Shown piece after piece: positions 1 through 64,000 of a stretch of DNA of 64,000 bases. A program made the position numbers and the translations under genes. This DNA is from Halodesulfurarchaeum sp. HSR-GB (GTDB lineage: Archaea > Halobacteriota > Halobacteria > Halobacteriales > Halobacteriaceae), in contig NZ_JAVKGN010000001.1 of NCBI RefSeq assembly GCF_031432215.1, forward strand, positions 1,727,421-1,791,420, in the 5' to 3' direction. The notes under the pieces were generated by a model, which was not told the DNA's origin, made no database searches, and saw only the letters and a program-made list of their open reading frames with translations. Numbering within the stretch: the stretch's first letter is position 1; each line of letters opens with the position of its first letter.

Positions 1-2049
1 GTCGTACCACAGCCGAACCTGAAGGGCCTCCGCCAGCTCACCGTCGCCGGTGATAATCGTCTCCTCGGGTTCGACAGTGACGGTGGTCGTGTCCGTGTCC
101 GTCTCACCTCGATCGTCGTCGACGGTCAACGCGAAGGTCAGCGTCGCTGGTTCGTCCAGCGGCGGAGCGGTGAACGTCGGCGTCTCGCTGTTCGAACCAG
201 AGAGGGACACCGTCGGGCCGCCAGTCTGTGACCAGGCATAGAGCAGCGCGTCACCGTCCGGATCACTCGACCCGGACCCATCCAGCTGGACAGTCGTTCC
301 TTCTTCGACGGTCTGGCTTGCTCCGGCATCGGCCACGGGCGGGTTGTTTTCAGCCGCCGCGGGTTGCACCGCGATCGAGACCGTGTCGGTGTCGCTCCCG
401 CCGCGCCCGTCCTCGACGGTCAACTCGAAGGTGAGTGTCGTCGATTCCGTCACGTCGGGTGCAGTGAAGGAGGGAGTCGAACTTGACGTGTCCGAAAGTG
501 TCACCGTCGGGCCGCCAGTCTGACTCCAGCTGTAGGTAATGTCGTCGCCATCAGCGTCACTCGATCCAGTGCCGTCGAGATCAACGGACGCACCCTCGTC
601 AACAGTCTGGTTCGGTCCCGCATCCGCGACTGGCGGGTTGTTCGGCCCGGCCTCCTGGAGGCGGCTCTCGAACTCTTCGAGGGATTCGGCCGCCACAAAG
701 GCCGTTTCCAGCGTGGTCGATTCGCCAGGTCCCAGAGCACCGAGGTCGTAGCGAAGGGCCAACCCAACGTCCGCACCCCCCGTGTCGGGGAACTGGGCAT
801 CGTCGTTCAACGTGGCGCCGGTGTAGACCTTGTTGTACGTGGAGCTGTAGTAATCCAGGTCGTGAGCTGTCGAAAGCTGGTCGGCGGTGAATCCCAGATA
901 GAGATCGTTGTCGCCGATCACGTTCTGTTCGTTCTGTGTGATGTACTCCAGCCCGCGATCATCGTCACGGACGTAGTTGCCGACTTCGCCGGACGGCGAG
1001 CCAATATCGTAATCGACGTACTGGGTCCACTGGAGGTCAGTGATGGTCTCGCTGCCCGATCGGTTCTCGAACTCGTAGTCGACGTCGACAACCGGTTCGT
1101 CCGCGCGCAAGGAGACAGTCCGGTGGACTCGAACCGTTGTTCCGCCGAGGTCCATCTCCACGATCCCGGTGTACTCCGTTCCGGGAGAGCCGCTGGCAGG
1201 CAAGGAGGTGATGACTGGGCCACCATCAGCCGATGGCGCGACGTTGCCGTCCCCGTCCTGCAACGCGTAGTATTCCAGGTACAGCGTATCGATGCTGTCG
1301 TCTGCGCCCGGATCAACGTTCCCGCCAGGAGTTCCCGAGAACGAGTAGAACCAGTCATTGTCCGAGGCCCCACCGTTTGCTTCCGCGCCGCCAGCAGAAC
1401 CGGAATCGAACTCCCCGACAGTCACCTCGTAGATGCCGTTATCGAGGAGAACGTCCGTCGGAGTGTCGTCCTCGTCCGGGTCGGAACGTTCGGGCTCGGT
1501 CAGCCCGTTCTCGGCGTTCTCTAGCAATTCGCCGGTCAGCCAGAGATACGCCGGATTCGAACAGGATGCGAGGTCGAAGGTCACCTCCCCAAAGTCACCC
1601 GGCTTTACGTCTTCGAGGGCGATAACCGGGGCCTCGAGGTCCTCGGGGACGTTAGCAAGCAGCCCACAAGGGTTCTGTCCGTCCCCGAGACCGCCCTCGG
1701 GGAACTGTTCTATCAGGGTCGCGTCCATGAACTGCTCCTGATCGTCGAAGACGAATTCGATCGGATAGCCGTTTTCCGGTCCTGGCAATGCCAGGTCAGG
1801 CTCCTCCGCTGGCCCAGGGCGGTGGACGTACTGGGCCGCAGCAGGCGACCCATCGTAGTAGTGTTCCTTCCAGCTGACCTTCAGATCGAGGTCCCCCGCG
1901 ACGAGTTGGTTGCCACTGAACTCCTCCTGGTCGCTAAACCAGGCCGATGTTCCCAGTCCCGCCCCCGCTGAGGCGGCACCGATGGTTCCGAGTGCGGCGA
2001 GCGCTTTGCGCCGCGAGATTTCGAACGTGTTGGGTTCGTCTTGTGACAT
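1..2049 (-). CDS. Secreted Tat/SipW-type surface protein with PKD-like repeats (3' end outside window)
   Basis: The reading frame stays open from an ATG at 2049 to the left edge (683 codons), so the C-terminus is missing. The N-terminus has a twin-arginine motif (SRRKALAALG, about residues 11-20), a hydrophobic Ala/Gly stretch and then AWFSDQEEFSGN, the pattern of SipW-dependent/camelysin-type signal peptides. A conserved block follows (KPGDFGEVTFDL). Two PKD/Ig-like repeats start at about residues 467 and 566, each with NPPVADAG and YxWSQTGGPTV. It is probably exported by Tat and displayed or secreted, perhaps as an adhesin or fibre component. A GGGTGAG ribosome site lies 9 bases before the start. 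The family assignment is firm; the function is inferred. Confidence 0.88.
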   Translation of the reverse strand, partial: MSQDEPNTFEISRRKALAALGTIGAASAGAGLGTSAWFSDQEEFSGNQLVAGDLDLKVSWKEHYYDGSPAAAQYVHRPGPAEEPDLALPGPENGYPIEFVFDDQEQFMDATLIEQFPEGGLGDGQNPCGLLANVPEDLEAPVIALEDVKPGDFGEVTFDLASCSNPAYLWLTGELLENAENGLTEPERSDPDEDDTPTDVLLDNGIYEVTVGEFDSGSAGGAEANGGASDNDWFYSFSGTPGGNVDPGADDSIDTLYLEYYALQDGDGNVAPSADGGPVITSLPASGSPGTEYTGIVEMDLGGTTVRVHRTVSLRADEPVVDVDYEFENRSGSETITDLQWTQYVDYDIGSPSGEVGNYVRDDDRGLEYITQNEQNVIGDNDLYLGFTADQLSTAHDLDYYSSTYNKVYTGATLNDDAQFPDTGGADVGLALRYDLGALGPGESTTLETAFVAAESLEEFESRLQEAGPNNPPVADAGPNQTVDEGASVDLDGTGSSDADGDDITYSWSQTGGPTVTLSDTSSSTPSFTAPDVTESTTLTFELTVEDGRGGSDTDTVSIAVQPAAAENNPPVADAGASQTVEEGTTVQLDGSGSSDPDGDALLYAWSQTGGPTVSLSGSNSETPTFTAPPLDEPATLTFALTVDDDRGETDTDTTTVTVEPEETIITGDGELAEALQVRLWYD

Positions 2050-2085
2050 TGGTATGGTCTCACCCGGGAGCACAGTCCACGAGTG

Positions 2086-2091
2086 ATTATA
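2086..2091 (-). promoter_or_regulatory. TATA-like promoter of the SipW-type surface protein gene
   Basis: On the minus strand TATAAT lies about 37 bases before the ATG at 2049. An archaeal start site about 25 bases downstream of the box would give a short leader that contains the GGGTGAG ribosome site (2059-2065). This rests on motif and spacing only. Confidence 0.4.
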
Positions 2092-2210
2092 CCACGATTC
2101 GTGAAGCACTACCTTTGCAAAGCGCCGAATTACGGGCATAACGGCTGAATAGCGGAAATCTTCAGAATTAAACGCCGTATTTCGACGCTCGAAGCAAATT
2201 GGACGAAACC

Positions 2211-2232
2211 AAAAAAAAGCCCGCCGAGGGGC
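2211..2232 (-). terminator. Hairpin plus T-run terminator
   Basis: Read on the minus strand, a GCCC/GGGC stem with a six-base loop (2219-2232) is followed directly by eight T (2211-2218). It lies about 30 bases past the TGA of the decayed camelysin-like gene and before the surface-protein gene, which suits an archaeal T-tract terminator. Confidence 0.5.
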
Positions 2233-2261
2233 AATCGGTAGTTCGGTGCGAATTCGCCTGC

Positions 2262-3023
2262 TCAGCCCACGATCGGTTCCGTTCCGTTTTCGTCGCTTTC
2301 GTTGCCGTTGGACACGTTTTCGTCGACTTCCATCGGCAGTCCCGCCCCCGTCGTTATGGCGGGCCTGTTCGGTGTAGAAGCTCAGATCGGACTCCACGGA
2401 GTCGCTCTGAATCTCGTTGCCGTGGTCGACCGGGACCCACCACTCGAAGCCGATGAATGCCGTGTCGGAGTTGGTTAAGGGCTGTCGGCCATCCGACCCG
2501 AGGTCGCCATCGAGTTCGGCACCCCATTGACATCCTCCCCGCCCTGAAGGGACGGGGATTCCGCTTGCTATCCGTCACGGAGCGACCCGGTGATGATCTC
2601 CGTGTCCGTCTCGGAGTCAAATAGGTTGTTCCCGTCGTCGTCGTAGAACACCGAACCCTGCACGGTGTCGGGTAGCTCAACGGCTGCGTCTTCGAGGCTG
2701 TCCCCATCCGCAGTGCTTCCCATCTCGTCGGCCGGCCCGGTCTCGTCCTCGTCCGCTCCTTCGGGCTCGGTGGCACCGTTTTCGGCCCAGTCAACGTTCA
2801 TCGTGTTCGCCCAGACGTAGCCCGGGTTATCACACAGATGGAGGCTGAAGGTGACCTCCCCGAAGTCCCCCGGCTTCAGATCGCCGATGTCAATGAGGGG
2901 TGCCGCGACCGCGTCCGGATCGGGGGTAATTGGCCCCTTACCACCCGCATCAAGTATACGGCGATCGGGGAAGGGGCCAATTTCAGAAGTAAACGAATCG
3001 ATACCAAAGGACATCCCCATCAA
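2262..3023 (-). pseudogene. Decayed camelysin/SipW-type surface protein, interrupted by an IS end
   Basis: This is a paralogue of the protein starting at 2049. The first piece (3023-2570) keeps the family block IGDLKPGDFGEVTFSL and the segment ending TGSLRD, but has no signal peptide and begins with unrelated residues. It stops in a short transposon-end sequence at 2527-2572. Beyond that insert the reading resumes with WGAELDGDLGSDG, IGFEWWVPVDHGNE and FYTEQARHND, typical of the C-terminus of this family. A second lesion, a frameshift in a C-run near 2345, separates this from an acidic tail (NESDENGTEPIVG) ending with TGA at 2262-2264. The three lesions make it almost certainly non-functional. 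Confidence 0.8.
2527..2572 (-). mobile_element. Solo IS200/IS605-type end remnant
   Basis: A hairpin CCCCGCCC-TGAA-GGGACGGGG (2537-2557, one bulged base) sits inside a sequence typical of right ends of haloarchaeal IS605/IS1341 elements. It breaks the camelysin-like frame just after GSLRD. No transposase or TnpB is present here, so this is a relic or a minimal mobilised end. Confidence 0.6.
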
Positions 3024-3095
3024 TTATAGATCTATGCTACCGAGTAGTGGCCCCGAATTCTGGGGTTGGAACACCGCCAGTCGGAGGTGGGAAGC

Positions 3096-3647
3096 GTGAG
3101 CGTCGTCGATCACGTCCCCGCGATCTCGCGAGGGAACCGCCTGCCCGAACCGGAGATCCACGACGTCCTCAGAAACGAGCGCCGACGGGCAGCGTTGCAG
3201 TGTCTCCGTGAGCGCGCCGGCGAGGCCCACATCAACGAATTGACGAACGCGATCGTCCATCGCGAGGCCGGCCCGGAAACCGACACCAAGAGCCTCAAAC
3301 AGAGTGTGTACAGCTCGTTACACCAGACCCACATTCCGAAACTCGAGGCCGCAGACGTGGTAGCCTACGACGAGGACGCGAACGTCGTTCGGCTGACCAC
3401 GAACTCCAGAGAGGTCGATCGGTACTTCCGTCTCCGACCGGCCCACGGCATCTCCTGGGGGGAGTACTACCAGCTTTTCGCCGTGACGAGTCTGCTCGTG
3501 ACACTACTCGTCGAAATTGAAGTCGGTGTCTTCGCCGCGATAGACCCGCTGCCAGTTCTCACCCTCGCGCTCGTGGTTCTGGCGCTCTCGGTCGGGTATC
3601 AACTCTGGACCCGACGCTGGATCTACGTCCGAAGTCTCTTCTCCTAG
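3096..3647 (+). CDS. DUF7344-type winged-helix membrane regulator
   Basis: This 183-residue protein has an N-terminal winged-helix-like DUF7344 domain (about residues 15-100; VLRNERRRAALQCL, then SVYSSLHQTHIPKLEAADVV) and two hydrophobic segments near the C-terminus. It probably acts as a membrane-linked transcription regulator. I chose the GTG at 3096 because GGAGGTGG lies just upstream (3083-3090); a TTG at 3066 would add ten residues. It is transcribed away from the decayed surface-protein gene and meets the next gene tail to tail with a 4-base overlap. DUF7344 proteins often sit beside secreted-protein or TA loci; the target is unknown. Confidence 0.8.
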   Translation: MSVVDHVPAISRGNRLPEPEIHDVLRNERRRAALQCLRERAGEAHINELTNAIVHREAGPETDTKSLKQSVYSSLHQTHIPKLEAADVVAYDEDANVVRLTTNSREVDRYFRLRPAHGISWGEYYQLFAVTSLLVTLLVEIEVGVFAAIDPLPVLTLALVVLALSVGYQLWTRRWIYVRSLFS

Positions 3648-4441
3648 GCCGCCAGTTTGGCTGCCGATGCTCGAAGTTCGAACAGCCGCCGGTTGCAGTC
3701 CTCGCACGTTCCAACCACGACTTCGACCGTATCACAGCAGGTTTCGACGGTCTCCTGGCCGAGAGCCACACGCCCGTCACAGTACGGGCACCATTCGAGC
3801 CAGAGCCGGAGCCCACCCAGGACGGCCGTCCGTTCATCGAAATTAAACGTCTCCCAACCGTCGTATCGCGCTTCGAGTTCCTGCGCGGCGGCCGCATCAG
3901 CGATGAAGACGCCCCGTGAGTCCCACCGGGCGATCTGAACGTCGCCTACTGCGGCAATTACTTTCTCGCCCGTCGAGTCGACGCTGGCCTGGGCAAGCTG
4001 TTCGGTTTCGAGCCCACCGATTCGTTCTAACAGGGAATCGTCCGTCGCGCCGCGGAGGTCCTGGACACGGGCCCGCCAGGCCTGCTGGAACTCCGGATCG
4101 ATGTAAAGATCGCCCTCTCCCTCGTGAAGAGCCCCGGATTCGAGCAGGACGGATTCGATGGCCGGCCCGCGACCATCCGTCGCCTTTGGCTGGTGGCCGA
4201 ACCACCGGAGCACGTTCGAGGGGAGATATCGTTTGGTAAGTGTCGGTGTCCCGGGAATCAGATACCCTCTGAAGTAAATCGAGAGCAGCCCGATTATGAA
4301 CACGATGGCGGCAGCCAGTAAATTGGCCGTGGCCACGAGGCCGGTCGCAAGGACCGTCAGGACGAGATTGAGAACGGTACACTTCGAGCAGCGGTTCGCG
4401 CCAGTGTATCGCGGGTTCTGATACGGCGAGAGAAGCGCCAT
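3644..4441 (-). CDS. Membrane protein with C-terminal zinc ribbon
   Basis: This 265-residue protein has two adjacent hydrophobic segments at about residues 23-60, a soluble acidic middle, and a C-terminal putative zinc site: CPYC at 218-221 and CEDC at 246-249, with a CC pair between. A further CSKC pair lies at residues 18-21. I do not recognise a named family with confidence. It converges with the upstream regulator (4-base overlap) and is divergent from the DUF7344 gene at 4635. A membrane-anchored sensor or scaffold is plausible; no catalytic motif is seen. Confidence 0.75.
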   Translation of the reverse strand: MALLSPYQNPRYTGANRCSKCTVLNLVLTVLATGLVATANLLAAAIVFIIGLLSIYFRGYLIPGTPTLTKRYLPSNVLRWFGHQPKATDGRGPAIESVLLESGALHEGEGDLYIDPEFQQAWRARVQDLRGATDDSLLERIGGLETEQLAQASVDSTGEKVIAAVGDVQIARWDSRGVFIADAAAAQELEARYDGWETFNFDERTAVLGGLRLWLEWCPYCDGRVALGQETVETCCDTVEVVVGTCEDCNRRLFELRASAAKLAA

Positions 4442-4634
4442 TGTATGAGCGAGTACCGCCCGGTCGACCTTTGTAATCGATTCGCTAAACGGTCGGTAGG
4501 ATCACAGAAACGCGAGGAACTGATCGTTATGGCCCGCCATTCGAATGGATCAAACGGCTCGGCTTCGACATAGGTCATCGTTAACACGGACAGGGAATTG
4601 TTTACTAACAAATAGGGGGCCGAATGGCTGGGTA

Positions 4635-5183
4635 ATGCCAACAATTACGTCTCGGGCGATGGACCCGGACACTGCCTTTTCGCTTCTGAGCAACCAGCGG
4701 CGACGGCACGTGTTGTGTCTTTTGGCCGAACGGGACGAGGAGGTCGCCCTGAGCGAGATCGCCAGGGAGATCGCCGCGAAGATGAACGACGTCGAGCCGG
4801 AGGGCGTCGAGGAGGGAGCCTATCGAAGCGTCTACGTCGCACTGTATCAGAACCACGTCCCGCGGCTGGCCGAGGCCGGAGTACTCGAATACGATGCCGA
4901 GGAACGAACGGCCCGGATTGCCAAGAATCAGCGGACCTGGGAGCTGTTGCAGTACGCCGGGGTCGATTGTGAGCAATCGTGGGAGCACGAGTATCTCCTC
5001 GCAGCCGTCGCGACCATACTCGCTGCACCGCTCCCGCTTTTCCTTCCGGACGGAATCGTTCAGAAGTGGTGGATGTTTCCCGTTCTCGTGTTGATCGCCG
5101 CACTCGCCCTGATCGGTGGCGCACAGTACACTGCCTCGTACAAACCGTCAGTATCGGACTGTCACTCGCTGGTAGAGTCGTAA
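4635..5183 (+). CDS. DUF7344-type winged-helix membrane regulator
   Basis: This 182-residue protein carries a DUF7344 domain (LLSNQRRRHVLCLLAERDEEVALSEIA as a core, then SVYVALYQNHVPRLAEAGVLEYD) followed by two hydrophobic C-terminal segments, the same layout as the regulator at 3096. The ATG at 4635 is preferred over an upstream in-frame ATG at 4545, whose extra residues are basic and unlike the family; an ATG at 4659 is also possible. It lies next to, and converges with, the signal-peptidase operon ending at 5223, so it may regulate surface-protein export. That link is inference from position. Confidence 0.82.
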   Translation: MPTITSRAMDPDTAFSLLSNQRRRHVLCLLAERDEEVALSEIAREIAAKMNDVEPEGVEEGAYRSVYVALYQNHVPRLAEAGVLEYDAEERTARIAKNQRTWELLQYAGVDCEQSWEHEYLLAAVATILAAPLPLFLPDGIVQKWWMFPVLVLIAALALIGGAQYTASYKPSVSDCHSLVES

Positions 5184-5222
5184 AATTAGGGCCGCACCGT
5201 CCGGTGTGACTGTTCTCCGAGA

Positions 5223-6830
5223 CTAGTCGGCCGTCTCGTTCTGGTAAGCGTTTGTCACGGTTGATTCGGCTGCTGTGGGCTCCGTAGCCGTCAGTTCAGT
5301 GGTCGACTCAGTGTCCGTCGAGTCGTCGTCCCCGTCCTCCGCTTCGCTTTCCTCGTTCTCAACATCTTCCGCACCCTCATCGCCCTCGTCGTCCTCGTCA
5401 CCCTCCTCGTCCGCCGCTTCTGCATCTTCGTCATCGCTCTCGTCGTCCTCGTCACCCTCCTCGTCCGCCGCTTCTGCATCTTCGTCATCGCTCTCGTCGT
5501 CCTCGTCACCCTCCTCGTCCGCCGCTTCTGCATCTTCGTCATCGCCCTCGTCGTCCTCGTCACCCTCCTCGTCCGCCGCTTCTGCATCTTCGTCATCGCT
5601 CTCGTCGTCTTCGTCACCCTCCTCGTCCGCTGCATCCCCCTCAGTTTCAGCGTCGTCGCTATTCGCCACATCATCGGACTCATTAGCGTCGTCCTCACTG
5701 CTTTCGGCGTCGTTACCATCCTCGCCATCTACCTCATCATCTGAATCACTCTCCGTATCGCTCCCGTCCGGTCCCCGATCCGACTCCGGACCGTCTGTCG
5801 TGGTGTCGGTGGTCGGCCCGTCAGATTCGTTCTCGGCCGAATCAGGCTCAGTCGGTGTCTCGGTCGACGTATCTTCCACGGGCGTCGGGTCGCTCCCGGT
5901 CTCGTTCTCGACGGTCTCGTTCGTGTCGTCAGTCGTTTCAGTTGTCTCGTTACCGCTCTCGACCACATCGTCGGTCCCATTGGCCCCAGGCGTCTCGTCC
6001 GTGATGTTGTCGTCAGTGTCGGTGGGGTCGGTGTCTTCGGTCTGGTTCGTGTCCGCGGTTTCATTCACCGGGTCATCGTCTTCGGCCGGGCTGGCACCCG
6101 TCCCGTTTGTTTCCGCAGGCGCAGTGGATTCGTTTTCGGTCCCGTCTGCTGGCTGGCTCGAGCTGGACCCGGAGCGATCATTCCGATCGTCGTCGGCACC
6201 ATCGTCCCCGGACGCGTCGGAATCGGACTGGGAGATCGACCCGGTTTCGTTCTCCTCGGTCTCCGCAGTTCCGTTCGGCCCAGCCGTGGAATTCGTGTCG
6301 TTGCTGACGGTGTCATTCGATCCTCCGTCCTGGATTCCCGTGTCTTCGGTTCCACTCTCGTCCGGGCCCTGCACGTCGACGGTCAGGAGCGCGGATTCGT
6401 TCATCGCCGACGCGTTTTCCGTGGTGTTGGTCGAGTCGAAGACTCCAAACGGGCTGAACCCGGGGACTGTCGCCTTCAGGACGGCCCGGTCGGACTCGGT
6501 CCCCGGGTCGACGACACCCGTCTCCAACAGCGTCCAGGTCCCGTTTTTCATGTGACCGATCAACAGTGTCTCGGGATCCTCGAACCCTGGTGGAAGCTTG
6601 ACGAACAGGTCATAGCCCCCGTCACTGCGGTTTTCGGCCCAGGTGTCCACCGAGCCGTCGATATTGCGCTGCTGGACGGTCAGGGTTGCGTTCACGCTTT
6701 CCTCGTCGCTAAACAGGGCGACCGTCTGGGCCGGGCGATCGTCGAATGCAGCGCTCGCTGCGAACGGGGCCCCGACGAGCGCGATCACGACGATCACCGT
6801 GCCACCGATCGAACTCCAGGTAGTAGTCAT
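5223..6830 (-). CDS. Secreted highly acidic repeat protein (SipW-operon cargo)
   Basis: This 535-residue protein has an N-terminal hydrophobic signal (about residues 8-30) followed by ALFSDEESVNATLTV, which resembles the SipW-type cleavage context. A folded domain spans about residues 30-140 (DLFVKLPPGFEDPETLLIGH). The rest is low complexity: Thr/Ser/Asn-rich with many N-x-T/S sequons, then a block of 18-residue Asp/Glu-rich repeats. It is the last gene of an operon, overlapping the signal peptidase start by 4 bases. It is probably an exported, heavily glycosylated stalk or matrix protein. No C-terminal membrane anchor is seen. Function is inferred. Confidence 0.82.
   Translation of the reverse strand: MTTTWSSIGGTVIVVIALVGAPFAASAAFDDRPAQTVALFSDEESVNATLTVQQRNIDGSVDTWAENRSDGGYDLFVKLPPGFEDPETLLIGHMKNGTWTLLETGVVDPGTESDRAVLKATVPGFSPFGVFDSTNTTENASAMNESALLTVDVQGPDESGTEDTGIQDGGSNDTVSNDTNSTAGPNGTAETEENETGSISQSDSDASGDDGADDDRNDRSGSSSSQPADGTENESTAPAETNGTGASPAEDDDPVNETADTNQTEDTDPTDTDDNITDETPGANGTDDVVESGNETTETTDDTNETVENETGSDPTPVEDTSTETPTEPDSAENESDGPTTDTTTDGPESDRGPDGSDTESDSDDEVDGEDGNDAESSEDDANESDDVANSDDAETEGDAADEEGDEDDESDDEDAEAADEEGDEDDEGDDEDAEAADEEGDEDDESDDEDAEAADEEGDEDDESDDEDAEAADEEGDEDDEGDEGAEDVENEESEAEDGDDDSTDTESTTELTATEPTAAESTVTNAYQNETAD
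5389..5632 (-). repeat. 54-bp tandem repeats encoding 18-residue acidic units
   Basis: Four full 54-base copies begin at 5407, 5461, 5515 and 5569, with partial copies on both sides. Each encodes ADEEGDEDDESDDEDAEA with a Ser/Gly change at one position. Base changes between copies are few, so the array is young or kept uniform, and copy number may vary between strains. Confidence 0.9.
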
Positions 6831-7750
6831 TGGTTCACCTCCCCATCAGGCTGGGGTTGGGCCGCCGGGTCGCCGGAGTCAGGCTCCTGGTTTGCCGGTT
6901 CGGCCTGCACCACCAGCATTGCAGCCAGCAGGATTCCACCAACCAGGGCGCCCACGGCGATCGCCGCGATCACTGGCTCCTGATTCTGATACGCGTAATG
7001 GGCCCCGAACCCACCTGCGCCAGCCAGGGCGGCCACGGCGACAAAGATCCACGACTGCGGGGCACTGTAGGTCGGCTGTTCGTCCGACTCGGTTGCCGAT
7101 TCGGGTTCCCGCTTTTCGGCCTCCTCGCGGCTCAAGGTGATGAACCGCCAGAACTCCGAGACCGCGAGTAGGAAGAGCGGAATCCCGACGAGGAGCAGGA
7201 ATCCCAGTTGGGTCTGAGCGAACTGGGCGACGTAGCCGATGAACGGGATCACGAACAGGTTATGCCCGTTTCCGGGGATGGAAACCGGGAGTTCCATCAC
7301 TTTCCCCCGCAGCGTTGAAGCCGGTGTGAGTGCAATATCGGCGTTCTCGTTGTTGTCCCCTTTCGTCTCGAAGACCAGCTCCCCATCCTGTTGCTGAATG
7401 TCGATCACGCGGTGGGTCGTCGGGGGACTCGTCTGACTCCCACCGTAGGTGATGACATCACCCACTTCGACAGCCGAGGCCGGCACCGCGTTCACGATGA
7501 CGACATCTCCCGGGCTGACGGCCGGCTCCATGCTGCCACTCAGCACCACGTAGCTCTGCTCGGCCCCGACGACCTGCGGGATAGCGAAGATGACAAAGGG
7601 GATGACGATGGCCAGCAGCACGACCAGCGCGAGGAGGTGAACTGCTTCGCGGGGCGTCGACGGAACGAGTTTGGCACGGAGGAATGCACCCAGCCGGGTG
7701 AGCCGTCCGGGCTCCGTCCCGTCCGCGGATTCCGTCTCTGACTCGCTCAT
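6827..7750 (-). CDS. SipW-like signal peptidase I (S26B type)
   Basis: This 307-residue integral membrane peptidase has a hydrophobic helix at about residues 40-60, then the catalytic serine in SGSMEP (Ser73), a histidine in THRV (His113) and an aspartate in GDNN (Asp132). That Ser/His/Asp set is the archaeal/ER-type arrangement and contains no catalytic lysine. More hydrophobic segments follow near residues 170-195 and 240-285. It overlaps both neighbours by 4 bases (ATGA), so it is co-translated with two proteins that carry SipW-type signals and is probably their dedicated peptidase. The peptidase call is firm; the substrate pairing is inference. Confidence 0.92.
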   Translation of the reverse strand: MSESETESADGTEPGRLTRLGAFLRAKLVPSTPREAVHLLALVVLLAIVIPFVIFAIPQVVGAEQSYVVLSGSMEPAVSPGDVVIVNAVPASAVEVGDVITYGGSQTSPPTTHRVIDIQQQDGELVFETKGDNNENADIALTPASTLRGKVMELPVSIPGNGHNLFVIPFIGYVAQFAQTQLGFLLLVGIPLFLLAVSEFWRFITLSREEAEKREPESATESDEQPTYSAPQSWIFVAVAALAGAGGFGAHYAYQNQEPVIAAIAVGALVGGILLAAMLVVQAEPANQEPDSGDPAAQPQPDGEVNQ

Positions 7751-8721
7751 TGGTCACACCCCGAGATGGATTCGAAACTGTTCGAACCCGCTTCGAGCTT
7801 GGCTGTCCAGCAGAAATTCGGGAAGGGCTCGCTGTTGGTGTGGTCGGTCCCCTCGAACCCGTTCCCCTGTTTCTGGAAGGTCTCATCGCCCTCGCCAACG
7901 GTGAGCGGCCCAGTATCCGGAACGTCCGCGAACACTTCCAGCGTCTGTCCGTACTTGAGTGCGATCGCCTGGACGGCTGTGGCGGAATCACCGAGGTCGT
8001 ACTCGAGTGTCGAACCGTCGATCGCCACCGAGGAGAAGTCCTCTACCTCCGCATTCGTTTCGCCGGCAAAGGCGACCCAGCTAATGTCTTTTTGTTCCGT
8101 GCCGCTCCCGGAATCATCCGAACAGCGCTCACACTCCCAGTTCGGTGCATTTGCCGCCGGATTCTGCAAGTGACGGCGTTGCACCGCGTGGAAATCGAAC
8201 CCAAATTCGATACCGTGTTCGCCCGCGACCGACTCGGTGAGCTCCCAGGCAATCGTGAGAGTCCAGGTCTCGCCGGGATTGAGCACCCGTCCGAATCGAT
8301 GCCCGGTTCCGTATCGCTCACGCTCCTCACGGAGCGTCCCGGATGAGAACTCTTCGAGGCGTGTTCCGTTTTCGCCACGCAGCGTGAATTCGATCTGAAT
8401 CTGTTCTTCGACGGGAAGACATCGAGGACATCCCGTCCGGAACCACAGCCACGCGGGATTGGAGTCCTCGGAGAGATCGATGATGATCTGTCGCTCGCCA
8501 CCATCACCCTCATTGCTGACGACCCCCAGGTCAGTCTCGGTTCCTTCGCCCTCCCAGGAGACGTCGAGGTCGAGTTCGCCGGCGCCAAACGTAACCCCCA
8601 GTTGCTCAGTGTCCGAGAACTCGGCCACGGTCCGTCCACCACCGGAGACGACCGCCCCCGAGGCCGCAGCGGCAAGCAGGAATTGCCGACGGGATACCCG
8701 CAGCCCGTCAGGTTCTGTCAT
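7747..8721 (-). CDS. Tat-type SipW-dependent surface protein
   Basis: This 324-residue protein begins with a twin-arginine signal (SRRQFLLAAAASGAV) followed by AEFSDTEQL, the SipW/camelysin pattern, then FGAGELDLDVSW like its relatives. The middle part holds CPRC and, further on, CERC, which could bind metal or form disulfides. The last part resembles a separate extracellular domain. The ATG at 8721 is chosen because GGGGTGAG lies just before it; a GTG at 8727 is possible. It is first in the operon and overlaps the signal peptidase. It may be a fibre or matrix subunit like TasA; that role is inferred from family resemblance. Confidence 0.83.
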   Translation of the reverse strand: MTEPDGLRVSRRQFLLAAAASGAVVSGGGRTVAEFSDTEQLGVTFGAGELDLDVSWEGEGTETDLGVVSNEGDGGERQIIIDLSEDSNPAWLWFRTGCPRCLPVEEQIQIEFTLRGENGTRLEEFSSGTLREERERYGTGHRFGRVLNPGETWTLTIAWELTESVAGEHGIEFGFDFHAVQRRHLQNPAANAPNWECERCSDDSGSGTEQKDISWVAFAGETNAEVEDFSSVAIDGSTLEYDLGDSATAVQAIALKYGQTLEVFADVPDTGPLTVGEGDETFQKQGNGFEGTDHTNSEPFPNFCWTAKLEAGSNSFESISGCDQ

Positions 8722-8727
8722 ACTCAC

Positions 8728-9050
8728 CCCCCGTTGACGGCCAGCCCGTCACTGCTGGCCCCGACTGGTCGCCGTGGCTCCCGTGGTCCCCACCGCGGAG
8801 TGCCGTGCCAAGATGGAACATCGTTGGTTGAGAATGCCACGGAACGGGCATTGCTATGCGTCCATTTCATCCCGGATCAGCGCTAAACGGACAGATAACC
8901 TCACACCGAGATGGCGGCTGTCCCGGGGTTTTCGCGGTTAGGAGCGTGGTAACCAGATCGGCGGCGATTTCGAAAGGGCGTAATTGACACTCGAAAACGG
9001 GGCGAATGTTCCGGGCCTAACGGTTCACTAGGATGGGATTTGGAGTCCTG
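8728..9050. other. Intergenic region, no gene seen
   Basis: About 320 bases between the start of the signal-peptidase operon and the end of the FAH-family gene. I see no convincing coding frame or RNA gene. The part near 8730-8900 should hold the promoter of the minus-strand operon, but no clear TATA box was identified. Confidence 0.5.
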
Positions 9051-9782
9051 TCAGCCCTGGGCGACGTCGTGTTCGAGCGTTCCAACGCCTTCGATCTCGA
9101 TTGCCACGTGATCACCATCTGAGAGCGGGCCGACTCCAGCCGGTGTTCCGGTACTGATGACATCACCCGGTTCGAGGGTCATGTAAGTCGTGATCTCGGC
9201 GACCAGTTCGGGCACGGAGAAGATGAACTCGGCCCGGGAGGAGGATTGTTTCACCTCGCCGTTGACCCGAAGTTCGATCGACGCGTCCGCGGGTACATCC
9301 TCGGGGTCAGCGACGACCGGCCCCATCGGGGCTGCGCCGTCGAAGGCCTTCCCCCGTATCCAGTTCTGCTCCCGGTCCTGATCGTCGCGATTCGACACGT
9401 CGTTGACGGCCGTAAAGCCCGCGACCACGTCCCAGGCGTCGGCCTCGCTCACGTTGCGGGCTTGCTCACCAATCACTACCCCGAACTCGGCCTCGTAATC
9501 GACTCGCTCTTTGTCGGCCGGGAGGGTGATGGTATCACCGTGACTTGCCACGGTGTTCGGCGTTTTGAGGAAGAGCAGCGGGCGATCGGGGATGTCCGAA
9601 TCGCGTTCGGCGGCGTGATCGGCGTAATTCAATCCGATCGCGATGATCTTCGTCGGCTCGGCCGGCGGGAGCACCTCCACAGTCTCGGGATCGTAGACCT
9701 GCCCGGCGGCCTCGATACCCGCATTCGTCCACTCGCCGGTTCGTGTCGCCCCGGCCCGGTCTCGAAAGCGAACTGTTCGCAT
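9051..9782 (-). CDS. Fumarylacetoacetate hydrolase-family protein
   Basis: This 243-residue protein matches the FAH/5-carboxymethyl-2-hydroxymuconate isomerase fold: IIAIGLNYADHAAE, FLKTPNTV, a DYEAEFGVVIG metal-site segment, NDVSNRD, and the C-terminal GDVISTGTPAGVG. Members hydrolyse C-C bonds or decarboxylate/isomerise small acyl-pyruvates in aromatic or central carbon metabolism. The ATG at 9782 is the family-like start (MRTVRF); an upstream ATG at 9839 adds 19 unlikely residues. It is divergent from the metal-dependent hydrolase at 9890. The exact substrate is not determinable. Confidence 0.9.
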   Translation of the reverse strand: MRTVRFRDRAGATRTGEWTNAGIEAAGQVYDPETVEVLPPAEPTKIIAIGLNYADHAAERDSDIPDRPLLFLKTPNTVASHGDTITLPADKERVDYEAEFGVVIGEQARNVSEADAWDVVAGFTAVNDVSNRDDQDREQNWIRGKAFDGAAPMGPVVADPEDVPADASIELRVNGEVKQSSSRAEFIFSVPELVAEITTYMTLEPGDVISTGTPAGVGPLSDGDHVAIEIEGVGTLEHDVAQG

Positions 9783-9889
9783 GCCCCCGGATTCGTTGGC
9801 CCCTGGCCTAAGGGTTGCGAGGGCGGAAAAGGCTGCCAACCGCCCGAAATGCCACCATACTTATTGGATATTTGCCCCTACACCCGTCC

Positions 9890-10603
9890 ATGCGTCTAAC
9901 CTGGCACGGCCATTCGACCTGGGAAGTAACCGTCGACGAGACACACCTGTTGATCGACCCGTTCTTCGATAATCCCCACACCGCACTCGAACCGATCGAC
10001 GTGCGCACTCCCGATTACGTGCTCCTCACGCACGGCCACGCCGACCATATCGCCCACGTCCCCGAGTTCACCCAGAGCACGATCGTCGCGACGCCGGAAC
10101 TCGCTGCCTACGTGGCCGACGAATACGGGATCCAGGACACCATCGGGATGAACCTGGGTGGGACAGTCGAACTTGGTGATGCCGCCGTGACCATGCACCG
10201 GGCCGACCACTCGAACGGCATCGAGACCGATTACGCCAGCTCCGGCGGCATGCCGGCCGGGTTCGCCATCAGCGACGCGACGCCTACACCCGAAGACGCC
10301 GCGGAGTGTACGACCTTCTATCACGCCGGAGACACCGCGCTCATGACCGAGATGCGGGAGGTCATCGGGCCGTACCTGGACCCGGACGCGGCCGCAGTCC
10401 CGATCGGCGATCACTACACCATGGGCCCCGAGCAGGCCGCCATCGCGGTCGACTGGCTCGGGGTCGAGCGAGCCTTCCCGATGCACTATGACACCTTCCC
10501 CGCCATCGAACAGGACCCGGCGGATTACGAGCGAGCCGTGAAGAAAACGGGCAGTTCGGCGACCGTCGACGTTTTGGACGGCGACGAGACGGTCGAGATC
10601 TGA
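9890..10603 (+). CDS. UPF0173-type metal-dependent hydrolase (metallo-beta-lactamase fold)
   Basis: This 237-residue protein begins [13 protein letters not shown] and has the metal motif THGHADH, then [12 protein letters not shown] and a late MHYDTFP, which together form the metallo-beta-lactamase site of the UPF0173/UlaG-like group. It is probably a cytosolic hydrolase of unknown substrate. The start ATG at 9890 fits the family; the frame is open further upstream without likely coding content. It stands alone and precedes the DUF5779 gene by about 40 bases. Confidence 0.92.
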
Positions 10604-10645
10604 TCGGGACGAACGTTTTTATCCGCTGGCGCGTTCGGTTCGCGC

Positions 10646-10948
10646 ATGAGCGACTTCAGCCTGGACCTCCGCAACGCCGAAGAAGAACTCGACATCTCGG
10701 CCGCCGAGGAGGGGGATTTCGGCGGTCGAGTCGTCCTGGGGACCCTCGACGGTACCACCCCCGACGAGGAGTGGCTGGCCGAAATCGAGGCGGGCAACGT
10801 CCTCTTCCTCGCCATCGAGGGGGATCTCAACGAACTCGCGTCCGGGTTCGCCCGGGACGTAAAGGAAAACGGCGGGTCGCTCACGCACTTCCGGCGGTTT
10901 CTGGTCGTGGGCCCACCCGGCGTGCAGGTCGACACCGAGCGACTCTGA
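10646..10948 (+). CDS. DUF5779-family protein
   Basis: This 100-residue acidic protein (MSDFSLDLRNAEEELDIS... GRVVLGTLDGTTPDEEWL... FLVVGPPGVQVDTERL) matches the small haloarchaeal DUF5779 family, whose function is unknown. It has no membrane segment and no catalytic motif. The distance from the upstream gene leaves room for its own promoter. Confidence 0.82.
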   Translation: MSDFSLDLRNAEEELDISAAEEGDFGGRVVLGTLDGTTPDEEWLAEIEAGNVLFLAIEGDLNELASGFARDVKENGGSLTHFRRFLVVGPPGVQVDTERL

Positions 10949-10998
10949 GGATTTCCGTCTCCGACAACTGTTAACAGCCATCGCTCGTACCCCAGGGT

Positions 10999-11658
10999 AT
11001 GCCTATCAGAGACGACGGTTCGGCGACCGATCCGGCGATCGTGGACCAGTTCGACGGCGGATTCGGCTGGCTCCCACATCCCGAGGAGGCGATGCAACGG
11101 GCCAGTCACGCCGTCGATTTCGGTGACGGCGTCTGGATCGTCGATCCCCTCGACGCACCTGGTATCGACGAGCGAATCGAGGAACTCGGCGAGGTTCGGG
11201 GTGTCATCGTCCTCCTCGACCGGCACGAGCGGGACGCCGCGGCGTTCGCGAATCGGTTCGACGTCCCCGTCTTTCGACCGCCCTACGTGGACCGGGAGTT
11301 CGACGCCCCCGTCGAGTGGCTCGGGTCACATCTCCCCGACTCGGATGTGCAGGTGCTCCAGACAGTCGACCTCCCGTTCTGGAAAGAGGGGGCGCTCTAC
11401 GACGGAGAGACACTTGTTCTCGCTGACGCCCTGGGGGCGGCCGGCTACTTCGCCGTTGGACCGGAACGACTCGGCGTGCACCCTATGCTCCGGCTCTCCC
11501 CGCCTACCAAGTTAGGCGGACTCACGCCAGAGCGGATCTTCGTCGGCCACGGCGAAGGCGTCGGGTATCGTGCTGCAGAAGCACTGGACGTGGCTCTCAC
11601 TGGCGCTCGGTGGCGGTTGCCCCAGGCCTGGCTGGCCGGGCTTCGATCAATCTTCTAG
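10999..11658 (+). CDS. Haloarchaeal hypothetical, possibly degenerate metallo-beta-lactamase-like
   Basis: This 219-residue soluble protein has DFGDGVWIVDPLDAPGIDERI, then VIVLLDRHERDAAAFA and late IFVGHGEGV, an order that recalls metallo-beta-lactamase folds. However, the usual HxHxDH is replaced by LDRHERDA, so metal binding is doubtful. It converges with aglJ with a 12-base tail overlap. I do not assign a function. Confidence 0.75.
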   Translation: MPIRDDGSATDPAIVDQFDGGFGWLPHPEEAMQRASHAVDFGDGVWIVDPLDAPGIDERIEELGEVRGVIVLLDRHERDAAAFANRFDVPVFRPPYVDREFDAPVEWLGSHLPDSDVQVLQTVDLPFWKEGALYDGETLVLADALGAAGYFAVGPERLGVHPMLRLSPPTKLGGLTPERIFVGHGEGVGYRAAEALDVALTGARWRLPQAWLAGLRSIF

Positions 11659-12582
11659 CTCGGTGAGGCGGTCGGCGATGTCGTCCAGCCGTCGCAGTCG
11701 CTCCCGATGCAGACTCGCGAGCATGTCCGCGAGAAAGCCAAAGAGGATCAACTGTCCGCCGAGCAGAATGGCGAGCGTCGCGAGTACGGCGATAATCTCG
11801 TGTGAAACGTTCTGCGTGAAGTACTCCACACCGACGTAGCCGCCGAAGAGCAATCCCGCGCCGAAGATGAGCCCACCGACGCTCCCGAAGTAAAAGAGTG
11901 GATTCGTCGTCTTCGCCAGGCTGTAGAGGGTCAAAAGGATTCGGCCGCCGTCCGCAATCGGGTTCAGGTTCGGGTCGGAACCCGCGGGTCGGGCGCGGTA
12001 CGTGATCGGAACGACCGACACGTCGAGTCCACGTTTGACACACTCCACTGCCATCTCGGTCTCGATGCCAAAGCCAGTCGCCGAGAGATGCATCCGCTCG
12101 AAGGAGTCCCGGGTGAACGCCCGGTAGCCACTGAGAATGTCGCCGTGGTCCTCGCCGTGGACGCCTCTGAACACCCGATTGAAGAGTCGATTGCCTACCT
12201 TGTTGAGCCGGGTCATCGCCCCCGATTCCATGTCGGCAAACCGGTTGCCGACGACGTGGTCCGCCTCGCCCGCCCGGAGGGGTTCGAGCAGGCGGTCGGC
12301 CTGACTCGGGACGTAGGTGCCATCGCCGTCGAGCATGAGGACGAACTCGGCTTCGACGTGTTCGATCGCTTCCCTGACCGCCTGGCCCTTGCCGCTGCCG
12401 GACTGGGTTATCACCCGAGCCCCGGCGTTCTCCGCGATCTCGACGGTGTCATCCGTCGAGTGACCGTCGACGACCAGCACGTTCTCCAGCCCAGCCTCGT
12501 GAAGCCCGGCGATGACGTCGCCGATCGTCTCGGCCTCATCGAGAGTCGGAATCAACACACAGACCTCGCCGTCCTCACCCAT
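11647..12582 (-). CDS. aglJ: Dolichyl-phosphate hexosyltransferase AglJ (GT2)
   Basis: This 311-residue protein has an N-terminal GT2 domain (VCVLIPTLDEAETIGDVI, VVDGHSTDDT, LMLDGDGTY as the metal/nucleotide site, and GYRAF) and two or three hydrophobic segments after about residue 225. AglJ charges dolichol phosphate with the first sugar of the N-glycan on the cytosolic face of the membrane. The ATG at 12582 is preferred: a GAGGGTGG ribosome site precedes it. The downstream-sense neighbour (12626-13813) is a sugar nucleotidyltransferase on the same strand, which fits a shared supply line for glycan building. Orthology to Haloferax AglJ is likely but not proven. Confidence 0.85.
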   Translation of the reverse strand: MGEDGEVCVLIPTLDEAETIGDVIAGLHEAGLENVLVVDGHSTDDTVEIAENAGARVITQSGSGKGQAVREAIEHVEAEFVLMLDGDGTYVPSQADRLLEPLRAGEADHVVGNRFADMESGAMTRLNKVGNRLFNRVFRGVHGEDHGDILSGYRAFTRDSFERMHLSATGFGIETEMAVECVKRGLDVSVVPITYRARPAGSDPNLNPIADGGRILLTLYSLAKTTNPLFYFGSVGGLIFGAGLLFGGYVGVEYFTQNVSHEIIAVLATLAILLGGQLILFGFLADMLASLHRERLRRLDDIADRLTELED

Positions 12583-12625
12583 TACCACCCTCTCGCGAGG
12601 CCATCGCCAAAAGCGTATCCTTCGC

Positions 12626-13813
12626 TCAGTCTCGCCGGACGACCGCGCCCGGGTTGGTAGTCGCCCCGGCGTCGAGGGTCACACCGACGTTGAGACTCGT
12701 GTTGATGCCCGTCTTCGCCCCCGGGCCACAAACACAGCCGAACTTCCGGCGACCCGTATCCACCGATTCGCCTTTGACCGTCGCCCGGACCGTCTGGTCG
12801 TCGTGTCGCAGGTTCGCGACGACGGTCCCCGCCCCGAAATTGACGTCCGGCCCGATCACGCTGTCTCCGACATAGGAGAGGTGTGAGATACTCGCTCCGG
12901 CCATCACCACGCTGTTTTTGACTTCGACGGCGTGACCGATCTGGGCGTTCCGATCGACCAGAGTGGTCCCTCGAATGTAGGCGTTCGGCCCGACTGTCGC
13001 TCCCTCACGGATCATCGCCGGCCCCTCGATGACCACTCCGTGACGGACTGTCGCGCCGGGTTCGACTACCACACGCCCCTGGAGGTCAGCCCCCGGGTGA
13101 ACGTTCCCCGCGACGGCCCGGGACCGCTCCCCGATCAACCACTCGTTCGCGTCGAGAAGTTCCCAGGGCCGACCCACGTCGAGCCACCGGTCCATCTCGA
13201 CGGGTGCCACCGTGGTCGATTCACAGGCCCGATCTAGCACGTCGGTGAGTTCCCGCTCGCCGCGCTCGCTTTCGGCCACGTCGAGCCAATCGACGGCCTC
13301 GCCCGGGAACACGTAGGCCCCGGTGTTCACCAGATCCGAGGGCGGGTCCGCCGGCTTCTCGATGACGCCGGTCACGCGACTCTCGTCTTCGGAGAGTTCG
13401 AGCACGCCGTACTGACTCGGGTTCGGAACGCGCATCGCGCCGACGGCGGGCCCAGCCTCGAAGACCGCGCGAAGCGATTGTGGGTCGTAGAGTCCATCGC
13501 CGTTGAGCACGGCAAACGGCTCATCATCGAGTTCCTGGCTCGCTACTTGCAAGGCGTCGGCGGTTCCGTCCTGGGTGGACTGTTCGACGTACTCGATGGG
13601 CAGGCCGTCCCAGAAATCGCCGAAGTGATCACGGATAGCTGCCCCTTCGTAGCCGATCACGAGAATGATCCGGTCCGCACCCGCAGACCGGGCTGCCTCG
13701 ATGGTGTGCTCCAGGAGCGGCCGATCGGCGACGGGCAGCATCGGTTTCGGGCGATCCGCCGTGAGCGGGCGCATTCGAGTGCCCTCGCCCGCGGCGAGAA
13801 TGACGGTGTCCAT
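12626..13813 (-). CDS. GlmU-like sugar-1-phosphate nucleotidylyltransferase/acetyltransferase
   Basis: This 395-residue protein has an N-terminal nucleotidyltransferase (LAAGEGTRMRPLTADRPKPM, then VLNGDGLYD, GVIEKP and WLDVGRPWELL) and a C-terminal left-handed beta-helix of hexapeptide repeats (from about residue 240). This is the archaeal bifunctional GlmU-type layout that makes UDP-GlcNAc or a related sugar nucleotide from the 1-phosphate. A second, diverged copy lies at 19221, next to glmS, so the two may serve different sugars. It lies 43 bases upstream of aglJ on the same strand and is probably co-transcribed with it. Confidence 0.9.
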   Translation of the reverse strand: MDTVILAAGEGTRMRPLTADRPKPMLPVADRPLLEHTIEAARSAGADRIILVIGYEGAAIRDHFGDFWDGLPIEYVEQSTQDGTADALQVASQELDDEPFAVLNGDGLYDPQSLRAVFEAGPAVGAMRVPNPSQYGVLELSEDESRVTGVIEKPADPPSDLVNTGAYVFPGEAVDWLDVAESERGERELTDVLDRACESTTVAPVEMDRWLDVGRPWELLDANEWLIGERSRAVAGNVHPGADLQGRVVVEPGATVRHGVVIEGPAMIREGATVGPNAYIRGTTLVDRNAQIGHAVEVKNSVVMAGASISHLSYVGDSVIGPDVNFGAGTVVANLRHDDQTVRATVKGESVDTGRRKFGCVCGPGAKTGINTSLNVGVTLDAGATTNPGAVVRRD

Positions 13814-13885
13814 GGCTCTATTGGCTGGGCGACGGGGGAAAGATTTGTCGGGTCGACGGCCACGAGGGGCTCCCAGGTCTCGAAA

Positions 13886-14275
13886 CTACGCGTGTCTGTG
13901 GTTCTCAATGGACAGTCCGTCGATTGACTCGAAGTGGTCGTCACCAGCAACAAGGGTCGCCCCACGGTTGCGAGCTACCCCTGCGATCATGACGTCGCCG
14001 ATGGGAATTCGATCCCCCGCTGATTGCAATTCCGCCTGGATACGGGCCCCCTCGATTGCGTCCAGCGTGGAAAACTCGAGGAAGTCCACCCATCGAAGCG
14101 ACTCCTGAAGTTCGGACAGCTCTCGCTTGGAATCCCAGACCACGCCAAACGCCAGCTCGAACATCGAGACAGTCGATGCGACGAGTGGGACGTGTTCGTT
14201 TGCGGCGAAAAAATCTCTGGCTGACGCCCGCCCACGTTCGTAATCGACCAAGTAGCTCGTTTCGAGCAGTTTCAT
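13886..14275 (-). CDS. vapC: VapC-type PIN-domain toxin
   Basis: This 129-residue PIN protein has the acidic residues expected of the fold: Glu/Asp in KLLETSYLVDYERG, FELAFGV, DVMIAGVARNRGATLVAGDDHF. PIN toxins cut RNA, often tRNA or rRNA, using Mg2+. Its first bases overlap the end of the antitoxin gene by 4 (ATGA), a normal vapBC arrangement. The N-terminal first Asp is replaced by Glu (LLETSY), as in some PIN proteins. Type II TA assignment is well supported by pairing. Confidence 0.87.
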   Translation of the reverse strand: MKLLETSYLVDYERGRASARDFFAANEHVPLVASTVSMFELAFGVVWDSKRELSELQESLRWVDFLEFSTLDAIEGARIQAELQSAGDRIPIGDVMIAGVARNRGATLVAGDDHFESIDGLSIENHRHA

Positions 14276-14481
14276 TGATCGAAGTCGCGCTCGAAGAGCT
14301 GATCCAACTCGTCCAACCCACCCTCGAAGTCCACATCACCCAGTGCCCCGAACCCGGCTTCGAACTGGGTTCCCCGATCTGTCAATCGCGATAGTAAATC
14401 GGAGAAGCTTTCGTCTGGGCGCTTCTGTGCCCGTAGCTGTTCATAGACCTCCTCACGAACCCGAATTGTTTTCGTCCCCAT
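14272..14481 (-). CDS. vapB: VapB-type antitoxin (DUF217-like)
   Basis: This 69-residue protein (KTIRVREEVYEQLRAQKRPDESFSDLLSRLT) matches the short DUF217/VapB family, with an N-terminal DNA-binding part and an acidic C-terminal tail that should block the VapC active site. It precedes vapC with a 4-base overlap. The promoter lies between it and the divergent agl3-like gene and includes a short palindrome. Confidence 0.87.
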   Translation of the reverse strand: MGTKTIRVREEVYEQLRAQKRPDESFSDLLSRLTDRGTQFEAGFGALGDVDFEGGLDELDQLFERDFDQ

Positions 14482-14492
14482 GTGTGTATGTG

Positions 14493-14504
14493 TACGTCCA
14501 CGTA
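14493..14504. promoter_or_regulatory. Palindrome in the vapB leader (possible autoregulation operator)
   Basis: TACGT-CC-ACGTA lies 12 to 23 bases before the vapB ATG (14481) and just downstream of a CAAATATG TATA-like box. That position would suit repression by the VapBC complex. Only one copy was seen, so this is a candidate. Confidence 0.35.
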
Positions 14505-14605
14505 GACATATTTGTTCGGGTCACCCCGATGTGTCGCCCAAGATGGCCGCCCAGCAGAAGGGTACGCTTATGTGGATCGGTTAGTAACTCGCGAACTGAG
14601 TAACC

Positions 14606-15775
14606 ATGACCATTCTGCTCACCGGCGGCGACGGCTACCTCGGGTGGCCGACCGCCCTGCGGATCGCCAGTCGCACCGACGACCGAGTCGTTCTCGTCGA
14701 CAATTTCGCCCGCCGCGAGTGGGTCGAGAACGTCGGTTCGCGCAGCGCGACACCCGTCGCCCCGATCTCCGAGCGACTGGACGCCGCCGAGGAAGTCCTG
14801 GGAATCACGAACCTCTCCTTCGTCGAGGGTGACCTGGCGGACAAGGAGTTCACGGACGAACTGCTCGGAATCCACGAACCCGAGGTCATCGTCCACGCCG
14901 CGGCCCAGCCCTCCGCGCCCTACTCCCAGATCAACGGCGAGCGGGCGAACTACACCCAGCACAACAACATGCAGGCCACGCGGAACCTGCTCTGGGGGCT
15001 GGAGGAACAGGACCTCACCGATACTCACTTCATCGAGACCACGACGACCGGGGTCTACGGCGCACCCGAGTTCCCGATCCCAGAGGGTGGCGCGACGATG
15101 GAAAACCAGGGCGAAGAAGACGAAGTGCCCTTCCCCGCGATGGCCGGTAGCTGGTATCACCTCACAAAGAGCCACGACGCCGCGAACATGCGGCTGGCCC
15201 ACCAGCAGTTCGACATCCCGATCTCGGACGTTCGGACCTCGATCATCTACGGGGCGGGAACCGACGAGACCCAGGCCGACGAACGGCTGGCCACCCGGTT
15301 TGACTTCGATTACTACTTCGGCGTGGTCGCCCATCGCTTCGCGGCGCAGGCCGTCGCGGGCTACCCGATGACCGTCTACGGCAAGGGCGAGCAGCGAAAG
15401 CCCTTCGGCAGCCTCGAAGACGCGGTCGAGGGCCTGGCACGACTGGCGCTCATGGACCCCGAGGAGCGCGAGTCGGGACACACCGTCTACAACCAGGTGA
15501 CCCGGCCGATCAGCATCGTCGAGGTGGCAGAGACCATCGCCGACGTGGCCGGGGAGTTCGGCTACGACGTCGCCGTCAAGCACTTCGAGAACCCACGTGA
15601 CGAGGACGAGACCCACGAGATGGAGATCGAGAACGACCGTTACCTCGATCTGATCGACGAACAGCGCGTGACCTTCGAGGAGGGCATGCGCGAGACCATC
15701 GGGACCATCAGCGAGTACGAGGAGATCATCACGGCCCACGAGGACCGGTTCCTCCCCGGCGTCCTCGAAGACTGA
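14606..15775 (+). CDS. agl3: UDP-sulfoquinovose synthase-like (Agl3/SQD1 family)
   Basis: This 389-residue SDR-family enzyme has GGDGYLGWPTALRIA at the NAD site, THFIETTTTGVYGAPEF, and GSWYHLTKSHDAANMRLA with the YxxxK-like active site. These are the marks of the SQD1/Agl3 group, which makes UDP-sulfoquinovose from UDP-glucose and sulfite. Sulfolobus Agl3 uses it for N-glycans. It heads an operon of three short-chain dehydrogenase genes spaced one base apart or overlapping by 4. A TATA-like CTTATG lies about 36 bases before the ATG. The family assignment is strong; the product in this organism is inferred. Confidence 0.87.
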   Translation: MTILLTGGDGYLGWPTALRIASRTDDRVVLVDNFARREWVENVGSRSATPVAPISERLDAAEEVLGITNLSFVEGDLADKEFTDELLGIHEPEVIVHAAAQPSAPYSQINGERANYTQHNNMQATRNLLWGLEEQDLTDTHFIETTTTGVYGAPEFPIPEGGATMENQGEEDEVPFPAMAGSWYHLTKSHDAANMRLAHQQFDIPISDVRTSIIYGAGTDETQADERLATRFDFDYYFGVVAHRFAAQAVAGYPMTVYGKGEQRKPFGSLEDAVEGLARLALMDPEERESGHTVYNQVTRPISIVEVAETIADVAGEFGYDVAVKHFENPRDEDETHEMEIENDRYLDLIDEQRVTFEEGMRETIGTISEYEEIITAHEDRFLPGVLED

Positions 15776-15776
15776 G

Positions 15777-16718
15777 ATGGAGGTCCTGGTCACCGGCGGT
15801 CTGGGGTACATCGGTAGCGCACTGGTCCCACACCTGCTGGACCAGGAGTCAGTGACTGGCGTCAGGATTCTCGACGATCAATCGACCGGCAGCCCGCGGA
15901 ACCTCTTGGGTTCGGGGCTGAGCAATGGCCAGCCCCTCGACGTGCGAGCCGGCGACGTCCGGGAGTATGGCACCGTCGAGAGCGCGACCCGAGGCGTCGA
16001 TGCAGTCATCCACCTCGCGGCAATCACCGGCGCGGAGAGCACTCACGACCGCCGCGAAGAGACCTTCGCGGTGAACTACGAGGGCACCGAGAACGTCCTC
16101 CAGGCCGCCGAAAAACACGCCGTCGAGACCGTGGTCTTTGCCTCCTCGTGTAATCTTTACGGCCGGGCGGCGGAGACGGAGCTGTCAGAGGACGCCGAGC
16201 CGGACCCGCTGAACCCCTACGCCGAGTCCAAATACGAGTCCGAGCAACTCCTTCGGGAGACAGCGGCAGAGAGTGACCTCTCGACGACCGCGCTGCGGAT
16301 GAGCACCAACTTCGGGTACGCACCCGGAATCCGGTTCAATCTCGTAGTGAACCACTTCGTGTTCCAGGCGCTGACGGGCCGGCCACTGACCGTCTACGGC
16401 GACGGCACCAACTGGCGGCCGTTCATCCACGTTCGAGACGCTGCACGGGCCTTCGCTCACGCGGCGCTCAATCCCGAGCAGTACGACCAGCCCGTCTACA
16501 ACGTGGGCGCGAACGATCAGAACTACCAGATCAAGGAGATCGCGGCGGTGGTCCGTTCGGAGTTGGATCGTGATCTGGAGATCACCTATCTGGAAGATCG
16601 CAAACCGGGGCCGTCATACCACGTGAACTTCGATCGGCTCGCGGCGGGGACGGATTACGAGCCGGAAGAAACACTTCGGTCGGGTATTCGAGATCTGGCA
16701 GCCCAATTCGAATCATGA
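15777..16718 (+). CDS. NAD-dependent sugar epimerase/dehydratase
   Basis: This 313-residue extended SDR has TGGLGYIGSALVPHLL at the NAD site, FASSCNLYGRA and YAESKYESEQ (YxxxK active site), then GDGTNWRPFIHVRD near the C-terminus. Enzymes of this type epimerise, dehydrate or reduce nucleotide sugars. It starts one base after the agl3-like stop and overlaps the next epimerase by 4 bases, so the three act together. The exact sugar is not identifiable. Confidence 0.88.
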   Translation: MEVLVTGGLGYIGSALVPHLLDQESVTGVRILDDQSTGSPRNLLGSGLSNGQPLDVRAGDVREYGTVESATRGVDAVIHLAAITGAESTHDRREETFAVNYEGTENVLQAAEKHAVETVVFASSCNLYGRAAETELSEDAEPDPLNPYAESKYESEQLLRETAAESDLSTTALRMSTNFGYAPGIRFNLVVNHFVFQALTGRPLTVYGDGTNWRPFIHVRDAARAFAHAALNPEQYDQPVYNVGANDQNYQIKEIAAVVRSELDRDLEITYLEDRKPGPSYHVNFDRLAAGTDYEPEETLRSGIRDLAAQFES

Positions 16719-17710
16719 GCACCACTGAAACTTCACCAACGATCGCCATCACCGGCGCAGCGGGATTCATCGGCAGTCGTGTCGTGAAAGACCTGCAGGA
16801 AGCACACCCTGACTGGGAACTCATCGCGTTGGACAACTTCTACCTGGGTGAGGTGCGACAGATCGGAGAGCTCGTCGTCGAAGAGGTCGACATCCGGGAT
16901 CGAGATGCCCTGGAGGCGACCCTCTCCGGTGCCGATGTCGTCTTGCACCTGGCCGCGATCAGCGGCGTGGAGGACGCCACGGCGCACCCGGATTTGACCT
17001 ACGAGGTCAACGTCCAGGGGACGAACAACGTCGCCTGGTTCTGTCGAAAGACCGGTGCGGGGATGGTCTTCCCGTTGAGCATGGCGACCACACTGGGGAA
17101 TCCCGACGAGTTCCCCATCACGACAGATCACGAACGGGACCCGATGAACTGGTACGGCCGGAGCAAGGTCCTGGGCGAGCAGGCCGTCGAGACCTACGCC
17201 GATGGGGCGTTTCCGGCCCACCTGTTCATGAAGTCGAACCTTTATGGGGAGCACGAGATCGGCGACCAGGTGGTCTCGAAGGGGACGGTGATCAACTTCT
17301 TCGTCGATCGCGTGTTCACGGACGACCCGCTCACGGTCTACGAGCCGGGAACCCAGGCCCGCAACTACGTTCACGTCACGGACGTGGCCCGTGCCTACGT
17401 CAAGAGCGCCGAGAAACTCCTGGAGCAACTCGAGGCCGGCGAGACCGGAGCCAGCGCCTACGAGATCGCGAGCGACGAGGACCCCAGCGTGATGTCCGTC
17501 GCGAAGACCGTCCAGGAGATCGCTGCCGAGAAGGGGATCGAGACCGAGGTCACACTGGTCGAGAACCCACGCGAGAGCGAGTCCATGGTGAGCGAGTTCG
17601 AAATCGATACGTCGAAAGCAAAGCGAGAGCTTGGTTGGGAGCCCGAGTTGACCATCGAAGCGAGCGTCCGGCGGTTGTTGGAGAAGCGGACCGCACAGCT
17701 GGTCAATTGA
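16715..17710 (+). CDS. NAD-dependent sugar epimerase/dehydratase
   Basis: This 331-residue extended SDR has TGAAGFIGSRVVKDLQ, HLAAISGVEDA, MATTLGNPDEFPI, NWYGRSKVLGEQ (YxxxK) and GTQARNYVHVTD. It differs from its neighbour in the sequence around the catalytic Ser/Thr. It is third in the agl3-like operon and overlaps the second gene by 4 bases (ATGA). It probably acts on the same UDP-sugar route, perhaps as a 4-epimerase or reductase. Confidence 0.87.
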   Translation: MSTTETSPTIAITGAAGFIGSRVVKDLQEAHPDWELIALDNFYLGEVRQIGELVVEEVDIRDRDALEATLSGADVVLHLAAISGVEDATAHPDLTYEVNVQGTNNVAWFCRKTGAGMVFPLSMATTLGNPDEFPITTDHERDPMNWYGRSKVLGEQAVETYADGAFPAHLFMKSNLYGEHEIGDQVVSKGTVINFFVDRVFTDDPLTVYEPGTQARNYVHVTDVARAYVKSAEKLLEQLEAGETGASAYEIASDEDPSVMSVAKTVQEIAAEKGIETEVTLVENPRESESMVSEFEIDTSKAKRELGWEPELTIEASVRRLLEKRTAQLVN

Positions 17711-17764
17711 ATTCGGGTCGGTTGGAGGTTCTGCAACCCGACCAGCGGAATTTCGTATCGAGAA

Positions 17765-18019
17765 TCACGAAGCGTCTCCGCTTTGGTCCATTAATCGTCC
17801 CAGGCGGCCTTTTTGCTGGGTCGCGTGTTCGCTTCGCCGTGAATCGACTGCTTCAGAGACCGCTTCGGCGGTGTCTTCGGCAAGCAACCCGTGAAAATCC
17901 TGCAGTTTGACACCGGCTATCAGCCGGTTCACGACGTCACTGAAGCTCTCGTTCTCCCGTTTTTTGGCCTTCAAGCGCTTGTAGGCGTCTTCGGTGAGGG
18001 AAACCGTCTTCCTCGACAC
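17765..18019 (-). CDS. Orphan VapB-type antitoxin (DUF217-like)
   Basis: This 84-residue protein (SRKTVSLTEDAYKRLKAKKRENESFSDVVNRLI) is clearly of the VapB/DUF217 group. The GTG at 18019 is chosen because the family begins at this point; the upstream in-frame ATG at 18079 adds uncharacteristic residues. No PIN-domain gene lies downstream: the 54 bases to the epimerase stop are too short. It may be a solitary regulator or a leftover of a lost vapBC pair. Confidence 0.72.
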   Translation of the reverse strand: MSRKTVSLTEDAYKRLKAKKRENESFSDVVNRLIAGVKLQDFHGLLAEDTAEAVSEAVDSRRSEHATQQKGRLGRLMDQSGDAS

Positions 18020-18084
18020 ATGCCAGATTAGTATCTGTAAATAGTTAGTAATTGGGTCCAGACAAAATCCGAAACCCAAACCGA

Positions 18085-18924
18085 TCAGCCCTCCAGGGAT
18101 TCATACTCCCAGGTCAGTTCGAACAGCCGGTTCATCCCGGCCACGAAGGATGCGTTCTCGGTGACTGCCGCCTGTCGAAGCGCCAGCGGGATGTCCTCCT
18201 CCTCGACCAGGAACAGAGCCTTCCCGGACTCGTACTCCATACTCGGATCGGCCAGCGTGCCGCGGACGGGGAGTTTCGACTCGCTGATTCGATAGTCGAC
18301 ACCCGCGATAGCATCGAGTGTGTCCATTCGCTCAGCCTGGACGGCCTGGTTATCGGGTTCGAGATACTCTTCGTGAACGAAGAGCACCCGCACGTCAACC
18401 CCACGATCCGCGGCGGCAGACAGGGCCTCCTTGACGGCCGGGAGATACTCGAAACTCTTCGTGAAGACTCGAATCCGCTCCTCGGCCGCGGCATAGAGCT
18501 GGCGGGTCTCCCGTTCGGAGACCTCACCCACGTCGACCACCCAGAAGAGTTCCTCCGTTGGCGTGATGTCCTGGCTGGCCGCCTCGAAGCGACTCTGGAA
18601 GGTCTCGAGGAACGCCTCGCGCATCGACTGGATCGACTGACGCTCGGATTCGAAGGTCTGGCGACGGTTCTCGATGGCCCGATCGAGGATCTCCGCGGGG
18701 GGCTTTGGCTGGTACTCCTTCGGCCGGCCCGGGATGACCTTGAGGAACCCACGGTCGCTCAGTTCGGAGAGGACGTCGTAGATGCGAGCCTTGGGAATAC
18801 CCGTAGCCTCCGAGAGTGTGGGAGCGGTCGTCCGGCCGATGGTGAGCAACTCCGTGAGGGCCCGGACCTCGTACTCGCCGAGATCGAGGCGTTCGAGCAG
18901 CCACTCGGGATCCGGTTCGTCCAT
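18085..18924 (-). CDS. TrmB-family transcriptional regulator
   Basis: This 279-residue protein has an N-terminal winged helix (LLERLDLGEYEVRALTELLTIG, TAPTLSEATGIPKARIYDVLSEL, GRPKEYQPKPP) typical of TrmB, then a coiled-coil-like stretch and a C-terminal PLD-like sugar-sensing domain. TrmB regulators sense sugars and control sugar or glycan genes. It is divergent from a small gene (19004) and upstream of glmU-like/glmS. A 10-bp inverted repeat lies just before its start. The family call is firm; the target set is inferred. Confidence 0.9.
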   Translation of the reverse strand: MDEPDPEWLLERLDLGEYEVRALTELLTIGRTTAPTLSEATGIPKARIYDVLSELSDRGFLKVIPGRPKEYQPKPPAEILDRAIENRRQTFESERQSIQSMREAFLETFQSRFEAASQDITPTEELFWVVDVGEVSERETRQLYAAAEERIRVFTKSFEYLPAVKEALSAAADRGVDVRVLFVHEEYLEPDNQAVQAERMDTLDAIAGVDYRISESKLPVRGTLADPSMEYESGKALFLVEEEDIPLALRQAAVTENASFVAGMNRLFELTWEYESLEG

Positions 18925-18948
18925 TCGTCCCGTGGATCACGGGGCGCG

Positions 18949-18976
18949 GGCAAAAAGGGGTCGGTACCTTTTTGCC
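18949..18976. promoter_or_regulatory. Perfect inverted repeat (candidate TrmB operator)
   Basis: GGCAAAAAGG at 18949-18958 and CCTTTTTGCC at 18967-18976 form a perfect 10-bp inverted repeat with an 8-base spacer. It lies 25 to 52 bases upstream of the TrmB ATG and 28 to 55 bases upstream of the small gene on the other strand, at the shared divergent promoter. The size and place fit a dimeric-repressor site. No second copy was noticed. Confidence 0.55.
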
Positions 18977-19003
18977 GCGGGCTCACGATGAGTGACTAAG
19001 AAA

Positions 19004-19150
19004 ATGAGTAACCAGCTGTCGGAGCCGGAACCCGACGGGGAGGACCCCGATCGGGCCCATCTGGCGGACGTCGAGAGCGGAGCCGGGTGCACGGAGATCT
19101 GGGAAACGCTCAGCGAACAGCGGGCCGAAGCTGAAGCGACTGAGGACTGA
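19004..19150 (+). CDS. Small acidic protein, 48 residues
   Basis: An ATG at 19004 opens a 49-codon frame ending TGA at 19148-19150: MSNQLSEPEPDGEDPDRAHL... then AGCTEIWETLSEQRAEAEA. Codons are GC-rich at third positions as in neighbouring genes and composition is strongly acidic, as in haloarchaeal proteins. A central Gly-Cys-Thr is present. It reads away from TrmB and shares its operator region, so it may be TrmB-controlled. The product is of unknown function; small proteins like this are often overlooked. Confidence 0.6.
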   Translation: MSNQLSEPEPDGEDPDRAHLADVESGAGCTEIWETLSEQRAEAEATED

Positions 19151-19220
19151 TGGGTACTTGTGTTTCGCGGGGGTTTGAATACGTAGCCCGACCGATTGCC
19201 AATATGCGAGTCCACCACCC

Positions 19221-20372
19221 ATGAAGGCAGTCATCCTGGCCGCTGGCGAGGGTCAGCGGCTCTCCCCCCTGACGAACGTCCGCCCGAAACCGATGCTTCC
19301 AGTCGCGAACGAACCGATTCTGGCACGGGTCATCGAGGCCGTCTCCGCGGCCGGCATCGAGGAGATCCTCCTCGTGGTCGGCTACAAGTCCGACCGCATC
19401 CAGCAGGCGATCGGCGACGGCGACGACTGGGGTGTCGATGTCACCTACGTAACGCAGGCAAAACAGCTCGGTACTGGAGACGCCGTCCTGCAGGCCGAGC
19501 CCCACGTTGCGGAGGACTTCCTGGTGCTGAACGGTGATCGGGTCACCGACAGCCAGGTCCTCACCGACGTCATCGAACGTCGCGAGGCGACCGGCGAGAC
19601 GGTCATGGCTGTCACACGGGCCGAAGAGCGCTCCCTCTATGGCGTGGTCGAGTTGGACGGCGATCGAGTCATCGACATCATCGAGAAACCCGAGCCACAC
19701 GAGATCGACTCGGATCTGATCAACGCCGGGGTGTACGCCTTCGGGCCGGAGATCTTCGAGGCCATTCGGGCGACCTCGACACACGGGGAACTCGAACTGA
19801 CCGACGTGCTCTCGTTCCACCTGGATCGCCAACCGATTCAGGCCGTTCCCGACCGGCAGCCCTGGCTCGACGTCAGCCGCCCCTGGGACCTGCTCTCGGT
19901 CAATGCGGCGTTGCTCGACGAGGAGGATACGGGCGATCGGGCGTCGATCGATCCGACGGCCGCCGTCTCCGCTGGCGTGGCACTCGGATCAAACGTCCAG
20001 GTCTACCCGAACGCCACCGTCTTGAACGGGACGGCGATCGGCGACAACGTCACGATCGGGCCGAACGCCACGGTCTCGAACTCGATTCTGATGGCCGACG
20101 TGACAGTCGAGGCTGGCGCAGTCGTCCGGGACGCCATCGTCGCGGAGAACGTCACGATCGGGCCGAACGCGACCATCGTGGGCGGGAAAGCCGACGTGAT
20201 CCTGCAGGAGACCGTGCATCGCGACGTGACCCTCGGCGGCGTGATCGGAGACAACGCAATCATGGGGGGTGCGGTGACGGTCCATCCCGGGAGTTTCGTC
20301 GGCAACGGAGCAACAGTGGCACACGGCGCACAGATCGACGGCCGCATCGAACCGAACGGAACGGTCCAATAA
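19221..20372 (+). CDS. glmU: GlmU-like bifunctional N-acetylglucosamine-1-P uridylyl/acetyltransferase
   Basis: This 383-residue protein has the nucleotidyltransferase motif LAAGEGQRLSPLTNVRPKP, VLNGDRVTD, DIIEKPEPHE and WLDVSRPWDLL, followed by a left-handed beta-helix of hexapeptide repeats (from about residue 235). It makes UDP-GlcNAc from glucosamine-1-phosphate or a close analogue. Its stop shares one base with the glmS start (TAATG), so it forms an operon with GlmS, a direct metabolic pairing. A diverged second copy is at 12626. The start ATG at 19221 is the only family-like choice. Confidence 0.92.
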   Translation: MKAVILAAGEGQRLSPLTNVRPKPMLPVANEPILARVIEAVSAAGIEEILLVVGYKSDRIQQAIGDGDDWGVDVTYVTQAKQLGTGDAVLQAEPHVAEDFLVLNGDRVTDSQVLTDVIERREATGETVMAVTRAEERSLYGVVELDGDRVIDIIEKPEPHEIDSDLINAGVYAFGPEIFEAIRATSTHGELELTDVLSFHLDRQPIQAVPDRQPWLDVSRPWDLLSVNAALLDEEDTGDRASIDPTAAVSAGVALGSNVQVYPNATVLNGTAIGDNVTIGPNATVSNSILMADVTVEAGAVVRDAIVAENVTIGPNATIVGGKADVILQETVHRDVTLGGVIGDNAIMGGAVTVHPGSFVGNGATVAHGAQIDGRIEPNGTVQ

Positions 20373-22171
20373 TGTGTGGAATTACCGGCTACGTCGGCGA
20401 TCGCGACGCGCTCCCGATCGTCTCCTCGACACTGGCGAACCTGGAGTACCGGGGGTACGATTCCGCGGGTGTCGCCCTGGGGAACTCCGAACTGGAGATC
20501 TACAAGGCCGAGGGCAAGATCGGGGAATTGACGCTTCCGGACAGTTCCACGGCGCGAAGCGGGATCGGTCACACACGGTGGTCGACTCACGGGCCGCCAA
20601 CGGACGAGAACGCCCACCCCCACACGGACTGTACGGGGGAAATCGCAGTCGTCCACAACGGCATCATCGAGAACCACGCCGAGTTGCGGGCCGAACTGGG
20701 AGCGAACCACACCTTCACGAGCGACACGGACACGGAAGTCGTCCCGCACCTGATCGAGGAACACTGGGATGGCGGGGACTTGCTCGACGCCGTGTCAGCG
20801 GTCGTCGATCGGCTTGCGGGGAGTTTCGCCATCGCGGTGCTCGTTGAGGGCCGGAACGAGATCGTGGCCGCACGCCAGGACAGTCCGCTCGTGATCGGTC
20901 ACGGCGACGGCGAAAACTTCCTGGCGAGTGACGTGCCGGCCTTCGTCGAGCACTCCCGGGACGTGACCTTCCTCGAAGACGGGGACGTCGCCCGGATCGC
21001 GCCGGATGGGGTGGAGATCTACCACGACGGCGAGCGAATCGAACGGGAGCGGACAGCAATCGAGTGGGAGGCCGAAGCCGCGGAGAAAGGCGGCTACGAG
21101 CACTTCATGCTCAAGGAGATCCACGAGCAGCCCCGGGCGCTGCGCCAGGCGCTAACCGGACGGGTGGACGCGCTTTCCGGAGACGTGGATCTGGACCTGG
21201 GACTGCCCGAAGAGTATCTGCAATCCCTGGAGGAGATCCAGATCGTCGCGGCGGGGACCTCCTATCACGCCGGGTTGTACGCCAAACAGTTGCTGGAAGA
21301 CCTGGCGGACGTTCGCGTGACCACGCACGTCGCAAGCGAGTACGAGGTGGGCGGGGGGCGGGACCCCTGGCAGACGCTGGTCATGGCGATCACCCAGAGT
21401 GGGGAAACCGCCGACACCCTGGGGGCCCTCCGAAGGGCCAAAGCGAGCGGTGCGCGCACGCTGGCCATGACGAACACGGTCGGGAGCACGGTCACTCGCG
21501 AGGCCGACGAGACCGTTTACATCCACGCCGGGCCGGAGATCGGCGTGGCAGCGACGAAGACCTTCGTCTCGCAAGTGGCGACGGCGACGATGCTGGCAGT
21601 CGCGCTTGGGCGGGTTCGAGGAACGCTGAGTCGGGACGAGGCCGGGGCGGTGCTCGACTCGCTCCGTGGGTTGCCCGGCGCGATCCAGCAGGTGCTCGAT
21701 CGGGAGGCCGAGATCGAGGCGATCGCCCAGGAGTACGCCGACCGCGAGGCCTTCTTCTTCCTCGGGCGTCGGCTAGGGTACCCAGTCGCCCTTGAGGGAG
21801 CGCTGAAGCTGAAGGAGATCTCCTACGATCACGCGGAGGGATTCGCGGCCGGTGAGCTGAAACACGGGCCGCTGGCGCTCGTGACCGAGAACGTGCTCGT
21901 GCTGTCGGTGTTGACTGACGGCTCCAATCCGGAAGCGACGCTGCACAACGTGGCCGAAGTGGACACCCGCGGGGCGGCGACAGTTGGATTCGGTGAACCA
22001 AACGGCGAGCAGAATGTACTAGACCAGTCTTTCCCAGTGCCCGAAGCCGGATTACTAGAGCCGGTTGTCGCGAACGTCTACATGCAGCTGTTCGCGTATC
22101 ACGTCGCCCGTTCGAAAGGGCGAGCGATCGACAAGCCGCGAAATCTGGCGAAGAGCGTTACCGTGCAGTGA
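20372..22171 (+). CDS. glmS: Glutamine-fructose-6-phosphate aminotransferase GlmS
   Basis: This 599-residue protein begins MCGITGYVGDRDALP, with the catalytic Cys2 of the class II glutaminase domain. The glutaminase domain (to about residue 235; LEYRGYDSAGVAL, GHTRWSTHG) is followed by two SIS isomerase domains (AAGTSYHAG, ITQSGETADT) and the C-terminal AKSVTVQ. It converts fructose-6-phosphate and glutamine to glucosamine-6-phosphate, the first step to UDP-GlcNAc. It is translationally coupled to the glmU-like gene upstream. Length and all key segments are normal. Confidence 0.96.
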   Translation: MCGITGYVGDRDALPIVSSTLANLEYRGYDSAGVALGNSELEIYKAEGKIGELTLPDSSTARSGIGHTRWSTHGPPTDENAHPHTDCTGEIAVVHNGIIENHAELRAELGANHTFTSDTDTEVVPHLIEEHWDGGDLLDAVSAVVDRLAGSFAIAVLVEGRNEIVAARQDSPLVIGHGDGENFLASDVPAFVEHSRDVTFLEDGDVARIAPDGVEIYHDGERIERERTAIEWEAEAAEKGGYEHFMLKEIHEQPRALRQALTGRVDALSGDVDLDLGLPEEYLQSLEEIQIVAAGTSYHAGLYAKQLLEDLADVRVTTHVASEYEVGGGRDPWQTLVMAITQSGETADTLGALRRAKASGARTLAMTNTVGSTVTREADETVYIHAGPEIGVAATKTFVSQVATATMLAVALGRVRGTLSRDEAGAVLDSLRGLPGAIQQVLDREAEIEAIAQEYADREAFFFLGRRLGYPVALEGALKLKEISYDHAEGFAAGELKHGPLALVTENVLVLSVLTDGSNPEATLHNVAEVDTRGAATVGFGEPNGEQNVLDQSFPVPEAGLLEPVVANVYMQLFAYHVARSKGRAIDKPRNLAKSVTVQ

Positions 22172-22186
22172 AAGTTGTGTCGGGTT

Positions 22187-22210
22187 CCCACATAAAGAAC
22201 GTTTTGTGGG
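22187..22210 (+). terminator. Hairpin after glmS
   Basis: CCCACA and TGTGGG form a 6-bp stem with a 12-base loop just past the glmS stop. A T-rich stretch follows but no strong T-run, so it is a weak candidate for termination or RNA stability. Confidence 0.3.
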
Positions 22211-22266
22211 ATTGATTTCTGTTGCGGGGGCAAGATTATTGCAAGACCCACGCGTAGGATCTCCTA

Positions 22267-22518
22267 ATGAGTGGAACAGCAAAGACGGATGATCGTGGGC
22301 GGATCGTCATTCCCCGAGCGGTACGGGAGAAACACGGCGACCGCTACCGCATCGTCGAACTCGACGATCGAGTGGAACTCATTCCCCTCCGATCCGACCC
22401 AATCGAGGGGCTTCAGGACGCGGTCGGGGACGCGTTCGAGGGGAAGACGATCGCAGAAATCAAAGCCGAGGCCCGACAGACCGCTCGCGAGGAGGCCCTT
22501 TCCGAGGACACGACATGA
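22267..22518 (+). CDS. vapB: AbrB/MazE-type antitoxin (VapB-like)
   Basis: This 83-residue protein has the swapped-hairpin AbrB DNA-binding domain at its N-terminus (KTDDRGRIVIPRAVREKHGDRYRI) and an acidic helical C-terminus. Its stop overlaps the PIN-domain gene by 4 bases. It is the antitoxin and probable repressor of its own operon. It sits directly between glmS and the ABC exporter, unrelated to either. Confidence 0.88.
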   Translation: MSGTAKTDDRGRIVIPRAVREKHGDRYRIVELDDRVELIPLRSDPIEGLQDAVGDAFEGKTIAEIKAEARQTAREEALSEDTT

Positions 22519-22895
22519 TCTATGCGGACACGGACTTTTTCATCGCACTGGTCAAAGACGACGACTGGCTCCAATCGCGGGCCGCGGAGATCGCCCGTGA
22601 GTACGAGGGCGAAATATACACGTCCCGCAGTACGCTCCTCGAACTACTCGTCATCTCGGACCGATTCGAGTTCGATCGACTGGCCGCACTCAGCTACGCC
22701 CTGGATATCGCTCACGTCGAAGAAGACGAATCGGTGCTCTTCCGGGCGGCCGATTACATGGACCAGCACGGGCTCACTGCCTTCGACGCCTATCACGTCG
22801 CCTATGCCGATTCCGATCCGATAGTGTCCTCTGACAAACAGATCGAAGCGGTGACTGACCAGCGGATCGCGATCGAATCCGGAGAGCGGGATTGA
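22515..22895 (+). CDS. vapC: VapC-type PIN-domain toxin
   Basis: This 126-residue PIN protein shows IYADTDFFIAL (first Asp), LLELLV (Glu) and a late TAFDAYHVAYADSDPIVSSDKQ (Asp), the four-acid pattern of the fold. It is an RNase toxin paired with the AbrB-type antitoxin. It converges with the ABC exporter gene 22 bases away. All key residues seem present. Confidence 0.9.
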   Translation: MIYADTDFFIALVKDDDWLQSRAAEIAREYEGEIYTSRSTLLELLVISDRFEFDRLAALSYALDIAHVEEDESVLFRAADYMDQHGLTAFDAYHVAYADSDPIVSSDKQIEAVTDQRIAIESGERD

Positions 22896-22916
22896 GTTTC
22901 CAGTCGCCAGTTTGGG

Positions 22917-24710
22917 TTACTCTTTCGACTGAATCGCGTACAGCTCTGCGTACTCCCCATCCGCATCGAGTAACTCCCGGTGCGTGCCGGACTCGATGAT
23001 CTCACCAGCGTCGACAGTGTGAATCCGATCGGCGTTTTGCACCGTCGAGAGGCGATGGGCGATGGCGATCATCCCGTAATCCCGGTCCATCGACTCGATC
23101 GAGCGCTGGACTTGCCGTTCGAGATTGGAGTCCAAATCGCTCGTCGCCTCATCGAGGACGAGGAAATCGGCGTCTTTGAGGAGGGCCCTGGCGAGGGTGA
23201 CACGCTGGCGCTGGCCCCCGGAGAGACGAACACCGTCGTCACCCAGTTGTGAGTCATACCCCCGCGGGAGTTCGTTCAGGAATTCGTCCACCTTGGCGAT
23301 CTCACAGACTTCTTTTACTTCTTCGCGAGTGGCGTCCCGATTGCCGATCGTGACGTTGGCTTCGAGGGTGTCGTTAAAGATGTATGGCTGCTGGCGAACC
23401 ACCGCGATACGTTCGCGCCACTGGTCGATGTCGAACTCCTCGATCGGGGTGCCATCAGCGCGAATTTTGCCTTCGTCGGGGTCGTACATCCGGGCCAGAA
23501 GTGAGACGATCGTTGACTTGCCAGCGCCGGACTGGCCCACGAAGGCCACGAACTCGCCCCGCTCGACGTCGAAGGAGATGCCCTGCAGGACTGGTTCGTC
23601 TGGCTCGTAGGCGAAGTGAACGTCCTCGAACTCGATCTCATCGACGGACTGGACTGGTTTGTCCCCGTCCGGTTCCTCGTTCTCTGTGAGTCGGTCGAGG
23701 AACTCCTGGGTGCGGACGAGATGGGAGATATTCCCCTCCAGATTGTAGAAGAAGCTGTTGAGCGTGCTCACTCGTGGGGCGAGCTGGAACATCGCGATGA
23801 GGAAGATCCCGAGTTCGCCAAGGGAGAGCCCGGAGTAGGTAAACCCGACGTAGATGAGGACGAAAATCGTCAGCGCGGCGGCGAGCTGGTAGTAGTTCTG
23901 AATTGCGGCCTTGTTCCGGGTCAGATCGACACTCGAATCGGCGTACTGTTCGATCGACTCGCGGAACGAGGAAAAGACCTCATCGGAGAGGCCGAAGAGT
24001 TTGACGTCCCGCACACCCTGGGTGCCCGCCTGGACGGCCTCCTGGACTTCCTCGTTTGCCTGGGCGACTCGATTGCCCACAGTTACCGCCGGCTCGATGA
24101 CGAAGCGCAGGAGGACGGTAATCCCGCCCAAAAGAACGATCGCCAGGCCAGTCATCGTCGGCGTGATGTAGAGCATGACCCCCATGTAGACGGCGACGAG
24201 GAAGACGTACTCCATCGTCCGGACGCCATCGCGGATGACCCGGCCGGAATAGCGGGTCTCGGTGATGATGGCGTTGAGGACGTCATCGGAGCCTTCCGCA
24301 TCGAAGTAGCTGATCCGGGCCCCGAGTGCCCCCTCGAAGGCACGCGTGCGAAGTGACTTCTCGTAGTGTTTCGCGAGGATCGCCCGTAGCCAGGCGACCA
24401 GGAAGGAGAACGTGTACCGGATGATCATCACGAGTGCGACGCCGACGATCAGATAGCCCAGCGTGAACGGCAGGCCGACGAAGTCATAGAACGCGAGGAA
24501 GGTTTCGAGTACCGGGCCGCCCCCCTCAACTGGGCCCTCAGTCTGGGCGACTTCCAGGATGGGATAGATGAATCCCAGGCCGACGCCCTCGAGGACTGCG
24601 GCCAGGCCGCCGAAGAGAACGAGACCGAACGTGAACGTAGGGCGATAGGCGGCCACCCGACGGAGGGCCGCGATCTTTTCCACCCACGAAAGTTCATCTG
24701 CAGCAGTCAT
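22917..24710 (-). CDS. ABC exporter (fused membrane and ATPase), possible glycan flippase
   Basis: This 597-residue half-transporter has about six membrane helices in the first 320 residues and a C-terminal ATPase: Walker A GQSGAGKST, Q-loop VRQQPYIFN, signature LSGGQRQR and Walker B FLVLDEATS. The MsbA/PglK-like layout fits lipid or lipid-linked oligosaccharide export. It lies 75 bases from aglM on the same strand and within a glycosylation block, so flipping of lipid-linked glycans is a reasonable guess. A separate Wzx-type flippase exists at 33797. The transport direction and substrate are not shown by sequence. Confidence 0.9.
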   Translation of the reverse strand: MTAADELSWVEKIAALRRVAAYRPTFTFGLVLFGGLAAVLEGVGLGFIYPILEVAQTEGPVEGGGPVLETFLAFYDFVGLPFTLGYLIVGVALVMIIRYTFSFLVAWLRAILAKHYEKSLRTRAFEGALGARISYFDAEGSDDVLNAIITETRYSGRVIRDGVRTMEYVFLVAVYMGVMLYITPTMTGLAIVLLGGITVLLRFVIEPAVTVGNRVAQANEEVQEAVQAGTQGVRDVKLFGLSDEVFSSFRESIEQYADSSVDLTRNKAAIQNYYQLAAALTIFVLIYVGFTYSGLSLGELGIFLIAMFQLAPRVSTLNSFFYNLEGNISHLVRTQEFLDRLTENEEPDGDKPVQSVDEIEFEDVHFAYEPDEPVLQGISFDVERGEFVAFVGQSGAGKSTIVSLLARMYDPDEGKIRADGTPIEEFDIDQWRERIAVVRQQPYIFNDTLEANVTIGNRDATREEVKEVCEIAKVDEFLNELPRGYDSQLGDDGVRLSGGQRQRVTLARALLKDADFLVLDEATSDLDSNLERQVQRSIESMDRDYGMIAIAHRLSTVQNADRIHTVDAGEIIESGTHRELLDADGEYAELYAIQSKE

Positions 24711-24785
24711 CGAATTGGCGGGAGTTTCAAGCGTACGGGCATAAGGGTGGTGAATGCTGTCGGGATCGAGTGACGTCGCCGACGC

Positions 24786-26084
24786 CTACCAGGTGAGCCC
24801 TTCGTACACGATGCCGTCGCGACCCTCGATTACTCTGCGGCCGTCGATGACAACTGGCTCGACCATCGACTCGAACTCCGTGTCGAGGGCGGCGAATTCG
24901 TCCCAGTCGGTGACTACGAGCGCCGCAAACGCGTCCTCGAGGGCTGTGGCGGCTGAATCGGCGTACTCGATATCGGGGAAGTGGGCCTGCATGTTCGCGG
25001 TCGCGACGGGATCGTAGGCCACGACATTTGCATCGCGGTCCAGCAGGCCCTGGATGATCGGAATCGCTCTGGAGTTTCGTGTGTCATCCGTGCCGGGTTT
25101 GAACGCCAGGCCGAGCACGGCGACTCGTTTGTCTGCGACGTCGACGTGTTCGTCCAGCAGGTCGAGCATGCGTGTCGGCTGGTGGTCGTTGACCTCCCTG
25201 GCGGCTTCGAGCATCGGTGGCTCGTAGCCGGCCTGTGTTGCCGCTGCGATGATGGCATCCACGTCTTTCGGGAAGCAACTGCCGCCCCAGCCGACCCCGC
25301 TGCGAAGGAACTGCTCGCTGATGCGGTCGTCCAGCCCGATGGCCTCGGCCACCTCGTAGGCGTCCACGTCGAACTCCTTGCAGATGTTCCCGATGTCGTT
25401 GATGAGGCTGATCTTGCTGGCGAGGAAGGCGTTGTTCGCGTACTTGATCATCTCGGCCTCGCGAATCCCCGTGGCGAAGATCGGTGGCTCGCCTGTGGCT
25501 TGCTCGCGGAGCGGTTCGTACACGGATTCGAGCGTTTCCCGAGCCGCCGCGTCCTGGGTGCCCAGGACGATCTTGTGTGGTTCGAGGAAGTCCGTGACGG
25601 CAGAGCCCTCACGGAGGAATTCCGGGTTCATCGCGACATGGAAATCCTCGCCGGCCGCCTTTCCGGCGGTGGATTCGATGGCGGTGGCGACCAACTCCTC
25701 GGTCGTTCCGGGGATGACGGTACTCTTCACGACGACGAGATGTGGTGTCTCCTTCTCGGCGAGGACCTCTCCGACCGACTCGGCGGCGGCCTCGATGGAG
25801 GCCGTGTCGATGCTGCCGTCCTCGTTGGAGGGGGTAGGGAGTGCCAGAAACGTGACTTCTGTGTCGTGGATAGCCTCGTAATCGGTCGTTGCACTGAGTT
25901 TCGAGCCAGCGTGGGTCGCGATCAAATCGTCCAGGCCGGGTTCGTGGATCGGGGACTCGCCTGAGTTGATCGTCTCGACGATTTCCTCGTCGATATCCAC
26001 GTTTACTACCTCGTGGCCCAGGTCGGCAAAGCAGCCCGCAATCGTGGTTCCCACGTAGCCCGAACCGACGATACTGAGTTTCAT
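24786..26084 (-). CDS. aglM: UDP-sugar 6-dehydrogenase AglM
   Basis: This 432-residue protein begins [18 protein letters not shown] (NAD site) and has the UDP-glucose dehydrogenase active-site segment [12 protein letters not shown] with the catalytic Cys, plus [11 protein letters not shown] and [14 protein letters not shown]. It oxidises UDP-glucose (or UDP-ManNAc) to the uronic acid. In Haloferax, AglM makes UDP-glucuronate for AglG, which is also in this window. The ATG at 26084 gives the family length; 98 codons upstream of it are not family-like. Confidence 0.93.
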
Positions 26085-26223
26085 TGCACGCGGGTTTGAC
26101 GGGGAACGGTTAAGGCGTTCTGAAAGACCGGTCTGCTGTTTGTCGTCTGCGCTCTCTTTCTGGCGTTCGTGATAATCGTTTCCTCGCACCGTTCCGAAAA
26201 AAGCGATGTATCCCCCAGATCGA

Positions 26224-26565
26224 TCATTCCCCGGACGAGGGTTCGAGATAAGCTTCGAGAGCGTCGACGACAGTTCGGACGAACGCCTCATCAAGGCGAC
26301 CTTGCCGCCGAACAATCGCGGCGTGCTTCGGGGACGCCACAGCCCATGGCGAAGCGTAGGACTGCCGAGGCATTCCACCCTCGACCCAATCCGCGTCGTC
26401 GAGTGGAATTCCCCCTTCGTGGGGCGTCGTTGTCAGTGTTACCGTCATGTACTCTTCGTCACCGAACGGATGGGTGTCGTTGTTGAGAATCAGCCATGGT
26501 CGAGGACTTTCCCCCGACTTGAACGGGTCCGGTCCCCAGACGACATCCCCACGCTGATAGCTCAT
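26224..26565 (-). CDS. MazF/PemK-like toxin
   Basis: This 113-residue protein begins [27 protein letters not shown], matching the MazF/PemK RNase fold start, and has [11 protein letters not shown] and a late [14 protein letters not shown]. It would be an mRNA interferase. Its ATG overlaps the stop of a MarR-like gene by 4 bases, and in this pair the antitoxin role probably belongs to that helix-turn-helix protein. The family is recognised with reasonable confidence; active-site residues were not checked in detail. Confidence 0.8.
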
Positions 26566-26921
26566 TCAGAATCCTCGTCCGACACGGCGTGCTTCAGCCA
26601 TTCGTCCATGTCTTCGTCCCCGAAGCGGTCGTTTGCGGCGCGAGTGCTCTCGGAGAGACTTGTGTAGGCAGCCACCGCATCGGCCTCGCCGACCGCCCAG
26701 TAATTGCCCCGGTGGCGGACGAGTCCCCGGTCTTCGAGCCGCGAGAGAACAACACTGATGCTCCCCGCTTTTACGTCGGCCGCGTCCCGAATTTCGCTCT
26801 GGGTGAACGCTTTCTCGGGATGCGCGGCGAGGAACCGCATCACGCGGTCGGCATTCGTCTCCCCGCCGTTCCGAAGTTGGTCTTCGGGGGCGGATTCGAA
26901 GGTCTCGATGTCGATTGCCAT
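26562..26921 (-). CDS. MarR-like winged-helix protein, probable antitoxin of MazF-like pair
   Basis: This 119-residue protein has a central winged helix (VMRFLAAHPEKAFTQSEIRDAADVKAGSISVVLSRLEDRGLVRHRGNYWAV). The acidic C-terminal part may bind the toxin. It lies upstream of, and overlaps by 4 bases, the MazF-like gene. A HTH antitoxin with a MazF-like toxin differs from the usual AbrB-type MazE. Confidence 0.82.
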   Translation of the reverse strand: MAIDIETFESAPEDQLRNGGETNADRVMRFLAAHPEKAFTQSEIRDAADVKAGSISVVLSRLEDRGLVRHRGNYWAVGEADAVAAYTSLSESTRAANDRFGDEDMDEWLKHAVSDEDSE

Positions 26922-27061
26922 GTGTATTTCTTTGTCAGCCAGTGTATTAGATGTATTGGCGTATTTTCAGCTGTCACGGCCCAAGAGTTAGCTATGAGGT
27001 CGAATCAATCGGTAATCGCCGCAATTGTTTCTCCAGGGCCGCATCCAGCTGGCCTAGTTTC

Positions 27062-27346
27062 TTACTCCGCCGTCGCGTCCTGGCGTTCTTCCTGCAATCG
27101 CTTTTCGACTGTATCGCGGTCCTCAGGATACCCCACGTCGATACGCCGAGGGACTTCGTCCCCTCGAGGTCCCTCACTACACTCGCGGGATCGCCAGCCG
27201 TCCATGCGAATCGCGGGTCGGTTCCTCCCCGCTCGCTTGTACCGTGGTCGCTACGTTGCCACGCTAATCGCGTCGATGGTGTGTCCGGATTCGATGAGCA
27301 GGTCGATGGCGTCACTCAGTTCGTATTCGCCGCGGTCGGAGGGCTG
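27062..27346 (-). pseudogene. Decayed 3' end of an aglF-like gene (copy A)
   Basis: On the minus strand this region matches the last part of the intact aglF at 32906-33640: it ends with the same RLQEERQDATAE tail and its own TAA stop at 27062-27064, but the frame is broken. Two extra segments of about 47 and 57 bases, absent from the intact gene, lie inside it at the same positions as in copy B. Homology fades near 27346. The 550-base stretch from 26922 to 27472 therefore holds this relic and no other gene that I can see. Confidence 0.72.
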
Positions 27347-27472
27347 AATCAGTTTGTCCACGTGTCGGCGCGCCATGTAGTGAGCGGTGGTACCACCGTG
27401 TTGCTCCTCCCCACTCGTGTCACGATTGAGAACGCCCAGCGTTTCAATATAGAACGAATCGCCCCAATCTAT

Positions 27473-28042
27473 ATGGATGCAGAGCAGGGATTAGTAGGTA
27501 TGGATGAGGACGAACCGCATACTGATCGAGGATATCTGGAACACCAAACGACGGGAGAAGATCGCGTTCGGATGGTCGCACTGCAGCTTTCAGAGCCGCG
27601 AACGGCCAACTGGATCGCCGACGAAGCGGGATGGTCCCACGAGCCGACCAAGCGTGTCCTCGAACGACTCGTCGACGACGGGATCGTCCGACGTGACGAA
27701 TCCGGGACGCACACGACGTATTATCCCGACTATCGCCGTCAGGCGATGCAAGAGGCGATGCGTCTCCGGGACAGCGGTCACACCGTCGAGGAACTGACAG
27801 ACCGCCTCGCGGATATGAAGGCACAGATCCGGGAGTGGGAGGACGAATTCGACGTCGAGTCGCCGAACCAACTCCGCGGAACGCTTACAGACGACACACT
27901 CGACGTCGACGAGGAGGATCGGCGTCGTGAAATCGCTCGGAAGTGGGCGCATCTCGATCGGCGCATCCACATCGTCGGGTTCGCAATTCGTGAATGGGAC
28001 TTCCTCGCTCCAAGGACGGATCCCGTCGAGGCAAGCGGGTAA
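27473..28042 (+). CDS. HTH protein (DUF7342-like), probable antitoxin
   Basis: This 189-residue protein has a winged helix at about residues 25-85 (MVALQLSEPRTANWIADEAGWSHEPTKRVLERLVDDGIVRRDESGTHTTYYPDY) followed by a long acidic helical part (about residues 90-150), as in DUF7342 proteins. ATG 27473 is chosen; ATG 27500 is also possible. A long frame extends upstream, but that part is antisense to copy A and not real protein. It is followed 3 bases later by a small gene, like an antitoxin-toxin pair. Confidence 0.78.
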   Translation: MDAEQGLVGMDEDEPHTDRGYLEHQTTGEDRVRMVALQLSEPRTANWIADEAGWSHEPTKRVLERLVDDGIVRRDESGTHTTYYPDYRRQAMQEAMRLRDSGHTVEELTDRLADMKAQIREWEDEFDVESPNQLRGTLTDDTLDVDEEDRRREIARKWAHLDRRIHIVGFAIREWDFLAPRTDPVEASG

Positions 28043-28045
28043 CGA

Positions 28046-28498
28046 ATGTCGGTCCCACATCCCGGCGGCGATCCGAATGCGAATCTGTATGCCCAACTGA
28101 AACGGGACGTACTGGACCGCGTTCCGGAGATCACGCTCGTCGAGTACGAACCGGATCCCATCGAAGCCAGACAATTGCGGGCCGTGTTCGACCCTGATCG
28201 CCTACCGCCTGCCACCGGGCCTGAATCACCGGAACTGACTATCAGGTGGTATCGACAGGACCCACACGATTGGTTCCGTGTCGATTACATCGACCCGAAC
28301 ACGGGCATTCGCGCTGGCTGGCACCAGGACGAAGATCACCCGGATCTCGGGCGAGCGCATTTCCAGTACACGATCGATGACGAAACGAATCGACGCGCTT
28401 TCTCGTTCGAACACGAGACACCCTCGCTGATCCTGTGGGACATCGTCTCGGATCTCTTCGATCGCGTTCTACCGAAGCACCAGTCCAGCGGTCTGTAA
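28046..28498 (+). CDS. Unrecognised partner of the HTH gene (possible TumE-like toxin)
   Basis: This 150-residue protein has ELTIRWYRQDPHDWFRVDYIDPNTGIRAGWHQDEDHPDLGRAHFQY and ends with SLILWDIVSDLFDRVLP. The order of charged beta strands followed by a helix recalls the short TumE toxin fold, but similarity is only an impression. It starts 3 bases after the HTH gene, and the spacing argues for a TA module. Function is inferred from context only. Confidence 0.55.
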   Translation: MSVPHPGGDPNANLYAQLKRDVLDRVPEITLVEYEPDPIEARQLRAVFDPDRLPPATGPESPELTIRWYRQDPHDWFRVDYIDPNTGIRAGWHQDEDHPDLGRAHFQYTIDDETNRRAFSFEHETPSLILWDIVSDLFDRVLPKHQSSGL

Positions 28499-28515
28499 CG
28501 GCGAGGGCGCAGGAC

Positions 28516-28760
28516 GTGCACGAGTCACTATCGACTTCGCAGGCAAACAGTGACAGATTTCACTTTCAGAACAGGTCGATCGTGACCGTGACGAGCGGAT
28601 CGAGTGATGGCGCACTACTTTTTCGATACCTCTGCACTCGCGAAACGATATGCCCAGGAACCAGGGACGGATGTCGTCGACGACCTCGTCGAACGCGACG
28701 ACGACACGATCCAACTCACCTCATTACCCGTCGTCGTACTCGGGGGATCTCTTCTGTTCG
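28516..28760 (+). pseudogene. Truncated and frameshifted vapBC copy
   Basis: This region holds the 3' part of a vapB and the 5' part of a vapC. Bases 28561-28711 are identical, by my reading, to 32363-32513, the junction of the intact vapB-vapC pair. Upstream the vapB part is shifted in frame (VHESLST is kept); downstream the vapC part diverges after DDDT and ends early. It is a recent duplication relic. Confidence 0.8.
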
Positions 28761-28814
28761 TAGCTAGTGTGATGGAACACTAGCCTTTTCAGGGCCCGCA
28801 ACCTACAGACCGAC

Positions 28815-29066
28815 ATGAGCAGCGACAGGGTCGACGCCGAGAGCAAAGTGTCGGGGAACCAGGCGAACATCCCCGCACGGATTCGCCAAGAACTCGACAT
28901 CGACGACGGAGATCACCTTCGCTGGCAGCTCGAAGCGGACGGGACGATACGCGTCCAAGTCATCCAGCAACGAGCCGGAACGTTCGCCGGCTTCGAGGGC
29001 TACGACGGAACGGCGTCGACGGACGTGACCAGCGAGCACGACGACTGGGGCGTCCACGTCGAGTGA
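28815..29066 (+). CDS. vapB: AbrB-type VapB antitoxin
   Basis: This 83-residue protein starts MSSDRVDAESKVSGNQANIPARIRQELDIDDGDHLRW, an AbrB/SpoVT DNA-binding hairpin, followed by an acidic tail (STDVTSEHDDWGVHVE). Its TGA overlaps the ATG of the PIN gene. It is the antitoxin of a vapBC pair in the accessory hotspot. Confidence 0.87.
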   Translation: MSSDRVDAESKVSGNQANIPARIRQELDIDDGDHLRWQLEADGTIRVQVIQQRAGTFAGFEGYDGTASTDVTSEHDDWGVHVE

Positions 29067-29500
29067 TGCCTCGAGCACTCCTCGACACGACGGTCCTCTT
29101 CGCGGCGGCGTACCGCCGAGATGACGCCCACGAGGTGGCATTGCCGATACTCCAGGGCATCGACGACGGCTCGTTACCGGAGGCGGTGGTGCTGGATTAC
29201 GTGCTCGCGGAAACGCTCAACGGCCTCCTCACGCACGCCGGGCACGAGTCGGCCGTCGATCTGCTGGACCGGCTCGAGGAGAACGCTCGATTCCACATCG
29301 ATTCGCTCGGCACGGACGCCCTCGCCACCGGAAAAGCGCTGTTCCGTCGACACGAGCCGCTCTCCTTCGTCGACGCCAGCATCGTCGCCTACATGCAGAC
29401 TGAGGGGTTGGGCTACCTCTACGCCTTCGACGACGATTTCGATGCGGCCGATGGTGTGTATCGACTCGATACGGCGACGGACCCCTACGACCCGAACTAA
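29066..29500 (+). CDS. vapC: VapC-type PIN-domain toxin
   Basis: This 144-residue PIN protein has LLDTTVLFAAAYRRDD (first Asp), VVLDYVLAETLNGLL, and late LSFVDASIVAYMQTEGL and FDDDFDAADG (Asp residues). The ATG at 29066 directly overlaps the antitoxin stop (TGATG); a GTG one codon earlier is less likely. All acidic residues of the PIN site appear present, so it should be an active RNase when free. Confidence 0.9.
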   Translation: MPRALLDTTVLFAAAYRRDDAHEVALPILQGIDDGSLPEAVVLDYVLAETLNGLLTHAGHESAVDLLDRLEENARFHIDSLGTDALATGKALFRRHEPLSFVDASIVAYMQTEGLGYLYAFDDDFDAADGVYRLDTATDPYDPN

Positions 29501-29550
29501 TTTTGGTGGACTGGATTCGTGTTGGATTGGGAGGAATATCGTGAATCCCT

Positions 29551-29920
29551 ATTCCGACATCGCGTTCTGGCGTTCTTCCTGCAGCCGTTCTTCGGCTTTG
29601 TCGCGGTCTTCGGGATAGCCCACGTCGATACACCGAGGGACTGCGTCCCTCGAGATCCCTCTCACTACGTTCGCGGGATCGCCAGCCGTCCATGCGAATC
29701 GCGGGTCGATTCCTCCCCGCTCGCTTATACCGTGGTCGCTACGTTGCCACGCTAATCGCGTCGATGGTGCGTCCGGATTCGATCAGTAAGTCAATAGCGT
29801 CACTCATCCCTATTCGCCGCGGTCGGAGGGCTGGACGAGATGAGAGGCAAAGAAGTTGGCCGGCGTGAATGTGTCGAAGCCCGTCATGACGTGCTCCGAG
29901 GGTGGGTCTTTGGGTTCAAC
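29551..29920 (-). pseudogene. Decayed 3' end of an aglF-like gene (copy B)
   Basis: On the minus strand the sequence matches the 3' end of intact aglF (32906 onward), ending RLQEERQNAMSE with a TAG stop at 29551-29553. The same two extra segments seen in copy A interrupt it, the match continues with small indels to about 29920, and then it stops. It is non-functional. The 530 bases from 29501 to 30033 hold this relic and no other gene that I can see. Confidence 0.75.
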
Positions 29921-30033
29921 GAAACAGCGGTCGGGCAGATCAGGTACACCATTTGCTCGAGATTACACCGACAGCACTGACACCCAGCACTCCGGCAGAA
30001 ACACTATTACACAAACGCCGATAACTTGTCATC

Positions 30034-30465
30034 ATGAACGACGAAACCGGGAGCGAACAGTCTCGGGAGGCCGTACTTGAGGACCTTCGAGACGTCCTCG
30101 CAGACCATCCGGTTTCGTTCGCGCTGGTGTTCGGATCGACCGCCCGTGGAACGGCGACGGGCGAGAGCGACCTCGACGTAGCCGTCGAATTTCGGGACGT
30201 TCGACCGGGTGACGACGGGTACAGTGACACATACCTCAGGACGCACGTCGCCGTCGCCGAGGCCATCTCCGGCGACGTGGACGTCGTCGACGTTCACTCC
30301 ATGTCGCCGGAGTTCGCCAGTATCGCGTTCGGCGAAGGGACGGTCGTCGTCGGTTCCAAATCGCGTCGCGACGAGCTGGAAGCCGAACTGGCACGAGAAC
30401 CGTCGCTAAAGCGTGCTCGCGAACGCGTGACAGGCGCGGCACGGCGACTCCGAGATGGGGCTTGA
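30034..30465 (+). CDS. MNT-type nucleotidyltransferase antitoxin
   Basis: This 143-residue protein has FGSTARGTATGESDLDVAVEF, the GS...DxD motif of the minimal nucleotidyltransferase (MntA) family, and VDVVDVHSM near it. MntA-type antitoxins modify or bind HEPN toxins in type VII TA modules. Its TGA is followed directly by the ATG of a HEPN gene, which is now broken. The antitoxin looks intact while its partner is dead. Confidence 0.86.
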   Translation: MNDETGSEQSREAVLEDLRDVLADHPVSFALVFGSTARGTATGESDLDVAVEFRDVRPGDDGYSDTYLRTHVAVAEAISGDVDVVDVHSMSPEFASIAFGEGTVVVGSKSRRDELEAELAREPSLKRARERVTGAARRLRDGA

Positions 30466-30740
30466 ATGACTGACGAGCATACGGCACACGTCTAGCGTAT
30501 CGCGGACGGGGTCGAAGACATCGAGCGGACCGTCCGTGAGCTACGCTCATTCCAGTCGTTGACGCTGGAGGAGTACCAGTCCCCGGACCATCGACAGACG
30601 CGAGCTGCGGTGGAGCGACACTTCGAGACGCTGACTGCGGCGACGGTCGACGTCGCGAAGACGATCTGCCGACTCGAATCTGTAGCGGTTCCGATCCACC
30701 GAAAGGACGTGATTCGTGCGGTCGAATCGTGTGGGATCAT
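30466..30740 (+). pseudogene. Broken HEPN-domain toxin gene
   Basis: ATG at 30466 opens MTDEHTAHV followed by TAG at 30493-30495. After that nonsense codon the frame continues in the HEPN pattern ([28 protein letters not shown]... [23 protein letters not shown]) up to AVESCGII at about 30740, where a TnpB element's left end begins. The C-terminal RxxxxH catalytic motif of HEPN proteins is thus missing. Two independent lesions make it non-functional. Confidence 0.82.
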
Positions 30741-30869
30741 AGCAGTAACAGCGCGGAAACCCACCCGTTCACGGGTGGAAGGAAGCGCGTAAGCTCTGTG
30801 CAACAACCCACCGACAATGGCCGGGCCAACTCCCTAACGTCTTTCAACTATCAAGCACACTTATGGCAT

Positions 30870-32124
<1,255 letters not shown>

Positions 32125-32205
32125 TTAGCTTACCCCATACTGTGGAATAAACTCGACGGAAACCCCACCGGAACGTCTTTGACAATTCACCCACTATTTT
32201 CGACC

Positions 32206-32409
32206 ATGAGCGACGCTCGAAACGGCACGCCGGCTCTCGGACGGCTCGCAATTCGGAGTGCTCGACTCGAGGCGATGCGGGAGCGGATGGACTCGTTCGT
32301 CCACGAACAGGACGTGCACGAGTCGCTGTCGACGCTTCGCAAGCGGACTGTGACAGACGTCCCACTTTCAGAACAGGTCGATCGTGACCGTGACGAGCGG
32401 ATCGAGTGA
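32206..32409 (+). CDS. vapB: VapB-type antitoxin
   Basis: This 67-residue protein (MSDARNGTPALGRLAIRSARLEAMRERMDSFV) has a basic N-terminal half and an acidic end (DRDRDERIE). I do not recognise its DNA-binding fold with certainty, but its stop overlaps the ATG of a PIN gene by one base (TGATG), so the role as antitoxin is likely. A broken copy of its end lies at 28516. Confidence 0.78.
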   Translation: MSDARNGTPALGRLAIRSARLEAMRERMDSFVHEQDVHESLSTLRKRTVTDVPLSEQVDRDRDERIE

Positions 32410-32879
32410 TGGCGCACTACTTTTTCGATACCTCTGCACTCGCGAAACGATATGCCCAGGAACCAGGGACGGATGTCGTCGACGACCTCGTCGAACGCGA
32501 CGACGACACGATCGTAATCACGTCGTTATCTGTCGTCGAACTCGCCTCCGCACTTCGTCGAAAACGAAATCGTGGCTCCCTATCTCCCGACGACGTGGAT
32601 GGGCTCCTGACGATATTCTTCGAGGAAGCGCTGGAAACGTTCGTGGTCGTTCCACTCGACGAAACCCGATACGAAACAGCACTCGACATCGTTCTTGAAG
32701 ACGACTTACGAACGCTGGACAGTCTGCAATTGGCCGCTGCACTTGACATCGGCGCGGATCTCGAGTTGACCTTCGTCAGCGCCGATCGTGACCTCAACGA
32801 AGTCGCCACACTCCGTGGGCTGGAAACGCTCGACCCAGCAGCCCAGGACAGTCCCACCACTGATTCTGACGATCGCTAA
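32409..32879 (+). CDS. vapC: VapC-type PIN-domain toxin
   Basis: This 156-residue PIN protein has HYFFDTSALAKRYAQEPG, SVVELASALRRKR and RTLDSLQLAAALDIG, FVSADRDLNEVA: the acidic PIN residues are all in place. It is the intact version of the truncated copy at 28610. ATG 32409 is chosen over the GTG one codon earlier. It converges with aglF 26 bases away. Confidence 0.92.
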   Translation: MAHYFFDTSALAKRYAQEPGTDVVDDLVERDDDTIVITSLSVVELASALRRKRNRGSLSPDDVDGLLTIFFEEALETFVVVPLDETRYETALDIVLEDDLRTLDSLQLAAALDIGADLELTFVSADRDLNEVATLRGLETLDPAAQDSPTTDSDDR

Positions 32880-32905
32880 GGTGACCGCTCTTCGACCGGT
32901 CGGGT

Positions 32906-33640
32906 TCACTCCGCCGTCGCGTCCTGGCGTTCTTCCTGCAGCCGTTCTTCGGCTTTGTCGCGGTCTTCGGGATAACCCACGTCGATACGCCAGCCGTCCA
33001 TGCGAATCGCGTCGATGGTGCGCCCGGATTCGATGAGTAAGTCAATCGCGTCACTCAGTTCGTATTCGCCACGGTCGGAGGGCTGGACGAGATGGCAGGC
33101 ATGGAAGATCGCGGGCGTGAAGGTGTAGAAGCCGGTCATCACGAGGTTCGAGGGCGGGTCCTCGGGTTTCTCGATCACGTTAACGATCTCGCCGTAGCCA
33201 TTGGTGTCACAGACGCCATAGCGGGAGGCCTCCTCGTATGGGACTTCCTCGACCAGGAAGGCCGCGTCGGTGCGGTTCTCTCGTTGTCTGTTGATCACGT
33301 CCTCGAGGTTGGCCTGGAAGATGTTGTCCCCGAGCATGAGCATGAAGTCATCGTCGATGTGTTCCTCGGCGGTGAGGAGGGCATGCGCGAGGCCGTTCTG
33401 TTCACGCTGGTGGGCGTAGGTGATTGGCGTGTCGCGGTACTCGTCGCCGAAGTGACTGATGATGTCCTCCTTCTGGTAGCCGACTATTACTATTAATTCG
33501 GAGGCATCGAGTTCGACGAGGCGGTCGAAGACGTGAGCGACGAGTGGTTGGCCGTCGACTTCGACCATGGCCTTGGGTTTGTCGTCGGTGAGGGGGCGAA
33601 GGCGGGTGCCCTTGCCGGCGGCGAGGACGACTGCTTGCAT
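32906..33640 (-). CDS. aglF: UTP-glucose-1-phosphate uridylyltransferase AglF
   Basis: This 244-residue protein has LAAGKGTRLRPLTDDKPKAM, LGDNIFQANLEDV, NVIEKPEDPPS and WRIDVGYPEDRDKAEERL, all typical of short nucleotidyltransferases of the RmlA/AglF type. AglF makes UDP-glucose from glucose-1-phosphate; AglM in this window can oxidise it. The ATG at 33640 is the family start; upstream in-frame sequence is not family-like. Two truncated copies of its 3' end lie at 27062 and 29551. Confidence 0.92.
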   Translation of the reverse strand: MQAVVLAAGKGTRLRPLTDDKPKAMVEVDGQPLVAHVFDRLVELDASELIVIVGYQKEDIISHFGDEYRDTPITYAHQREQNGLAHALLTAEEHIDDDFMLMLGDNIFQANLEDVINRQRENRTDAAFLVEEVPYEEASRYGVCDTNGYGEIVNVIEKPEDPPSNLVMTGFYTFTPAIFHACHLVQPSDRGEYELSDAIDLLIESGRTIDAIRMDGWRIDVGYPEDRDKAEERLQEERQDATAE

Positions 33641-33796
33641 TGGGTGTGTCTTACCTGGTGGGGAGCAAATAGGTTTTCGTTGGTGAGGTAGGTGAATAGA
33701 CCGCGGAAACTTAGGGCTCAATTCCCCGAAAGCCCCCTTTCATTCCCATCCCGTAGATTTTGGGGCATCGTAGCCGCACCAAATTCGATTCGCTCG

Positions 33797-35248
33797 CTAC
33801 TGAGAAATGTACGGAAGATCGACTGGAAGATTTCTGTCTACGGTTTCGCGGAACTCTCGTGAAACCACTAGCAGGACCACGAAGTAAACACCAGCCCCTA
33901 TAGGGACCAGAATCAACACCGTCGCGAAGTTATCTCCAAGGAGGCGGAACGTATTCTCCACCCAGAGGCCACTATACACGAAGCCAGCCATGACGAATGC
34001 GGCAAACCACTGTTTGCCAATTTCCCAGTAAGGAACCTGGAAATCGATGATTGCATCGACGTGGTAATACCCGAGAACCAAACTGATTCCGACGGACGTC
34101 GCAGTCGCGACTGCGGCACCGACCCACCCGTACAGATAGATGAGTACCACGTTGAGGATCAAATTGGCGACCACGAAGACGGCATTGACTCGAAAGGCGA
34201 GGTCGGGGCGATCGATACCATTGAGGGTATTGAGAAATTGCGTCTGGTATCCTTGGATGAGGTTGGCGACGATTAGGATGGCCAAGACTGTGGCACCCTG
34301 TGGGAATTCCGGACCGTAAAGACGGAGGATTCGCTCACCGAGGATTGCGCCGCCCAACAGACCGGGAGCAAGGAACAATCCACCAAAGGTGAGAGCCTGT
34401 TCAAGAATACGTGATACCGCCTGGGTATCCTGTTTGGCAGAAAGCTCACTGATTTCGGGAAACAGGGTCGCTCTCAGCGAATTACTGAACAGAATGAGAA
34501 ATTGACCAATATTCCACGCGACTGCATAGATTCCAATCAGCGTCTGGGAAACGAAGAATCCCAACACGATGACATCGGTATAATTGAACATCCGGCCCCG
34601 AAGCGATCCCAGCCAGGAGTACTTCGCGAAGTCGAACAAGCTTCTGAAGTGGTCCGTGGAGGGTCTGGATATCCCACCGAGATTGCTGACGACCAAATAG
34701 CTACCAATCAGGAGGACGAGAAAATAGCCTGCGACGTGACCCGCCAAGAGTCCCACCGTACTGAGACCCGAAAATATCAGGAACACCTGGAAGAGGCTCC
34801 GTCCACTTATTCGAACTGTTGACAAAATACCACGAATGTGGACCATATGCAACCCCGTTAGAATCGACATTATCACTGCGTTCAGCAACACCACGAGCAG
34901 TATCAAAACGACGTACCCCGTAGCCGGATATCCGATATAAGAATCAACGTGCGGGCGGAACACGAGGAGAAGACTCGATAGTACAACGAACAGTATCGCG
35001 ATTACCGAGATCGCTGCTATTGAAAATTCTTCCTTGGCCGTCCCCTCGGAGACGCGTTTTGTAAGCGCACCCGACACACCAATTTTCCCTACGATCGCAA
35101 GCCAGGAAACGAGGCCAATTACCAAGTGATAAATACCGAGTGGGTCAGGTCCCACGACCCTCGCAATATACAATGTGGCCACGAAACCAATAATAGAGGC
35201 GAGAAAGCGGGAGAGGAAGAAAATGACCGACGTTTGCCCGAGGCGCAT
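33797..35248 (-). CDS. Wzx/AglR-like lipid-linked oligosaccharide flippase
   Basis: This 483-residue integral membrane protein has about 12 to 14 hydrophobic helices in the polysaccharide-biosynthesis (Wzx/MATE-like) pattern: MRLGQTSVIFFLSRFLASIIG, then FVAWNIGQ-like and LNTLNGIDRPDLAFRVN late motifs. AglR in Haloferax assists flipping of the lipid-linked sugar. It lies between aglF and the sulfatase-like genes. Base use is slightly more AT-rich than aglF, consistent with the edge of a variable region. Confidence 0.87.
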   Translation of the reverse strand: MRLGQTSVIFFLSRFLASIIGFVATLYIARVVGPDPLGIYHLVIGLVSWLAIVGKIGVSGALTKRVSEGTAKEEFSIAAISVIAILFVVLSSLLLVFRPHVDSYIGYPATGYVVLILLVVLLNAVIMSILTGLHMVHIRGILSTVRISGRSLFQVFLIFSGLSTVGLLAGHVAGYFLVLLIGSYLVVSNLGGISRPSTDHFRSLFDFAKYSWLGSLRGRMFNYTDVIVLGFFVSQTLIGIYAVAWNIGQFLILFSNSLRATLFPEISELSAKQDTQAVSRILEQALTFGGLFLAPGLLGGAILGERILRLYGPEFPQGATVLAILIVANLIQGYQTQFLNTLNGIDRPDLAFRVNAVFVVANLILNVVLIYLYGWVGAAVATATSVGISLVLGYYHVDAIIDFQVPYWEIGKQWFAAFVMAGFVYSGLWVENTFRLLGDNFATVLILVPIGAGVYFVVLLVVSREFRETVDRNLPVDLPYISQ

Positions 35249-35443
35249 GCTATGTACAGAGTGGGATTGGTATTAACCAAGGTCTTTATGGATTGGCCAT
35301 GACCGTGTCGAGCGAGCCGAACGGTCTGGCTCAAGTCTCAGAAATGAAAGACGGCGTCCCAAGTGATTTTTCTAAAATCGTCAGAGAGAATCTACAGAAC
35401 CGCGGACCAGCATCGTTTTAGTGCTCTATAGCCCAGACGGAAA

Positions 35444-36421
35444 ATGATGGCCGGTACGTTTCAAGAATGGTTCGCAGAACATCGCGAGCAAATTCGCAAA
35501 GAACCAAGCAGTGGGTTGAAACACGCTGCATTTACAACGTACCTCGGACTCTGGTATACCCTCACGTCACGGTGGCCTCTTGGAACTCAAGTATTCGAAG
35601 AAGACTGGGATCTCTTGATCGTACTCGACGCCTGCCGAGTAGACGTCCTCGAATCAGTCGCCGACGAGTACGACTTTCTTGAAAATATCGAACGCCGTGT
35701 GTCCATCGGGAGTCATTCGAGGGAATGGCTCGCGAAGACCTTCACGCGAGACTGGGCCAACGAAATCAACTCGACGGCGATGATTACGGGCAACCCTCAC
35801 GTTGAGGCGGTCTTCCACGACAGAAACTACCCGCCGAAGGAAACTGTTCCGTTTGCATTCCCCCGGTGGAATGTGGTCCACGGCGAGGAGTTCGAAACAA
35901 TCGAAAACCTTTCGCAGTACGATCATGGCGAAGGATACGGCGTCCCACCACGCCCCATTACAGATCGGACAATTACAACTAGCCGAGAGGGATCTGCGGA
36001 AAGGATCATTGCTCATTACATGCAACCCCACATTCCCTATATCGCCAAGGCCCTCGAAGCCGACCGCGAGCCGACTTCGAATGAGGCAAGGGGATGGAAA
36101 AATCTCAAGACGTCCGACATATCCCGCGCAGATCACTGGTCACTGTATCGTGACAACCTTCGCCTCGTTCTCGATGACATCGGTCTATTGCTGAAGAATA
36201 TCGACGCGGAGCGAGTCCTTCTCACAGCCGACCATGGAAATGCATTCGGTGAGTGGGGTGCGTACGGACATCCAGAAGGATTCCCACACCCGTCCGTCAA
36301 GTACGTGCCCTGGATCGAACTCGACGCGACGGATACCGGGATGTACGATCCAGCGTACACTTTTTCCGAGTCGGGAAAGTCCTCAGTCGAACAAAATTTG
36401 CAGGATTTGGGATATTTGTAA
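35444..36421 (+). CDS. AlkP-superfamily sulfatase-like protein
   Basis: This 325-residue protein has WDLLIVLDACRVDVLESV (metal Asp), IGSHSREWLAKTF, HYMQPHIPYIAK and TADHGNAFGEWGAYGHP, the metal sites of the alkaline-phosphatase superfamily. The sulfatase CxPxR formylglycine motif is absent; a Ser in GSHSREW is the best nucleophile candidate. It is one of three related copies in this cluster (37268, 41773). A phosphotransferase or sulfate-handling role on glycans is possible, not shown. The start ATG at 35444 or 35447. Confidence 0.8.
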   Translation: MMAGTFQEWFAEHREQIRKEPSSGLKHAAFTTYLGLWYTLTSRWPLGTQVFEEDWDLLIVLDACRVDVLESVADEYDFLENIERRVSIGSHSREWLAKTFTRDWANEINSTAMITGNPHVEAVFHDRNYPPKETVPFAFPRWNVVHGEEFETIENLSQYDHGEGYGVPPRPITDRTITTSREGSAERIIAHYMQPHIPYIAKALEADREPTSNEARGWKNLKTSDISRADHWSLYRDNLRLVLDDIGLLLKNIDAERVLLTADHGNAFGEWGAYGHPEGFPHPSVKYVPWIELDATDTGMYDPAYTFSESGKSSVEQNLQDLGYL

Positions 36422-36557
36422 ATTAATTGCATCTGGGAATTTAATCAGCTTAAAAAAGCAAGTAGACAAGGAATAAACTGTGGTAAATTGAGTAGTATCC
36501 AAGTGATAAGAGTCACCGACAAGATTTAATGAAGAGAATGAGTTCATATAGCTTAAG

Positions 36558-37262
36558 ATGAACATAGGGAGATTAGCGTATAATGTATATTCAAAGATTT
36601 TTGGACATGACCAGGTACTAAATACCTTCATCAATGCATATTCAGATAACTACAAAAGTATTTCTCGGAAAGCAAATATTGATAGAGGAAATGAAGTATT
36701 TGGCAATGTCCAAATGGACGAATTCGTCAAAATAAACAATTCTGGAACCCACATCAACGGAGACGTTAACATCGGGAGATACACCCACTTAAACGGCGAG
36801 AACTCATTGGTCGGGGAGATCAACATTGGGCAGTTTAACGCAATCGCAAAGCGGGTCCGGATGAGGACTTATAACCATCCAATGAGGTATGCCTCGGTTC
36901 ATGGAAAAACGTACGATATTATTGGTGTGACACACGAGCCCGAACAAAAAGGCCCGATAGAAATTGGTAATGATGTTTGGATTGGATCGGATGTCAAAAT
37001 CCTATCCGGCGTTACCATTGGTGATGGGGCAGTTATAGGGGCCGATTCAGTGGTAGTTGGTGATGTTGAGCCGTATTCAGTCGTAGCGGGGGTCCCTGCC
37101 GAACATAAATATTTCAGATTTAGTGAAAAAATTCGCAATGTATTATTGGATATAAAATGGTGGGACTGGCCAATTCAAAAAATGAGAGACAACAGCGATT
37201 TCTTTGAGAAGGATCTAACCAAATATGAAAGTAGGGGCGAGATCCTACAACTCATCAACTGA
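36558..37262 (+). CDS. Left-handed beta-helix acetyltransferase
   Basis: This 234-residue protein has hexapeptide repeats ([74 protein letters not shown]) of the CatB/LbH type and the H in MRTYNHP as the likely catalytic His. It probably acetylates a sugar of the surface glycan. It is AT-rich, unlike flanking core genes, and lies between two sulfatase-like genes. Acceptor unknown. Confidence 0.87.
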
Positions 37263-37267
37263 TATCC

Positions 37268-38200
37268 ATGTCACTTCAAGAATTTTATACTCAATTCAAC
37301 CATGCATTAGACAATTATGGTCTCGTCACGGGGACACGTATGACAGCTGAAAAATTAGGCGAGCGAGTCCTCGCTCGATTTGGGTCAAAACTCAATTATG
37401 GATACCGACCGCTCGATTACGAGTGGGATGTATTGATTATATTGGATGCGTGCCGGTCAGATCTATTCGACGAATTTGCACCCCAGCATGAGATCTATGA
37501 AAGATTTGATAGCGTATCGTCGAAATACTCCTGTGCAAGTACCAGTCGTGAATGGTTCAAGAAGGGATTTGGGGCCGCAGATGATGAGCAGCTTTCAGAA
37601 GTTCATTACGTTACGCAGAATCCATTTATATCTAAGGTCGATTTAGATCGCTTTCACCAAGTTGAGGCATTGTGGGAGTTGACAGAAAAAGCGGAGCAAG
37701 AGAACCTAGATCCATCAACTGTTACAAATTTCGCTCTAAAAGCATATGCCAAGTCCAACGCACCTCGTTTCGTGGTCCATTATATACCACCACACGCACC
37801 GTTCCTTCATTGTGTAGATCGGTACGATTTAAGTAATAAATCGTGGGGTGGGAACACACACGATGTCTGGTTTGGGCTTCAGACAGGAGAGTATGACCAC
37901 AAAAGTGTATGGAGAGATTACGGGAAAAATCTCTTGCATGTCCTCGACGAAGTTCAACGACTAACCAAACATGTGGAAGGGAACGTTGTAATTTCGGCAG
38001 ACCACGCGAATGGTATGGGGGAGATGGGAATCTACGGTCATCCTGGATACGTCCCCCACCCAGCGGTCAAGAAGGTTCCGTGGGTAGAGATGCGAGGAGA
38101 AGGAATCAACTATGAGATTGATGAACTAGCGGAAGGGATATCTACACAGGAAAGCGAAGGCGGCGTTCAAGGCCGATTGGAGGCACTGGGATACGTATGA
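37268..38200 (+). CDS. AlkP-superfamily sulfatase-like protein
   Basis: This 310-residue relative of the proteins at 35444 and 41773 has WDVLIILDACRSDLFDEF, CASTSREWFKKGF, HYIPPHAPFLH and SADHANGMGEMGIYGHPGYVPHP. The DHG triad of the other two is DHA here, which may alter one metal site. CxPxR is again absent. It starts 5 bases after the acetyltransferase stop and so is in the same operon. Confidence 0.8.
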   Translation: MSLQEFYTQFNHALDNYGLVTGTRMTAEKLGERVLARFGSKLNYGYRPLDYEWDVLIILDACRSDLFDEFAPQHEIYERFDSVSSKYSCASTSREWFKKGFGAADDEQLSEVHYVTQNPFISKVDLDRFHQVEALWELTEKAEQENLDPSTVTNFALKAYAKSNAPRFVVHYIPPHAPFLHCVDRYDLSNKSWGGNTHDVWFGLQTGEYDHKSVWRDYGKNLLHVLDEVQRLTKHVEGNVVISADHANGMGEMGIYGHPGYVPHPAVKKVPWVEMRGEGINYEIDELAEGISTQESEGGVQGRLEALGYV

Positions 38201-38264
38201 ACGAACACTGTTAAAGAATAACCTTGAGGCCATTTTTATCAATATCGCCGCTAAGTAAGGAAAG

Positions 38265-39389
38265 ATGACTGGTGCAGAATCTCAAAACAACTCATTGACC
38301 GTTAATGAAATACTGGTCCACGCATCCCGGAATGGGTTAAAGAATCAACAAGAAGATGGAGCTTTTCCACCAGGCAGGAATTATACCTATGACGAGCCCG
38401 AGACACCTGTTCGGACGACGTCACAGTGGCTTCTCACACTCTCAAAGGTCTACAAGATAACGGATAAGCAAAAGTACGAGAACGCTGCGAATGCTGCGAT
38501 CGACTATCTCCTCAGTGATGAAGTCAGACCGCAGGGGTACACGTTTCACGCAAGAAGAACAGAAAAAAAGGACCAATGCAACGGACTCGTCGGCCAGGCA
38601 GGACCAATCCGAGCTCTAACAAGGGCTGGAATGATGTTCGGTCGGCGTGACGCCATCGAAACTGCGAAGGAGGTATTCGACCTCCATCCGTTCAATGAGG
38701 AATTAGGTTTGTGGGAGCGAATTGAAATAGATGGAACCAACCTCTCGTTCGATAGAACGCTCAATCATCAACTCATCTTTGCTGCAGCCGCTCGCGGATT
38801 ATCCAGCGAATTCTCCACCGTCGATTCAAATCTCCGGAAATTCCTAAACAAGCTCGAATCGAATATAGAGATCCACTCGGATGGCCTCATCAAACACTAC
38901 GCTCACCCACCGAGAATCCAATCTCTCCGAGAAGTTTTGAGCACTCCTCAATACTATAACCTTATCGTAAACGAGATTGCGTACACCTATTATTCGTTTT
39001 CCAGCGAACGTCGAAAAAAAGAACGGGGATACCAGTCAGTTAATCTGTATGCACTGGCACGATTACGACAAACATACCCAGATCACGAGTTCTGGAACAG
39101 CAACGTAATCGAGAAAGCAGTAAAATTCGCAAAGTCGAACCGATCAGAACTCGTTGATGGGAAGGATGTCAAACATGGGAGTCCTCTACAAGGAATCTCG
39201 ATCGCGAAGGTTCTTGCAGAGTTCGAGGGCGAGCCTATGAATAGTTATACACATCTAATAGAACAGGACATTGCCGAGAACCCATCTCAGAGTGAGATGG
39301 TATTTGATATTGATGGAATCGACTCGAACACGCAAACGGCTTTAATTGCTTCCCTGGTAGACCTCCCCAACATTCAACTCAGCCCATAA
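38265..39389 (+). CDS. Unrecognised protein, possible alpha/alpha-toroid enzyme
   Basis: This 374-residue soluble protein has a repeating helical pattern (DGAFPPGRNYTYDEPETPVRTTSQWLLTLSKVYKITDKQKYENAANAAIDYLL... TLNHQLIFAAAAR... YQSVNLYALARLRQTYP) that resembles toroid glycoside hydrolases or epimerases. No certain catalytic residues. It shares one base with the GT2 gene after it (TAATG), so the two are coupled. A sugar-modifying role is inferred from context. Confidence 0.72.
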   Translation: MTGAESQNNSLTVNEILVHASRNGLKNQQEDGAFPPGRNYTYDEPETPVRTTSQWLLTLSKVYKITDKQKYENAANAAIDYLLSDEVRPQGYTFHARRTEKKDQCNGLVGQAGPIRALTRAGMMFGRRDAIETAKEVFDLHPFNEELGLWERIEIDGTNLSFDRTLNHQLIFAAAARGLSSEFSTVDSNLRKFLNKLESNIEIHSDGLIKHYAHPPRIQSLREVLSTPQYYNLIVNEIAYTYYSFSSERRKKERGYQSVNLYALARLRQTYPDHEFWNSNVIEKAVKFAKSNRSELVDGKDVKHGSPLQGISIAKVLAEFEGEPMNSYTHLIEQDIAENPSQSEMVFDIDGIDSNTQTALIASLVDLPNIQLSP

Positions 39390-40252
39390 TGACACCAACT
39401 CTCTCAGTTGTCATCCCAGTTTACAACGACCCTGAAGGCATTCGTGACACACTGCAGTCCTTAGTAAATCAAGACGCATCTGCAGACCAATTCGAAATCC
39501 TCGTCGTCGACAACGACTCCACCGACGGGACGCCAGCCGTCATCGAAGAGTTCGAATCACAGTATCCCGACCTCGTCACCGGCCTTGAGGAGACGGAGAT
39601 CCAGAGTTCCTACGCCGCCCGGAACACCGGCATCGAACACGCCTCTGGCGAGCTGATCGGCTTCCTCGACGCCGACGTGACAGTGGATGAAACGTGGGTC
39701 GAAGACGTGATTGAGCGATTTGAGGAGACAGACGTCGATTACCTGGGGTGTAACGTGGAGATGTACATTCCGGAGGGCGAAGATACATTCTGGGCGCGGT
39801 ACGACAAAGCAATGGGACTACCTGTGGAGCATTATTTGAAGGAGAAAAATTTTGCTCCTACTGCTGCATTGGTAAGTCGATCCGTGATATTCGAGAGCGT
39901 AGGGGCGTTCGACACAGGCTTGATTTCTGGAGGAGACAAAGAGTTCGGACAACGGGTGTTCGAGGCAGATTATAACCTATTTTTTGAGAGAGAGGTTATA
40001 GCAAACCATCCCACAAGGACGACATTTCAGGACCATAAAAAGAAGTCTATAAGAGTTGGAAGAGGGCAATTCCAATTGTGGAAAAACCATGATGTCGGCA
40101 GTCATCCCTTTTCGCCATTAAGGATAATGCCTCCAAATCCTCAACGACTGGTTAAACGAGGTAATGAGAATTTCAAAATCAGATACTACCCTATAGCCTA
40201 TTTCTTAAAACTTATTCAATTCCTAGGGGGCCTGAAAGAGTATACAATTTGA
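39389..40252 (+). CDS. GT2 glycosyltransferase (mosaic composition)
   Basis: This 287-residue protein has a GT2 domain: LSVVIPVYNDPEGI, VVDNDSTDGT, SSYAARNTGI and GFLDADVTVDE as metal site, then GGDKEFGQRV. It should add a sugar from a nucleotide donor to a lipid-linked acceptor. Roughly the first 420 bases are GC-rich and the rest AT-rich, so it looks like a recombinant gene. It shares a 28-base identical block (39608-39635) with the GT2 gene at 43833. It is coupled to the gene before it. Confidence 0.87.
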   Translation: MTPTLSVVIPVYNDPEGIRDTLQSLVNQDASADQFEILVVDNDSTDGTPAVIEEFESQYPDLVTGLEETEIQSSYAARNTGIEHASGELIGFLDADVTVDETWVEDVIERFEETDVDYLGCNVEMYIPEGEDTFWARYDKAMGLPVEHYLKEKNFAPTAALVSRSVIFESVGAFDTGLISGGDKEFGQRVFEADYNLFFEREVIANHPTRTTFQDHKKKSIRVGRGQFQLWKNHDVGSHPFSPLRIMPPNPQRLVKRGNENFKIRYYPIAYFLKLIQFLGGLKEYTI

Positions 40253-40399
40253 TCGGTGAGATGTCCATTTGAATTTACGGACTAAAATTTAGAAGTTATA
40301 TCAAGATTTTAGATGATTGCGATCAAATGTCTCAGGTTATTATTGGCCAATATGCTTATAGAAGGGAAGAATTCTACAATTGAATAGTGCGCTTGTTAG

Positions 40400-41587
40400 T
40401 CATGTTATTTGGGTGTTTTTGAAAGCCTTTATAAGTTTAGCTGCCTCATTTTTCATGTTGAAATTCTCAACTATTCTCTGACGGGCATGTTCAGAAAGTA
40501 CCTGTCGATCAGGCTCATTTTGGAAAATTTTAAGCAATGCTTCGGCAATCGCCCGTTCGTTTCTCGGTTCAACCAGTAACCCATTTTTACCATCATCTAT
40601 CAATTCAGGAATGCCTGAAACTGTCGTCGATACTGGCGGGGTTTCCATCGCCATTGCCTCCATTAAAGCCACAGGAATTCCATCTCTATCACCCGATTCC
40701 GCTATTACACTTGGCAGTAAAAAGCAGGATGCCTCATCAAGTTCAGAAATTAATCGTTTGTCGCTTACATTATCGAGAAAAGTTACATTTTCTTCAATTC
40801 CTAACTCAACCACCTTTTCCTTAAGTTTTAACTCTAACTGTCCAGAACCAATAAGATGATAATCAATTTCCGGAAGTTCATCAGCTACAATACCAACAGC
40901 ATCAATTGCATACTCCAGCCCCTTTTTCTCTACAAAACGAGCTATCGTCAAAATTCTATCTGAAGCGAGGGTGTCTGTTGGTGTGAACTTTTCTGGCCTA
41001 ATACCTGCTCTAACAATATCTATTGGAATACTTGGAGTGATCTGATCTTGGATATACTTCTTATTGTACTCCGAGATTGTAATTACACGATCTGTACTTT
41101 TAATTAACCTGCGGGTATATGCACCAACTGGCTGTTTATAAATATCAAATGCGTGAGTTGTTAATGTGAATGGAATATCATAATAGCTTGCCACGTACTT
41201 TCCTCCAAACTTAGGTAAGGTTGCAAAGTGAGAGTGGATGTGATCAGGCTTCCAAGAAAGAGATTTGATGAAGTCGATACACCGTTTTGCTCTTACTAAG
41301 TTCGCAGCGTGTTGTTGTGGTGATGCTGGGTAAAAAACATTTTTTGGAGTGAGTGAATATACAACACTTCGAGAAAATAATTCAGCAATATCGTTGTACT
41401 GAATGTCTCCTACATATTGAATCGGAATATTGATTTCGTGAAGTTCCTCATGTCGAATATCTTCATTTGGATCCCATAAAGCGCAAACCCCCACATTATG
41501 TCCTCTCTGTTTGAGCTCGTAAATTTCGTTGAGAATAAAACTCTTTGATAATTTCGGAAAAGTACCTAGATAATAAACGATATTCAT
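40400..41587 (-). CDS. GT4 glycosyltransferase
   Basis: This 395-residue GT-B type protein has YYLGTFPKLSKSFILNEI at the N-terminus, HSHFATLPKFGG, RAGIRPEKFTP, IARFVEKKGLEYAIDA, and the donor-binding SVIAESGDRDGIPVALMEAMAMETPPVST motif near the C-terminus. It is AT-rich, unlike core genes, and transcribed against its neighbours, so it was probably acquired with this cassette. It likely adds an inner or outer sugar of the surface glycan. Confidence 0.9.
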   Translation of the reverse strand: MNIVYYLGTFPKLSKSFILNEIYELKQRGHNVGVCALWDPNEDIRHEELHEINIPIQYVGDIQYNDIAELFSRSVVYSLTPKNVFYPASPQQHAANLVRAKRCIDFIKSLSWKPDHIHSHFATLPKFGGKYVASYYDIPFTLTTHAFDIYKQPVGAYTRRLIKSTDRVITISEYNKKYIQDQITPSIPIDIVRAGIRPEKFTPTDTLASDRILTIARFVEKKGLEYAIDAVGIVADELPEIDYHLIGSGQLELKLKEKVVELGIEENVTFLDNVSDKRLISELDEASCFLLPSVIAESGDRDGIPVALMEAMAMETPPVSTTVSGIPELIDDGKNGLLVEPRNERAIAEALLKIFQNEPDRQVLSEHARQRIVENFNMKNEAAKLIKAFKNTQIT

Positions 41588-41772
41588 CTGTACGTATCGC
41601 GAACACTATCCAGGTACTAAAATGCTTTGTAGCGAGTGAACAACCATAGTAGAAGAGTTAAGCGAATCTCATAGAAAAGTTTAGCACTAAAGTCATCACT
41701 ATAAAATAATTCATTCAATTAGATTGATTGAAAACCGAAACAAAATAATGCTGAAAGTTAATCTTAGTTATT

Positions 41773-42735
41773 ATGGCATCCATGCAAGAATTGATCTTAA
41801 AGGGAGTTTCTCGTCCTCACAGAATACCTCCCTATCTATATAATAAACTGCTAATAAAACTTGGAGTGAAACAATGGGGAAAGAAAGGACCAAGCGTTAA
41901 ACTCGCCGAATTACGCCACAAACACAGGGACTACCCATATTCGACAACATCTATATGGGATTATGATTGGGATCTACTTGTTGTTCTTGATGCCTGCAGG
42001 CCAGAATGGATGAGGGCAGTCAAAGGAGAATATGATTTCATCAATACCATTGAAACTATTCATTCTGTAGGAAGTCACTCAGAAGAGTGGATTTCAAATA
42101 CATTTGCTAGTGAACATAGTAATCAGATGGCAAAATCTGCGTATGTTACAGGTAATCACTATGCTGAAGATCTTGAACATTCGGCTCTCAAGGAATTTAA
42201 GTCTGCGCACGATTTTGGTAGTTGGGCGTACGATTCTGCGTCACCTCCCGCGAATATGATAACCGACCTAGCAATACGAACTGCCCGGCAAAAAGAATGG
42301 AGCAAACTTATCGTCCACTATATGCAGCCGCATAAGCCCTTTTTGAAACGTGGAAATACCCGTGAAGAGTATACCGTTGATAAAGAGTCACTCGGCCACC
42401 TACTATACCATCGGTACTTTAACGGAGAATTGACAGTTGCCGATCTTCATGCAGCGTTTACTGATAACCTCCGCTATGTCCTTGAGGAGGTGAAATTGTT
42501 GCTTGAAAATGTCCATGCTCCAAAGACAGTCATTACAGCAGATCATGGACAAGCGTTCGGCGAGGATGGACTATATGATCACATCCCCGGCGTAAAGCAC
42601 CCATCGGTCAGGGAAGTTCCGTGGGTGAAGACTTCAGCGAAAGACACAGAATCATTATATCCTAGAGAGTACGAAGCTGCAGATTATGATAATAAAACGG
42701 TCCAGGAAAATCTGAAGAAATTAGGATACCTATGA
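41773..42735 (+). CDS. AlkP-superfamily sulfatase-like protein
   Basis: This 320-residue protein is the third copy of the family: WDLLVVLDACRPEWMRAV, VGSHSEEWISNTF, HYMQPHKPFLKR and TADHGQAFGEDGLYDHIPG. The metal triad and DHG motif are kept and CxPxR is absent. AT-rich. ATG 41773 is chosen; ATG 41782 is possible. It lies between the GT4 gene and a FkbM-type methyltransferase, in opposite direction to both. Confidence 0.8.
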   Translation: MASMQELILKGVSRPHRIPPYLYNKLLIKLGVKQWGKKGPSVKLAELRHKHRDYPYSTTSIWDYDWDLLVVLDACRPEWMRAVKGEYDFINTIETIHSVGSHSEEWISNTFASEHSNQMAKSAYVTGNHYAEDLEHSALKEFKSAHDFGSWAYDSASPPANMITDLAIRTARQKEWSKLIVHYMQPHKPFLKRGNTREEYTVDKESLGHLLYHRYFNGELTVADLHAAFTDNLRYVLEEVKLLLENVHAPKTVITADHGQAFGEDGLYDHIPGVKHPSVREVPWVKTSAKDTESLYPREYEAADYDNKTVQENLKKLGYL

Positions 42736-42762
42736 AAGTATTGTTAATATTGAGTTAGCTAT

Positions 42763-43488
42763 CTACCTCAATTTTGCCGTTAACACATAGACTCCGTCGT
42801 CATCCGCCTCAATATCTCGATCAATTATTTCATAGCTATTTTCTGATAATATGGCTCGAACTTCGCTTTCAGAAGCCCCATAAACATCATGAACCTCTAC
42901 AATTATCAACTCCGGCCATGAAGATAAACCTCGTAGTATTTCGATCTCCGCCCCCTCACAATCTAGTTCCAGAACATCACATTCTGGCAATTGGGATGGC
43001 TCCATTCCCGTAGCTGTCGAACGACCATAATTGTCTGAGCTATTTTCATGGACAGACGACACAGTAGTGTGCTTTACTGTAACTATGTCATCAACCGCAT
43101 TTATTTTAACAGTCTCTGAAACTACATCTACCATTGTGTCACTAGCCTCAAAAACAGTAACATTACCTTCCGGACCTACAGCATTTGCCGCTTTTACGGT
43201 CGTAACTCCTTTACCCCCTCCTACAATGACAACTGAACTTCCTTTATCAACATACTGTTCAATAGAATTGGAAATACCTCGTTCATATTCTGGAAAATCT
43301 GTTTTCAAGTCTAGTATTTTCATTTCTCTCCACGAAGGGACACCATTTTGAAGCACTAGCCGGCATGTATTTGGAATTATTGGACGTACGAATAGGTCAT
43401 ATACGAATTTGCCAAGGGAAAAAACCAACCCTGATTGATTCATAAAAACAGTAATAGCCTTTTGCAAATAAGTATATGGATGTTTCAC
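42763..43488 (-). CDS. FkbM-type methyltransferase
   Basis: This 241-residue protein has VVIVGGGKGVTTVKAANAVG (SAM site), VFEAS, and PECDVLELDCEGAEIEILRGL, the FkbM-family fingerprint. Such enzymes O-methylate sugars; an AglP-like role on the uronic acid of the glycan would fit. AT-rich. It converges with the sulfatase-like gene at 42735. Confidence 0.85.
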   Translation of the reverse strand: MKHPYTYLQKAITVFMNQSGLVFSLGKFVYDLFVRPIIPNTCRLVLQNGVPSWREMKILDLKTDFPEYERGISNSIEQYVDKGSSVVIVGGGKGVTTVKAANAVGPEGNVTVFEASDTMVDVVSETVKINAVDDIVTVKHTTVSSVHENSSDNYGRSTATGMEPSQLPECDVLELDCEGAEIEILRGLSSWPELIIVEVHDVYGASESEVRAILSENSYEIIDRDIEADDDGVYVLTAKLR

Positions 43489-43832
43489 GTCGACGTAGGG
43501 ACCGACAATTTCAACCAGTACTTTTTTACCAGGGTTTTCAAGATAGATTCAATGTGATGGAAAACTTCACGACATTTTTCGTTATTATGGGTACCCGAAT
43601 GTGGAATGTTAAAGAATATATAAAACATGAGCTAGTTGATTAAAGAATATCTATATTTGAAAAGCCATTATCGATTGTTATCTGTACAAACCCGGTTCTA
43701 ATTGTCCGCCAACCACAGCCATAAATCCATCACGGGTAGTTTATAGTTGACGCAATCCATACTTTATGTTGAGGCGAATGAAATTGAGGAGACGACAGGC
43801 CTCAAGGATGTCAAATCCTACCATATTTAAAA
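43489..43832. other. Intergenic region at the cassette edge
   Basis: About 340 AT-rich bases between the methyltransferase start and the GT2 start. No credible gene is seen. A short direct repeat ATGTCAAAT occurs at 43808 and 43833, the second being the GT2 start. The region probably contains divergent promoters; I mark no box. Confidence 0.5.
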
Positions 43833-44723
43833 ATGTCAAATACTAGGAAGGTCGGAACAGTTATTCCAATATATAATGATTCAGTCGAGGCAGATACAAC
43901 GCTAAACGCTGTAACCCAACTAAGCCATGAGAAATACAACATATTCGTCGTTGATAACAACTCGACGGACGGTACACAGGAGGTAATAGCAAAATACACA
44001 CGCAGTAATCAACACATCCACCTCCTCGTCGAAGACGAAATCCAATCCTCCTACGCCGCCCGGAACACCGGCATCGCAAACACCGACGCCGACATCCTCG
44101 CTTTCCTCGACGCCGACGAAACCGTAGACCCGGACTGGCTCGAAACTGCCATCGAAGCCATGGAATCCCAGAACGTCGACTACCTCGGCTGCAACGTCGA
44201 ACTCACCCTCCCCGATGACACCCTCGTCGGCCACTACAACCAACGAACGGGCTTCCCCGTGAAAGAGTACCTCGAAAACGAGCACTTCGCCCCAACGTGT
44301 GCCCTCCTCGTCCGTCGCGAGGTCTTCGAGGACGTGGGCCTCTTCGACGAACGCCTCATCTCCGGGGGCGACATGGAATTCGGCCAGCGCGTTCACGAAG
44401 CCGGCTACGACCAGGGCTACGCCGAGGACGCCACCGTCTACCACCCCGCGCGAACCTCCTTCGAGTCCCTCTGGAAGAAGAACTTCCGCGTCGGCAGAGG
44501 GTTCTGCCAGAAGCAACGCTATCACCCCGACCGCTACGGGAATCCGGGAATTCCACCCACACCCACCGGTTCAGGTAGTGGAGACGAGGAGCCACCAGAA
44601 GACGTCACCACCAGAGTTGCCTTCGCTCTGCTCTCCATCGCGTTGCTCGTCGCCAAGGGCCTCGGCTACTACTACGAATTCTTCTTCGGTGAGGAGCGAG
44701 AACGCCGCGACTTCACGTATTAG
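43833..44723 (+). CDS. GT2 glycosyltransferase (mosaic composition)
   Basis: This 296-residue protein has GTVIPIYNDSVEAD, VVDNNSTDGT, SSYAARNTGI and AFLDADETVDPDW, GGDMEFGQRV, then a C-terminal hydrophobic segment. The first 180 or so bases are AT-rich, then the gene turns sharply GC-rich just before a 28-base block (44049-44076) identical to one in the GT2 gene at 39389. It looks like a recombinant at the border of the AT-rich cassette. It converges with aglG with an 11-base tail overlap. Confidence 0.88.
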   Translation: MSNTRKVGTVIPIYNDSVEADTTLNAVTQLSHEKYNIFVVDNNSTDGTQEVIAKYTRSNQHIHLLVEDEIQSSYAARNTGIANTDADILAFLDADETVDPDWLETAIEAMESQNVDYLGCNVELTLPDDTLVGHYNQRTGFPVKEYLENEHFAPTCALLVRREVFEDVGLFDERLISGGDMEFGQRVHEAGYDQGYAEDATVYHPARTSFESLWKKNFRVGRGFCQKQRYHPDRYGNPGIPPTPTGSGSGDEEPPEDVTTRVAFALLSIALLVAKGLGYYYEFFFGEERERRDFTY

Positions 44724-45657
44724 CCTTCTCCAGCAGATCCGGCGTCAGAATCGCGTACAGATACCCCAACCCGACAGCCCCAGTAAAGACGAAGATCATT
44801 AGCAACTGCAACACCGCCGCCACCGACGGCCGCCGCACCAACCCTCTCACGCGCTTCGGCACGAAGTGCGTCAACAACTGCTCCAGGTACGCGCCCTTGC
44901 TGTCCGGCGCGTCGGGATACAGCAGGTCCATCACGCGCTTCGAGTACCCCTGCCAGAACGACCGCGAGACGAGCCACCCGAACTCACCACGGTAGTCGAA
45001 CAGCGTGTGGTGGACCACCGCGTCCTCGACGAACACCATTCCCCTGCCGTACTCCTCCAGCAATCGTATCCCCACAGGTGCTTCGTGTGCCTGGAGGTGT
45101 TTGTCCCCCTTCCGCCCGGTCTTGGGATCGTAACCACCAACCTCCAGAAACGCTTCGCGTCGATAGGAGATATTGGAGCCGTAGACGTTTCGCACCTCTT
45201 CGCCGTCCGCCGCGAAACCGGGTTCGACGACGCCCACGAGCCAGTAGAACTCCTCGGGAAACCACGACGGTTTCTCGGTCTGCCAGTTCGGCCGGACGTC
45301 ACCACCAGCCGCGATGGCATCGGTCGTTTCGTACACTTCGACCAGCGTCTCGATCCAGTCCGGTTCTGCCACGCCATCGTCGTCGATGAACGCGACCACG
45401 TCCCCCGAAGCGAGTTCGCCCCCACGCGTGCGGCTGTACGAAATCCCTCTGTTCTCGTCGTTGTTGTAGATGGAGACGTTCTCCACGTCCCCGTAATCCT
45501 CGACGGTTCGCTCGTACACCGTTTCGTTTCCGTCGATGACCAGCACGATCTCGATCGGCTCGTAGGTCTGCTCACGAACGCTCTCGATGGCCTCCGAAAA
45601 GGCGGGATACCGGTCCATATCGTACGTACAGATGACTACGGAGACCAGGTCGACCAT
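44713..45657 (-). CDS. aglG: Glucosyl-dolichyl-phosphate glucuronosyltransferase AglG (GT2)
   Basis: This 314-residue protein has LVSVVICTYDMDRYPAFSEAI, LVIDGNETVY and VAFIDDDGVAEPDW (metal site), NVYGSNISYRRE, and hydrophobic segments at the C-terminus. It matches AglG, which adds glucuronic acid to the lipid-linked sugar. ATG at 45657 is family-like; ATG 45675 adds six residues. It is GC-rich and divergent from aglB 116 bases away. Confidence 0.86.
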   Translation of the reverse strand: MVDLVSVVICTYDMDRYPAFSEAIESVREQTYEPIEIVLVIDGNETVYERTVEDYGDVENVSIYNNDENRGISYSRTRGGELASGDVVAFIDDDGVAEPDWIETLVEVYETTDAIAAGGDVRPNWQTEKPSWFPEEFYWLVGVVEPGFAADGEEVRNVYGSNISYRREAFLEVGGYDPKTGRKGDKHLQAHEAPVGIRLLEEYGRGMVFVEDAVVHHTLFDYRGEFGWLVSRSFWQGYSKRVMDLLYPDAPDSKGAYLEQLLTHFVPKRVRGLVRRPSVAAVLQLLMIFVFTGAVGLGYLYAILTPDLLEKANT

Positions 45658-45773
45658 ACCCGCCGGTACTTCCATGTGGCTGATAAGAATTCCGTTCCGG
45701 GCCAGGAGCCAAAACCCCCCGAGAGGGCGATACTTCACAAGGCTTATTCGCCTCGTCAAAGTCCCTCATTCCA

Positions 45774-48700
45774 ATGAGCGACGACTCGACAGCGAGTGGC
45801 TCCACACTTGATATGGAGGCACTCACGGACACGTTCCGGCGCTGGTACCACGTGCCGGCGCTGGTACTGGCCGTCGTGACGATGTTCTTCATCCGGATCC
45901 AATCCTGGCAAAATTTCGTCCAGGACGGCAACGTGTACCTCTCAGGCAACGACGCCTGGTACCATCTTCGAATGGTCGAATATAGTGTGGAAAACGGCCT
46001 TTCGACGATGCCCTACGAGATCTGGACGGGCTTCGCGACGGGGAAGTACGTTGGTCAGTTCGGCACCCTCTTCGACCAACTGATCGCAACAGGAGCACTA
46101 ATCCTGGGGCTTGGTGATCCCTCCAGTCAGCAAATCGCCACAGCAGTCCTCTTCGCTCCGGCAGTTTTCGGCGCACTCGTCGCGATTCCAACCTTCCTGA
46201 TTGCCCGCCGCTTTGGTGGAAATCTCGTGGGGGTCGTCGCAGCGTTTATTCTTGCCTTGCTCCCCGGTCTCTTCCTCCAGCGCGGGACAGTGGGCGCGGC
46301 AGACCACAACGTCGCCGAACCGCTGTTCATGTCTCTAGCGGTACTTGGACTCCTCATTGCCATCGCCGTCGGTGATCGGGAACTGCCGGTCTGGGAGCAG
46401 CTCCTTGACCGGGATATCGCCGGCCTCCGAACCGTCTTGGGCTGGAGTCTCCTCGCGGGTACGGCCACCGCCGCATACATGTGGGTATGGCCGCCCGGCG
46501 TGATTCTCGTCGGGATCTTTGGAATTTTCTTGCTCGTCTCGCTCTCGAGTGATGTCGTCAGTGGCGTGAGTCCCGACCATACTGCCATCCCGGCGACCAT
46601 CGCCATGGCGACCACGACACTTCTCATGCTAATTCCACTCGATGTTCTGGGCTTCTCCGCATCCGGATTCTCCCTGCTCCAGGTCATTGCCCCGCTGGTG
46701 GTCGCGTTCGGTGCCGTCTTCCTCTCGTGGCTAGGCCGCGAGTGGGAGCGTCGAGATATCGAGCCGAACTACTACCCAGGAGCGGTCGGCGGCCTCGTGG
46801 TCGTCGGGTTCGTTCTCGCCTCGGTGATCGTTCCCGGGCTGGTCGACATGATCGTGAGCAACTTGATCAGGTACGTGGGCCTTTCAGCTGGCGCAACCAC
46901 CCGCACCATCAGCGAGGCCCAGCCCTTCCTCCAGTCCCGCGCCGACCAACTCGGCCTGGGGGCCTGGCAGGCCTTCTTCTTCGAGTACGGCGCGGCCTTC
47001 TTCCTCGCCCTGCTGGGCGGGCTCTGGATGATCCTCCGGCCACACCTCCTGAGTTCTGACTCCCGCCGCATCAGCATGGCCGCGGGCGTGCTCCTGCTGG
47101 GTGGACTCTTCGTCGGCTTCCCGGCCATTCCCACGGCCCTCGGGGGCATCCTCGGCCTCAGCGGGGACCTCTTCGGCCTGCTGGTGCTCAGCCTGGCCGT
47201 CGCCGCCGCACTGATCGCCGGGGACTACCCCACCGAGCAGATCCTGCTCGTGGTCTGGGCGGCGTTCATGCTCGCCGCGGCGCTCACCCAGGTCCGGTTC
47301 AACTACTACCTCGTCGTCCCGGTCGCCATCCTCGCAGCCTACGCAGTCGGGCGCGTGATCGACGACTTCGGCGTGACCCTGGCGACCCTCTCCCCGCGCT
47401 CCATCGACTGGAGTCACGTCATGCTCGTCGTGACCATCGTGCTCTTGCTCTTCGCACCCATGGTCGCCCCGATCAGCTTCGCGAACCAGGACGACCGACA
47501 GGTCCAGATGAGCACCGCCGTCCAGACCGGCGCGAACGCCGGGCCCGGGGCCGTCACCGAGTGGGACAGCACCCTGGGCTGGATGCAGAACAACACGCCC
47601 GAGGTGGGCAACTACGGGGGTGCGGGCAACGCCGACCAACTGGATTACGACGGCACCTACGCCATTCCCGAAAACGATGACTACGACTACCCCGAGGGAT
47701 CCTACGGCGTGATGAGCTGGTGGGACTACGGCCACTGGATCACGGTGCTGGGCGAGCGCATCCCGGTCGCGAACCCGTTCCAGCAGCACGCCACCCAGGC
47801 CGCGAACTACCTGCTCGCCGGTGACGAGGAAACCGCCAACGAGCGACTCGGGGCCACCGACGAGGACGACGCCGAAACCCAGTACGTGGCCGTCGACTAC
47901 AAGATGGTCGACACCCAGGGCAAGTTCAGCGCGCCCACGGTCTTCTACAATGCGAACGACAGCTTGAGTTACGATAACATGACCGACGGGCAGATCCTGG
48001 GCCCGAACGCCGGGACCTACCTCAACTCGGGCTACCGCCCGCCCGTGACCACGTTGAAGACCCAGCGCTACTACGAGAGTCAGATGGTCCGGCTCTATCA
48101 CCACCACGGGAGCGCGGTGGATGCCAACACCGTCATCCAGTACGAGAACCGCGAGTACGAGCAGTACGAGAACCCGGTTCCGACCTACGAGACCTCCCGG
48201 ACCTTCCGGTCCAGTGAAGCCGCCCAGGAGTTCGCCGAAAACGACAGCAACGCGATCGTCGGCGGCGTGGCCGACTTCCCGCGTGAGGACCTCGAAGCGC
48301 TGGAACACTACCGCCTGGTGCGAGTCTCCGAGGATTCCACCGCGCCCCGGCAGAAACTCGCGAACCTCGAGTTCCGCGAGGGCGAACAGCCCACCTGGGT
48401 CAAGCTCTTCGAGCGTGTGCCCGGCGCGACCATCGAGGGAGAAGGGCCGGCAGACTCGACTGTGACCGCCACCGTCGAGCTAGAGTCGAACGCCCCGTAC
48501 AACGACAGCACGTTCACCTACACCCAGCACGCCGAGACAGACGCGAACGGCGACTTCGAGATGACCCTGCCCTACGCCTCGACCGACTACGATGAATGGG
48601 GCCCCGAAGACGGGTACACCAACACGAGCGTGCGGGCCACCGGCCCCTACGAGTTCAGCACGCCCACGAGTGTGGACCGGGCGAACGAGACGATGACGAC

Positions 48701-48905
48701 CCACAGCGGAACCGTCGACGTGCCTGAAGGAGTCGTGATCGGAGCGAGCGAGGAGCCCATCACGGTGACCCTCGACGAACAGGTGATCGACACGGGCCAG
48801 GAGGACAACCAGACCGACACGAACACGACTGACACGACGAACGAGACAGTCCAGTCCGTCGGCACCACCAGCCTGCCCGAAGTCACCGCTCAGCCCACCG
48901 AGTAA
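45774..48905 (+). CDS. aglB: Oligosaccharyltransferase AglB (STT3 family)
   Basis: This 1043-residue protein has about 13 membrane helices in the first 600 residues, the catalytic Asp loop GNDAWYHLRMVEY, then the soluble C-terminal domain with SWWDYGHWITV (WWDYG motif) and DYKMVDTQGKF. The last 200 residues include an extracellular beta-rich part and an acidic Thr-rich tail. AglB transfers the lipid-linked glycan to Asn in N-x-S/T of secreted proteins such as the sequon-rich protein at 5223. The stop shares a base with the DUF368 gene. Confidence 0.96.
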   Translation: MSDDSTASGSTLDMEALTDTFRRWYHVPALVLAVVTMFFIRIQSWQNFVQDGNVYLSGNDAWYHLRMVEYSVENGLSTMPYEIWTGFATGKYVGQFGTLFDQLIATGALILGLGDPSSQQIATAVLFAPAVFGALVAIPTFLIARRFGGNLVGVVAAFILALLPGLFLQRGTVGAADHNVAEPLFMSLAVLGLLIAIAVGDRELPVWEQLLDRDIAGLRTVLGWSLLAGTATAAYMWVWPPGVILVGIFGIFLLVSLSSDVVSGVSPDHTAIPATIAMATTTLLMLIPLDVLGFSASGFSLLQVIAPLVVAFGAVFLSWLGREWERRDIEPNYYPGAVGGLVVVGFVLASVIVPGLVDMIVSNLIRYVGLSAGATTRTISEAQPFLQSRADQLGLGAWQAFFFEYGAAFFLALLGGLWMILRPHLLSSDSRRISMAAGVLLLGGLFVGFPAIPTALGGILGLSGDLFGLLVLSLAVAAALIAGDYPTEQILLVVWAAFMLAAALTQVRFNYYLVVPVAILAAYAVGRVIDDFGVTLATLSPRSIDWSHVMLVVTIVLLLFAPMVAPISFANQDDRQVQMSTAVQTGANAGPGAVTEWDSTLGWMQNNTPEVGNYGGAGNADQLDYDGTYAIPENDDYDYPEGSYGVMSWWDYGHWITVLGERIPVANPFQQHATQAANYLLAGDEETANERLGATDEDDAETQYVAVDYKMVDTQGKFSAPTVFYNANDSLSYDNMTDGQILGPNAGTYLNSGYRPPVTTLKTQRYYESQMVRLYHHHGSAVDANTVIQYENREYEQYENPVPTYETSRTFRSSEAAQEFAENDSNAIVGGVADFPREDLEALEHYRLVRVSEDSTAPRQKLANLEFREGEQPTWVKLFERVPGATIEGEGPADSTVTATVELESNAPYNDSTFTYTQHAETDANGDFEMTLPYASTDYDEWGPEDGYTNTSVRATGPYEFSTPTSVDRANETMTTHSGTVDVPEGVVIGASEEPITVTLDEQVIDTGQEDNQTDTNTTDTTNETVQSVGTTSLPEVTAQPTE

Positions 48906-49831
48906 TGGCCGCCCAAGACTGGCTCGCGGTCTACCTCAAGGGCTTCGCGATGGGTACCGCCGACGCCATCCCCGGCGTCTCTGGCGGCACAATCGCGCTC
49001 ATCGCGGGCATCTACGACCGCCTGGTGACCGCCATCGCCGGCCTCGACGTCGAGGGCGGGCTGGCGCTTCTCGGTGCGCTGCTGGGGAGCCACGAGGCCC
49101 AGGGTCGCCGCGAGGCCGTCGATCACGTCGTCGAACTGGACCTGCACTTCCTGGCGGTACTCGGGATCGGGATTGTGACTGCGGCCGTCACCGCGGCGAA
49201 CGTGATACACCTCGCCGTGGGGTCCTACCCCGGCCCGACCTACGCCTTCTTCTTCGGGCTGATCGCCGCCTCGGTGGTCGTGCTCCGCGAGGCCATGGCG
49301 ATCGACACCCCGCGAGGCATCGCCATCGCGGTGACTGGCTTCGCCGTCGCCTGGGTGCTCACCGGGGTGACCAGCACCTCGATCGGCGACGGGCTCCTCC
49401 TGGTCTTTCTCTCCGGCGCGGTCGCCATCTGCGCGATGATCCTGCCAGGGATCTCCGGCTCGCTCATCCTGCTCGCCCTGGGCCAGTACGAGCGGATCGT
49501 GGGGACGGTGAGAGAGCTCACGACCGCGCTGGTCGGTGGTGGGGACCTCCTCGGGCCGGCCACAGTGCTTGCAGTCTTCGCGCTTGGAGCGGGCCTGGGC
49601 GTGCTGGCCTTCGCCCGCGTGGTCGCCTGGGCGCTCGAAACCGACCGCAGCGCCACGCTGACCTTCCTCGTGGCGCTCATGGCCGGCGCACTCAGGGCCC
49701 CAGGGAGCGAGATCATCGCCGCCACGGAGACCTGGACGCCGGGAGCGACTGCCGCCCTGATGGGAATGGGGATCCTCGGCGGCGGCCTGGTACTCGTCCT
49801 CGATCGTGTGACCGCCGGCGTCGAGTACTGA
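48905..49831 (+). CDS. DUF368-family membrane protein (probable polyprenyl-phosphate translocase)
   Basis: This 308-residue protein has about eight membrane helices and the family mark GFAMGTADAIPGVSGGTIALI near the start, with a second copy-like ILPGISGSLILLALGQYE. DUF368 proteins were reported to return undecaprenyl phosphate across the bacterial membrane. Its start is coupled to the aglB stop (TAATG), so it may recycle dolichyl phosphate freed by AglB. The family call is firm; the dolichol role is inference. Confidence 0.87.
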   Translation: MAAQDWLAVYLKGFAMGTADAIPGVSGGTIALIAGIYDRLVTAIAGLDVEGGLALLGALLGSHEAQGRREAVDHVVELDLHFLAVLGIGIVTAAVTAANVIHLAVGSYPGPTYAFFFGLIAASVVVLREAMAIDTPRGIAIAVTGFAVAWVLTGVTSTSIGDGLLLVFLSGAVAICAMILPGISGSLILLALGQYERIVGTVRELTTALVGGGDLLGPATVLAVFALGAGLGVLAFARVVAWALETDRSATLTFLVALMAGALRAPGSEIIAATETWTPGATAALMGMGILGGGLVLVLDRVTAGVEY

Positions 49832-49839
49832 ACGGCCCC

Positions 49840-51225
49840 TCAGGCAAGCAGCCGCTCGACGTCTGACAGATCGAAAAGCGTCCAGTTGTCGGGAAGCGTG
49901 CGCGCCAGCCCGTCCTCGAACCCGCTTTTCGAAACGAGGGCAAACGACTCGGTTCGCGTGTCAGGCCCCCAGCGCACGGCATCGGTCTTCCCTCGAAGCG
50001 ATTCGACGAGGTCGAACCCGACCGGATCGGTCGTCCACTTGACCTCGGTGAAGAGAATCCGCTCGCTGCCGGGCGCGAGACCGACCAGGTCGATCTCCTC
50101 GCCGCCGTACCACCAGGGCCCGATCTCCGCGTACTGGTTCAATTCCCCCGTCCGGATTGCAGCCCACAGGAGTTCCCGGGCGATGTCCTCGAACGCCCAC
50201 GAAACGAATTCTGGCATCGCTGGCTCGATCGCCTCCTCGAAGACGACTGCCGGTGCCTCCTCGATTCCCGATCGATTCGGCTCGACGAACCGGAACCAGA
50301 ACCTGAGAAAGCCGTCTCCGATTCGATACCGGGATCGCTTTGACTGTTTTGGCGAGGCCGTCACCGGGACGTCCCGGTCGATGAACCGGAGCCGTTTGAG
50401 CGTCTGCAGGTACTTCGACAGCGGGCCCGAATCGATTCCAGCCGAGCCGGCGATCTCTTTCGGCGTCGTGTGGCCGGTTGCAATCGCCTCGAGAATGCTC
50501 ATATATCGGGCCGGATTTCGAAGCTCGGTGCGAAGCAGAAATTCCGGCTCGTTGAACAGTGGTGCCGTCGGCGAGAGGATGTTCGAGAGGACGTTTTCCC
50601 TGAGGGACTGCCCGTAATCGAACTGTGTGAGATACAGTGGCGTCCCGCCGGTGATCGAAAACGATCTGATGGCGTCCTCAATCGGATAGGAGATGATTTC
50701 GGTCGACTGGCTGAACGAAAAGGGCTGCAGATCTATCTGGCCAGTTCGACGACCGAAAAGCGGACTTTCGTGTCCCAGGACCTCGGACTCCATCGTACTC
50801 ACACTGGAGCCACAGAGTACCAGCATCGAATCGCTCTCGGCGAGTTGGTGATCGACAAAGGCCTGGACGTAGGAGGGAAGCGAATCGTTCTCCGCGACGA
50901 GATATGGGAATTCGTCGATGATGACCAGTAGTTTCTGGTCGGCGATCTTCTCACCGAGGTACGCAAGCGCGTCGTCCCAGGTCTCGATCCGTGGCACACG
51001 CTCGTCAAACGTCGCCGCGATCTGGGCGACGAACTTCTCCCGCTGCCGAGTCTCGGCTTCCTGTGAGGCCAGAAAGTAGATGTGCGGGCGGTCCGACGCG
51101 AACTCGGTGAGAAGTTCCGTTTTGCCCACCCGTCGTCGTCCGTACACGACAAAGAGTTCGTGCTCGTCGGACTGGAATGCACTCCTGAGGGTAGTGAGTT
51201 CGTCCCGCCGGTCGTAGAAGGTCAT
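49840..51225 (-). CDS. Archaeal ATPase with C-terminal DUF234 domain
   Basis: This 461-residue protein has Walker A YGRRRVGKTELL, Walker B LLVIIDEFPYL and a later winged-helix region (HTTPKEIAGSAGIDSGPLSKYL), followed by DUF234 with EEIDLVG and FTEVKW, a PD-(D/E)xK-like nuclease pattern. The ArchATPase group is often linked to mobile or defence functions, but no partner gene is adjacent. It converges with the DUF368 gene and precedes glpC on the same strand. Confidence 0.92.
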   Translation of the reverse strand: MTFYDRRDELTTLRSAFQSDEHELFVVYGRRRVGKTELLTEFASDRPHIYFLASQEAETRQREKFVAQIAATFDERVPRIETWDDALAYLGEKIADQKLLVIIDEFPYLVAENDSLPSYVQAFVDHQLAESDSMLVLCGSSVSTMESEVLGHESPLFGRRTGQIDLQPFSFSQSTEIISYPIEDAIRSFSITGGTPLYLTQFDYGQSLRENVLSNILSPTAPLFNEPEFLLRTELRNPARYMSILEAIATGHTTPKEIAGSAGIDSGPLSKYLQTLKRLRFIDRDVPVTASPKQSKRSRYRIGDGFLRFWFRFVEPNRSGIEEAPAVVFEEAIEPAMPEFVSWAFEDIARELLWAAIRTGELNQYAEIGPWWYGGEEIDLVGLAPGSERILFTEVKWTTDPVGFDLVESLRGKTDAVRWGPDTRTESFALVSKSGFEDGLARTLPDNWTLFDLSDVERLLA

Positions 51226-51255
51226 TACTTAGATAATGATTATCGCGATAATGAC

Positions 51256-52527
51256 TTAGACGTTTCGCCGCCCGTCGAGGCCCGCCGAAAGCACCTCGAT
51301 CGGGTGGATTGTCTCCTCGTCGGTCCCGTGTTCCAGTTGCATCCCGCAGGTCGGGCACTCGGTGAGCGAGGCCTCGGCCTCGACTGCCTCGGCCGCCGCG
51401 AAGAGATCCTCGCCGATCGCCATCGAGTCTTCGTAGCGCTCCTCCTTCCAGCCGTAGGTGCCGCTCATACCCGAGCAGTCGTCCCCGAGATGAGCGACCT
51501 CGACACCGGCCGCTCTGAGGGCCGGTAGTGCCGCCCCATCGACGCCCTGATCGCGGGCGTGACAGGGGGCGTGATAGGAGAGGGCGTCCGGGAGCGCGGC
51601 CGAATCGAGTTCGAGATCGGCCAGTTCGTCCTGCATCCGCAGGTACTCGACGGCGTCGTAAGTGTTGGCCGCGAGGCGATCCACACCATCGACGTCGAAC
51701 TCGCGGGGGTTGGTCTCGCGGAGGGTCAGCGAGCAGGAAGTACAGGTGGCGATGACGTCATAGCCCGCCTCGATGTAGGGTTCGAATGACTCGACGTTTT
51801 TCCGGGTGACGCGCTCAGCGTCCTCGAGGTGGCCGTTCGCGACCATGGGCGCGCCCGAGCAGCGCTGTTCTGGCACCCGAACCTCATAACCCAGGTGCTC
51901 GTAGACCCGCACCAGTGATTTGCCGACCGCGGGCTGGTGGTAGTTGGCGTGATCGCCGTGGAAGTACGCCACGCGCTTTTGCTCGCTCTGGACCCGTGGC
52001 CCACCCCGCGCCGCCCACCATTCCCGGAACGTCTCCTGAGCGAATTCGGGGGCCTCCCGTTCGGCCGTGATGCCCAAAGTCGACTCGGCAAGCGAGCGAA
52101 TTACGCCGTTGTCCATGAGCCAGTTCGAGAGTCGGGGGAACCGACTGCCGATTCGGGCCAGCAGCCCGTAGTTCGCGAGCAGCCGATCTCGGAGCGATCG
52201 GAGGCTCAAACCCCGCTCCTCGACGTGCGTGGCCCGCGCCTCGGTGTGCAGCGCCATGAGATCCACGTCGGCGGGGCACGCCCCGTGACACTGCAGACAG
52301 TTCGTACACGCCGCGATGGAGTAATCGACCGAAACCCCACCATCTCGGAGTCGCCACTCCTGGGGCCCCTGTGATTTCGGACCCTGAAAGTCCGCATTGA
52401 CCGGCGTCACTGGACAGACCGAGTCACAGATGTGACAGGAGTGACAGGGATCGGTACGCGAGCGGTTGCGTGGCGGCTCGTGAGTGATTTCGGGAAGCTC
52501 CGGAACGCGAGGCGCGGGCGAACTCAT
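51256..52527 (-). CDS. glpC: Anaerobic glycerol-3-phosphate dehydrogenase subunit C
   Basis: This 423-residue protein has two [4Fe-4S] sites, CHSCHICDSVCPVT (about residue 29) and CTNCLQCHGACP (about residue 75), and two CCG-type domains with CSGAPMVANG, CTSCSLTL, YHAPCHARDQG and CPTCGMQLEHG. It carries electrons from the dehydrogenase to quinone. Its ATG overlaps the end of the glpAB fusion by 4 bases, so it is translated with it. Confidence 0.93.
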   Translation of the reverse strand: MSSPAPRVPELPEITHEPPRNRSRTDPCHSCHICDSVCPVTPVNADFQGPKSQGPQEWRLRDGGVSVDYSIAACTNCLQCHGACPADVDLMALHTEARATHVEERGLSLRSLRDRLLANYGLLARIGSRFPRLSNWLMDNGVIRSLAESTLGITAEREAPEFAQETFREWWAARGGPRVQSEQKRVAYFHGDHANYHQPAVGKSLVRVYEHLGYEVRVPEQRCSGAPMVANGHLEDAERVTRKNVESFEPYIEAGYDVIATCTSCSLTLRETNPREFDVDGVDRLAANTYDAVEYLRMQDELADLELDSAALPDALSYHAPCHARDQGVDGAALPALRAAGVEVAHLGDDCSGMSGTYGWKEERYEDSMAIGEDLFAAAEAVEAEASLTECPTCGMQLEHGTDEETIHPIEVLSAGLDGRRNV

Positions 52528-55370
52528 CGTATTGCCTCCCGGGCTGCAGCCAGCCCAGCCCGTACGCCAGTCACGATAGCAACCCCCGCTTTCGAGTGCT
52601 CCGTCGCGGGATCAAACCCGCCGAGAATCGAGCCCGCAGCGCGGAGGTTCGGGTACACGTGATCGTGGGCCACGAGCGGTCGCCAATCCGAATCGACCTG
52701 CAACCCAGCCACGTGCTCGCGCTGATACGCGACCGGCAGGTCGAAGGCAACCTCCCGAACCCCAGCCGGCTCAGCCCGCAATCCACCGGCGGCGACACCA
52801 CCCGTCGCGAGGACGAACTGGTCGGCCTCGTACCGCGGGCCATCCTGCACGTCGAGGGTCGTCACTCGATCCTCACCCCCGAAAGTCACGTCCCCAGCGC
52901 GTCCCCGCACTTCGATCCCATGCGAGCGCACTTCCTTATCCAGCCGATCGGCGAGTCGAATACCGGCAGCACTCGGGGCCGGAATCGGGACTTCGAAGAC
53001 GGCGACATCGAGTTCGGCTTCCAGGTGGGCCCGGATTTCGGGCGTCTCCGAAATGCCGAGCACCGCCGGGAGCCCGATTCGGGGCTCGCCCTCGTGAACG
53101 TCCGCCAGCGCAGCTCCGAGGGCTGTCCGAGCCGACTGCTCCCCGGGCCAGCGTTCGTCACGATCGAGGGCCCGTGCGAGTCGGCGAACCGGACGATCCG
53201 GCGCGGTCGAGCAGAGCTCGATCGTGGCCCCACGGACGTCGTACGGGACCCGCTCCGAGAGCGTCCCGCCCAGGAATTCGGCGGATAGATCGGGGACTGA
53301 TTCGAGGCTGACAACAAGGGTATCTTCCCGTCGCGACAGCAAGCCGGGTTCGAAACTCGGCGGGTAGCGAGCGACGGGAAGCGGTGTGCCCACCGGAGAG
53401 GGAACCAGTGCGTTCGTGTCCGAGCCGGCGATCGCTTCGCCCGCGATGACGTCGAAGCGGTCGAGTGCGTCCCGGATTCCGTCGGGACCGGCGATCCGAA
53501 GCGGGTGCCCCTCGGGAAGCGAGTCAATGGCTTCGAGCGGATTCGCGAGCGGCCCGGTGCCATCCGGAAGATAGCCCAGGAGGTCCACCATCCCGGAGAT
53601 TCCATCGGGAGTGAGCGTCTCGGGAGCCACCAGGGCGACCGAGGCACCCGCCTGGCTGGCTGTCAATGCAGCCATTCGCCCGGCGAGTCCACTGCCATAG
53701 ACGACGACGTCGTGATCGGGGCGCTGGCTGGATGGGCCACGCTCCACTGATCGAGAAGGCTGTTCGGTATCCGAGCCAGTTGCGAAATCCGAGAGCGAAA
53801 GCGGGGCAGAAGCGGGGCCAGCAGCCAGATTCAACAACCGGCCTCGCCGAAGCCGGTTCCGCTCGATCTGGGCGTGTTGTTCGGGCGAATCGAGGCGTCG
53901 CTGGCCACGATCCCGTTCCGTGACGAGTGCTCCGAGTTCCGCGAAAGCAGTGTCGGCCCCTTCTGTTTCGGCGAGCGAGCCAGCAATACGGTGGGCACAG
54001 ACCCCGCCCTGGCAGGGGCCCATCGTCGCCCGTGTTCGGGATCGCACCCCACCGAGATCCGCGCCCACCTCGTCGATCGCATCGCGAACTTCGGCGTCGG
54101 TCACACCCTCGCACTCACAGACTACCGGGTTCGGCTGGGCGTCCTCGAGCACCTCGGCAGTCCGATCACCCAGACGCGTCGCGGATCGATAGGCGACCGA
54201 ATTCCGAAGATCAAAGCGAGAGGCGACTGCGTCCCAGTCCGGCTGGCCGGTACTGCCCGGCAGTGGCTCGTCGGCAGTCCGGCACGGCGCGTCGATATCG
54301 AGCGTCCCTGCGACCGCGTCAGAGACGGCCTCGGCCATCAGTCGATAGGTGGTGAGCTTCCCCCCGACCACCGTCGTCACCCCGGGCAACTCGTCCCGGG
54401 TGCCGTGATCGAGGACCGCAAAGTCTCGCCCCGACTCGCCCCCATCGTCGGGATCGTAGAGCGGACGTACGCCCCAGTAGGTCCGGATGAGTCGAGTATC
54501 AGCCAGTTCCGGAACCAGCTTCGCCAGTTCCTCGCGAAGCAGTTCGATCTCGGCACGCGTTTCGCTAATCGCATCCGGCCCGTCGATCGCTCTGTCGGTG
54601 GTGCCCAGGATGGCCGTCGTCTCGTGGGGGACGAGGATGTCTCCTTCATCAGTTGGGCGACAGCGATTGATCACCGTCCCGACCGGGCGAGCGTTCGTCA
54701 CCGCCATTGCCCCCTGGGCCGGGGCGAGCGGGACGTCGACCGCGAGGTCGGCGAGGAGTTGCCCCGCCCAGGGGCCAGCGGCGTTGACCACGTGGTCGGC
54801 CCGGATGGTGCGCCCCTCCTCGGTTCGCACCCCAACGACCTGGCCGTCTTCGACCAGCAGCCCGGTGACCGCCGTATCGGTCTCGATTTTCGCACCGTGA
54901 TTCGCCGCGCTCTTCGCGTTCGCGACGACCAGCCGGAAGGGGTCGATGGCCCCATCCGGAACGCGAAAGGCACGGTCGAGGTCGTTACTCAGAGCAGGTT
55001 CGAGTTCACGGGCGGCTTCGGGCGAGAGTTCTTCGGTCGGGATACCCAGCTCGCGGCAGGCGGCCAGCTTCGAGTCGTAATAGTCGGGGTCGTCCTCGGG
55101 GAGGGAGACGAAGAGCCCGCCAGTGTCCTCGATACAGTGACTCGCAATCTCCCGGAGGATGGCGTTCTCGTGCAGACACTCCTCGGCGGCATCCGGATCA
55201 GAGAGGGCGTATCGGGCCCCGCTGTGGAGCAGACCGTGCATCCGACCCGAGGTGCCGCCAGCCAGTCGATCCCGCTCCAGGAGAGTTACGTCCGCGCCAC
55301 GCATCGCCAGGTCGCGAGCGACGCCAACCCCGGTGACCCCGCCGCCGACGACCACGACCCGTTTTCCCAT
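52524..55370 (-). CDS. glpA: Fused anaerobic glycerol-3-phosphate dehydrogenase GlpA-GlpB
   Basis: This 948-residue frame joins two proteins. The first part (about residues 1-540) has VVVVGGGVTGVGVARDLA (FAD), GTSGRMHGLLHSGARY, VVNAAGPWAG and a BFD-like [2Fe-2S] site CECEGVTD... CQGGVCAHR, as in GlpA. The second part (from about residue 555, DHDVVVYGSGLAGRMAAL) is GlpB-like to the end. Their sum matches the usual GlpA plus GlpB lengths. In most haloarchaea they are separate genes. It oxidises glycerol-3-phosphate to DHAP with GlpC. No glpK is nearby. Confidence 0.92.
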   Translation of the reverse strand: MGKRVVVVGGGVTGVGVARDLAMRGADVTLLERDRLAGGTSGRMHGLLHSGARYALSDPDAAEECLHENAILREIASHCIEDTGGLFVSLPEDDPDYYDSKLAACRELGIPTEELSPEAARELEPALSNDLDRAFRVPDGAIDPFRLVVANAKSAANHGAKIETDTAVTGLLVEDGQVVGVRTEEGRTIRADHVVNAAGPWAGQLLADLAVDVPLAPAQGAMAVTNARPVGTVINRCRPTDEGDILVPHETTAILGTTDRAIDGPDAISETRAEIELLREELAKLVPELADTRLIRTYWGVRPLYDPDDGGESGRDFAVLDHGTRDELPGVTTVVGGKLTTYRLMAEAVSDAVAGTLDIDAPCRTADEPLPGSTGQPDWDAVASRFDLRNSVAYRSATRLGDRTAEVLEDAQPNPVVCECEGVTDAEVRDAIDEVGADLGGVRSRTRATMGPCQGGVCAHRIAGSLAETEGADTAFAELGALVTERDRGQRRLDSPEQHAQIERNRLRRGRLLNLAAGPASAPLSLSDFATGSDTEQPSRSVERGPSSQRPDHDVVVYGSGLAGRMAALTASQAGASVALVAPETLTPDGISGMVDLLGYLPDGTGPLANPLEAIDSLPEGHPLRIAGPDGIRDALDRFDVIAGEAIAGSDTNALVPSPVGTPLPVARYPPSFEPGLLSRREDTLVVSLESVPDLSAEFLGGTLSERVPYDVRGATIELCSTAPDRPVRRLARALDRDERWPGEQSARTALGAALADVHEGEPRIGLPAVLGISETPEIRAHLEAELDVAVFEVPIPAPSAAGIRLADRLDKEVRSHGIEVRGRAGDVTFGGEDRVTTLDVQDGPRYEADQFVLATGGVAAGGLRAEPAGVREVAFDLPVAYQREHVAGLQVDSDWRPLVAHDHVYPNLRAAGSILGGFDPATEHSKAGVAIVTGVRAGLAAAREAIR

Positions 55371-55491
55371 TGGCCGTGAGTGGTCGGGGTAGTTCCTTGA
55401 CTGTACCGCACTTCGAGTATGGAGTTTGCATGGGCCGCCCCGGCCTGTTCCACCTGTAGATTTTTCTGCTGTGGGAAACCCACCATGAGTA

Positions 55492-55713
55492 ATGCCGTCG
55501 AGAAGCGCATCTTGGTTTCACGGCTACGTCGCTTGGTATCTTCGGGGCGCTATTTGGTTCGTCCAGACCGCCGTCGTTGGGCTGGCGTTGGTGGCCATTC
55601 TCGGTACGAAGGGACTCGCCGGGACGGCCGGCATGATTTTGACGGGGCTTTTCGCTGCACTCCTTCTGTTCAGGCAGGTGGACATGCACGTCAAGCAGGA
55701 GATAGCGGATTGA
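55492..55713 (+). CDS. Small membrane protein, 73 residues
   Basis: This 73-residue protein has two hydrophobic segments (AIWFVQTAVVGLALVAIL and GTAGMILTGLFAALLLF) and a short charged C-terminus. I do not recognise it. A short inverted repeat GTGGG-AAA-CCCAC lies at 55471-55483 before it. An ATG at 55485 in another frame gives a basic, non-membrane product and is less likely. It is divergent from the glp operon. Confidence 0.58.
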   Translation: MPSRSASWFHGYVAWYLRGAIWFVQTAVVGLALVAILGTKGLAGTAGMILTGLFAALLLFRQVDMHVKQEIAD

Positions 55714-55740
55714 AATCACGGGGTAGCCACAACACACTCC

Positions 55741-56184
55741 TCAATCGTCCTCCGAATCACTCAACGCCGCCTGTTGCAGTCGTTCACCCTCCTCCGAGTC
55801 GATTTGCAGTTCCGGAACGGGGGAAGGCTCTCCGCCCTCGTCGACCGCCACGTAGACGATATCCGCCTCGCTCGCGAGTTCGCCCTCACCGGTTCGCATG
55901 TCCTCCTTGAATGCCTCGACGCGTACCTGGACAGAAGTCTCGCCGGCCTCGTAGACGTAGCCCTCCACGCGGACGGCATCATCAACCTCGATCGGTTGGA
56001 CGAAGTCCACGCTGTCCATGTGGGCGGTCACACACCACTGGCCGGCAAAGCGGACGGCAGCCATCCCACCGACCTCGTCCATCCACTTGACGATCGACCC
56101 GCCGTGGGCGGTGCCGAGGTGGTTCGCATGCGAGGAGCGGACGACCCAACGGTTCGTAATTCGAGTCGAGAGCAGATCGGGCAT
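55741..56184 (-). CDS. Hotdog-fold acyl-CoA thioesterase
   Basis: This 147-residue protein has the hotdog motif HANHLGTAHGGSIVKWMDEVGGMAA with the Asn/Asp active region, then DSVDFVQPIEVDDAVRVEGYV and EADIVYVAVD. It should hydrolyse acyl-CoA thioesters. The length is normal. It is divergent from the TraB gene with about 85 bases between starts. Confidence 0.9.
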   Translation of the reverse strand: MPDLLSTRITNRWVVRSSHANHLGTAHGGSIVKWMDEVGGMAAVRFAGQWCVTAHMDSVDFVQPIEVDDAVRVEGYVYEAGETSVQVRVEAFKEDMRTGEGELASEADIVYVAVDEGGEPSPVPELQIDSEEGERLQQAALSDSEDD

Positions 56185-56268
56185 GGAAAGGCGTTTTCTC
56201 GGGGCCGAATTGAGTCTGTCGACCAGCGCTCGTCATCCCTTTACGTCCCGACCCCTTCACCCCGTACA

Positions 56269-57564
56269 ATGAGTAACGGGAGCCCAAAGACGGACACAAT
56301 CGAACAGGGCTCCGTTCGTGTCGTCGGGACGGCCCACGTCTCCGAGGAGAGCGCCGCAGAGGTCGAGTCGGTGATCGAGGCCGAACAGCCTGATGTGGTG
56401 GCCGTCGAACTCGACGAGAACCGCTACCGGCAGTTCAAGGGCGAGGACCCCGAAGACATCGACCCCAAGGAACTGCTCCGGGGGAGTGCAGCCTACCAGT
56501 TTCTGGCCTACTGGCTACTCTCCTACGTCCAGAAGCGGCTGGGCGACCAGTTCGATGTGGAACCCGGCGCGGACATGCGGGCCGGGATCGAGGCCGCCGA
56601 ACGAATCGGGGCCGACGTGGCGCTGGTCGACCGGGACATCCAGCTGACGATTCAGCGCTTCTGGGCCGGCATCGGCCTGCGAGAGAAACTGGGCCTGCTC
56701 TGGGAGTTGACCCTGGCGATCGCCGGAGTCGGCGGACAGGAGGCCGAGGAGTTCGAACTCGAGGAACTGACGGACAACGACGTGGTCACGGCGATGATCG
56801 AGGAGTTCCGACAGTTCAGCCCCACGGCGGCCGAAACGTTGATCGACGAGCGGGACGCCTACATCGCTCACAACCTGCACGACCTTCGGGCCGCGGGCCT
56901 GGACGTGGTGGCGGTCGTCGGAGCCGGTCACGAGGCGGGGATTCTGGAGTACCTCGACTCACCCGAGACCCTGCCCCCGAAGGACTCCCTGGAGCAGCGG
57001 CAGTCGAAGCGATTCTCGCTCAGGAAGGCCTTCGGCTACGTGCTCACCCTCGGGTTCCTGCTCTTTTTCGCCCTGCTGGCGCTCTCCGGGGCTGATCAGC
57101 CCACGCTGCTTGCGGTCTTTGGCGCGTGGTTCCTGTTCAACGGGATCTTCGCGTTCACGCTGGCGAAACTGGCGGGGGCCCACTGGACCTCGGCCGGGGT
57201 AGGCGGGCTGGTGGCCTGGCTCACGAGCATCAACCCGCTGCTTGCCCCTGGCTGGTTCGCCGGCTACGTCGAACTGCGCCACACCACCGTCAACGTCTCG
57301 GACATCGGCCGGCTCAACGAGATCCTCGACGACGAGGAGTCCCCAATTCGCGATCTGGTCTCGAACATGCTCGACGTGGGGCTCTTTCGGCTGATCGTCA
57401 TCGTCGCGTTGACCAACGTCGGCAGCATGATCGCGTCGGTGCTCTTTCCCTTCCTCGTCCTGCCACACATGGGCGAGGAGTTCGAGAGTGTCGGGGCCAT
57501 CTCGAACGCGATGCTCGCGGGGGCCAGAAACGGCGCGGACATCCTCATCCAGGCGTTACTATGA
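56269..57564 (+). CDS. TraB-family membrane protein
   Basis: This 431-residue protein has the TraB/GumN-like N-terminal domain with RVVGTAHVSEESAAEVESVI, VAVELDENRYRQF, ALVDRDIQLT and VVGAGHEAGI, then about five membrane helices in the C-terminal half. TraB proteins are thought to be membrane-linked metal-dependent hydrolases; the true function is not known. The ATG at 56269 is the family start. The stop overlaps an M50 peptidase start by 4 bases. Confidence 0.88.
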   Translation: MSNGSPKTDTIEQGSVRVVGTAHVSEESAAEVESVIEAEQPDVVAVELDENRYRQFKGEDPEDIDPKELLRGSAAYQFLAYWLLSYVQKRLGDQFDVEPGADMRAGIEAAERIGADVALVDRDIQLTIQRFWAGIGLREKLGLLWELTLAIAGVGGQEAEEFELEELTDNDVVTAMIEEFRQFSPTAAETLIDERDAYIAHNLHDLRAAGLDVVAVVGAGHEAGILEYLDSPETLPPKDSLEQRQSKRFSLRKAFGYVLTLGFLLFFALLALSGADQPTLLAVFGAWFLFNGIFAFTLAKLAGAHWTSAGVGGLVAWLTSINPLLAPGWFAGYVELRHTTVNVSDIGRLNEILDDEESPIRDLVSNMLDVGLFRLIVIVALTNVGSMIASVLFPFLVLPHMGEEFESVGAISNAMLAGARNGADILIQALL

Positions 57565-58151
57565 GACTCGACAGTCGGGAAATCCGTGATCTGCTCGTGG
57601 CCTGGCTGGCCCTCGGCCTGGCCTTTGCGTTTTTCTTCGAGCGAGTGCGCCCGAACACGATCGTCCCCTTCCTCCTCAGTCCGTCCTTTGTCTCGGCGAT
57701 GGTCGTAAGCCTGCTCACCGTCGGCGTGGGCTTTCTCCTGCACGAACTCGCGCACAAGGTCGTCGCGATTCACTACGGTCAGTGGGCCCGGTTCCAGGCC
57801 GATTACGGCATGCTCCTGGTCGCGATCGCCGGTGGCCTGGCCGGGATCGTCTTTGCGGCCCCCGGCGCAGTCTATCACCGCGGACGGCTCACGGACCGCC
57901 AGCACGGCCTCATCGCACTCGCCGGCCCGGTGACGAATCTGGCGCTCGCGGCCCTGTTCGTTCCGGTGAGCCTGTTCGCCCCGCTTTTGGGAAGTCGTGG
58001 TGTGACGATCAACCTCCTGCTCGCAGCCTTCAACCTCCTCCCGATCGGAGCACTCGATGGGGCGACCGTCCGGGACTGGAGTACCCCCGTGTACGTGCTC
58101 GCCTTCGTCCCGAGTCTCCTGCTCGCTATCTGGGCGATCTTCGGCTTCTAA
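57561..58151 (+). CDS. M50-family membrane metallopeptidase
   Basis: This 196-residue integral membrane protein has GFLLHELAHKVVAIHYG, the HExxH zinc motif of site-2-type proteases, and a late LPIGALDGATV (LDG) motif. It would cut within or near the membrane. It is coupled to the TraB gene (ATGA). A longer frame upstream is only a shadow. The pairing hints at membrane-protein quality control. Confidence 0.88.
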   Translation: MRLDSREIRDLLVAWLALGLAFAFFFERVRPNTIVPFLLSPSFVSAMVVSLLTVGVGFLLHELAHKVVAIHYGQWARFQADYGMLLVAIAGGLAGIVFAAPGAVYHRGRLTDRQHGLIALAGPVTNLALAALFVPVSLFAPLLGSRGVTINLLLAAFNLLPIGALDGATVRDWSTPVYVLAFVPSLLLAIWAIFGF

Positions 58152-58203
58152 ACAGCCTTCTTTCAACGGTTAGCAGGCTCCCGCTCCCGAAATACAGAAC
58201 CGA

Positions 58204-59316
58204 TCACTGGTTCAGCGTCGCGTTGACGTGCTCTCTCATCTCCTTTTTGAACCGGTCCCGACCGAATCGATCCCGGGGGAGCGAGGGCCGGGCCCCGGTT
58301 TCGATCGCCCGTTCGATCAGGTCAACGGCGCCAGCAATCGAATCGAACAATCGATCGGAGCGGTCGTCCAGGATCTCCCGCTGGCCGCCGTGATTCGGTG
58401 CAAAGGCAATCATGCCGGCTGTGACGTACTCTGCAACGGACATGCCGAAGTGTTCGTCCCGTTTGAGGTTGAGCCCGTATCGGTGTGCGCCAAGCAGGGA
58501 CTCGAGTCGATCTCGCGAGAGGTTTCGTTCAACAGTTACGAAGGACCGGTTTCTCGCTTCCGTCTCGACTCTCTTCACATACGATCGATAGGTCGGTGGC
58601 GCCGAGCCGACGATGTGCAAGTGGATATCGATCCCGCGCTCGCGGAGCCGATCGACGATTTCGATCGCCTGGAGGACGTTTTTATCCGGGGCGATCCGTC
58701 CCACGACGACGATTCCTTGCTCCCGTTTGTCCCACGGACGCCTGCTATCGATGGCGTCGACTGGTGGGTGAAACACCTGTGGCCGGACTCCGTATATCTC
58801 GACCATTCGGTCAGCGGTATACCCTGAATTCGCGAGTACGGTTGCCTGTTGGAGCGATTCCGTCTCAGGGCTACCGAGCCAACTCCACAGCCGGTTTAGT
58901 CGCCCCCCGGAAGCACCATCGAGTCTGTTGCGGTGGTACTGTGGATCGTGAACGTACTGGATCGACGGCTCGGGAAGTGCCATCTCGTTTGCAGTGCTCA
59001 CCGCGAGATCGAACTCCGCGGCGTGGAACTGATAGTACCAGCTGACGAGCACGCTCCGGAGTGCCAATTGGGGGCCGAGACGTGGACCGAGTGCCGTAAA
59101 GGCCCGCCCAATCACCGAGTTCAGGGGCGGCCGCTGAACGTCGAGACCGGTTACGTCCGCGTCAAATCGAGCAGCGAGGACGGCCGGGTCCGTTTCACCG
59201 ATGGTGAACAGGGTGACTTCGTGATCGCGCAGGATCCCTTCACAGGTGACAAGACAGACGACATCGGCCCCACCCTGAAAGTCGAGCGTGTTGTGGACCA
59301 CGGCGACCCGAGCCAT
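58204..59316 (-). CDS. GT4 glycosyltransferase
   Basis: This 370-residue GT-B protein has VAVVHNTLDFQGGADVV at the start, IQYVHDPQYHRNRL, VVVGRIAPDKNVLQAIEIV and the late donor region KRDEHFGMSVAEYVTAGMIAFAPNHGGQREIL, as in the ALG11/GT4 group. The ATG at 59316 fits the family. It lies divergently from a membrane protein gene and heads a cluster that also holds phospholipid-type enzymes. Acceptor unknown. Confidence 0.9.
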   Translation of the reverse strand: MARVAVVHNTLDFQGGADVVCLVTCEGILRDHEVTLFTIGETDPAVLAARFDADVTGLDVQRPPLNSVIGRAFTALGPRLGPQLALRSVLVSWYYQFHAAEFDLAVSTANEMALPEPSIQYVHDPQYHRNRLDGASGGRLNRLWSWLGSPETESLQQATVLANSGYTADRMVEIYGVRPQVFHPPVDAIDSRRPWDKREQGIVVVGRIAPDKNVLQAIEIVDRLRERGIDIHLHIVGSAPPTYRSYVKRVETEARNRSFVTVERNLSRDRLESLLGAHRYGLNLKRDEHFGMSVAEYVTAGMIAFAPNHGGQREILDDRSDRLFDSIAGAVDLIERAIETGARPSLPRDRFGRDRFKKEMREHVNATLNQ

Positions 59317-59478
59317 ACAATTTCTAGTCAATTCGAGCGGTATATTGCTCCTTCCCTCACCCGTCGGTGGCCAACGTGCCAATCGGGCGGCCGTTTTCGA
59401 CCGTCACCGTCGAACCTGGCCGCGGCAGGGAGGACCGACGACAGCACGACTATATGTTCTCCAGCCAAGGTATGTTAC

Positions 59479-59880
59479 ATGGCAACAAGTACATCGACAG
59501 AGGGGGGACTTCGGACAGAACCGTTGACCGGGCTCCACTGGGTCGGAATCGGTGCCGCCCTCGTGAGCGGCGCGATTCACCTCCTGCTCGGAATCAGGTT
59601 CTTTCCGTCCGGGTTAGGCATCAGCTTCCTGCTTGCAGGACTCGGATTTCTCGGTGCAATTGGGCTCGTGTTGCGTGGATATCGACGCCGGTTGGTCTAT
59701 GGGGTCGGCGTTCCCTTCGTGCTGGTCCAACTCGTGCTGTGGTACGTCATCAACTTTGCCAGCGGGCCAAAGAGTTTCCCGGCCGATGTCGGCACCCTCG
59801 GGGCCATCGACAAAATCGCCCAGTTCGTGCTGGTAGGGGTTCTCATCGCCCTCTTGCGTTCGTCAGCTACCAACGGCTGA
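59479..59880 (+). CDS. Four-helix membrane protein of unknown function
   Basis: This 133-residue protein has four hydrophobic segments (GIGAALVSGAIHLLLGI, FLLAGLGFLGAIGLVL, GVGVPFVLVQLVLWYVI and FVLVGVLIALL). The end of the gene abuts, and may be rewritten by, a solo IS605-type end. No motif gives a function. The ATG at 59479 follows a short leader. Confidence 0.78.
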   Translation: MATSTSTEGGLRTEPLTGLHWVGIGAALVSGAIHLLLGIRFFPSGLGISFLLAGLGFLGAIGLVLRGYRRRLVYGVGVPFVLVQLVLWYVINFASGPKSFPADVGTLGAIDKIAQFVLVGVLIALLRSSATNG

Positions 59881-59920
59881 AGCCGGTGGGCTTCCGCGCT
59901 GTTACCGCTGTGATTCGATG
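59881..59920 (-). mobile_element. Solo IS605-type left end remnant
   Basis: On the minus strand about 30 bases resemble the left end of the TnpB element at 30741 (GGTAACAGCGCGGAAGCCC versus AGTAACAGCGCGGAAACCC). A hairpin GAAGCC-CACC-GGCTTC sits at its inner side. No tnpB is present. It may be a relic or a mobilisable end. The reading frame of the preceding gene ends at this point. Confidence 0.6.
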
Positions 59921-59958
59921 CAACGCACCCCGACGTTGATCCGGTCGAAACCGTAACG

Positions 59959-60753
59959 ATGTGGGGGCCAGAAGTGAAATTGATGGACCAGTCCCCGAGT
60001 CGGTCACTCCCCATCAGTATTGAAGTGGGGATACCGTTTGCGGGTGCCATTCTACTCACCTTCACGCTCCGGACGCTCTATCCACTGGAGCGGGTTGACA
60101 CCGGCGTCTTGGACCCGGCGATCCTCGCCGGGCTCTTCCTGGCTTTACAATGGACGTACGTCAATCACTCCCTCGTTCCGGAAGCGGCTACTGACCGACT
60201 GTTGGGCGGGGTACTCGGGCTTGCGAACACGTTGACGTTGCTCCGCGGGACGCTGTATGCAGTCGTCGCAGGGTTCATCGTCGTTCCACCCAAGCCGCCC
60301 CTCGTCTGGGTGCCAGCGGTGGCATACGGGAGCGGCGTCGTCCTCGATAAACTCGACGGCCTGATCGCCCGGTCGGTCGGCGAGGAGACGTCCCTCGGGG
60401 AACGACTCGACATGGCATTCGACACGTTCGGATTCGTGGCCGCACCGCTCGTGGCCGTCCTCTGGGAGTTCTTGCCGGTGTGGTATCTCCTTCTTTCAGC
60501 TGCCAAATACGTGTATCGCGGCGGGTTGGCCTGGCGACGACAGCGGGGGCAGCCGGTTTTCGATCTGCCCGAAAGCGCTCTTCGAAGGTATCTGGCCGGG
60601 ATGCAAATGGTATTTCTCACCATTGCGCTCGTGCCGGTGGCACCGAGGAGCTACGTCTTGGCTGGCGCGCCGTTCGCGTTAGCCGCTTCACTGCTGGTTT
60701 TCGCGAGGGACTACCTCGTCGTCACCGGTCGGCTCTCCCGAGAGGTCACATAG
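59959..60753 (+). CDS. CDP-alcohol phosphatidyltransferase family protein
   Basis: This 264-residue membrane protein has the full family motif DKLDGLIARSVGEETSLG followed by ERLDMAFD (about residues 131-157), needed to join a CDP-alcohol to a hydroxyl acceptor with release of CMP. About seven hydrophobic segments. ATG 59959 is chosen; ATG 59983 is possible. Archaeal members make phospholipid headgroups or lipid-linked products. Confidence 0.88.
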   Translation: MWGPEVKLMDQSPSRSLPISIEVGIPFAGAILLTFTLRTLYPLERVDTGVLDPAILAGLFLALQWTYVNHSLVPEAATDRLLGGVLGLANTLTLLRGTLYAVVAGFIVVPPKPPLVWVPAVAYGSGVVLDKLDGLIARSVGEETSLGERLDMAFDTFGFVAAPLVAVLWEFLPVWYLLLSAAKYVYRGGLAWRRQRGQPVFDLPESALRRYLAGMQMVFLTIALVPVAPRSYVLAGAPFALAASLLVFARDYLVVTGRLSREVT

Positions 60754-60813
60754 CAGATTCGGTGTCCCTGGCAGCAAAACCATGTACCTCCGGCCTGAAT
60801 CAGCGAGTATCCA

Positions 60814-61359
60814 ATGGTGCAGGTCGTCCACGAACTCGTTGAACTCGTGCTGTGGTTCGACGCCCTCGCCGTCGATTTCGTCGTCGCAGTGCGAAGTCCG
60901 CTGTTGACGAAAGTCATGAATTCGGTGACGGGGCTCGGGTCGGCGGCCGCCGGGATCGTTTTTCTGGGTCTGTTCTATCTGGCCGACTGGGAGCGAGAAT
61001 TCGAATTGACGCTGGTTTCACTGACACTCAGCGCGATAATCGTCGCCACGCTGATGGGGACCGTTCAGCGACCATTTCCGCCACACCCGGTCTGTCTGAC
61101 TGGTAGTGGCGAGACGATTGCGCATTCGTTTCCGTCCGGGCATGCAGCGGCGGTCACAGTCTACGCGATGGTGGCATCTCGGTCGAACATCCTCCCGACA
61201 CTCATCACGACGGTGTTTGCCGTGACCGTGGCCTTCTCCCGTGTTTACCTCGGGACACATTTCCTGTCGGATACAGTGGCCGGGGTCGTGATCGGAATTG
61301 GCACCGTCCTGCTCGCCGAACGAATAGTGGCTTCCGACCGAGTGTTCCTGTTCGACTGA
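60814..61359 (+). CDS. PAP2-family membrane phosphatase
   Basis: This 181-residue protein has the PAP2 triad parts: a weak first motif near VQRPFPPHP, FPSGHAAAVTVYA (Ser-Gly-His), and SRVYLGTHFLSDTVAG (Arg, His, Asp). It would remove phosphate from a lipid or polyprenyl pyrophosphate. It follows the CDP-alcohol gene by 60 bases, and the pair may work on the same lipid. Confidence 0.9.
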   Translation: MVQVVHELVELVLWFDALAVDFVVAVRSPLLTKVMNSVTGLGSAAAGIVFLGLFYLADWEREFELTLVSLTLSAIIVATLMGTVQRPFPPHPVCLTGSGETIAHSFPSGHAAAVTVYAMVASRSNILPTLITTVFAVTVAFSRVYLGTHFLSDTVAGVVIGIGTVLLAERIVASDRVFLFD

Positions 61360-61599
61360 CCGATCCACCCTTCGATACGTCTCCCAGTCGAACCCCTCAA
61401 CAATCCGAACTGTAATTAGGTATCCCGACACACGGTGTAATGGTGCAACGTTGATGCAGGGAAACCGGGGAGCAAGCGACCATGGGGCGTGGCCTGGGAG
61501 TATGATAGACCAGTGCATTGCTGACAGGACCTGTCCAGGGACCACAGCGAACCGACCAACCGACGGTCCGATCCTCGGGGCCGGGGTGTGCCCGAACTA

Positions 61600-62622
61600 A
61601 TGGACCGAACCTCGCTTTACTTTACCGGCCCCGAAACCGTCGAACTCCGGGAGACGTCGACGACCCGCTCGGATTCGGAAGTCATGGTCGAAACGCAAGT
61701 GTCGGCGATCAGCCCGGGGACCGAACTGCTGATCTACCACGGCGAGGCCCCGACGGATCTTCCGGCCGACGAATCACTCGACGCGCTCGATGGCGATCTC
61801 TCCTATCCGTTGCGCTACGGCTATGCATCCGTCGGGGAGGTGATCGAGACGGGTTCGGACGTCGACGAAGAGTGGCTGGGACAGACGGTCATGGCATTCA
61901 ACCCCCACGAGACACGGTTCTGTGCTCGCCCCGCTAACCTCATCCCGGTCCCGGAGGACGTCGACCCCGTGGAAATGGCCATGTACCCGACCGTCGAGAC
62001 GGCGACGAACTTGATTCTCGACGGCGCCCCAAAGATGGGCGAGCGCGTCGCGGTTTTCGGTGCTGGGGCCGTGGGCCTGAGTACGATCGGGATTCTCGCC
62101 GGGTTTCCGCTGTCGGAACTGCTCGTCGTCGACCCGCTCTCCTCGCGTCGTGATCGAGCAGAAAAGATGGGGGCTGACACCACCGTCGCCCCGGCCGAAC
62201 TCTCGACGAGTCGGTGGAGTGACTTACCGGGTCCCGATGGGGCCGATCTCGTCTACGAGATCTCGGGCAATCCCTCGGCGCTGGACCAGGCCCGGGCACT
62301 TGCGGGCTATGACAGTCGCATTATCGTGGGGTCCTGGTACGGGACCAAACCGACCACGCTTGCACTCGGTGGGGAGTTCCATCGGGACCGCATCTCGATC
62401 GAATCGAGCCAGGTGAGCACACTGTCACCGACACTTCGCGGCCGGTGGACCTACGACCGCCGCACGGCGGTGGCACTGGACAACCTCGAATCGTTGCCGG
62501 TCGAGTCGCTCATAACCCACCACATTCCATTCGAGGAGGCCCCACAGGCGTATCGGCTCCTCGACCAGCACCCGGCTGAAGCCCTCCAGGTCCTGCTCAC
62601 ATATCAGGAAGACCACCAATGA
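61600..62622 (+). CDS. MDR-type (zinc-less?) dehydrogenase
   Basis: This 340-residue medium-chain dehydrogenase-like protein has SAISPGTELLIYHGEAP where most zinc enzymes have a Cys, VGEVIETGSDV, and the NAD(P) site VAVFGAGAVGLSTIGILAG. The structural zinc cysteines are not seen. ATG 61600 is chosen, with GTG 61588 as an alternative. It overlaps the PTPS-fold gene by 4 bases. The substrate is unknown. Confidence 0.88.
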   Translation: MDRTSLYFTGPETVELRETSTTRSDSEVMVETQVSAISPGTELLIYHGEAPTDLPADESLDALDGDLSYPLRYGYASVGEVIETGSDVDEEWLGQTVMAFNPHETRFCARPANLIPVPEDVDPVEMAMYPTVETATNLILDGAPKMGERVAVFGAGAVGLSTIGILAGFPLSELLVVDPLSSRRDRAEKMGADTTVAPAELSTSRWSDLPGPDGADLVYEISGNPSALDQARALAGYDSRIIVGSWYGTKPTTLALGGEFHRDRISIESSQVSTLSPTLRGRWTYDRRTAVALDNLESLPVESLITHHIPFEEAPQAYRLLDQHPAEALQVLLTYQEDHQ

Positions 62623-63014
62623 CCGACCACACATACGAACTGACCGTCACGCGCTCGTTCGTCGCACAGCATTTCCTCACCGTCCCAGATCCGGGCGCGG
62701 AGGGGGACCCACATAGCCACCAGTACACCGTCGAGGTCCAGTTTGGCGGTTCTGAGTTAGGGGAGTACGGCTACCTCGTCGACATCGACGCGGTCGAGGC
62801 GATCCTCGATGAGCTGGAGGGTCGCTATCGGGATCAGTTGCTCAACGACCTCCCGGAATTCGAAGGGCGCAACCCGAGCGTCGAGCATTTCGCCCGCCTG
62901 TTCGGTGATCGGGTCGAGCAGGCCCTGACGGATCCAAACCCCGATTACCTGCAGGTACGGATGTGGGAGGACGACGTTTCGTGGGCGAGTCATTCCCGAC
63001 ACCTCGAGACATGA
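62619..63014 (+). CDS. 6-pyruvoyl-tetrahydropterin synthase-fold protein
   Basis: This 131-residue protein has the zinc His set (FVAQHFLTV and DPHSHQYTVEVQF) and YLVDIDAVEAILDEL, typical of PTPS/QueD. Members act on pterins or 7-deazapurine precursors. Here it is coupled (4 bases each side) to an MDR dehydrogenase and a methyltransferase, an unusual set for queuosine or pterin genes. The role may differ from QueD. Confidence 0.87.
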   Translation: MTDHTYELTVTRSFVAQHFLTVPDPGAEGDPHSHQYTVEVQFGGSELGEYGYLVDIDAVEAILDELEGRYRDQLLNDLPEFEGRNPSVEHFARLFGDRVEQALTDPNPDYLQVRMWEDDVSWASHSRHLET

Positions 63015-63862
63015 ATCACGTGGATCCCCGGTATCTAGAAGCCAAACGCTCACTCGATTCCCGTGCCCGATCGCGTCGTGTCCGTGACCAACTGCTTGCC
63101 GCACTGCCCGAGGATCCGAGCATTATCGAGATCGGTTGTGGCACGGGAACGCTCCTGCCGCAGTTGCTCCAGTGGGGTGTCGATCGTGGCAGGTATCGGG
63201 GTATCGACACGGCCGAACGTCTCATCGCGTTCGCCCGAGACGCTCGAGCGGCCGAATTTCGTCACGAGGGAATTCCAGTTACAGAACAGGAACACGGGTT
63301 CACCGTCGGAGACCTTTCAGTTACCTTCGAGCAGGCCGATGGACTCGAAGTCTTGGAAACCACAGCGGATGTGGACCTCGTCATCGGGCACGCGTTTGGG
63401 GATCTCGTGGCGGTGCCGAAATTAGTCACAAAACTCGAATCGGCGCTTGCACCCGGGGGACTTGCCTACCTCCCGATTACGTTCGACGGCGGGACGATCT
63501 TTCAGCCCGATCATCCCGCAGATCGAGCAGTCGAACAGGCGTACCACGAGGCCATCGACGCCGAGCCCGGACGGGACTCCCGGGCCGGGCGACATCTCGC
63601 CGAGGCGTTTCGCCGGGGAAAGGGAGACCTGCTCGGGATGGCTGGCTCGGACTGGATCCTCAGACCCCACGGCGGGACCTATCCCGTCGACGAAGGGTAC
63701 GTCCTCCGGACAATTCTCGATTTCATCGAATCCGCACTCTCCGAGAGAACATTTAGTGACAGAGCGGACTGGCTCGCCACCCGCCGTGGGCAACTCGCTG
63801 CCCGAGAGCTAACATACGTGGCTCATCAATACGATCTGCTGTATCAAATGCCGCGTTCGTGA
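63011..63862 (+). CDS. SAM-dependent methyltransferase
   Basis: This 283-residue class I methyltransferase has SIIEIGCGTGTLLPQLLQWG (SAM site), GIDTAERLIAFAR, VDLVIGHAFGDLVAVP and GGLAYLPITFDGGTIF. The C-terminal half may set substrate choice. It overlaps the PTPS-fold gene by 4 bases, so three enzymes are made together. Confidence 0.88.
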   Translation: MNHVDPRYLEAKRSLDSRARSRRVRDQLLAALPEDPSIIEIGCGTGTLLPQLLQWGVDRGRYRGIDTAERLIAFARDARAAEFRHEGIPVTEQEHGFTVGDLSVTFEQADGLEVLETTADVDLVIGHAFGDLVAVPKLVTKLESALAPGGLAYLPITFDGGTIFQPDHPADRAVEQAYHEAIDAEPGRDSRAGRHLAEAFRRGKGDLLGMAGSDWILRPHGGTYPVDEGYVLRTILDFIESALSERTFSDRADWLATRRGQLAARELTYVAHQYDLLYQMPRS

Positions 63863-63937
63863 TTGTCGGTTTCACAGCAAAAGCCCCGACACAGCCTTCG
63901 AAAACTTATCATCTATTGCGGAATTCAGTACGGACAA

Positions 63938-64000
63938 ATGAGCGACCCTGTCTGTGCCGTGAGCAGCGTGCTGGGGACGAAACTCCCGATTCCGGCCCGA
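63938..64000 (+). CDS. Start of an unidentified gene (cut by window edge)
   Basis: ATG at 63938 opens 21 codons to the edge: MSDPVCAVSSVLGTKLPIPA. A TATA-like CTTATC lies about 33 bases upstream, which would suit a leaderless or short-leader transcript. Too little is visible to name it. It probably continues the cluster. Confidence 0.55.
   Translation, partial: MSDPVCAVSSVLGTKLPIPAR

Follow-up and report, generated by a model that had tools for sequence, protein, structure and literature searches.

Gene organization of the locus

The window analyzed is a 64,000-nucleotide stretch of the Halodesulfurarchaeum sp. HSR-GB genome (contig NZ_JAVKGN010000001.1, here C1, positions 1,727,421 to 1,791,420); coordinates without a contig prefix are those of the window. 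The following features lie at its start, with the evidence for each in brackets.

1 to 2049, on to C1:1727076 outside the window, minus strand: predicted TasA-family subunit with Tat and SipW-type signal and two inserted PKD domains (TIGR04088, 26.5 bits; PKD; TasA-like profile).
2224 to 3047, minus strand: decayed TasA-family paralogue (three-frame translation, with a KPGD block and a C-terminal block, NEIQSDSV..FYTEQARHNDG, in different frames).
3066 to 3647, plus strand: DUF7344 winged-helix-like regulator with hydrophobic C-terminal stretches (PF24035, E = 1.2e-23).
4545 to 5183, plus strand: DUF7344 regulator, second copy (PF24035, E = 7.2e-25).
5223 to 6830, minus strand: P0004, with a Sec-type signal, the donor-strand-like ALFSDEESVNATLTV, a small domain and an acidic low-complexity tail (sequence features; downstream-gene motif).
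6827 to 7750, minus strand: P0003, predicted SipW-like (ER-type, Ser-His-Asp) signal peptidase with a C-terminal extension (TIGR02228; invariant residues; SEC11A/C match; adjacency).
8727 (GTG) or 8721 (ATG) to 7747, minus strand: P0002, predicted Tat-signal TasA-core protein with an extra C-terminal region (Tat motif; TIGR04088; TasA-like profile; hhalign; Foldseek).

P0002, P0003 and P0004 form a minus-strand trio in which each adjoining pair shares a 4-base ATGA overlap (7747-7750 and 6827-6830). The original prediction had described an overlapping set of a protein with a Tat/SipW-type signal, a SipW-like peptidase and an acidic repeat protein, and both junctions were found as described. 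It had also placed two more proteins of the same type beside the trio. One of these is intact, as the gene at 1-2049 encodes 797 aa at its full length beyond the window; the other, at 2224-3047, is decayed, with an insertion-sequence end separating its KPGD block from the C-terminal block. Both proteins named as DUF7344 regulators matched PF24035 with the E values listed above.

Just beyond the window lie five further intact paralogues, one with a vWA domain. In the whole 2.25-Mb genome, TIGR04088 matches over the cut-off numbered seven, all within C1:1717151-1736093, and the three DUF7344 genes were located at C1:1715160, 1730579 and 1732097. The seven SipW-type signals, the sole over-cut-off TIGR02228 peptidase and the three DUF7344 genes are therefore all contained in C1:1715160-1736093, 21 kb of the 2.25 Mb. 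Because these genes cluster together at the scale of the genome and the trio is also kept in another locus of the same genus (L085), the arrangement is not attributed to chance. A sigma-type scan, which is ill-suited to archaea, found no promoters upstream.

The DUF7344 regulators may control the locus. They were rejected as markers of the system in general, since most haloarchaea carry DUF7344 genes in abundance (1-38 per genome) and these occur about as frequently beside a control clade of peptidases (15/20 loci) as beside the SipW-like ones (32/40). Outside this genome the link is thus not specific.

Relationship of the paralogues to TasA

Nineteen relatives, all taken from named haloarchaeal loci, were combined into a profile, which was compared with the PDB and matched Bacillus subtilis TasA (5of1, E = 3.4e-9; 8aur, E = 4.7e-9), aligning with it over nearly the entire domain (positions 9-183 of 201). 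The next PDB match, archaeal AbpX, was weak (E = 0.01). A profile built on the HSR-GB paralogues alone gave no PDB match, as their large inserts dilute it, and the link of these paralogues to TasA therefore goes via the relatives. Against the 19-relative profile, all six full-length HSR-GB paralogues aligned from first strand through to last, at E values of 1.7e-25 to 2.2e-43, and their inserts fall between core strands; the 1-2049 protein matched at E = 1.7e-25, its core split around the insert. The paralogues share a near-identical signal and first mature strand (NTFEISRRKxLAALGTIGAASAGAGLGTSAWFSDxE), whereas their bodies are 38-52% identical. The strand motif FSD.E....N...AG.LDL that follows the SipW-type signal is conserved in paralogues and relatives alike. 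These profile results identify the paralogues as predicted TasA/camelysin-family proteins. Their length of 470-800 aa and their big inserts set them apart from TasA (26 kDa) and could prevent packing into a fibre.

One relative, encoded in a Halodesulfurarchaeum MAG (L121), was modelled with AlphaFold2, and the model was mostly beta (pTM 0.71, pLDDT 70). The Foldseek search of this model against the PDB returned the TasA fibre 8aur as the sole match with E < 1e-3 (E = 2.6e-4, probability 1.00, TM only 0.41).

The camelysin name carries another reading, in which these proteins would be secreted metallo-endopeptidases and not structural proteins, as PF12389 is named camelysin metallo-endopeptidase in Pfam. 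That Pfam match lies mainly over the signal and first strand, however, the alignment of haloarchaeal relatives conserves no HExxH-like metal motif, and TasA itself is structural, which makes a protease function barely credible.

P0002 as a distant member of the family

P0002 carries the Tat motif SRRQFLL, followed by AEFSDTEQ and AGELDLDV. At the protein level, its matches to TIGR04088, the SipW-cognate signal domain, and to PF12389 (camelysin) were sub-threshold; in the genome search TIGR04088 scored 20.7 bits against a cut-off of 19. P0002 matched the TasA-like profile at E = 1.5e-9, its family was joined to the TasA-like family by profile-profile comparison (hhalign, E = 7e-20), and a sequence search of P0002 against the PDB gave no match. 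On these comparisons P0002 is classed as a predicted distant paralogue of the TasA-like family and a candidate minor or accessory fibre subunit.

The P0002 model was of moderate quality (pTM 0.54). Its top Foldseek matches were CanA cannulae (E = 3e-4), with the TasA fibre 8aur just behind (E = 3.8e-4) and further matches to AbpA (7ueg, E = 5e-3) and chaperone-usher pilins. The slight lead of CanA, together with the AbpA match, would suit filaments that are cannula-like tubes or intercellular networks of the Pyrodictium CanA type in place of TasA-like biofilm fibres. Given that the sequence profile finds TasA and not CanA, and that the model is only moderate, we regard such tubes as highly improbable. 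The original prediction had named structure prediction of the 7747 and 1-2049 proteins, for a TasA jelly-roll fold, as its check, and the TasA reading survives it: the model of the former resembles the TasA fibre as well as subunits of other filaments, and for a relative of the latter the TasA fibre is the only structural match below 1e-3.

The SipW-like peptidase and its linkage to SipW-type signals

P0003 scored 105.8 bits with TIGR02228 (cut-off 51.85) and is the only match over the cut-off in the genome. With the Bacillus SipW model NF046067 it scored 98.5 bits, below the cut-off of 190, and it is accordingly predicted to be a SipW-like enzyme and not a Bacillus SipW equivalog. S73, H113, D132 and D138 of P0003 are invariant in the alignment of relatives, and its profile matches human SEC11A/C. 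In the peptidase tree, a clade of ~390-aa enzymes stands apart with 100/100 support, the deeper SipW-like branches lack resolution and Sec11 sits on a very long branch. The control genome of Haloferax volcanii gave no TIGR02228 match at E <= 1e-10.

Linkage was analyzed in 145 Halobacteriales genomes, with the SipW-like peptidase counted at 90 bits or more. The peptidase was found in 51 genomes and SipW-cognate signals in 49; the signals occurred in 45 of the 51 peptidase genomes and in 4 of the remaining 94 (p = 4e-26, Fisher test). In the four signal-bearing genomes below 90 bits, a lower-scoring peptidase match lies near the signal gene. Strong Tat and SipW-type neighbours were present at 40/40 fetched loci of the SipW-like peptidase and at 0/20 loci of the ~390-aa clade, and the peptidase gene was also linked to TasA-type substrate genes in 41/41 named haloarchaeal loci. 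This co-occurrence and adjacency, with the TasA matches of the 1-2049 relatives, supports the TasA/SipW pairing that had been proposed from motifs. In the larger loci, several TasA-like genes usually come first, followed by one for a ~250-aa Tat protein, then a P0002-like gene, the peptidase gene and finally a P0004-like gene; in Halodesulfurarchaeum, unlike this order, the TasA-like genes lie downstream.

The peptidase might still not be dedicated to these substrates, if Sec11 also cut the precursors or the SipW-like enzyme served many other Tat proteins. The catalytic triad is common to SipW-like enzymes and Sec11, and a second, divergent signal peptidase candidate is encoded at C1:564311. 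The tight co-occurrence and adjacency, the translational coupling and the placement of all seven SipW-type signals of the genome in the cluster argue against a shared role, which we judge quite unlikely.

Twin-arginine motifs and the predicted cleavage site

Since haloarchaea send many proteins through the Tat pathway, Tat use by itself is unsurprising. By a simple RR test, twin arginines were present in 131/139 haloarchaeal SipW-type proteins versus 10/80 from bacteria and other archaea, and every HSR-GB subunit carries SRRK or SRRQFLL ahead of the hydrophobic stretch. These motifs suggest that the subunits are exported by Tat. A TatA dedicated to the system was also considered and rejected: TatA genes lay near 3 of ~85 loci, little above the chance level for genomes that have one or two TatA genes each.

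Alignment to TasA would place the cut after the Ala of GTxA. In the haloarchaeal signals, P1' is then mostly Y, F, L or W, and 177/218 have F or Y at P2'. In TasA, Phe at P2' goes with processing by SipW and poor cleavage by LepB, although the same study finds Trp at P2 to be the actual block to LepB (PMC10269814). Nearly all substrates linked to the P0003-type peptidase bear Tat signals, and a review describes Tat-signal cleavage by archaeal signal peptidase I as undemonstrated (PMC4343526).

P0004, a candidate accessory protein

In P0004, a Sec-type signal precedes ALFSDEESVNATLTV, after which come a small domain and a long acidic repeat tail. In 34/38 loci the peptidase gene is followed by a gene on its own strand, which adjoins or overlaps it in 26. 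The SipW/donor-strand motif was detected in 23/34 of these post-peptidase genes versus 18/496 controls; a low-complexity tail is present in 31/34 of the products, and twin arginines are usually absent. In B. subtilis, residues 44-57 of mature TapA are by themselves enough for biofilm formation, and the start of TapA resembles the TasA donor strand (PMC9674648, PMC10151520). Because the post-peptidase genes share the donor-strand motif and low-complexity tail, and given the TapA precedent, P0004 is proposed by analogy as a candidate initiator or tether of the TapA type. The motif in this genus lies ~17 residues beyond a plausible earlier cleavage site (AASA-AFDD) and so may not be at the mature N-terminus; for P0004 itself, the proposal is weaker for this reason.

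A predicted TasA-type fibre and its relation to known systems

The gene layout, TasA homology, fold resemblance, motifs, catalytic residues, linkage and Tat motif form the basis of the following reading. The locus probably encodes a haloarchaeal TasA/camelysin-type fibre, either matrix or pilus, with Tat-exported subunits, a dedicated SipW-like peptidase, donor-strand chaining and P0004 as initiator or tether. Seven intact TasA-core proteins, some with vWA or two PKD inserts, would leave the cell folded through Tat. The SipW-like peptidase would cut after the Ala of G-T-x-A, ahead of an aromatic pair (W/Y-F-S-D), and the freed N-terminal strand FSDxExxxxNxxxAGxLDL could enter the next subunit, giving a donor-strand-exchange chain as in TasA, for which a precedent exists (PMC9674648). 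P0002, with its extra domain, would serve as a minor subunit. P0004, predicted to leave through Sec and to be coupled in translation to the peptidase, would start or tether the fibre by its donor-strand-like start and disordered acidic tail, as TapA does. The inserted vWA and PKD domains would be displayed for adhesion, and the fibre may function in biofilms. A more specific version, in which Tat-pre-folded subunits form a donor-strand fibre, the peptidase is the first haloarchaeal signal peptidase assignable to Tat substrates and a Sec-exported donor strand on an acidic tail serves as nucleator or tether, is put forward tentatively, as somewhat doubtful.

The same TasA domain and SipW processing could also belong to single surface-attached or secreted adhesins or binding proteins that do not polymerize. 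The large variable inserts, the vWA and PKD domains and the subunit length of 470-800 aa would fit such proteins. The post-cleavage strand, however, is near-identical in all paralogues and its motif is shared by the P0004-like partner, and the best fold match is the polymerized TasA 8aur, also among the top matches of the P0002 model. Single adhesins are therefore considered unlikely.

Like the fibre predicted here, the tapA-sipW-tasA genes of B. subtilis and sipW-calY of B. cereus combine an ER-type dedicated peptidase with adjoining TasA-fold proteins that have an FxD..(N)..AGxLDL post-cleavage strand. The stop/start overlap with the peptidase gene is shared as well, as is, possibly, an accessory protein that begins with a donor-strand-like segment. 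The Bacillus operons use Sec for their subunits, whereas the haloarchaeal subunits carry Tat motifs. The haloarchaeal locus also differs in its seven intact paralogues (some with vWA or PKD inserts), haloarchaeal regulators and long disordered acidic accessory protein. The AbpA/AbpX bundling pili of Pyrobaculum and relatives have an archaeal TasA-type beta-sandwich that the haloarchaeal proteins may share, to judge by the weak AbpX profile match and the weak AbpA fold match given above; unlike the Abp proteins, the haloarchaeal proteins are nearer to bacterial TasA by profile, bear Tat motifs and form a multi-paralogue cluster. Sec11a and Sec11b of H. volcanii are Ser/His/Asp type I signal peptidases, as P0003 is predicted to be, but are general enzymes. 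H. volcanii, without a strong TIGR02228 match, is a clean host for studying the system, whereas H. mucosum (L138) is among the species that carry it.

RefSeq names the relatives either "SipW-dependent-type signal peptide-containing" or "vWA domain-containing"; it calls the peptidase "signal peptidase I", with the remaining genes "hypothetical". The first name is that of NCBI TIGR04088 ("SipW-dependent-type signal peptide-containing protein"), which is already attached to homologous haloarchaeal proteins and covers the signal only, not the fibre, Tat export or the operon. Archaeal TasA homologues are already known in general (PMC10151520, PMC10903470), and a search of the open-access literature found no study of a haloarchaeal TasA/SipW system. 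The proposal would bring haloarchaea, with their different export route, into the range of the TasA/SipW biofilm system, and it predicts surface fibres other than type IV pili. The Halorubrum lacusprofundi biofilm protein Hlac_3146, described as "TAT signal; no identifiable domains" and 2-3 times up in biofilm (PMC5118699), may be a relative of the haloarchaeal TasA-like proteins.

Possible mobility of the proposed fibre system

Related peptidases are also carried by haloarchaeal megaplasmids (12 haloarchaeal plasmid records), as are TasA-like proteins (9 plasmid records), and because both occur on such replicons, the TasA-like/SipW-like system may be transferred between species. The cluster seems to have been invaded by elements of the IS200/IS605 type. 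The decayed TasA-family paralogue contains an insertion-sequence end, CATCCTCCCCGCCCTGAAGGG, at window positions 2521-2580, and a TnpB-like gene was found amid the intact paralogues of locus L013 (14920-16170). The fibre cluster has a nearby TatA gene in three haloarchaea, in one case on a Halorientalis marina megaplasmid, a proximity that could be due to chance.

TatA genes near the fibre cluster
Locus L187, 14299-14553, TatA
Locus L129, 1017-1253, TatA
Locus L084, 2676-2945, TatA

Possibly related proteins and systems

A second haloarchaeal peptidase clade (about 390 aa, TIGR02228 scores of about 60-70 bits, 100/100 support) was represented by the control loci L086-L105, in 11 of which (n = 20) the peptidase was flanked by weaker matches, several being proteins with the N-terminal start NRRxVLxxxGTxxxGxGAAxGxGAFS. 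This clade and its neighbours perhaps form a parallel Tat-plus-peptidase system. In Halorubrum lacusprofundi biofilms, the abundance of Hlac_3146, a Tat-signal protein without a known domain, was increased 2-3 times (PMC5118699); this protein is possibly a member of the haloarchaeal TasA-like family.

Neighbouring genes in the window

The acidic tail of P0004, the candidate TapA-like initiator or tether, is encoded by in-frame tandem repeats of EEGDEDDESDDEDAEAAD units (5380-5640), and the tail of the counterpart from a relative within the genus is of a different length (535 aa against 440 aa). The two DUF7344 genes enclose a membrane protein gene (3644-4441), the product of which matched no Pfam family and carries a C-terminal zinc-ribbon-like Cys cluster; a gene of equal length (265 aa) occupies the matching position in the same-genus locus L085.

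Follow-up and report, generated by a model that had tools for sequence, protein, structure and literature searches.

The three SDR genes at positions 14606 to 17710 of the window (the whole 64,000-nucleotide stretch of DNA that was analysed) form an almost obligate set, and this set is tied to glucosamine synthesis. We give an even chance to the proposal that it makes activated sulfoquinovosamine (QuiNS), an amino sugar sulfonated at C6, destined for glycans of the S-layer or elsewhere on the cell surface.

ORF calls on the window returned all three genes as complete reading frames, each on the + strand. SDR1 (14606..15775, +, 389 aa) is an SQD1/Agl3-like extended SDR of a haloarchaeal "P-type" that carries the motifs QPSAPYS, TTTTGVYG and SWYHLTK. 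By homology, SDR2 and SDR3 are GalE/RmlB-like extended SDRs. SDR2 (15777..16718, +, 313 aa) displays an invariant SSCN-x-YG, the catalytic NPYxxxK and GDGxNWRPFIH, and the GalE-like SDR3 (16715..17710, +, 331 aa) has the consensus SMA-VLGDP and NWYGRxK. SDR1 and SDR2 are separated by a 1-bp gap and SDR2 and SDR3 overlap by 4 bp. Among 80 named haloarchaeal loci, SDR2 was found in 75-76 and SDR3 in 72-73, depending on the filter, in every case on the strand of SDR1, a recurrence showing that the arrangement is no accident. Together with the complete ORFs and the tight spacing, it bears out the three coupled SDR genes proposed in the earlier note.

Of the 292 Halobacteria genomes sampled, 112 gave a match to SDR1 and 180 did not. 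To describe co-inheritance, the 64 SDR1-positive genomes (out of 112) that were assembled in no more than 10 contigs were set against 64 SDR1-negative genomes, the first 64 by handle number among the 180. An SDR2 orthologue was present in 61/64 SDR1-positive versus 0/64 SDR1-negative genomes, and an SDR3 orthologue in 63/64 versus 2/64. The exceptions among SDR1-positive genomes are G077, in which neither SDR2 nor SDR3 passed the threshold, and G122 and G231, which lack SDR2. The two partners, described in the earlier note as "extra" epimerases, are thus nearly always present with SDR1 rather than being extras. It should also be mentioned that copies occur on plasmids.

The closest solved relatives of SDR1 are three distinct SQD1 sequences (1qrr, 1i24 and 1i2b; E 8e-71 to 4e-70), the next relative scoring 1.6e-5. 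Similarly, SQD1 ranks first when the predicted SDR1 model is compared with known structures (E 1.5e-30; next 2e-17). The SQD1/Agl3-like leader recognised earlier is therefore well founded in both sequence and predicted fold. The model has active-site loops (101-115, 149-168 and 170-183) with pLDDT values below 50, and pocket geometry was therefore not used. We aligned 112 SDR1 rows, corresponding to the window and 111 of 113 loci (L002, without SDR1, and L003, with a partial gene, were left out); the window gene stands there three times (window, L001 and L084) and some genomes appear under two handles. Partner proteins with internal stops (SDR2 of L083; SDR3 of L024, L044 and L068) were left out at this step. 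The catalytic T147, Y184 and K188 (Y-x-x-x-K) are conserved in all 112 rows, the His following the Tyr is also kept, and SDR1 and SQD1 have in common the stretches TQHNN, TDET and RxDxDxxFG. SDR1 thus resembles UDP-sulfoquinovose synthases (SQD1/SqdB/Agl3) in SDR subfamily, fold, catalytic Thr, YxxxK and many stretches.

By contrast, residues characteristic of UDP-sulfoquinovose synthases are replaced. The Arg of QRxAPYS occupies a sugar-contacting position, at which GalE has Lys and the UDP-GlcNAc epimerase WbpP has Gly (our own alignment, with the accessible part of PMC12820599). This Arg is present in 13/13 SQD1/SqdB-type rows, namely SQD1, 11/11 bacterial rows (11 of 18 plasmid matches were used: H5-H10, H12-H14, H17 and H21) and L114, whereas the site is Pro in 112/112 SDR1 rows. 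In 22 further loci it is Pro in 20, Arg in L114 and Ser in L115. The Met site beside the catalytic Thr, part of the [ST]MG given as the UDP-sulfoquinovose synthase fingerprint in the available text of PMC8987622, is Thr in 112/112 SDR1 rows, L122 being a P-type exception with Met. More generally, SDR1 has Thr where the synthases have Met, Leu or Ile, and DVRT in place of DLxQG. According to the portion of the Agl3 literature available to us, the residues concerned in that enzyme are Arg101, Met145 and Glu147; Ala at the Arg or the Met yields an inactive enzyme and E147A retains 12% of the activity. Lacking the Arg and Met essential in Agl3, SDR1 possibly does not handle sulfite. The site of Glu147 is Val, Ile or Leu in SDR1 rows, and Val in 10/11 and Lys in 1/11 bacterial SqdB-type rows. 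Since the change to Val is common in these bacterial rows, it is not diagnostic and does not exclude activity, and the argument that loss of Glu147 disproves sulfonation was dropped.

In a tree that did not contain Agl3, a single branch separated six Arg-type rows from the others, SDR1 included (94/94; 98/100 when L115 was added); long branches join L115 to the Arg-type rows in this tree, and its outgroup root is unreliable. Judged by sequence, SDR1 falls outside the SQD1/SqdB clade. Against the NCBIfam model NF041015, SDR1 reached 332.8 bits for a cut-off of 575. This cut-off is narrow, as of the control genomes with a match, Synechococcus elongatus and Sulfolobus acidocaldarius, one clears it and the other does not, and the score was accordingly dropped as proof against SQD1 membership. 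SDR1 further differs from the synthases by its linkage to glmS and its two obligate SDR partners. A rule that Arg-type enzymes have no SDR partner was abandoned, several alphaproteobacterial Arg-type loci having an oxidoreductase gene two genes on.

Downstream of SDR3 in the window lie genes encoding a TrmB-family regulator (18085..18924, -; PF01978), NTase2, a second archaeal GlmU-type nucleotidylyltransferase (19221..20372, +; 294.6 bits, barely above the cut-off of 292.1), and GlmS, a glutamine--fructose-6-phosphate transaminase (20372..22171, +; 755 bits, cut-off 418). NTase1, an archaeal GlmU-type bifunctional nucleotidylyltransferase/acetyltransferase (12626..13813, -; TIGR03992, 525.6 bits, cut-off 292.1), is encoded on the other side of the operon. 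The TrmB regulator was found in 27/80 named loci, and most loci from outside the haloarchaea have it in divergent orientation to SDR1; an NTase1-type gene directly follows SDR3 in L149, L160 and L159. Unbroken one-strand SDR1-SDR2-SDR3-NTase1-NTase2-GlmS runs exist in two distant lineages, represented by L160, from Halobacteria, and L149, from a different family of that phylum. The glmS gene lay no more than 20 kb from SDR1 in 37/64 SDR1-positive genomes versus 1.5 expected, spread over 24 of 35 genera, with linkage P values that ignore shared ancestry. A UDP-sugar dehydrogenase gene was present over the same distance in at least 17/64 of these genomes, and glmS may therefore be a general marker of glycan loci.

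The earlier note had placed the operon in an N-glycosylation region. This holds for the window, which encodes AglJ, the glycosyltransferase initiating S-layer N-glycosylation (11647..12588, -; 442.3 bits, curated cut-off 325), and the AglB oligosaccharyltransferase (45774..48905, +; STT3, AglB core and AglB_L1), as well as a flippase and glycosyltransferases in the same region. The tie is nevertheless local: 7/64 SDR1-positive genomes have aglJ at 20 kb or less from SDR1, far from the frequency of glmS, and a general link of the set with N-glycan initiation was dropped on that count.

A sulfonated amino sugar is documented in the surface glycan of a haloarchaeon, as DolP-QuiNS has been reported in Haloarcula hispanica, in S-layer glycosylation; the part of that paper available to us names no gene for making the QuiNS nucleotide. 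SDR1 is the sole SQD1-type gene of Haloarcula, with one copy in each of 28/28 near-complete genomes, and is thus universal in the genus. The link with the S-layer trisaccharide of H. hispanica is thus drawn at the level of the genus. Calculated masses, to be set beside the m/z 898 of the N-trisaccharide, are 898.30 for Hex2+QuiNS and 899.29 for Hex2+sulfoquinovose. In Sulfolobus acidocaldarius, an SQD1-like enzyme likewise supplies a sulfonated sugar to S-layer N-glycans, but Agl3 makes plain sulfoquinovose from UDP-Glc and keeps Arg101, Met145 and Glu147. The earlier suggestion of a sulfonated sugar entering the glycan as in Sulfolobus agrees with the haloarchaeal S-layer glycan, whereas plain sulfoquinovose is disfavoured by the clade, the Arg and Met losses, the glmS link and QuiNS in Haloarcula.

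In the QuiNS proposal, which is as likely as not to be correct, the conserved archaeal set comprises the TrmB regulator, the three SDRs as nucleotide-sugar core, both GlmU-type nucleotidyltransferases and GlmS. GlmS, with a mutase encoded elsewhere, would provide glucosamine phosphate, which the GlmU-type enzymes would convert to UDP-GlcN or UDP-GlcNAc, UDP being the presumed carrier. SDR1 with bound NAD would then oxidise C4, allow water loss at C5-C6, add sulfite onto C6 and reduce C4; SDR2 and SDR3 would either complete what SDR1 is unable to do by itself or perform a last epimerisation. As gluco-form QuiNS needs no epimerase, the presence of two obligate partners would make sense only if the SDRs share the work. 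We tentatively put forward, as a rather speculative extension, that, unlike the one-enzyme SQD1/Agl3 type whose Arg and Met SDR1 has lost, the three SDRs act on a glucosamine nucleotide and divide among them its oxidation and dehydration, the addition of sulfite and the reduction. The resulting UDP-sulfoquinovosamine would define a second way for C-SO3 sugars to arise in biology, one that predates the Haloarchaea within their phylum. The S-M-A motif of SDR3 resembles the S/T-M-G of UDP-sulfoquinovose synthases, and the Cys of the SDR2 S-C-N motif is at the same place as in the 5,6-dehydratase TunA.

Other readings have to be weighed. The set may lead to a non-sulfonated amino sugar nucleotide, SDR1 acting on UDP-HexNAc as an NAD-linked C4 oxidoreductase/epimerase without sulfite chemistry, to which SDR2 and SDR3 would add further epimerase or dehydratase activity. 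The loss from SDR1 of three Agl3 residues (Arg, Met and Glu), its GalE-like TTTTGVYG, the glmS/glmU operon and the three obligate SDRs would all fit. So would the fact that no PAPS-reductase-like gene, and no sulfite-forming gene nearby, was found in 100 loci of the P-type search (1.33 Mb), a result that also counts against the QuiNS proposal; such a gene was close by in 2/11 bacterial Arg-type loci, and the PAPS_reduct profile gave one weak and uninformative match, a 367-aa ORF, in the source genome. We consider this reading unlikely, though the likeliest of the rivals, as SDR1 retains the SQD1-type fold and stretches and is the only such gene in a QuiNS-making genus.

That SDR1 is a UDP-sulfoquinovose synthase using UDP-glucose and sulfite, with SDR2 and SDR3 epimerising UDP-sulfoquinovose to further sulfo-hexoses for an N-glycan or, following Bolhuis et al. 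2006, a sulfolipid, is improbable. Its best matches are SQD1, the family bears that name in print (PMC1544339; cluster IV, PMC4388408, for the parts available) and the Glu-to-Val change is shared with bacterial SqdB-type rows; against this stand the two invariant replacements at positions where Ala inactivates Agl3, the position outside the Arg-type clade, glmS as the neighbour link, and a Haloarcula sugar named QuiNS rather than sulfoquinovose. More improbable still, the set would serve a different surface polymer (exopolysaccharide, O-glycan or glycolipid) than N-glycans, the proximity of AglJ in the window being incidental. The scarcity of aglJ near SDR1 and the plasmid copies point that way, while QuiNS in H. 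hispanica S-layer glycosylation and the joint presence of AglJ and AglB in the window argue the opposite. This last alternative is about destination and is compatible with QuiNS chemistry.

Both the three-gene operon and a cluster of halophilic "UDP-sulfoquinovose synthases" have been published before. In the sections available to us, Bolhuis 2006 (PMC1544339) proposed the SqdB-GalE-GalE operon of Haloquadratum walsbyi for sulfolipid and Zolghadr 2015 (PMC4388408) grouped halophilic UDP-sulfoquinovose synthases as "cluster IV". The family and operon are the same as here, L053 being H. walsbyi J07HQW1 with SDR1, SDR2 and SDR3 consecutive, but the genes are read there as sulfolipid genes or UDP-sulfoquinovose synthases, and those sections mention neither the Arg/Met loss, nor the glmS link, nor an obligate triad. 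New are the near-obligate SDR triad, the link to glucosamine synthesis, and SDR1 as the only SQD1-type gene of Haloarcula alongside the QuiNS report. Genes printed as UDP-sulfoquinovose synthase, present in 112/292 sampled Halobacteria genomes, may encode a different enzyme. If the QuiNS proposal is true, they would be candidates for making the sulfonated amino sugar known from one archaeal S-layer, the annotation of the family would be corrected, and a second enzyme design for carbon-sulfonate sugars would be at hand.

The three SDR ORFs on the + strand are tightly coupled, SDR2 (15777-16718) following SDR1 (14606-15775) after a gap of 1 bp and SDR3 (16715-17710) overlapping SDR2 by 4 bp. Compared with solved structures, SDR1 matched SQD1 sequences with E values of 8e-71 to 4e-70, the next best match reaching only 1.6e-5; SDR2 and SDR3 matched GalE/RmlB-like SDRs, neither attaining an NCBIfam equivalog cut-off. 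The window spans G000:C1:1727421-1791420 of a 2.25-Mb genome. Close to the operon stand AglJ, the transaminase GlmS, two archaeal GlmU-type nucleotidyltransferases (NTase1 and NTase2), a TrmB-family regulator, a UDP-sugar dehydrogenase and an ABC transporter; the window also holds, at a greater distance, AglB, glycosyltransferases and a flippase. The earlier note's description of three coupled SDR genes with an SQD1-like leader in a glycan region is thus borne out. A VapC-like PIN gene (13886-14275) and a VapB-like antitoxin gene (17765-18079) flank the operon on the - strand, an arrangement resembling a vapBC pair parted by the operon, and at another locus (L054) a vapBC-like pair sits between SDR2 and SDR3. 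The glycan region also contains an IS605-type OrfB/TnpB-like gene with a Cas12f1-like TNB domain (30729-32117, +).

Of the 292 Halobacteria genomes sampled, 112 encode SDR1, and these represent 46 of 77 genera. An SDR2 orthologue was present in 61/64 SDR1-positive genomes versus 0/64 SDR1-negative ones, and an SDR3 orthologue in 63/64 versus 2/64, those two being 44-46% identical. The exceptions were G077, lacking both partners, and G122 and G231, lacking SDR2; the triad is nearly obligate. In named loci, no more than 150 bp lie between SDR1 and SDR2 in 70 of 76 cases, and no more than 300 bp between SDR2 and SDR3 in 63 of 73. Since several genera (e.g. g8, g9, g10, g22-g25 and g28) contain both SDR1-positive and SDR1-negative genomes, the triad was probably gained or lost as a unit more than once. 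One genome carries, besides an intact SDR1, a second copy disrupted by a stop codon and a frameshift (G095:C55:56094-57253). In G239:C1, the orthologue is a single 754-aa frame (L151:10328-12589, -) whose catalytic YxxxK is interrupted in frame by roughly 345 additional aa; the insert begins with Cys, ends with CGN ahead of Ser and has a LAGLIDADG match, and is very likely an intein.

Bolhuis et al. gave a prior account of the operon and family, and Zolghadr et al. 2015 (PMC4388408) assigned halophilic sequences, those of H. walsbyi and Halorhabdus utahensis included, to a distant 'cluster IV' for which they counted only 36 identical residues, leaving undecided whether the mechanism differs; operon and family were therefore both already known. 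In the same study, activity of Agl3 was abolished by Ala at His95, Arg101, Met145, Tyr182 or Lys186, E147A retained 12%, and the printed primers identify the critical Arg as that of EQRSAP. All 112 haloarchaeal SDR1 rows retain the His, Tyr and Lys, but in every one of them the Arg site is Pro and the Met site Thr. The Glu site (Val in 108 rows, Ile in 3, Leu in 1) is not diagnostic, because Val also stands there in 10/11 bacterial SqdB-type rows, L138 among them. Its gene neighbourhood leads us to regard L138 as sqdB, a sulfolipid gene of S. meliloti. The Arg is present in SQD1, in 11/11 bacterial SqdB-type rows and in the archaeal L114. A search across the phylum gave 22 loci, comprising 20 of the P-type (Pro at the Arg101 site, as in the QPSAPYS of SDR1), L114 with Arg and L115 with Ser; one of the P-types, L122, nevertheless retains Met. 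In a tree that has 35 rows, Agl3 not among them, and an unsure root, the six Arg-type rows (Arg of QRxAPYS) form one side of a branch (support 94/94; 98/100 including L115) and SDR1 groups with the P-types, with roughly 1.5 changes per column along the branch between the two sides. Plain sulfoquinovose as the product is unlikely given both substitutions and this grouping; SDR1 differs from typical UDP-sulfoquinovose synthases, and although its family is known, the variant character seen here is new and consistent.

The gene neighbourhood points to hexosamine synthesis. In 37/64 SDR1-positive genomes (24/35 genera), SDR1 has a glmS gene no more than 20 kb away, where genome size and copy number would predict 1.5; a UDP-sugar dehydrogenase is nearby in at least 17/64 and aglJ within 20 kb in 7/64 (4/35 genera). 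The set is therefore a glycan-locus resident, mostly with glmS, and the nearness to AglJ in the window is not the rule. Gene order is tighter outside the main haloarchaeal clade: SDR1-SDR2-SDR3-NTase1-NTase2-GlmS run on one strand, with TrmB upstream on the opposite strand, in L160 (family f5 of Halobacteria) and in L149 (family f35 of the same phylum). L159 is arranged similarly, and L143, L148 and L142 have parts of this arrangement. The triad and TrmB are present in L146, L147 and L150, and L144 has a single SDR partner; glmS was not found in the locus DNA of these four. In L142 (G300), the cluster combines an intein-interrupted GlmS of 1101 aa (13117-16419, +; Pfam Intein_splicing and LAGLIDADG), an odd Ser-type SQD1-like gene and, between the latter and its one SDR partner, a thioredoxin gene (8631-8948, -). 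The L160 region with the six-gene run further encodes two sulfotransferase-like proteins and one adenylylsulfate kinase (12796-13656, 17094-17711, 18633-19700), suggesting that the same glycan is O-sulfated. On alphaproteobacterial plasmids, PAPS reductase genes near Arg-type SqdB-like genes (L190:3679-4407 and L193:5524-6101) are likely a local source of sulfite.

A sulfonated amino sugar is already on record: for the QuiNS-bearing S-layer glycan of Haloarcula hispanica, Pei et al. print a value of 898.0000, which, within the precision of that figure, agrees with Hex2 plus sulfoquinovosamine, and DolP-QuiNS is reported in this species. The calculated masses are 673.27 for Hex2, 898.30 with sulfoquinovosamine, 899.29 with sulfoquinovose and 914.30 with O-sulfated hexosamine. 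We read the abbreviation QuiNS as sulfoquinovosamine, an interpretation backed by the mass match. Reportedly, the glycan was described as containing sulfoquinovosamine by Lu et al. 2015. In the genus with the named Haloarcula loci, SDR1 occurs as a single copy in 31/32 genomes and in 28/28 of those with a completeness of 90% or more and a contamination of 5% or less, the sole genome without it being 58% complete; no second SQD1-type gene was matched in these genomes at E 1e-30.

SQD1/Agl3 chemistry comprises C4 oxidation, C5-C6 water loss, sulfite addition and C4 reduction (PMC4388408, PMC8987622); by analogy, SDR1, alone or with its partners, would sulfonate UDP-GlcN or UDP-GlcNAc. In our alignment, the lost Arg falls where a stretch that contacts the sugar begins; GalE has Lys at this position and WbpP has Gly (PMC12820599). 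Pro at this site is insufficient to name the sugar, because the archaeal GalE 3icp likewise has Pro. The invariant motifs of the partners, S-C-N in SDR2 and S-M-A in SDR3, are each alike at one position to T-C-E of TunA and S/T-M-G of UDP-sulfoquinovose synthases, respectively; this resemblance is the sole basis for the idea of a split pathway. The reading with the best support is a sulfonated sugar derived from glucosamine, and we hold its chances to be about evenly balanced.
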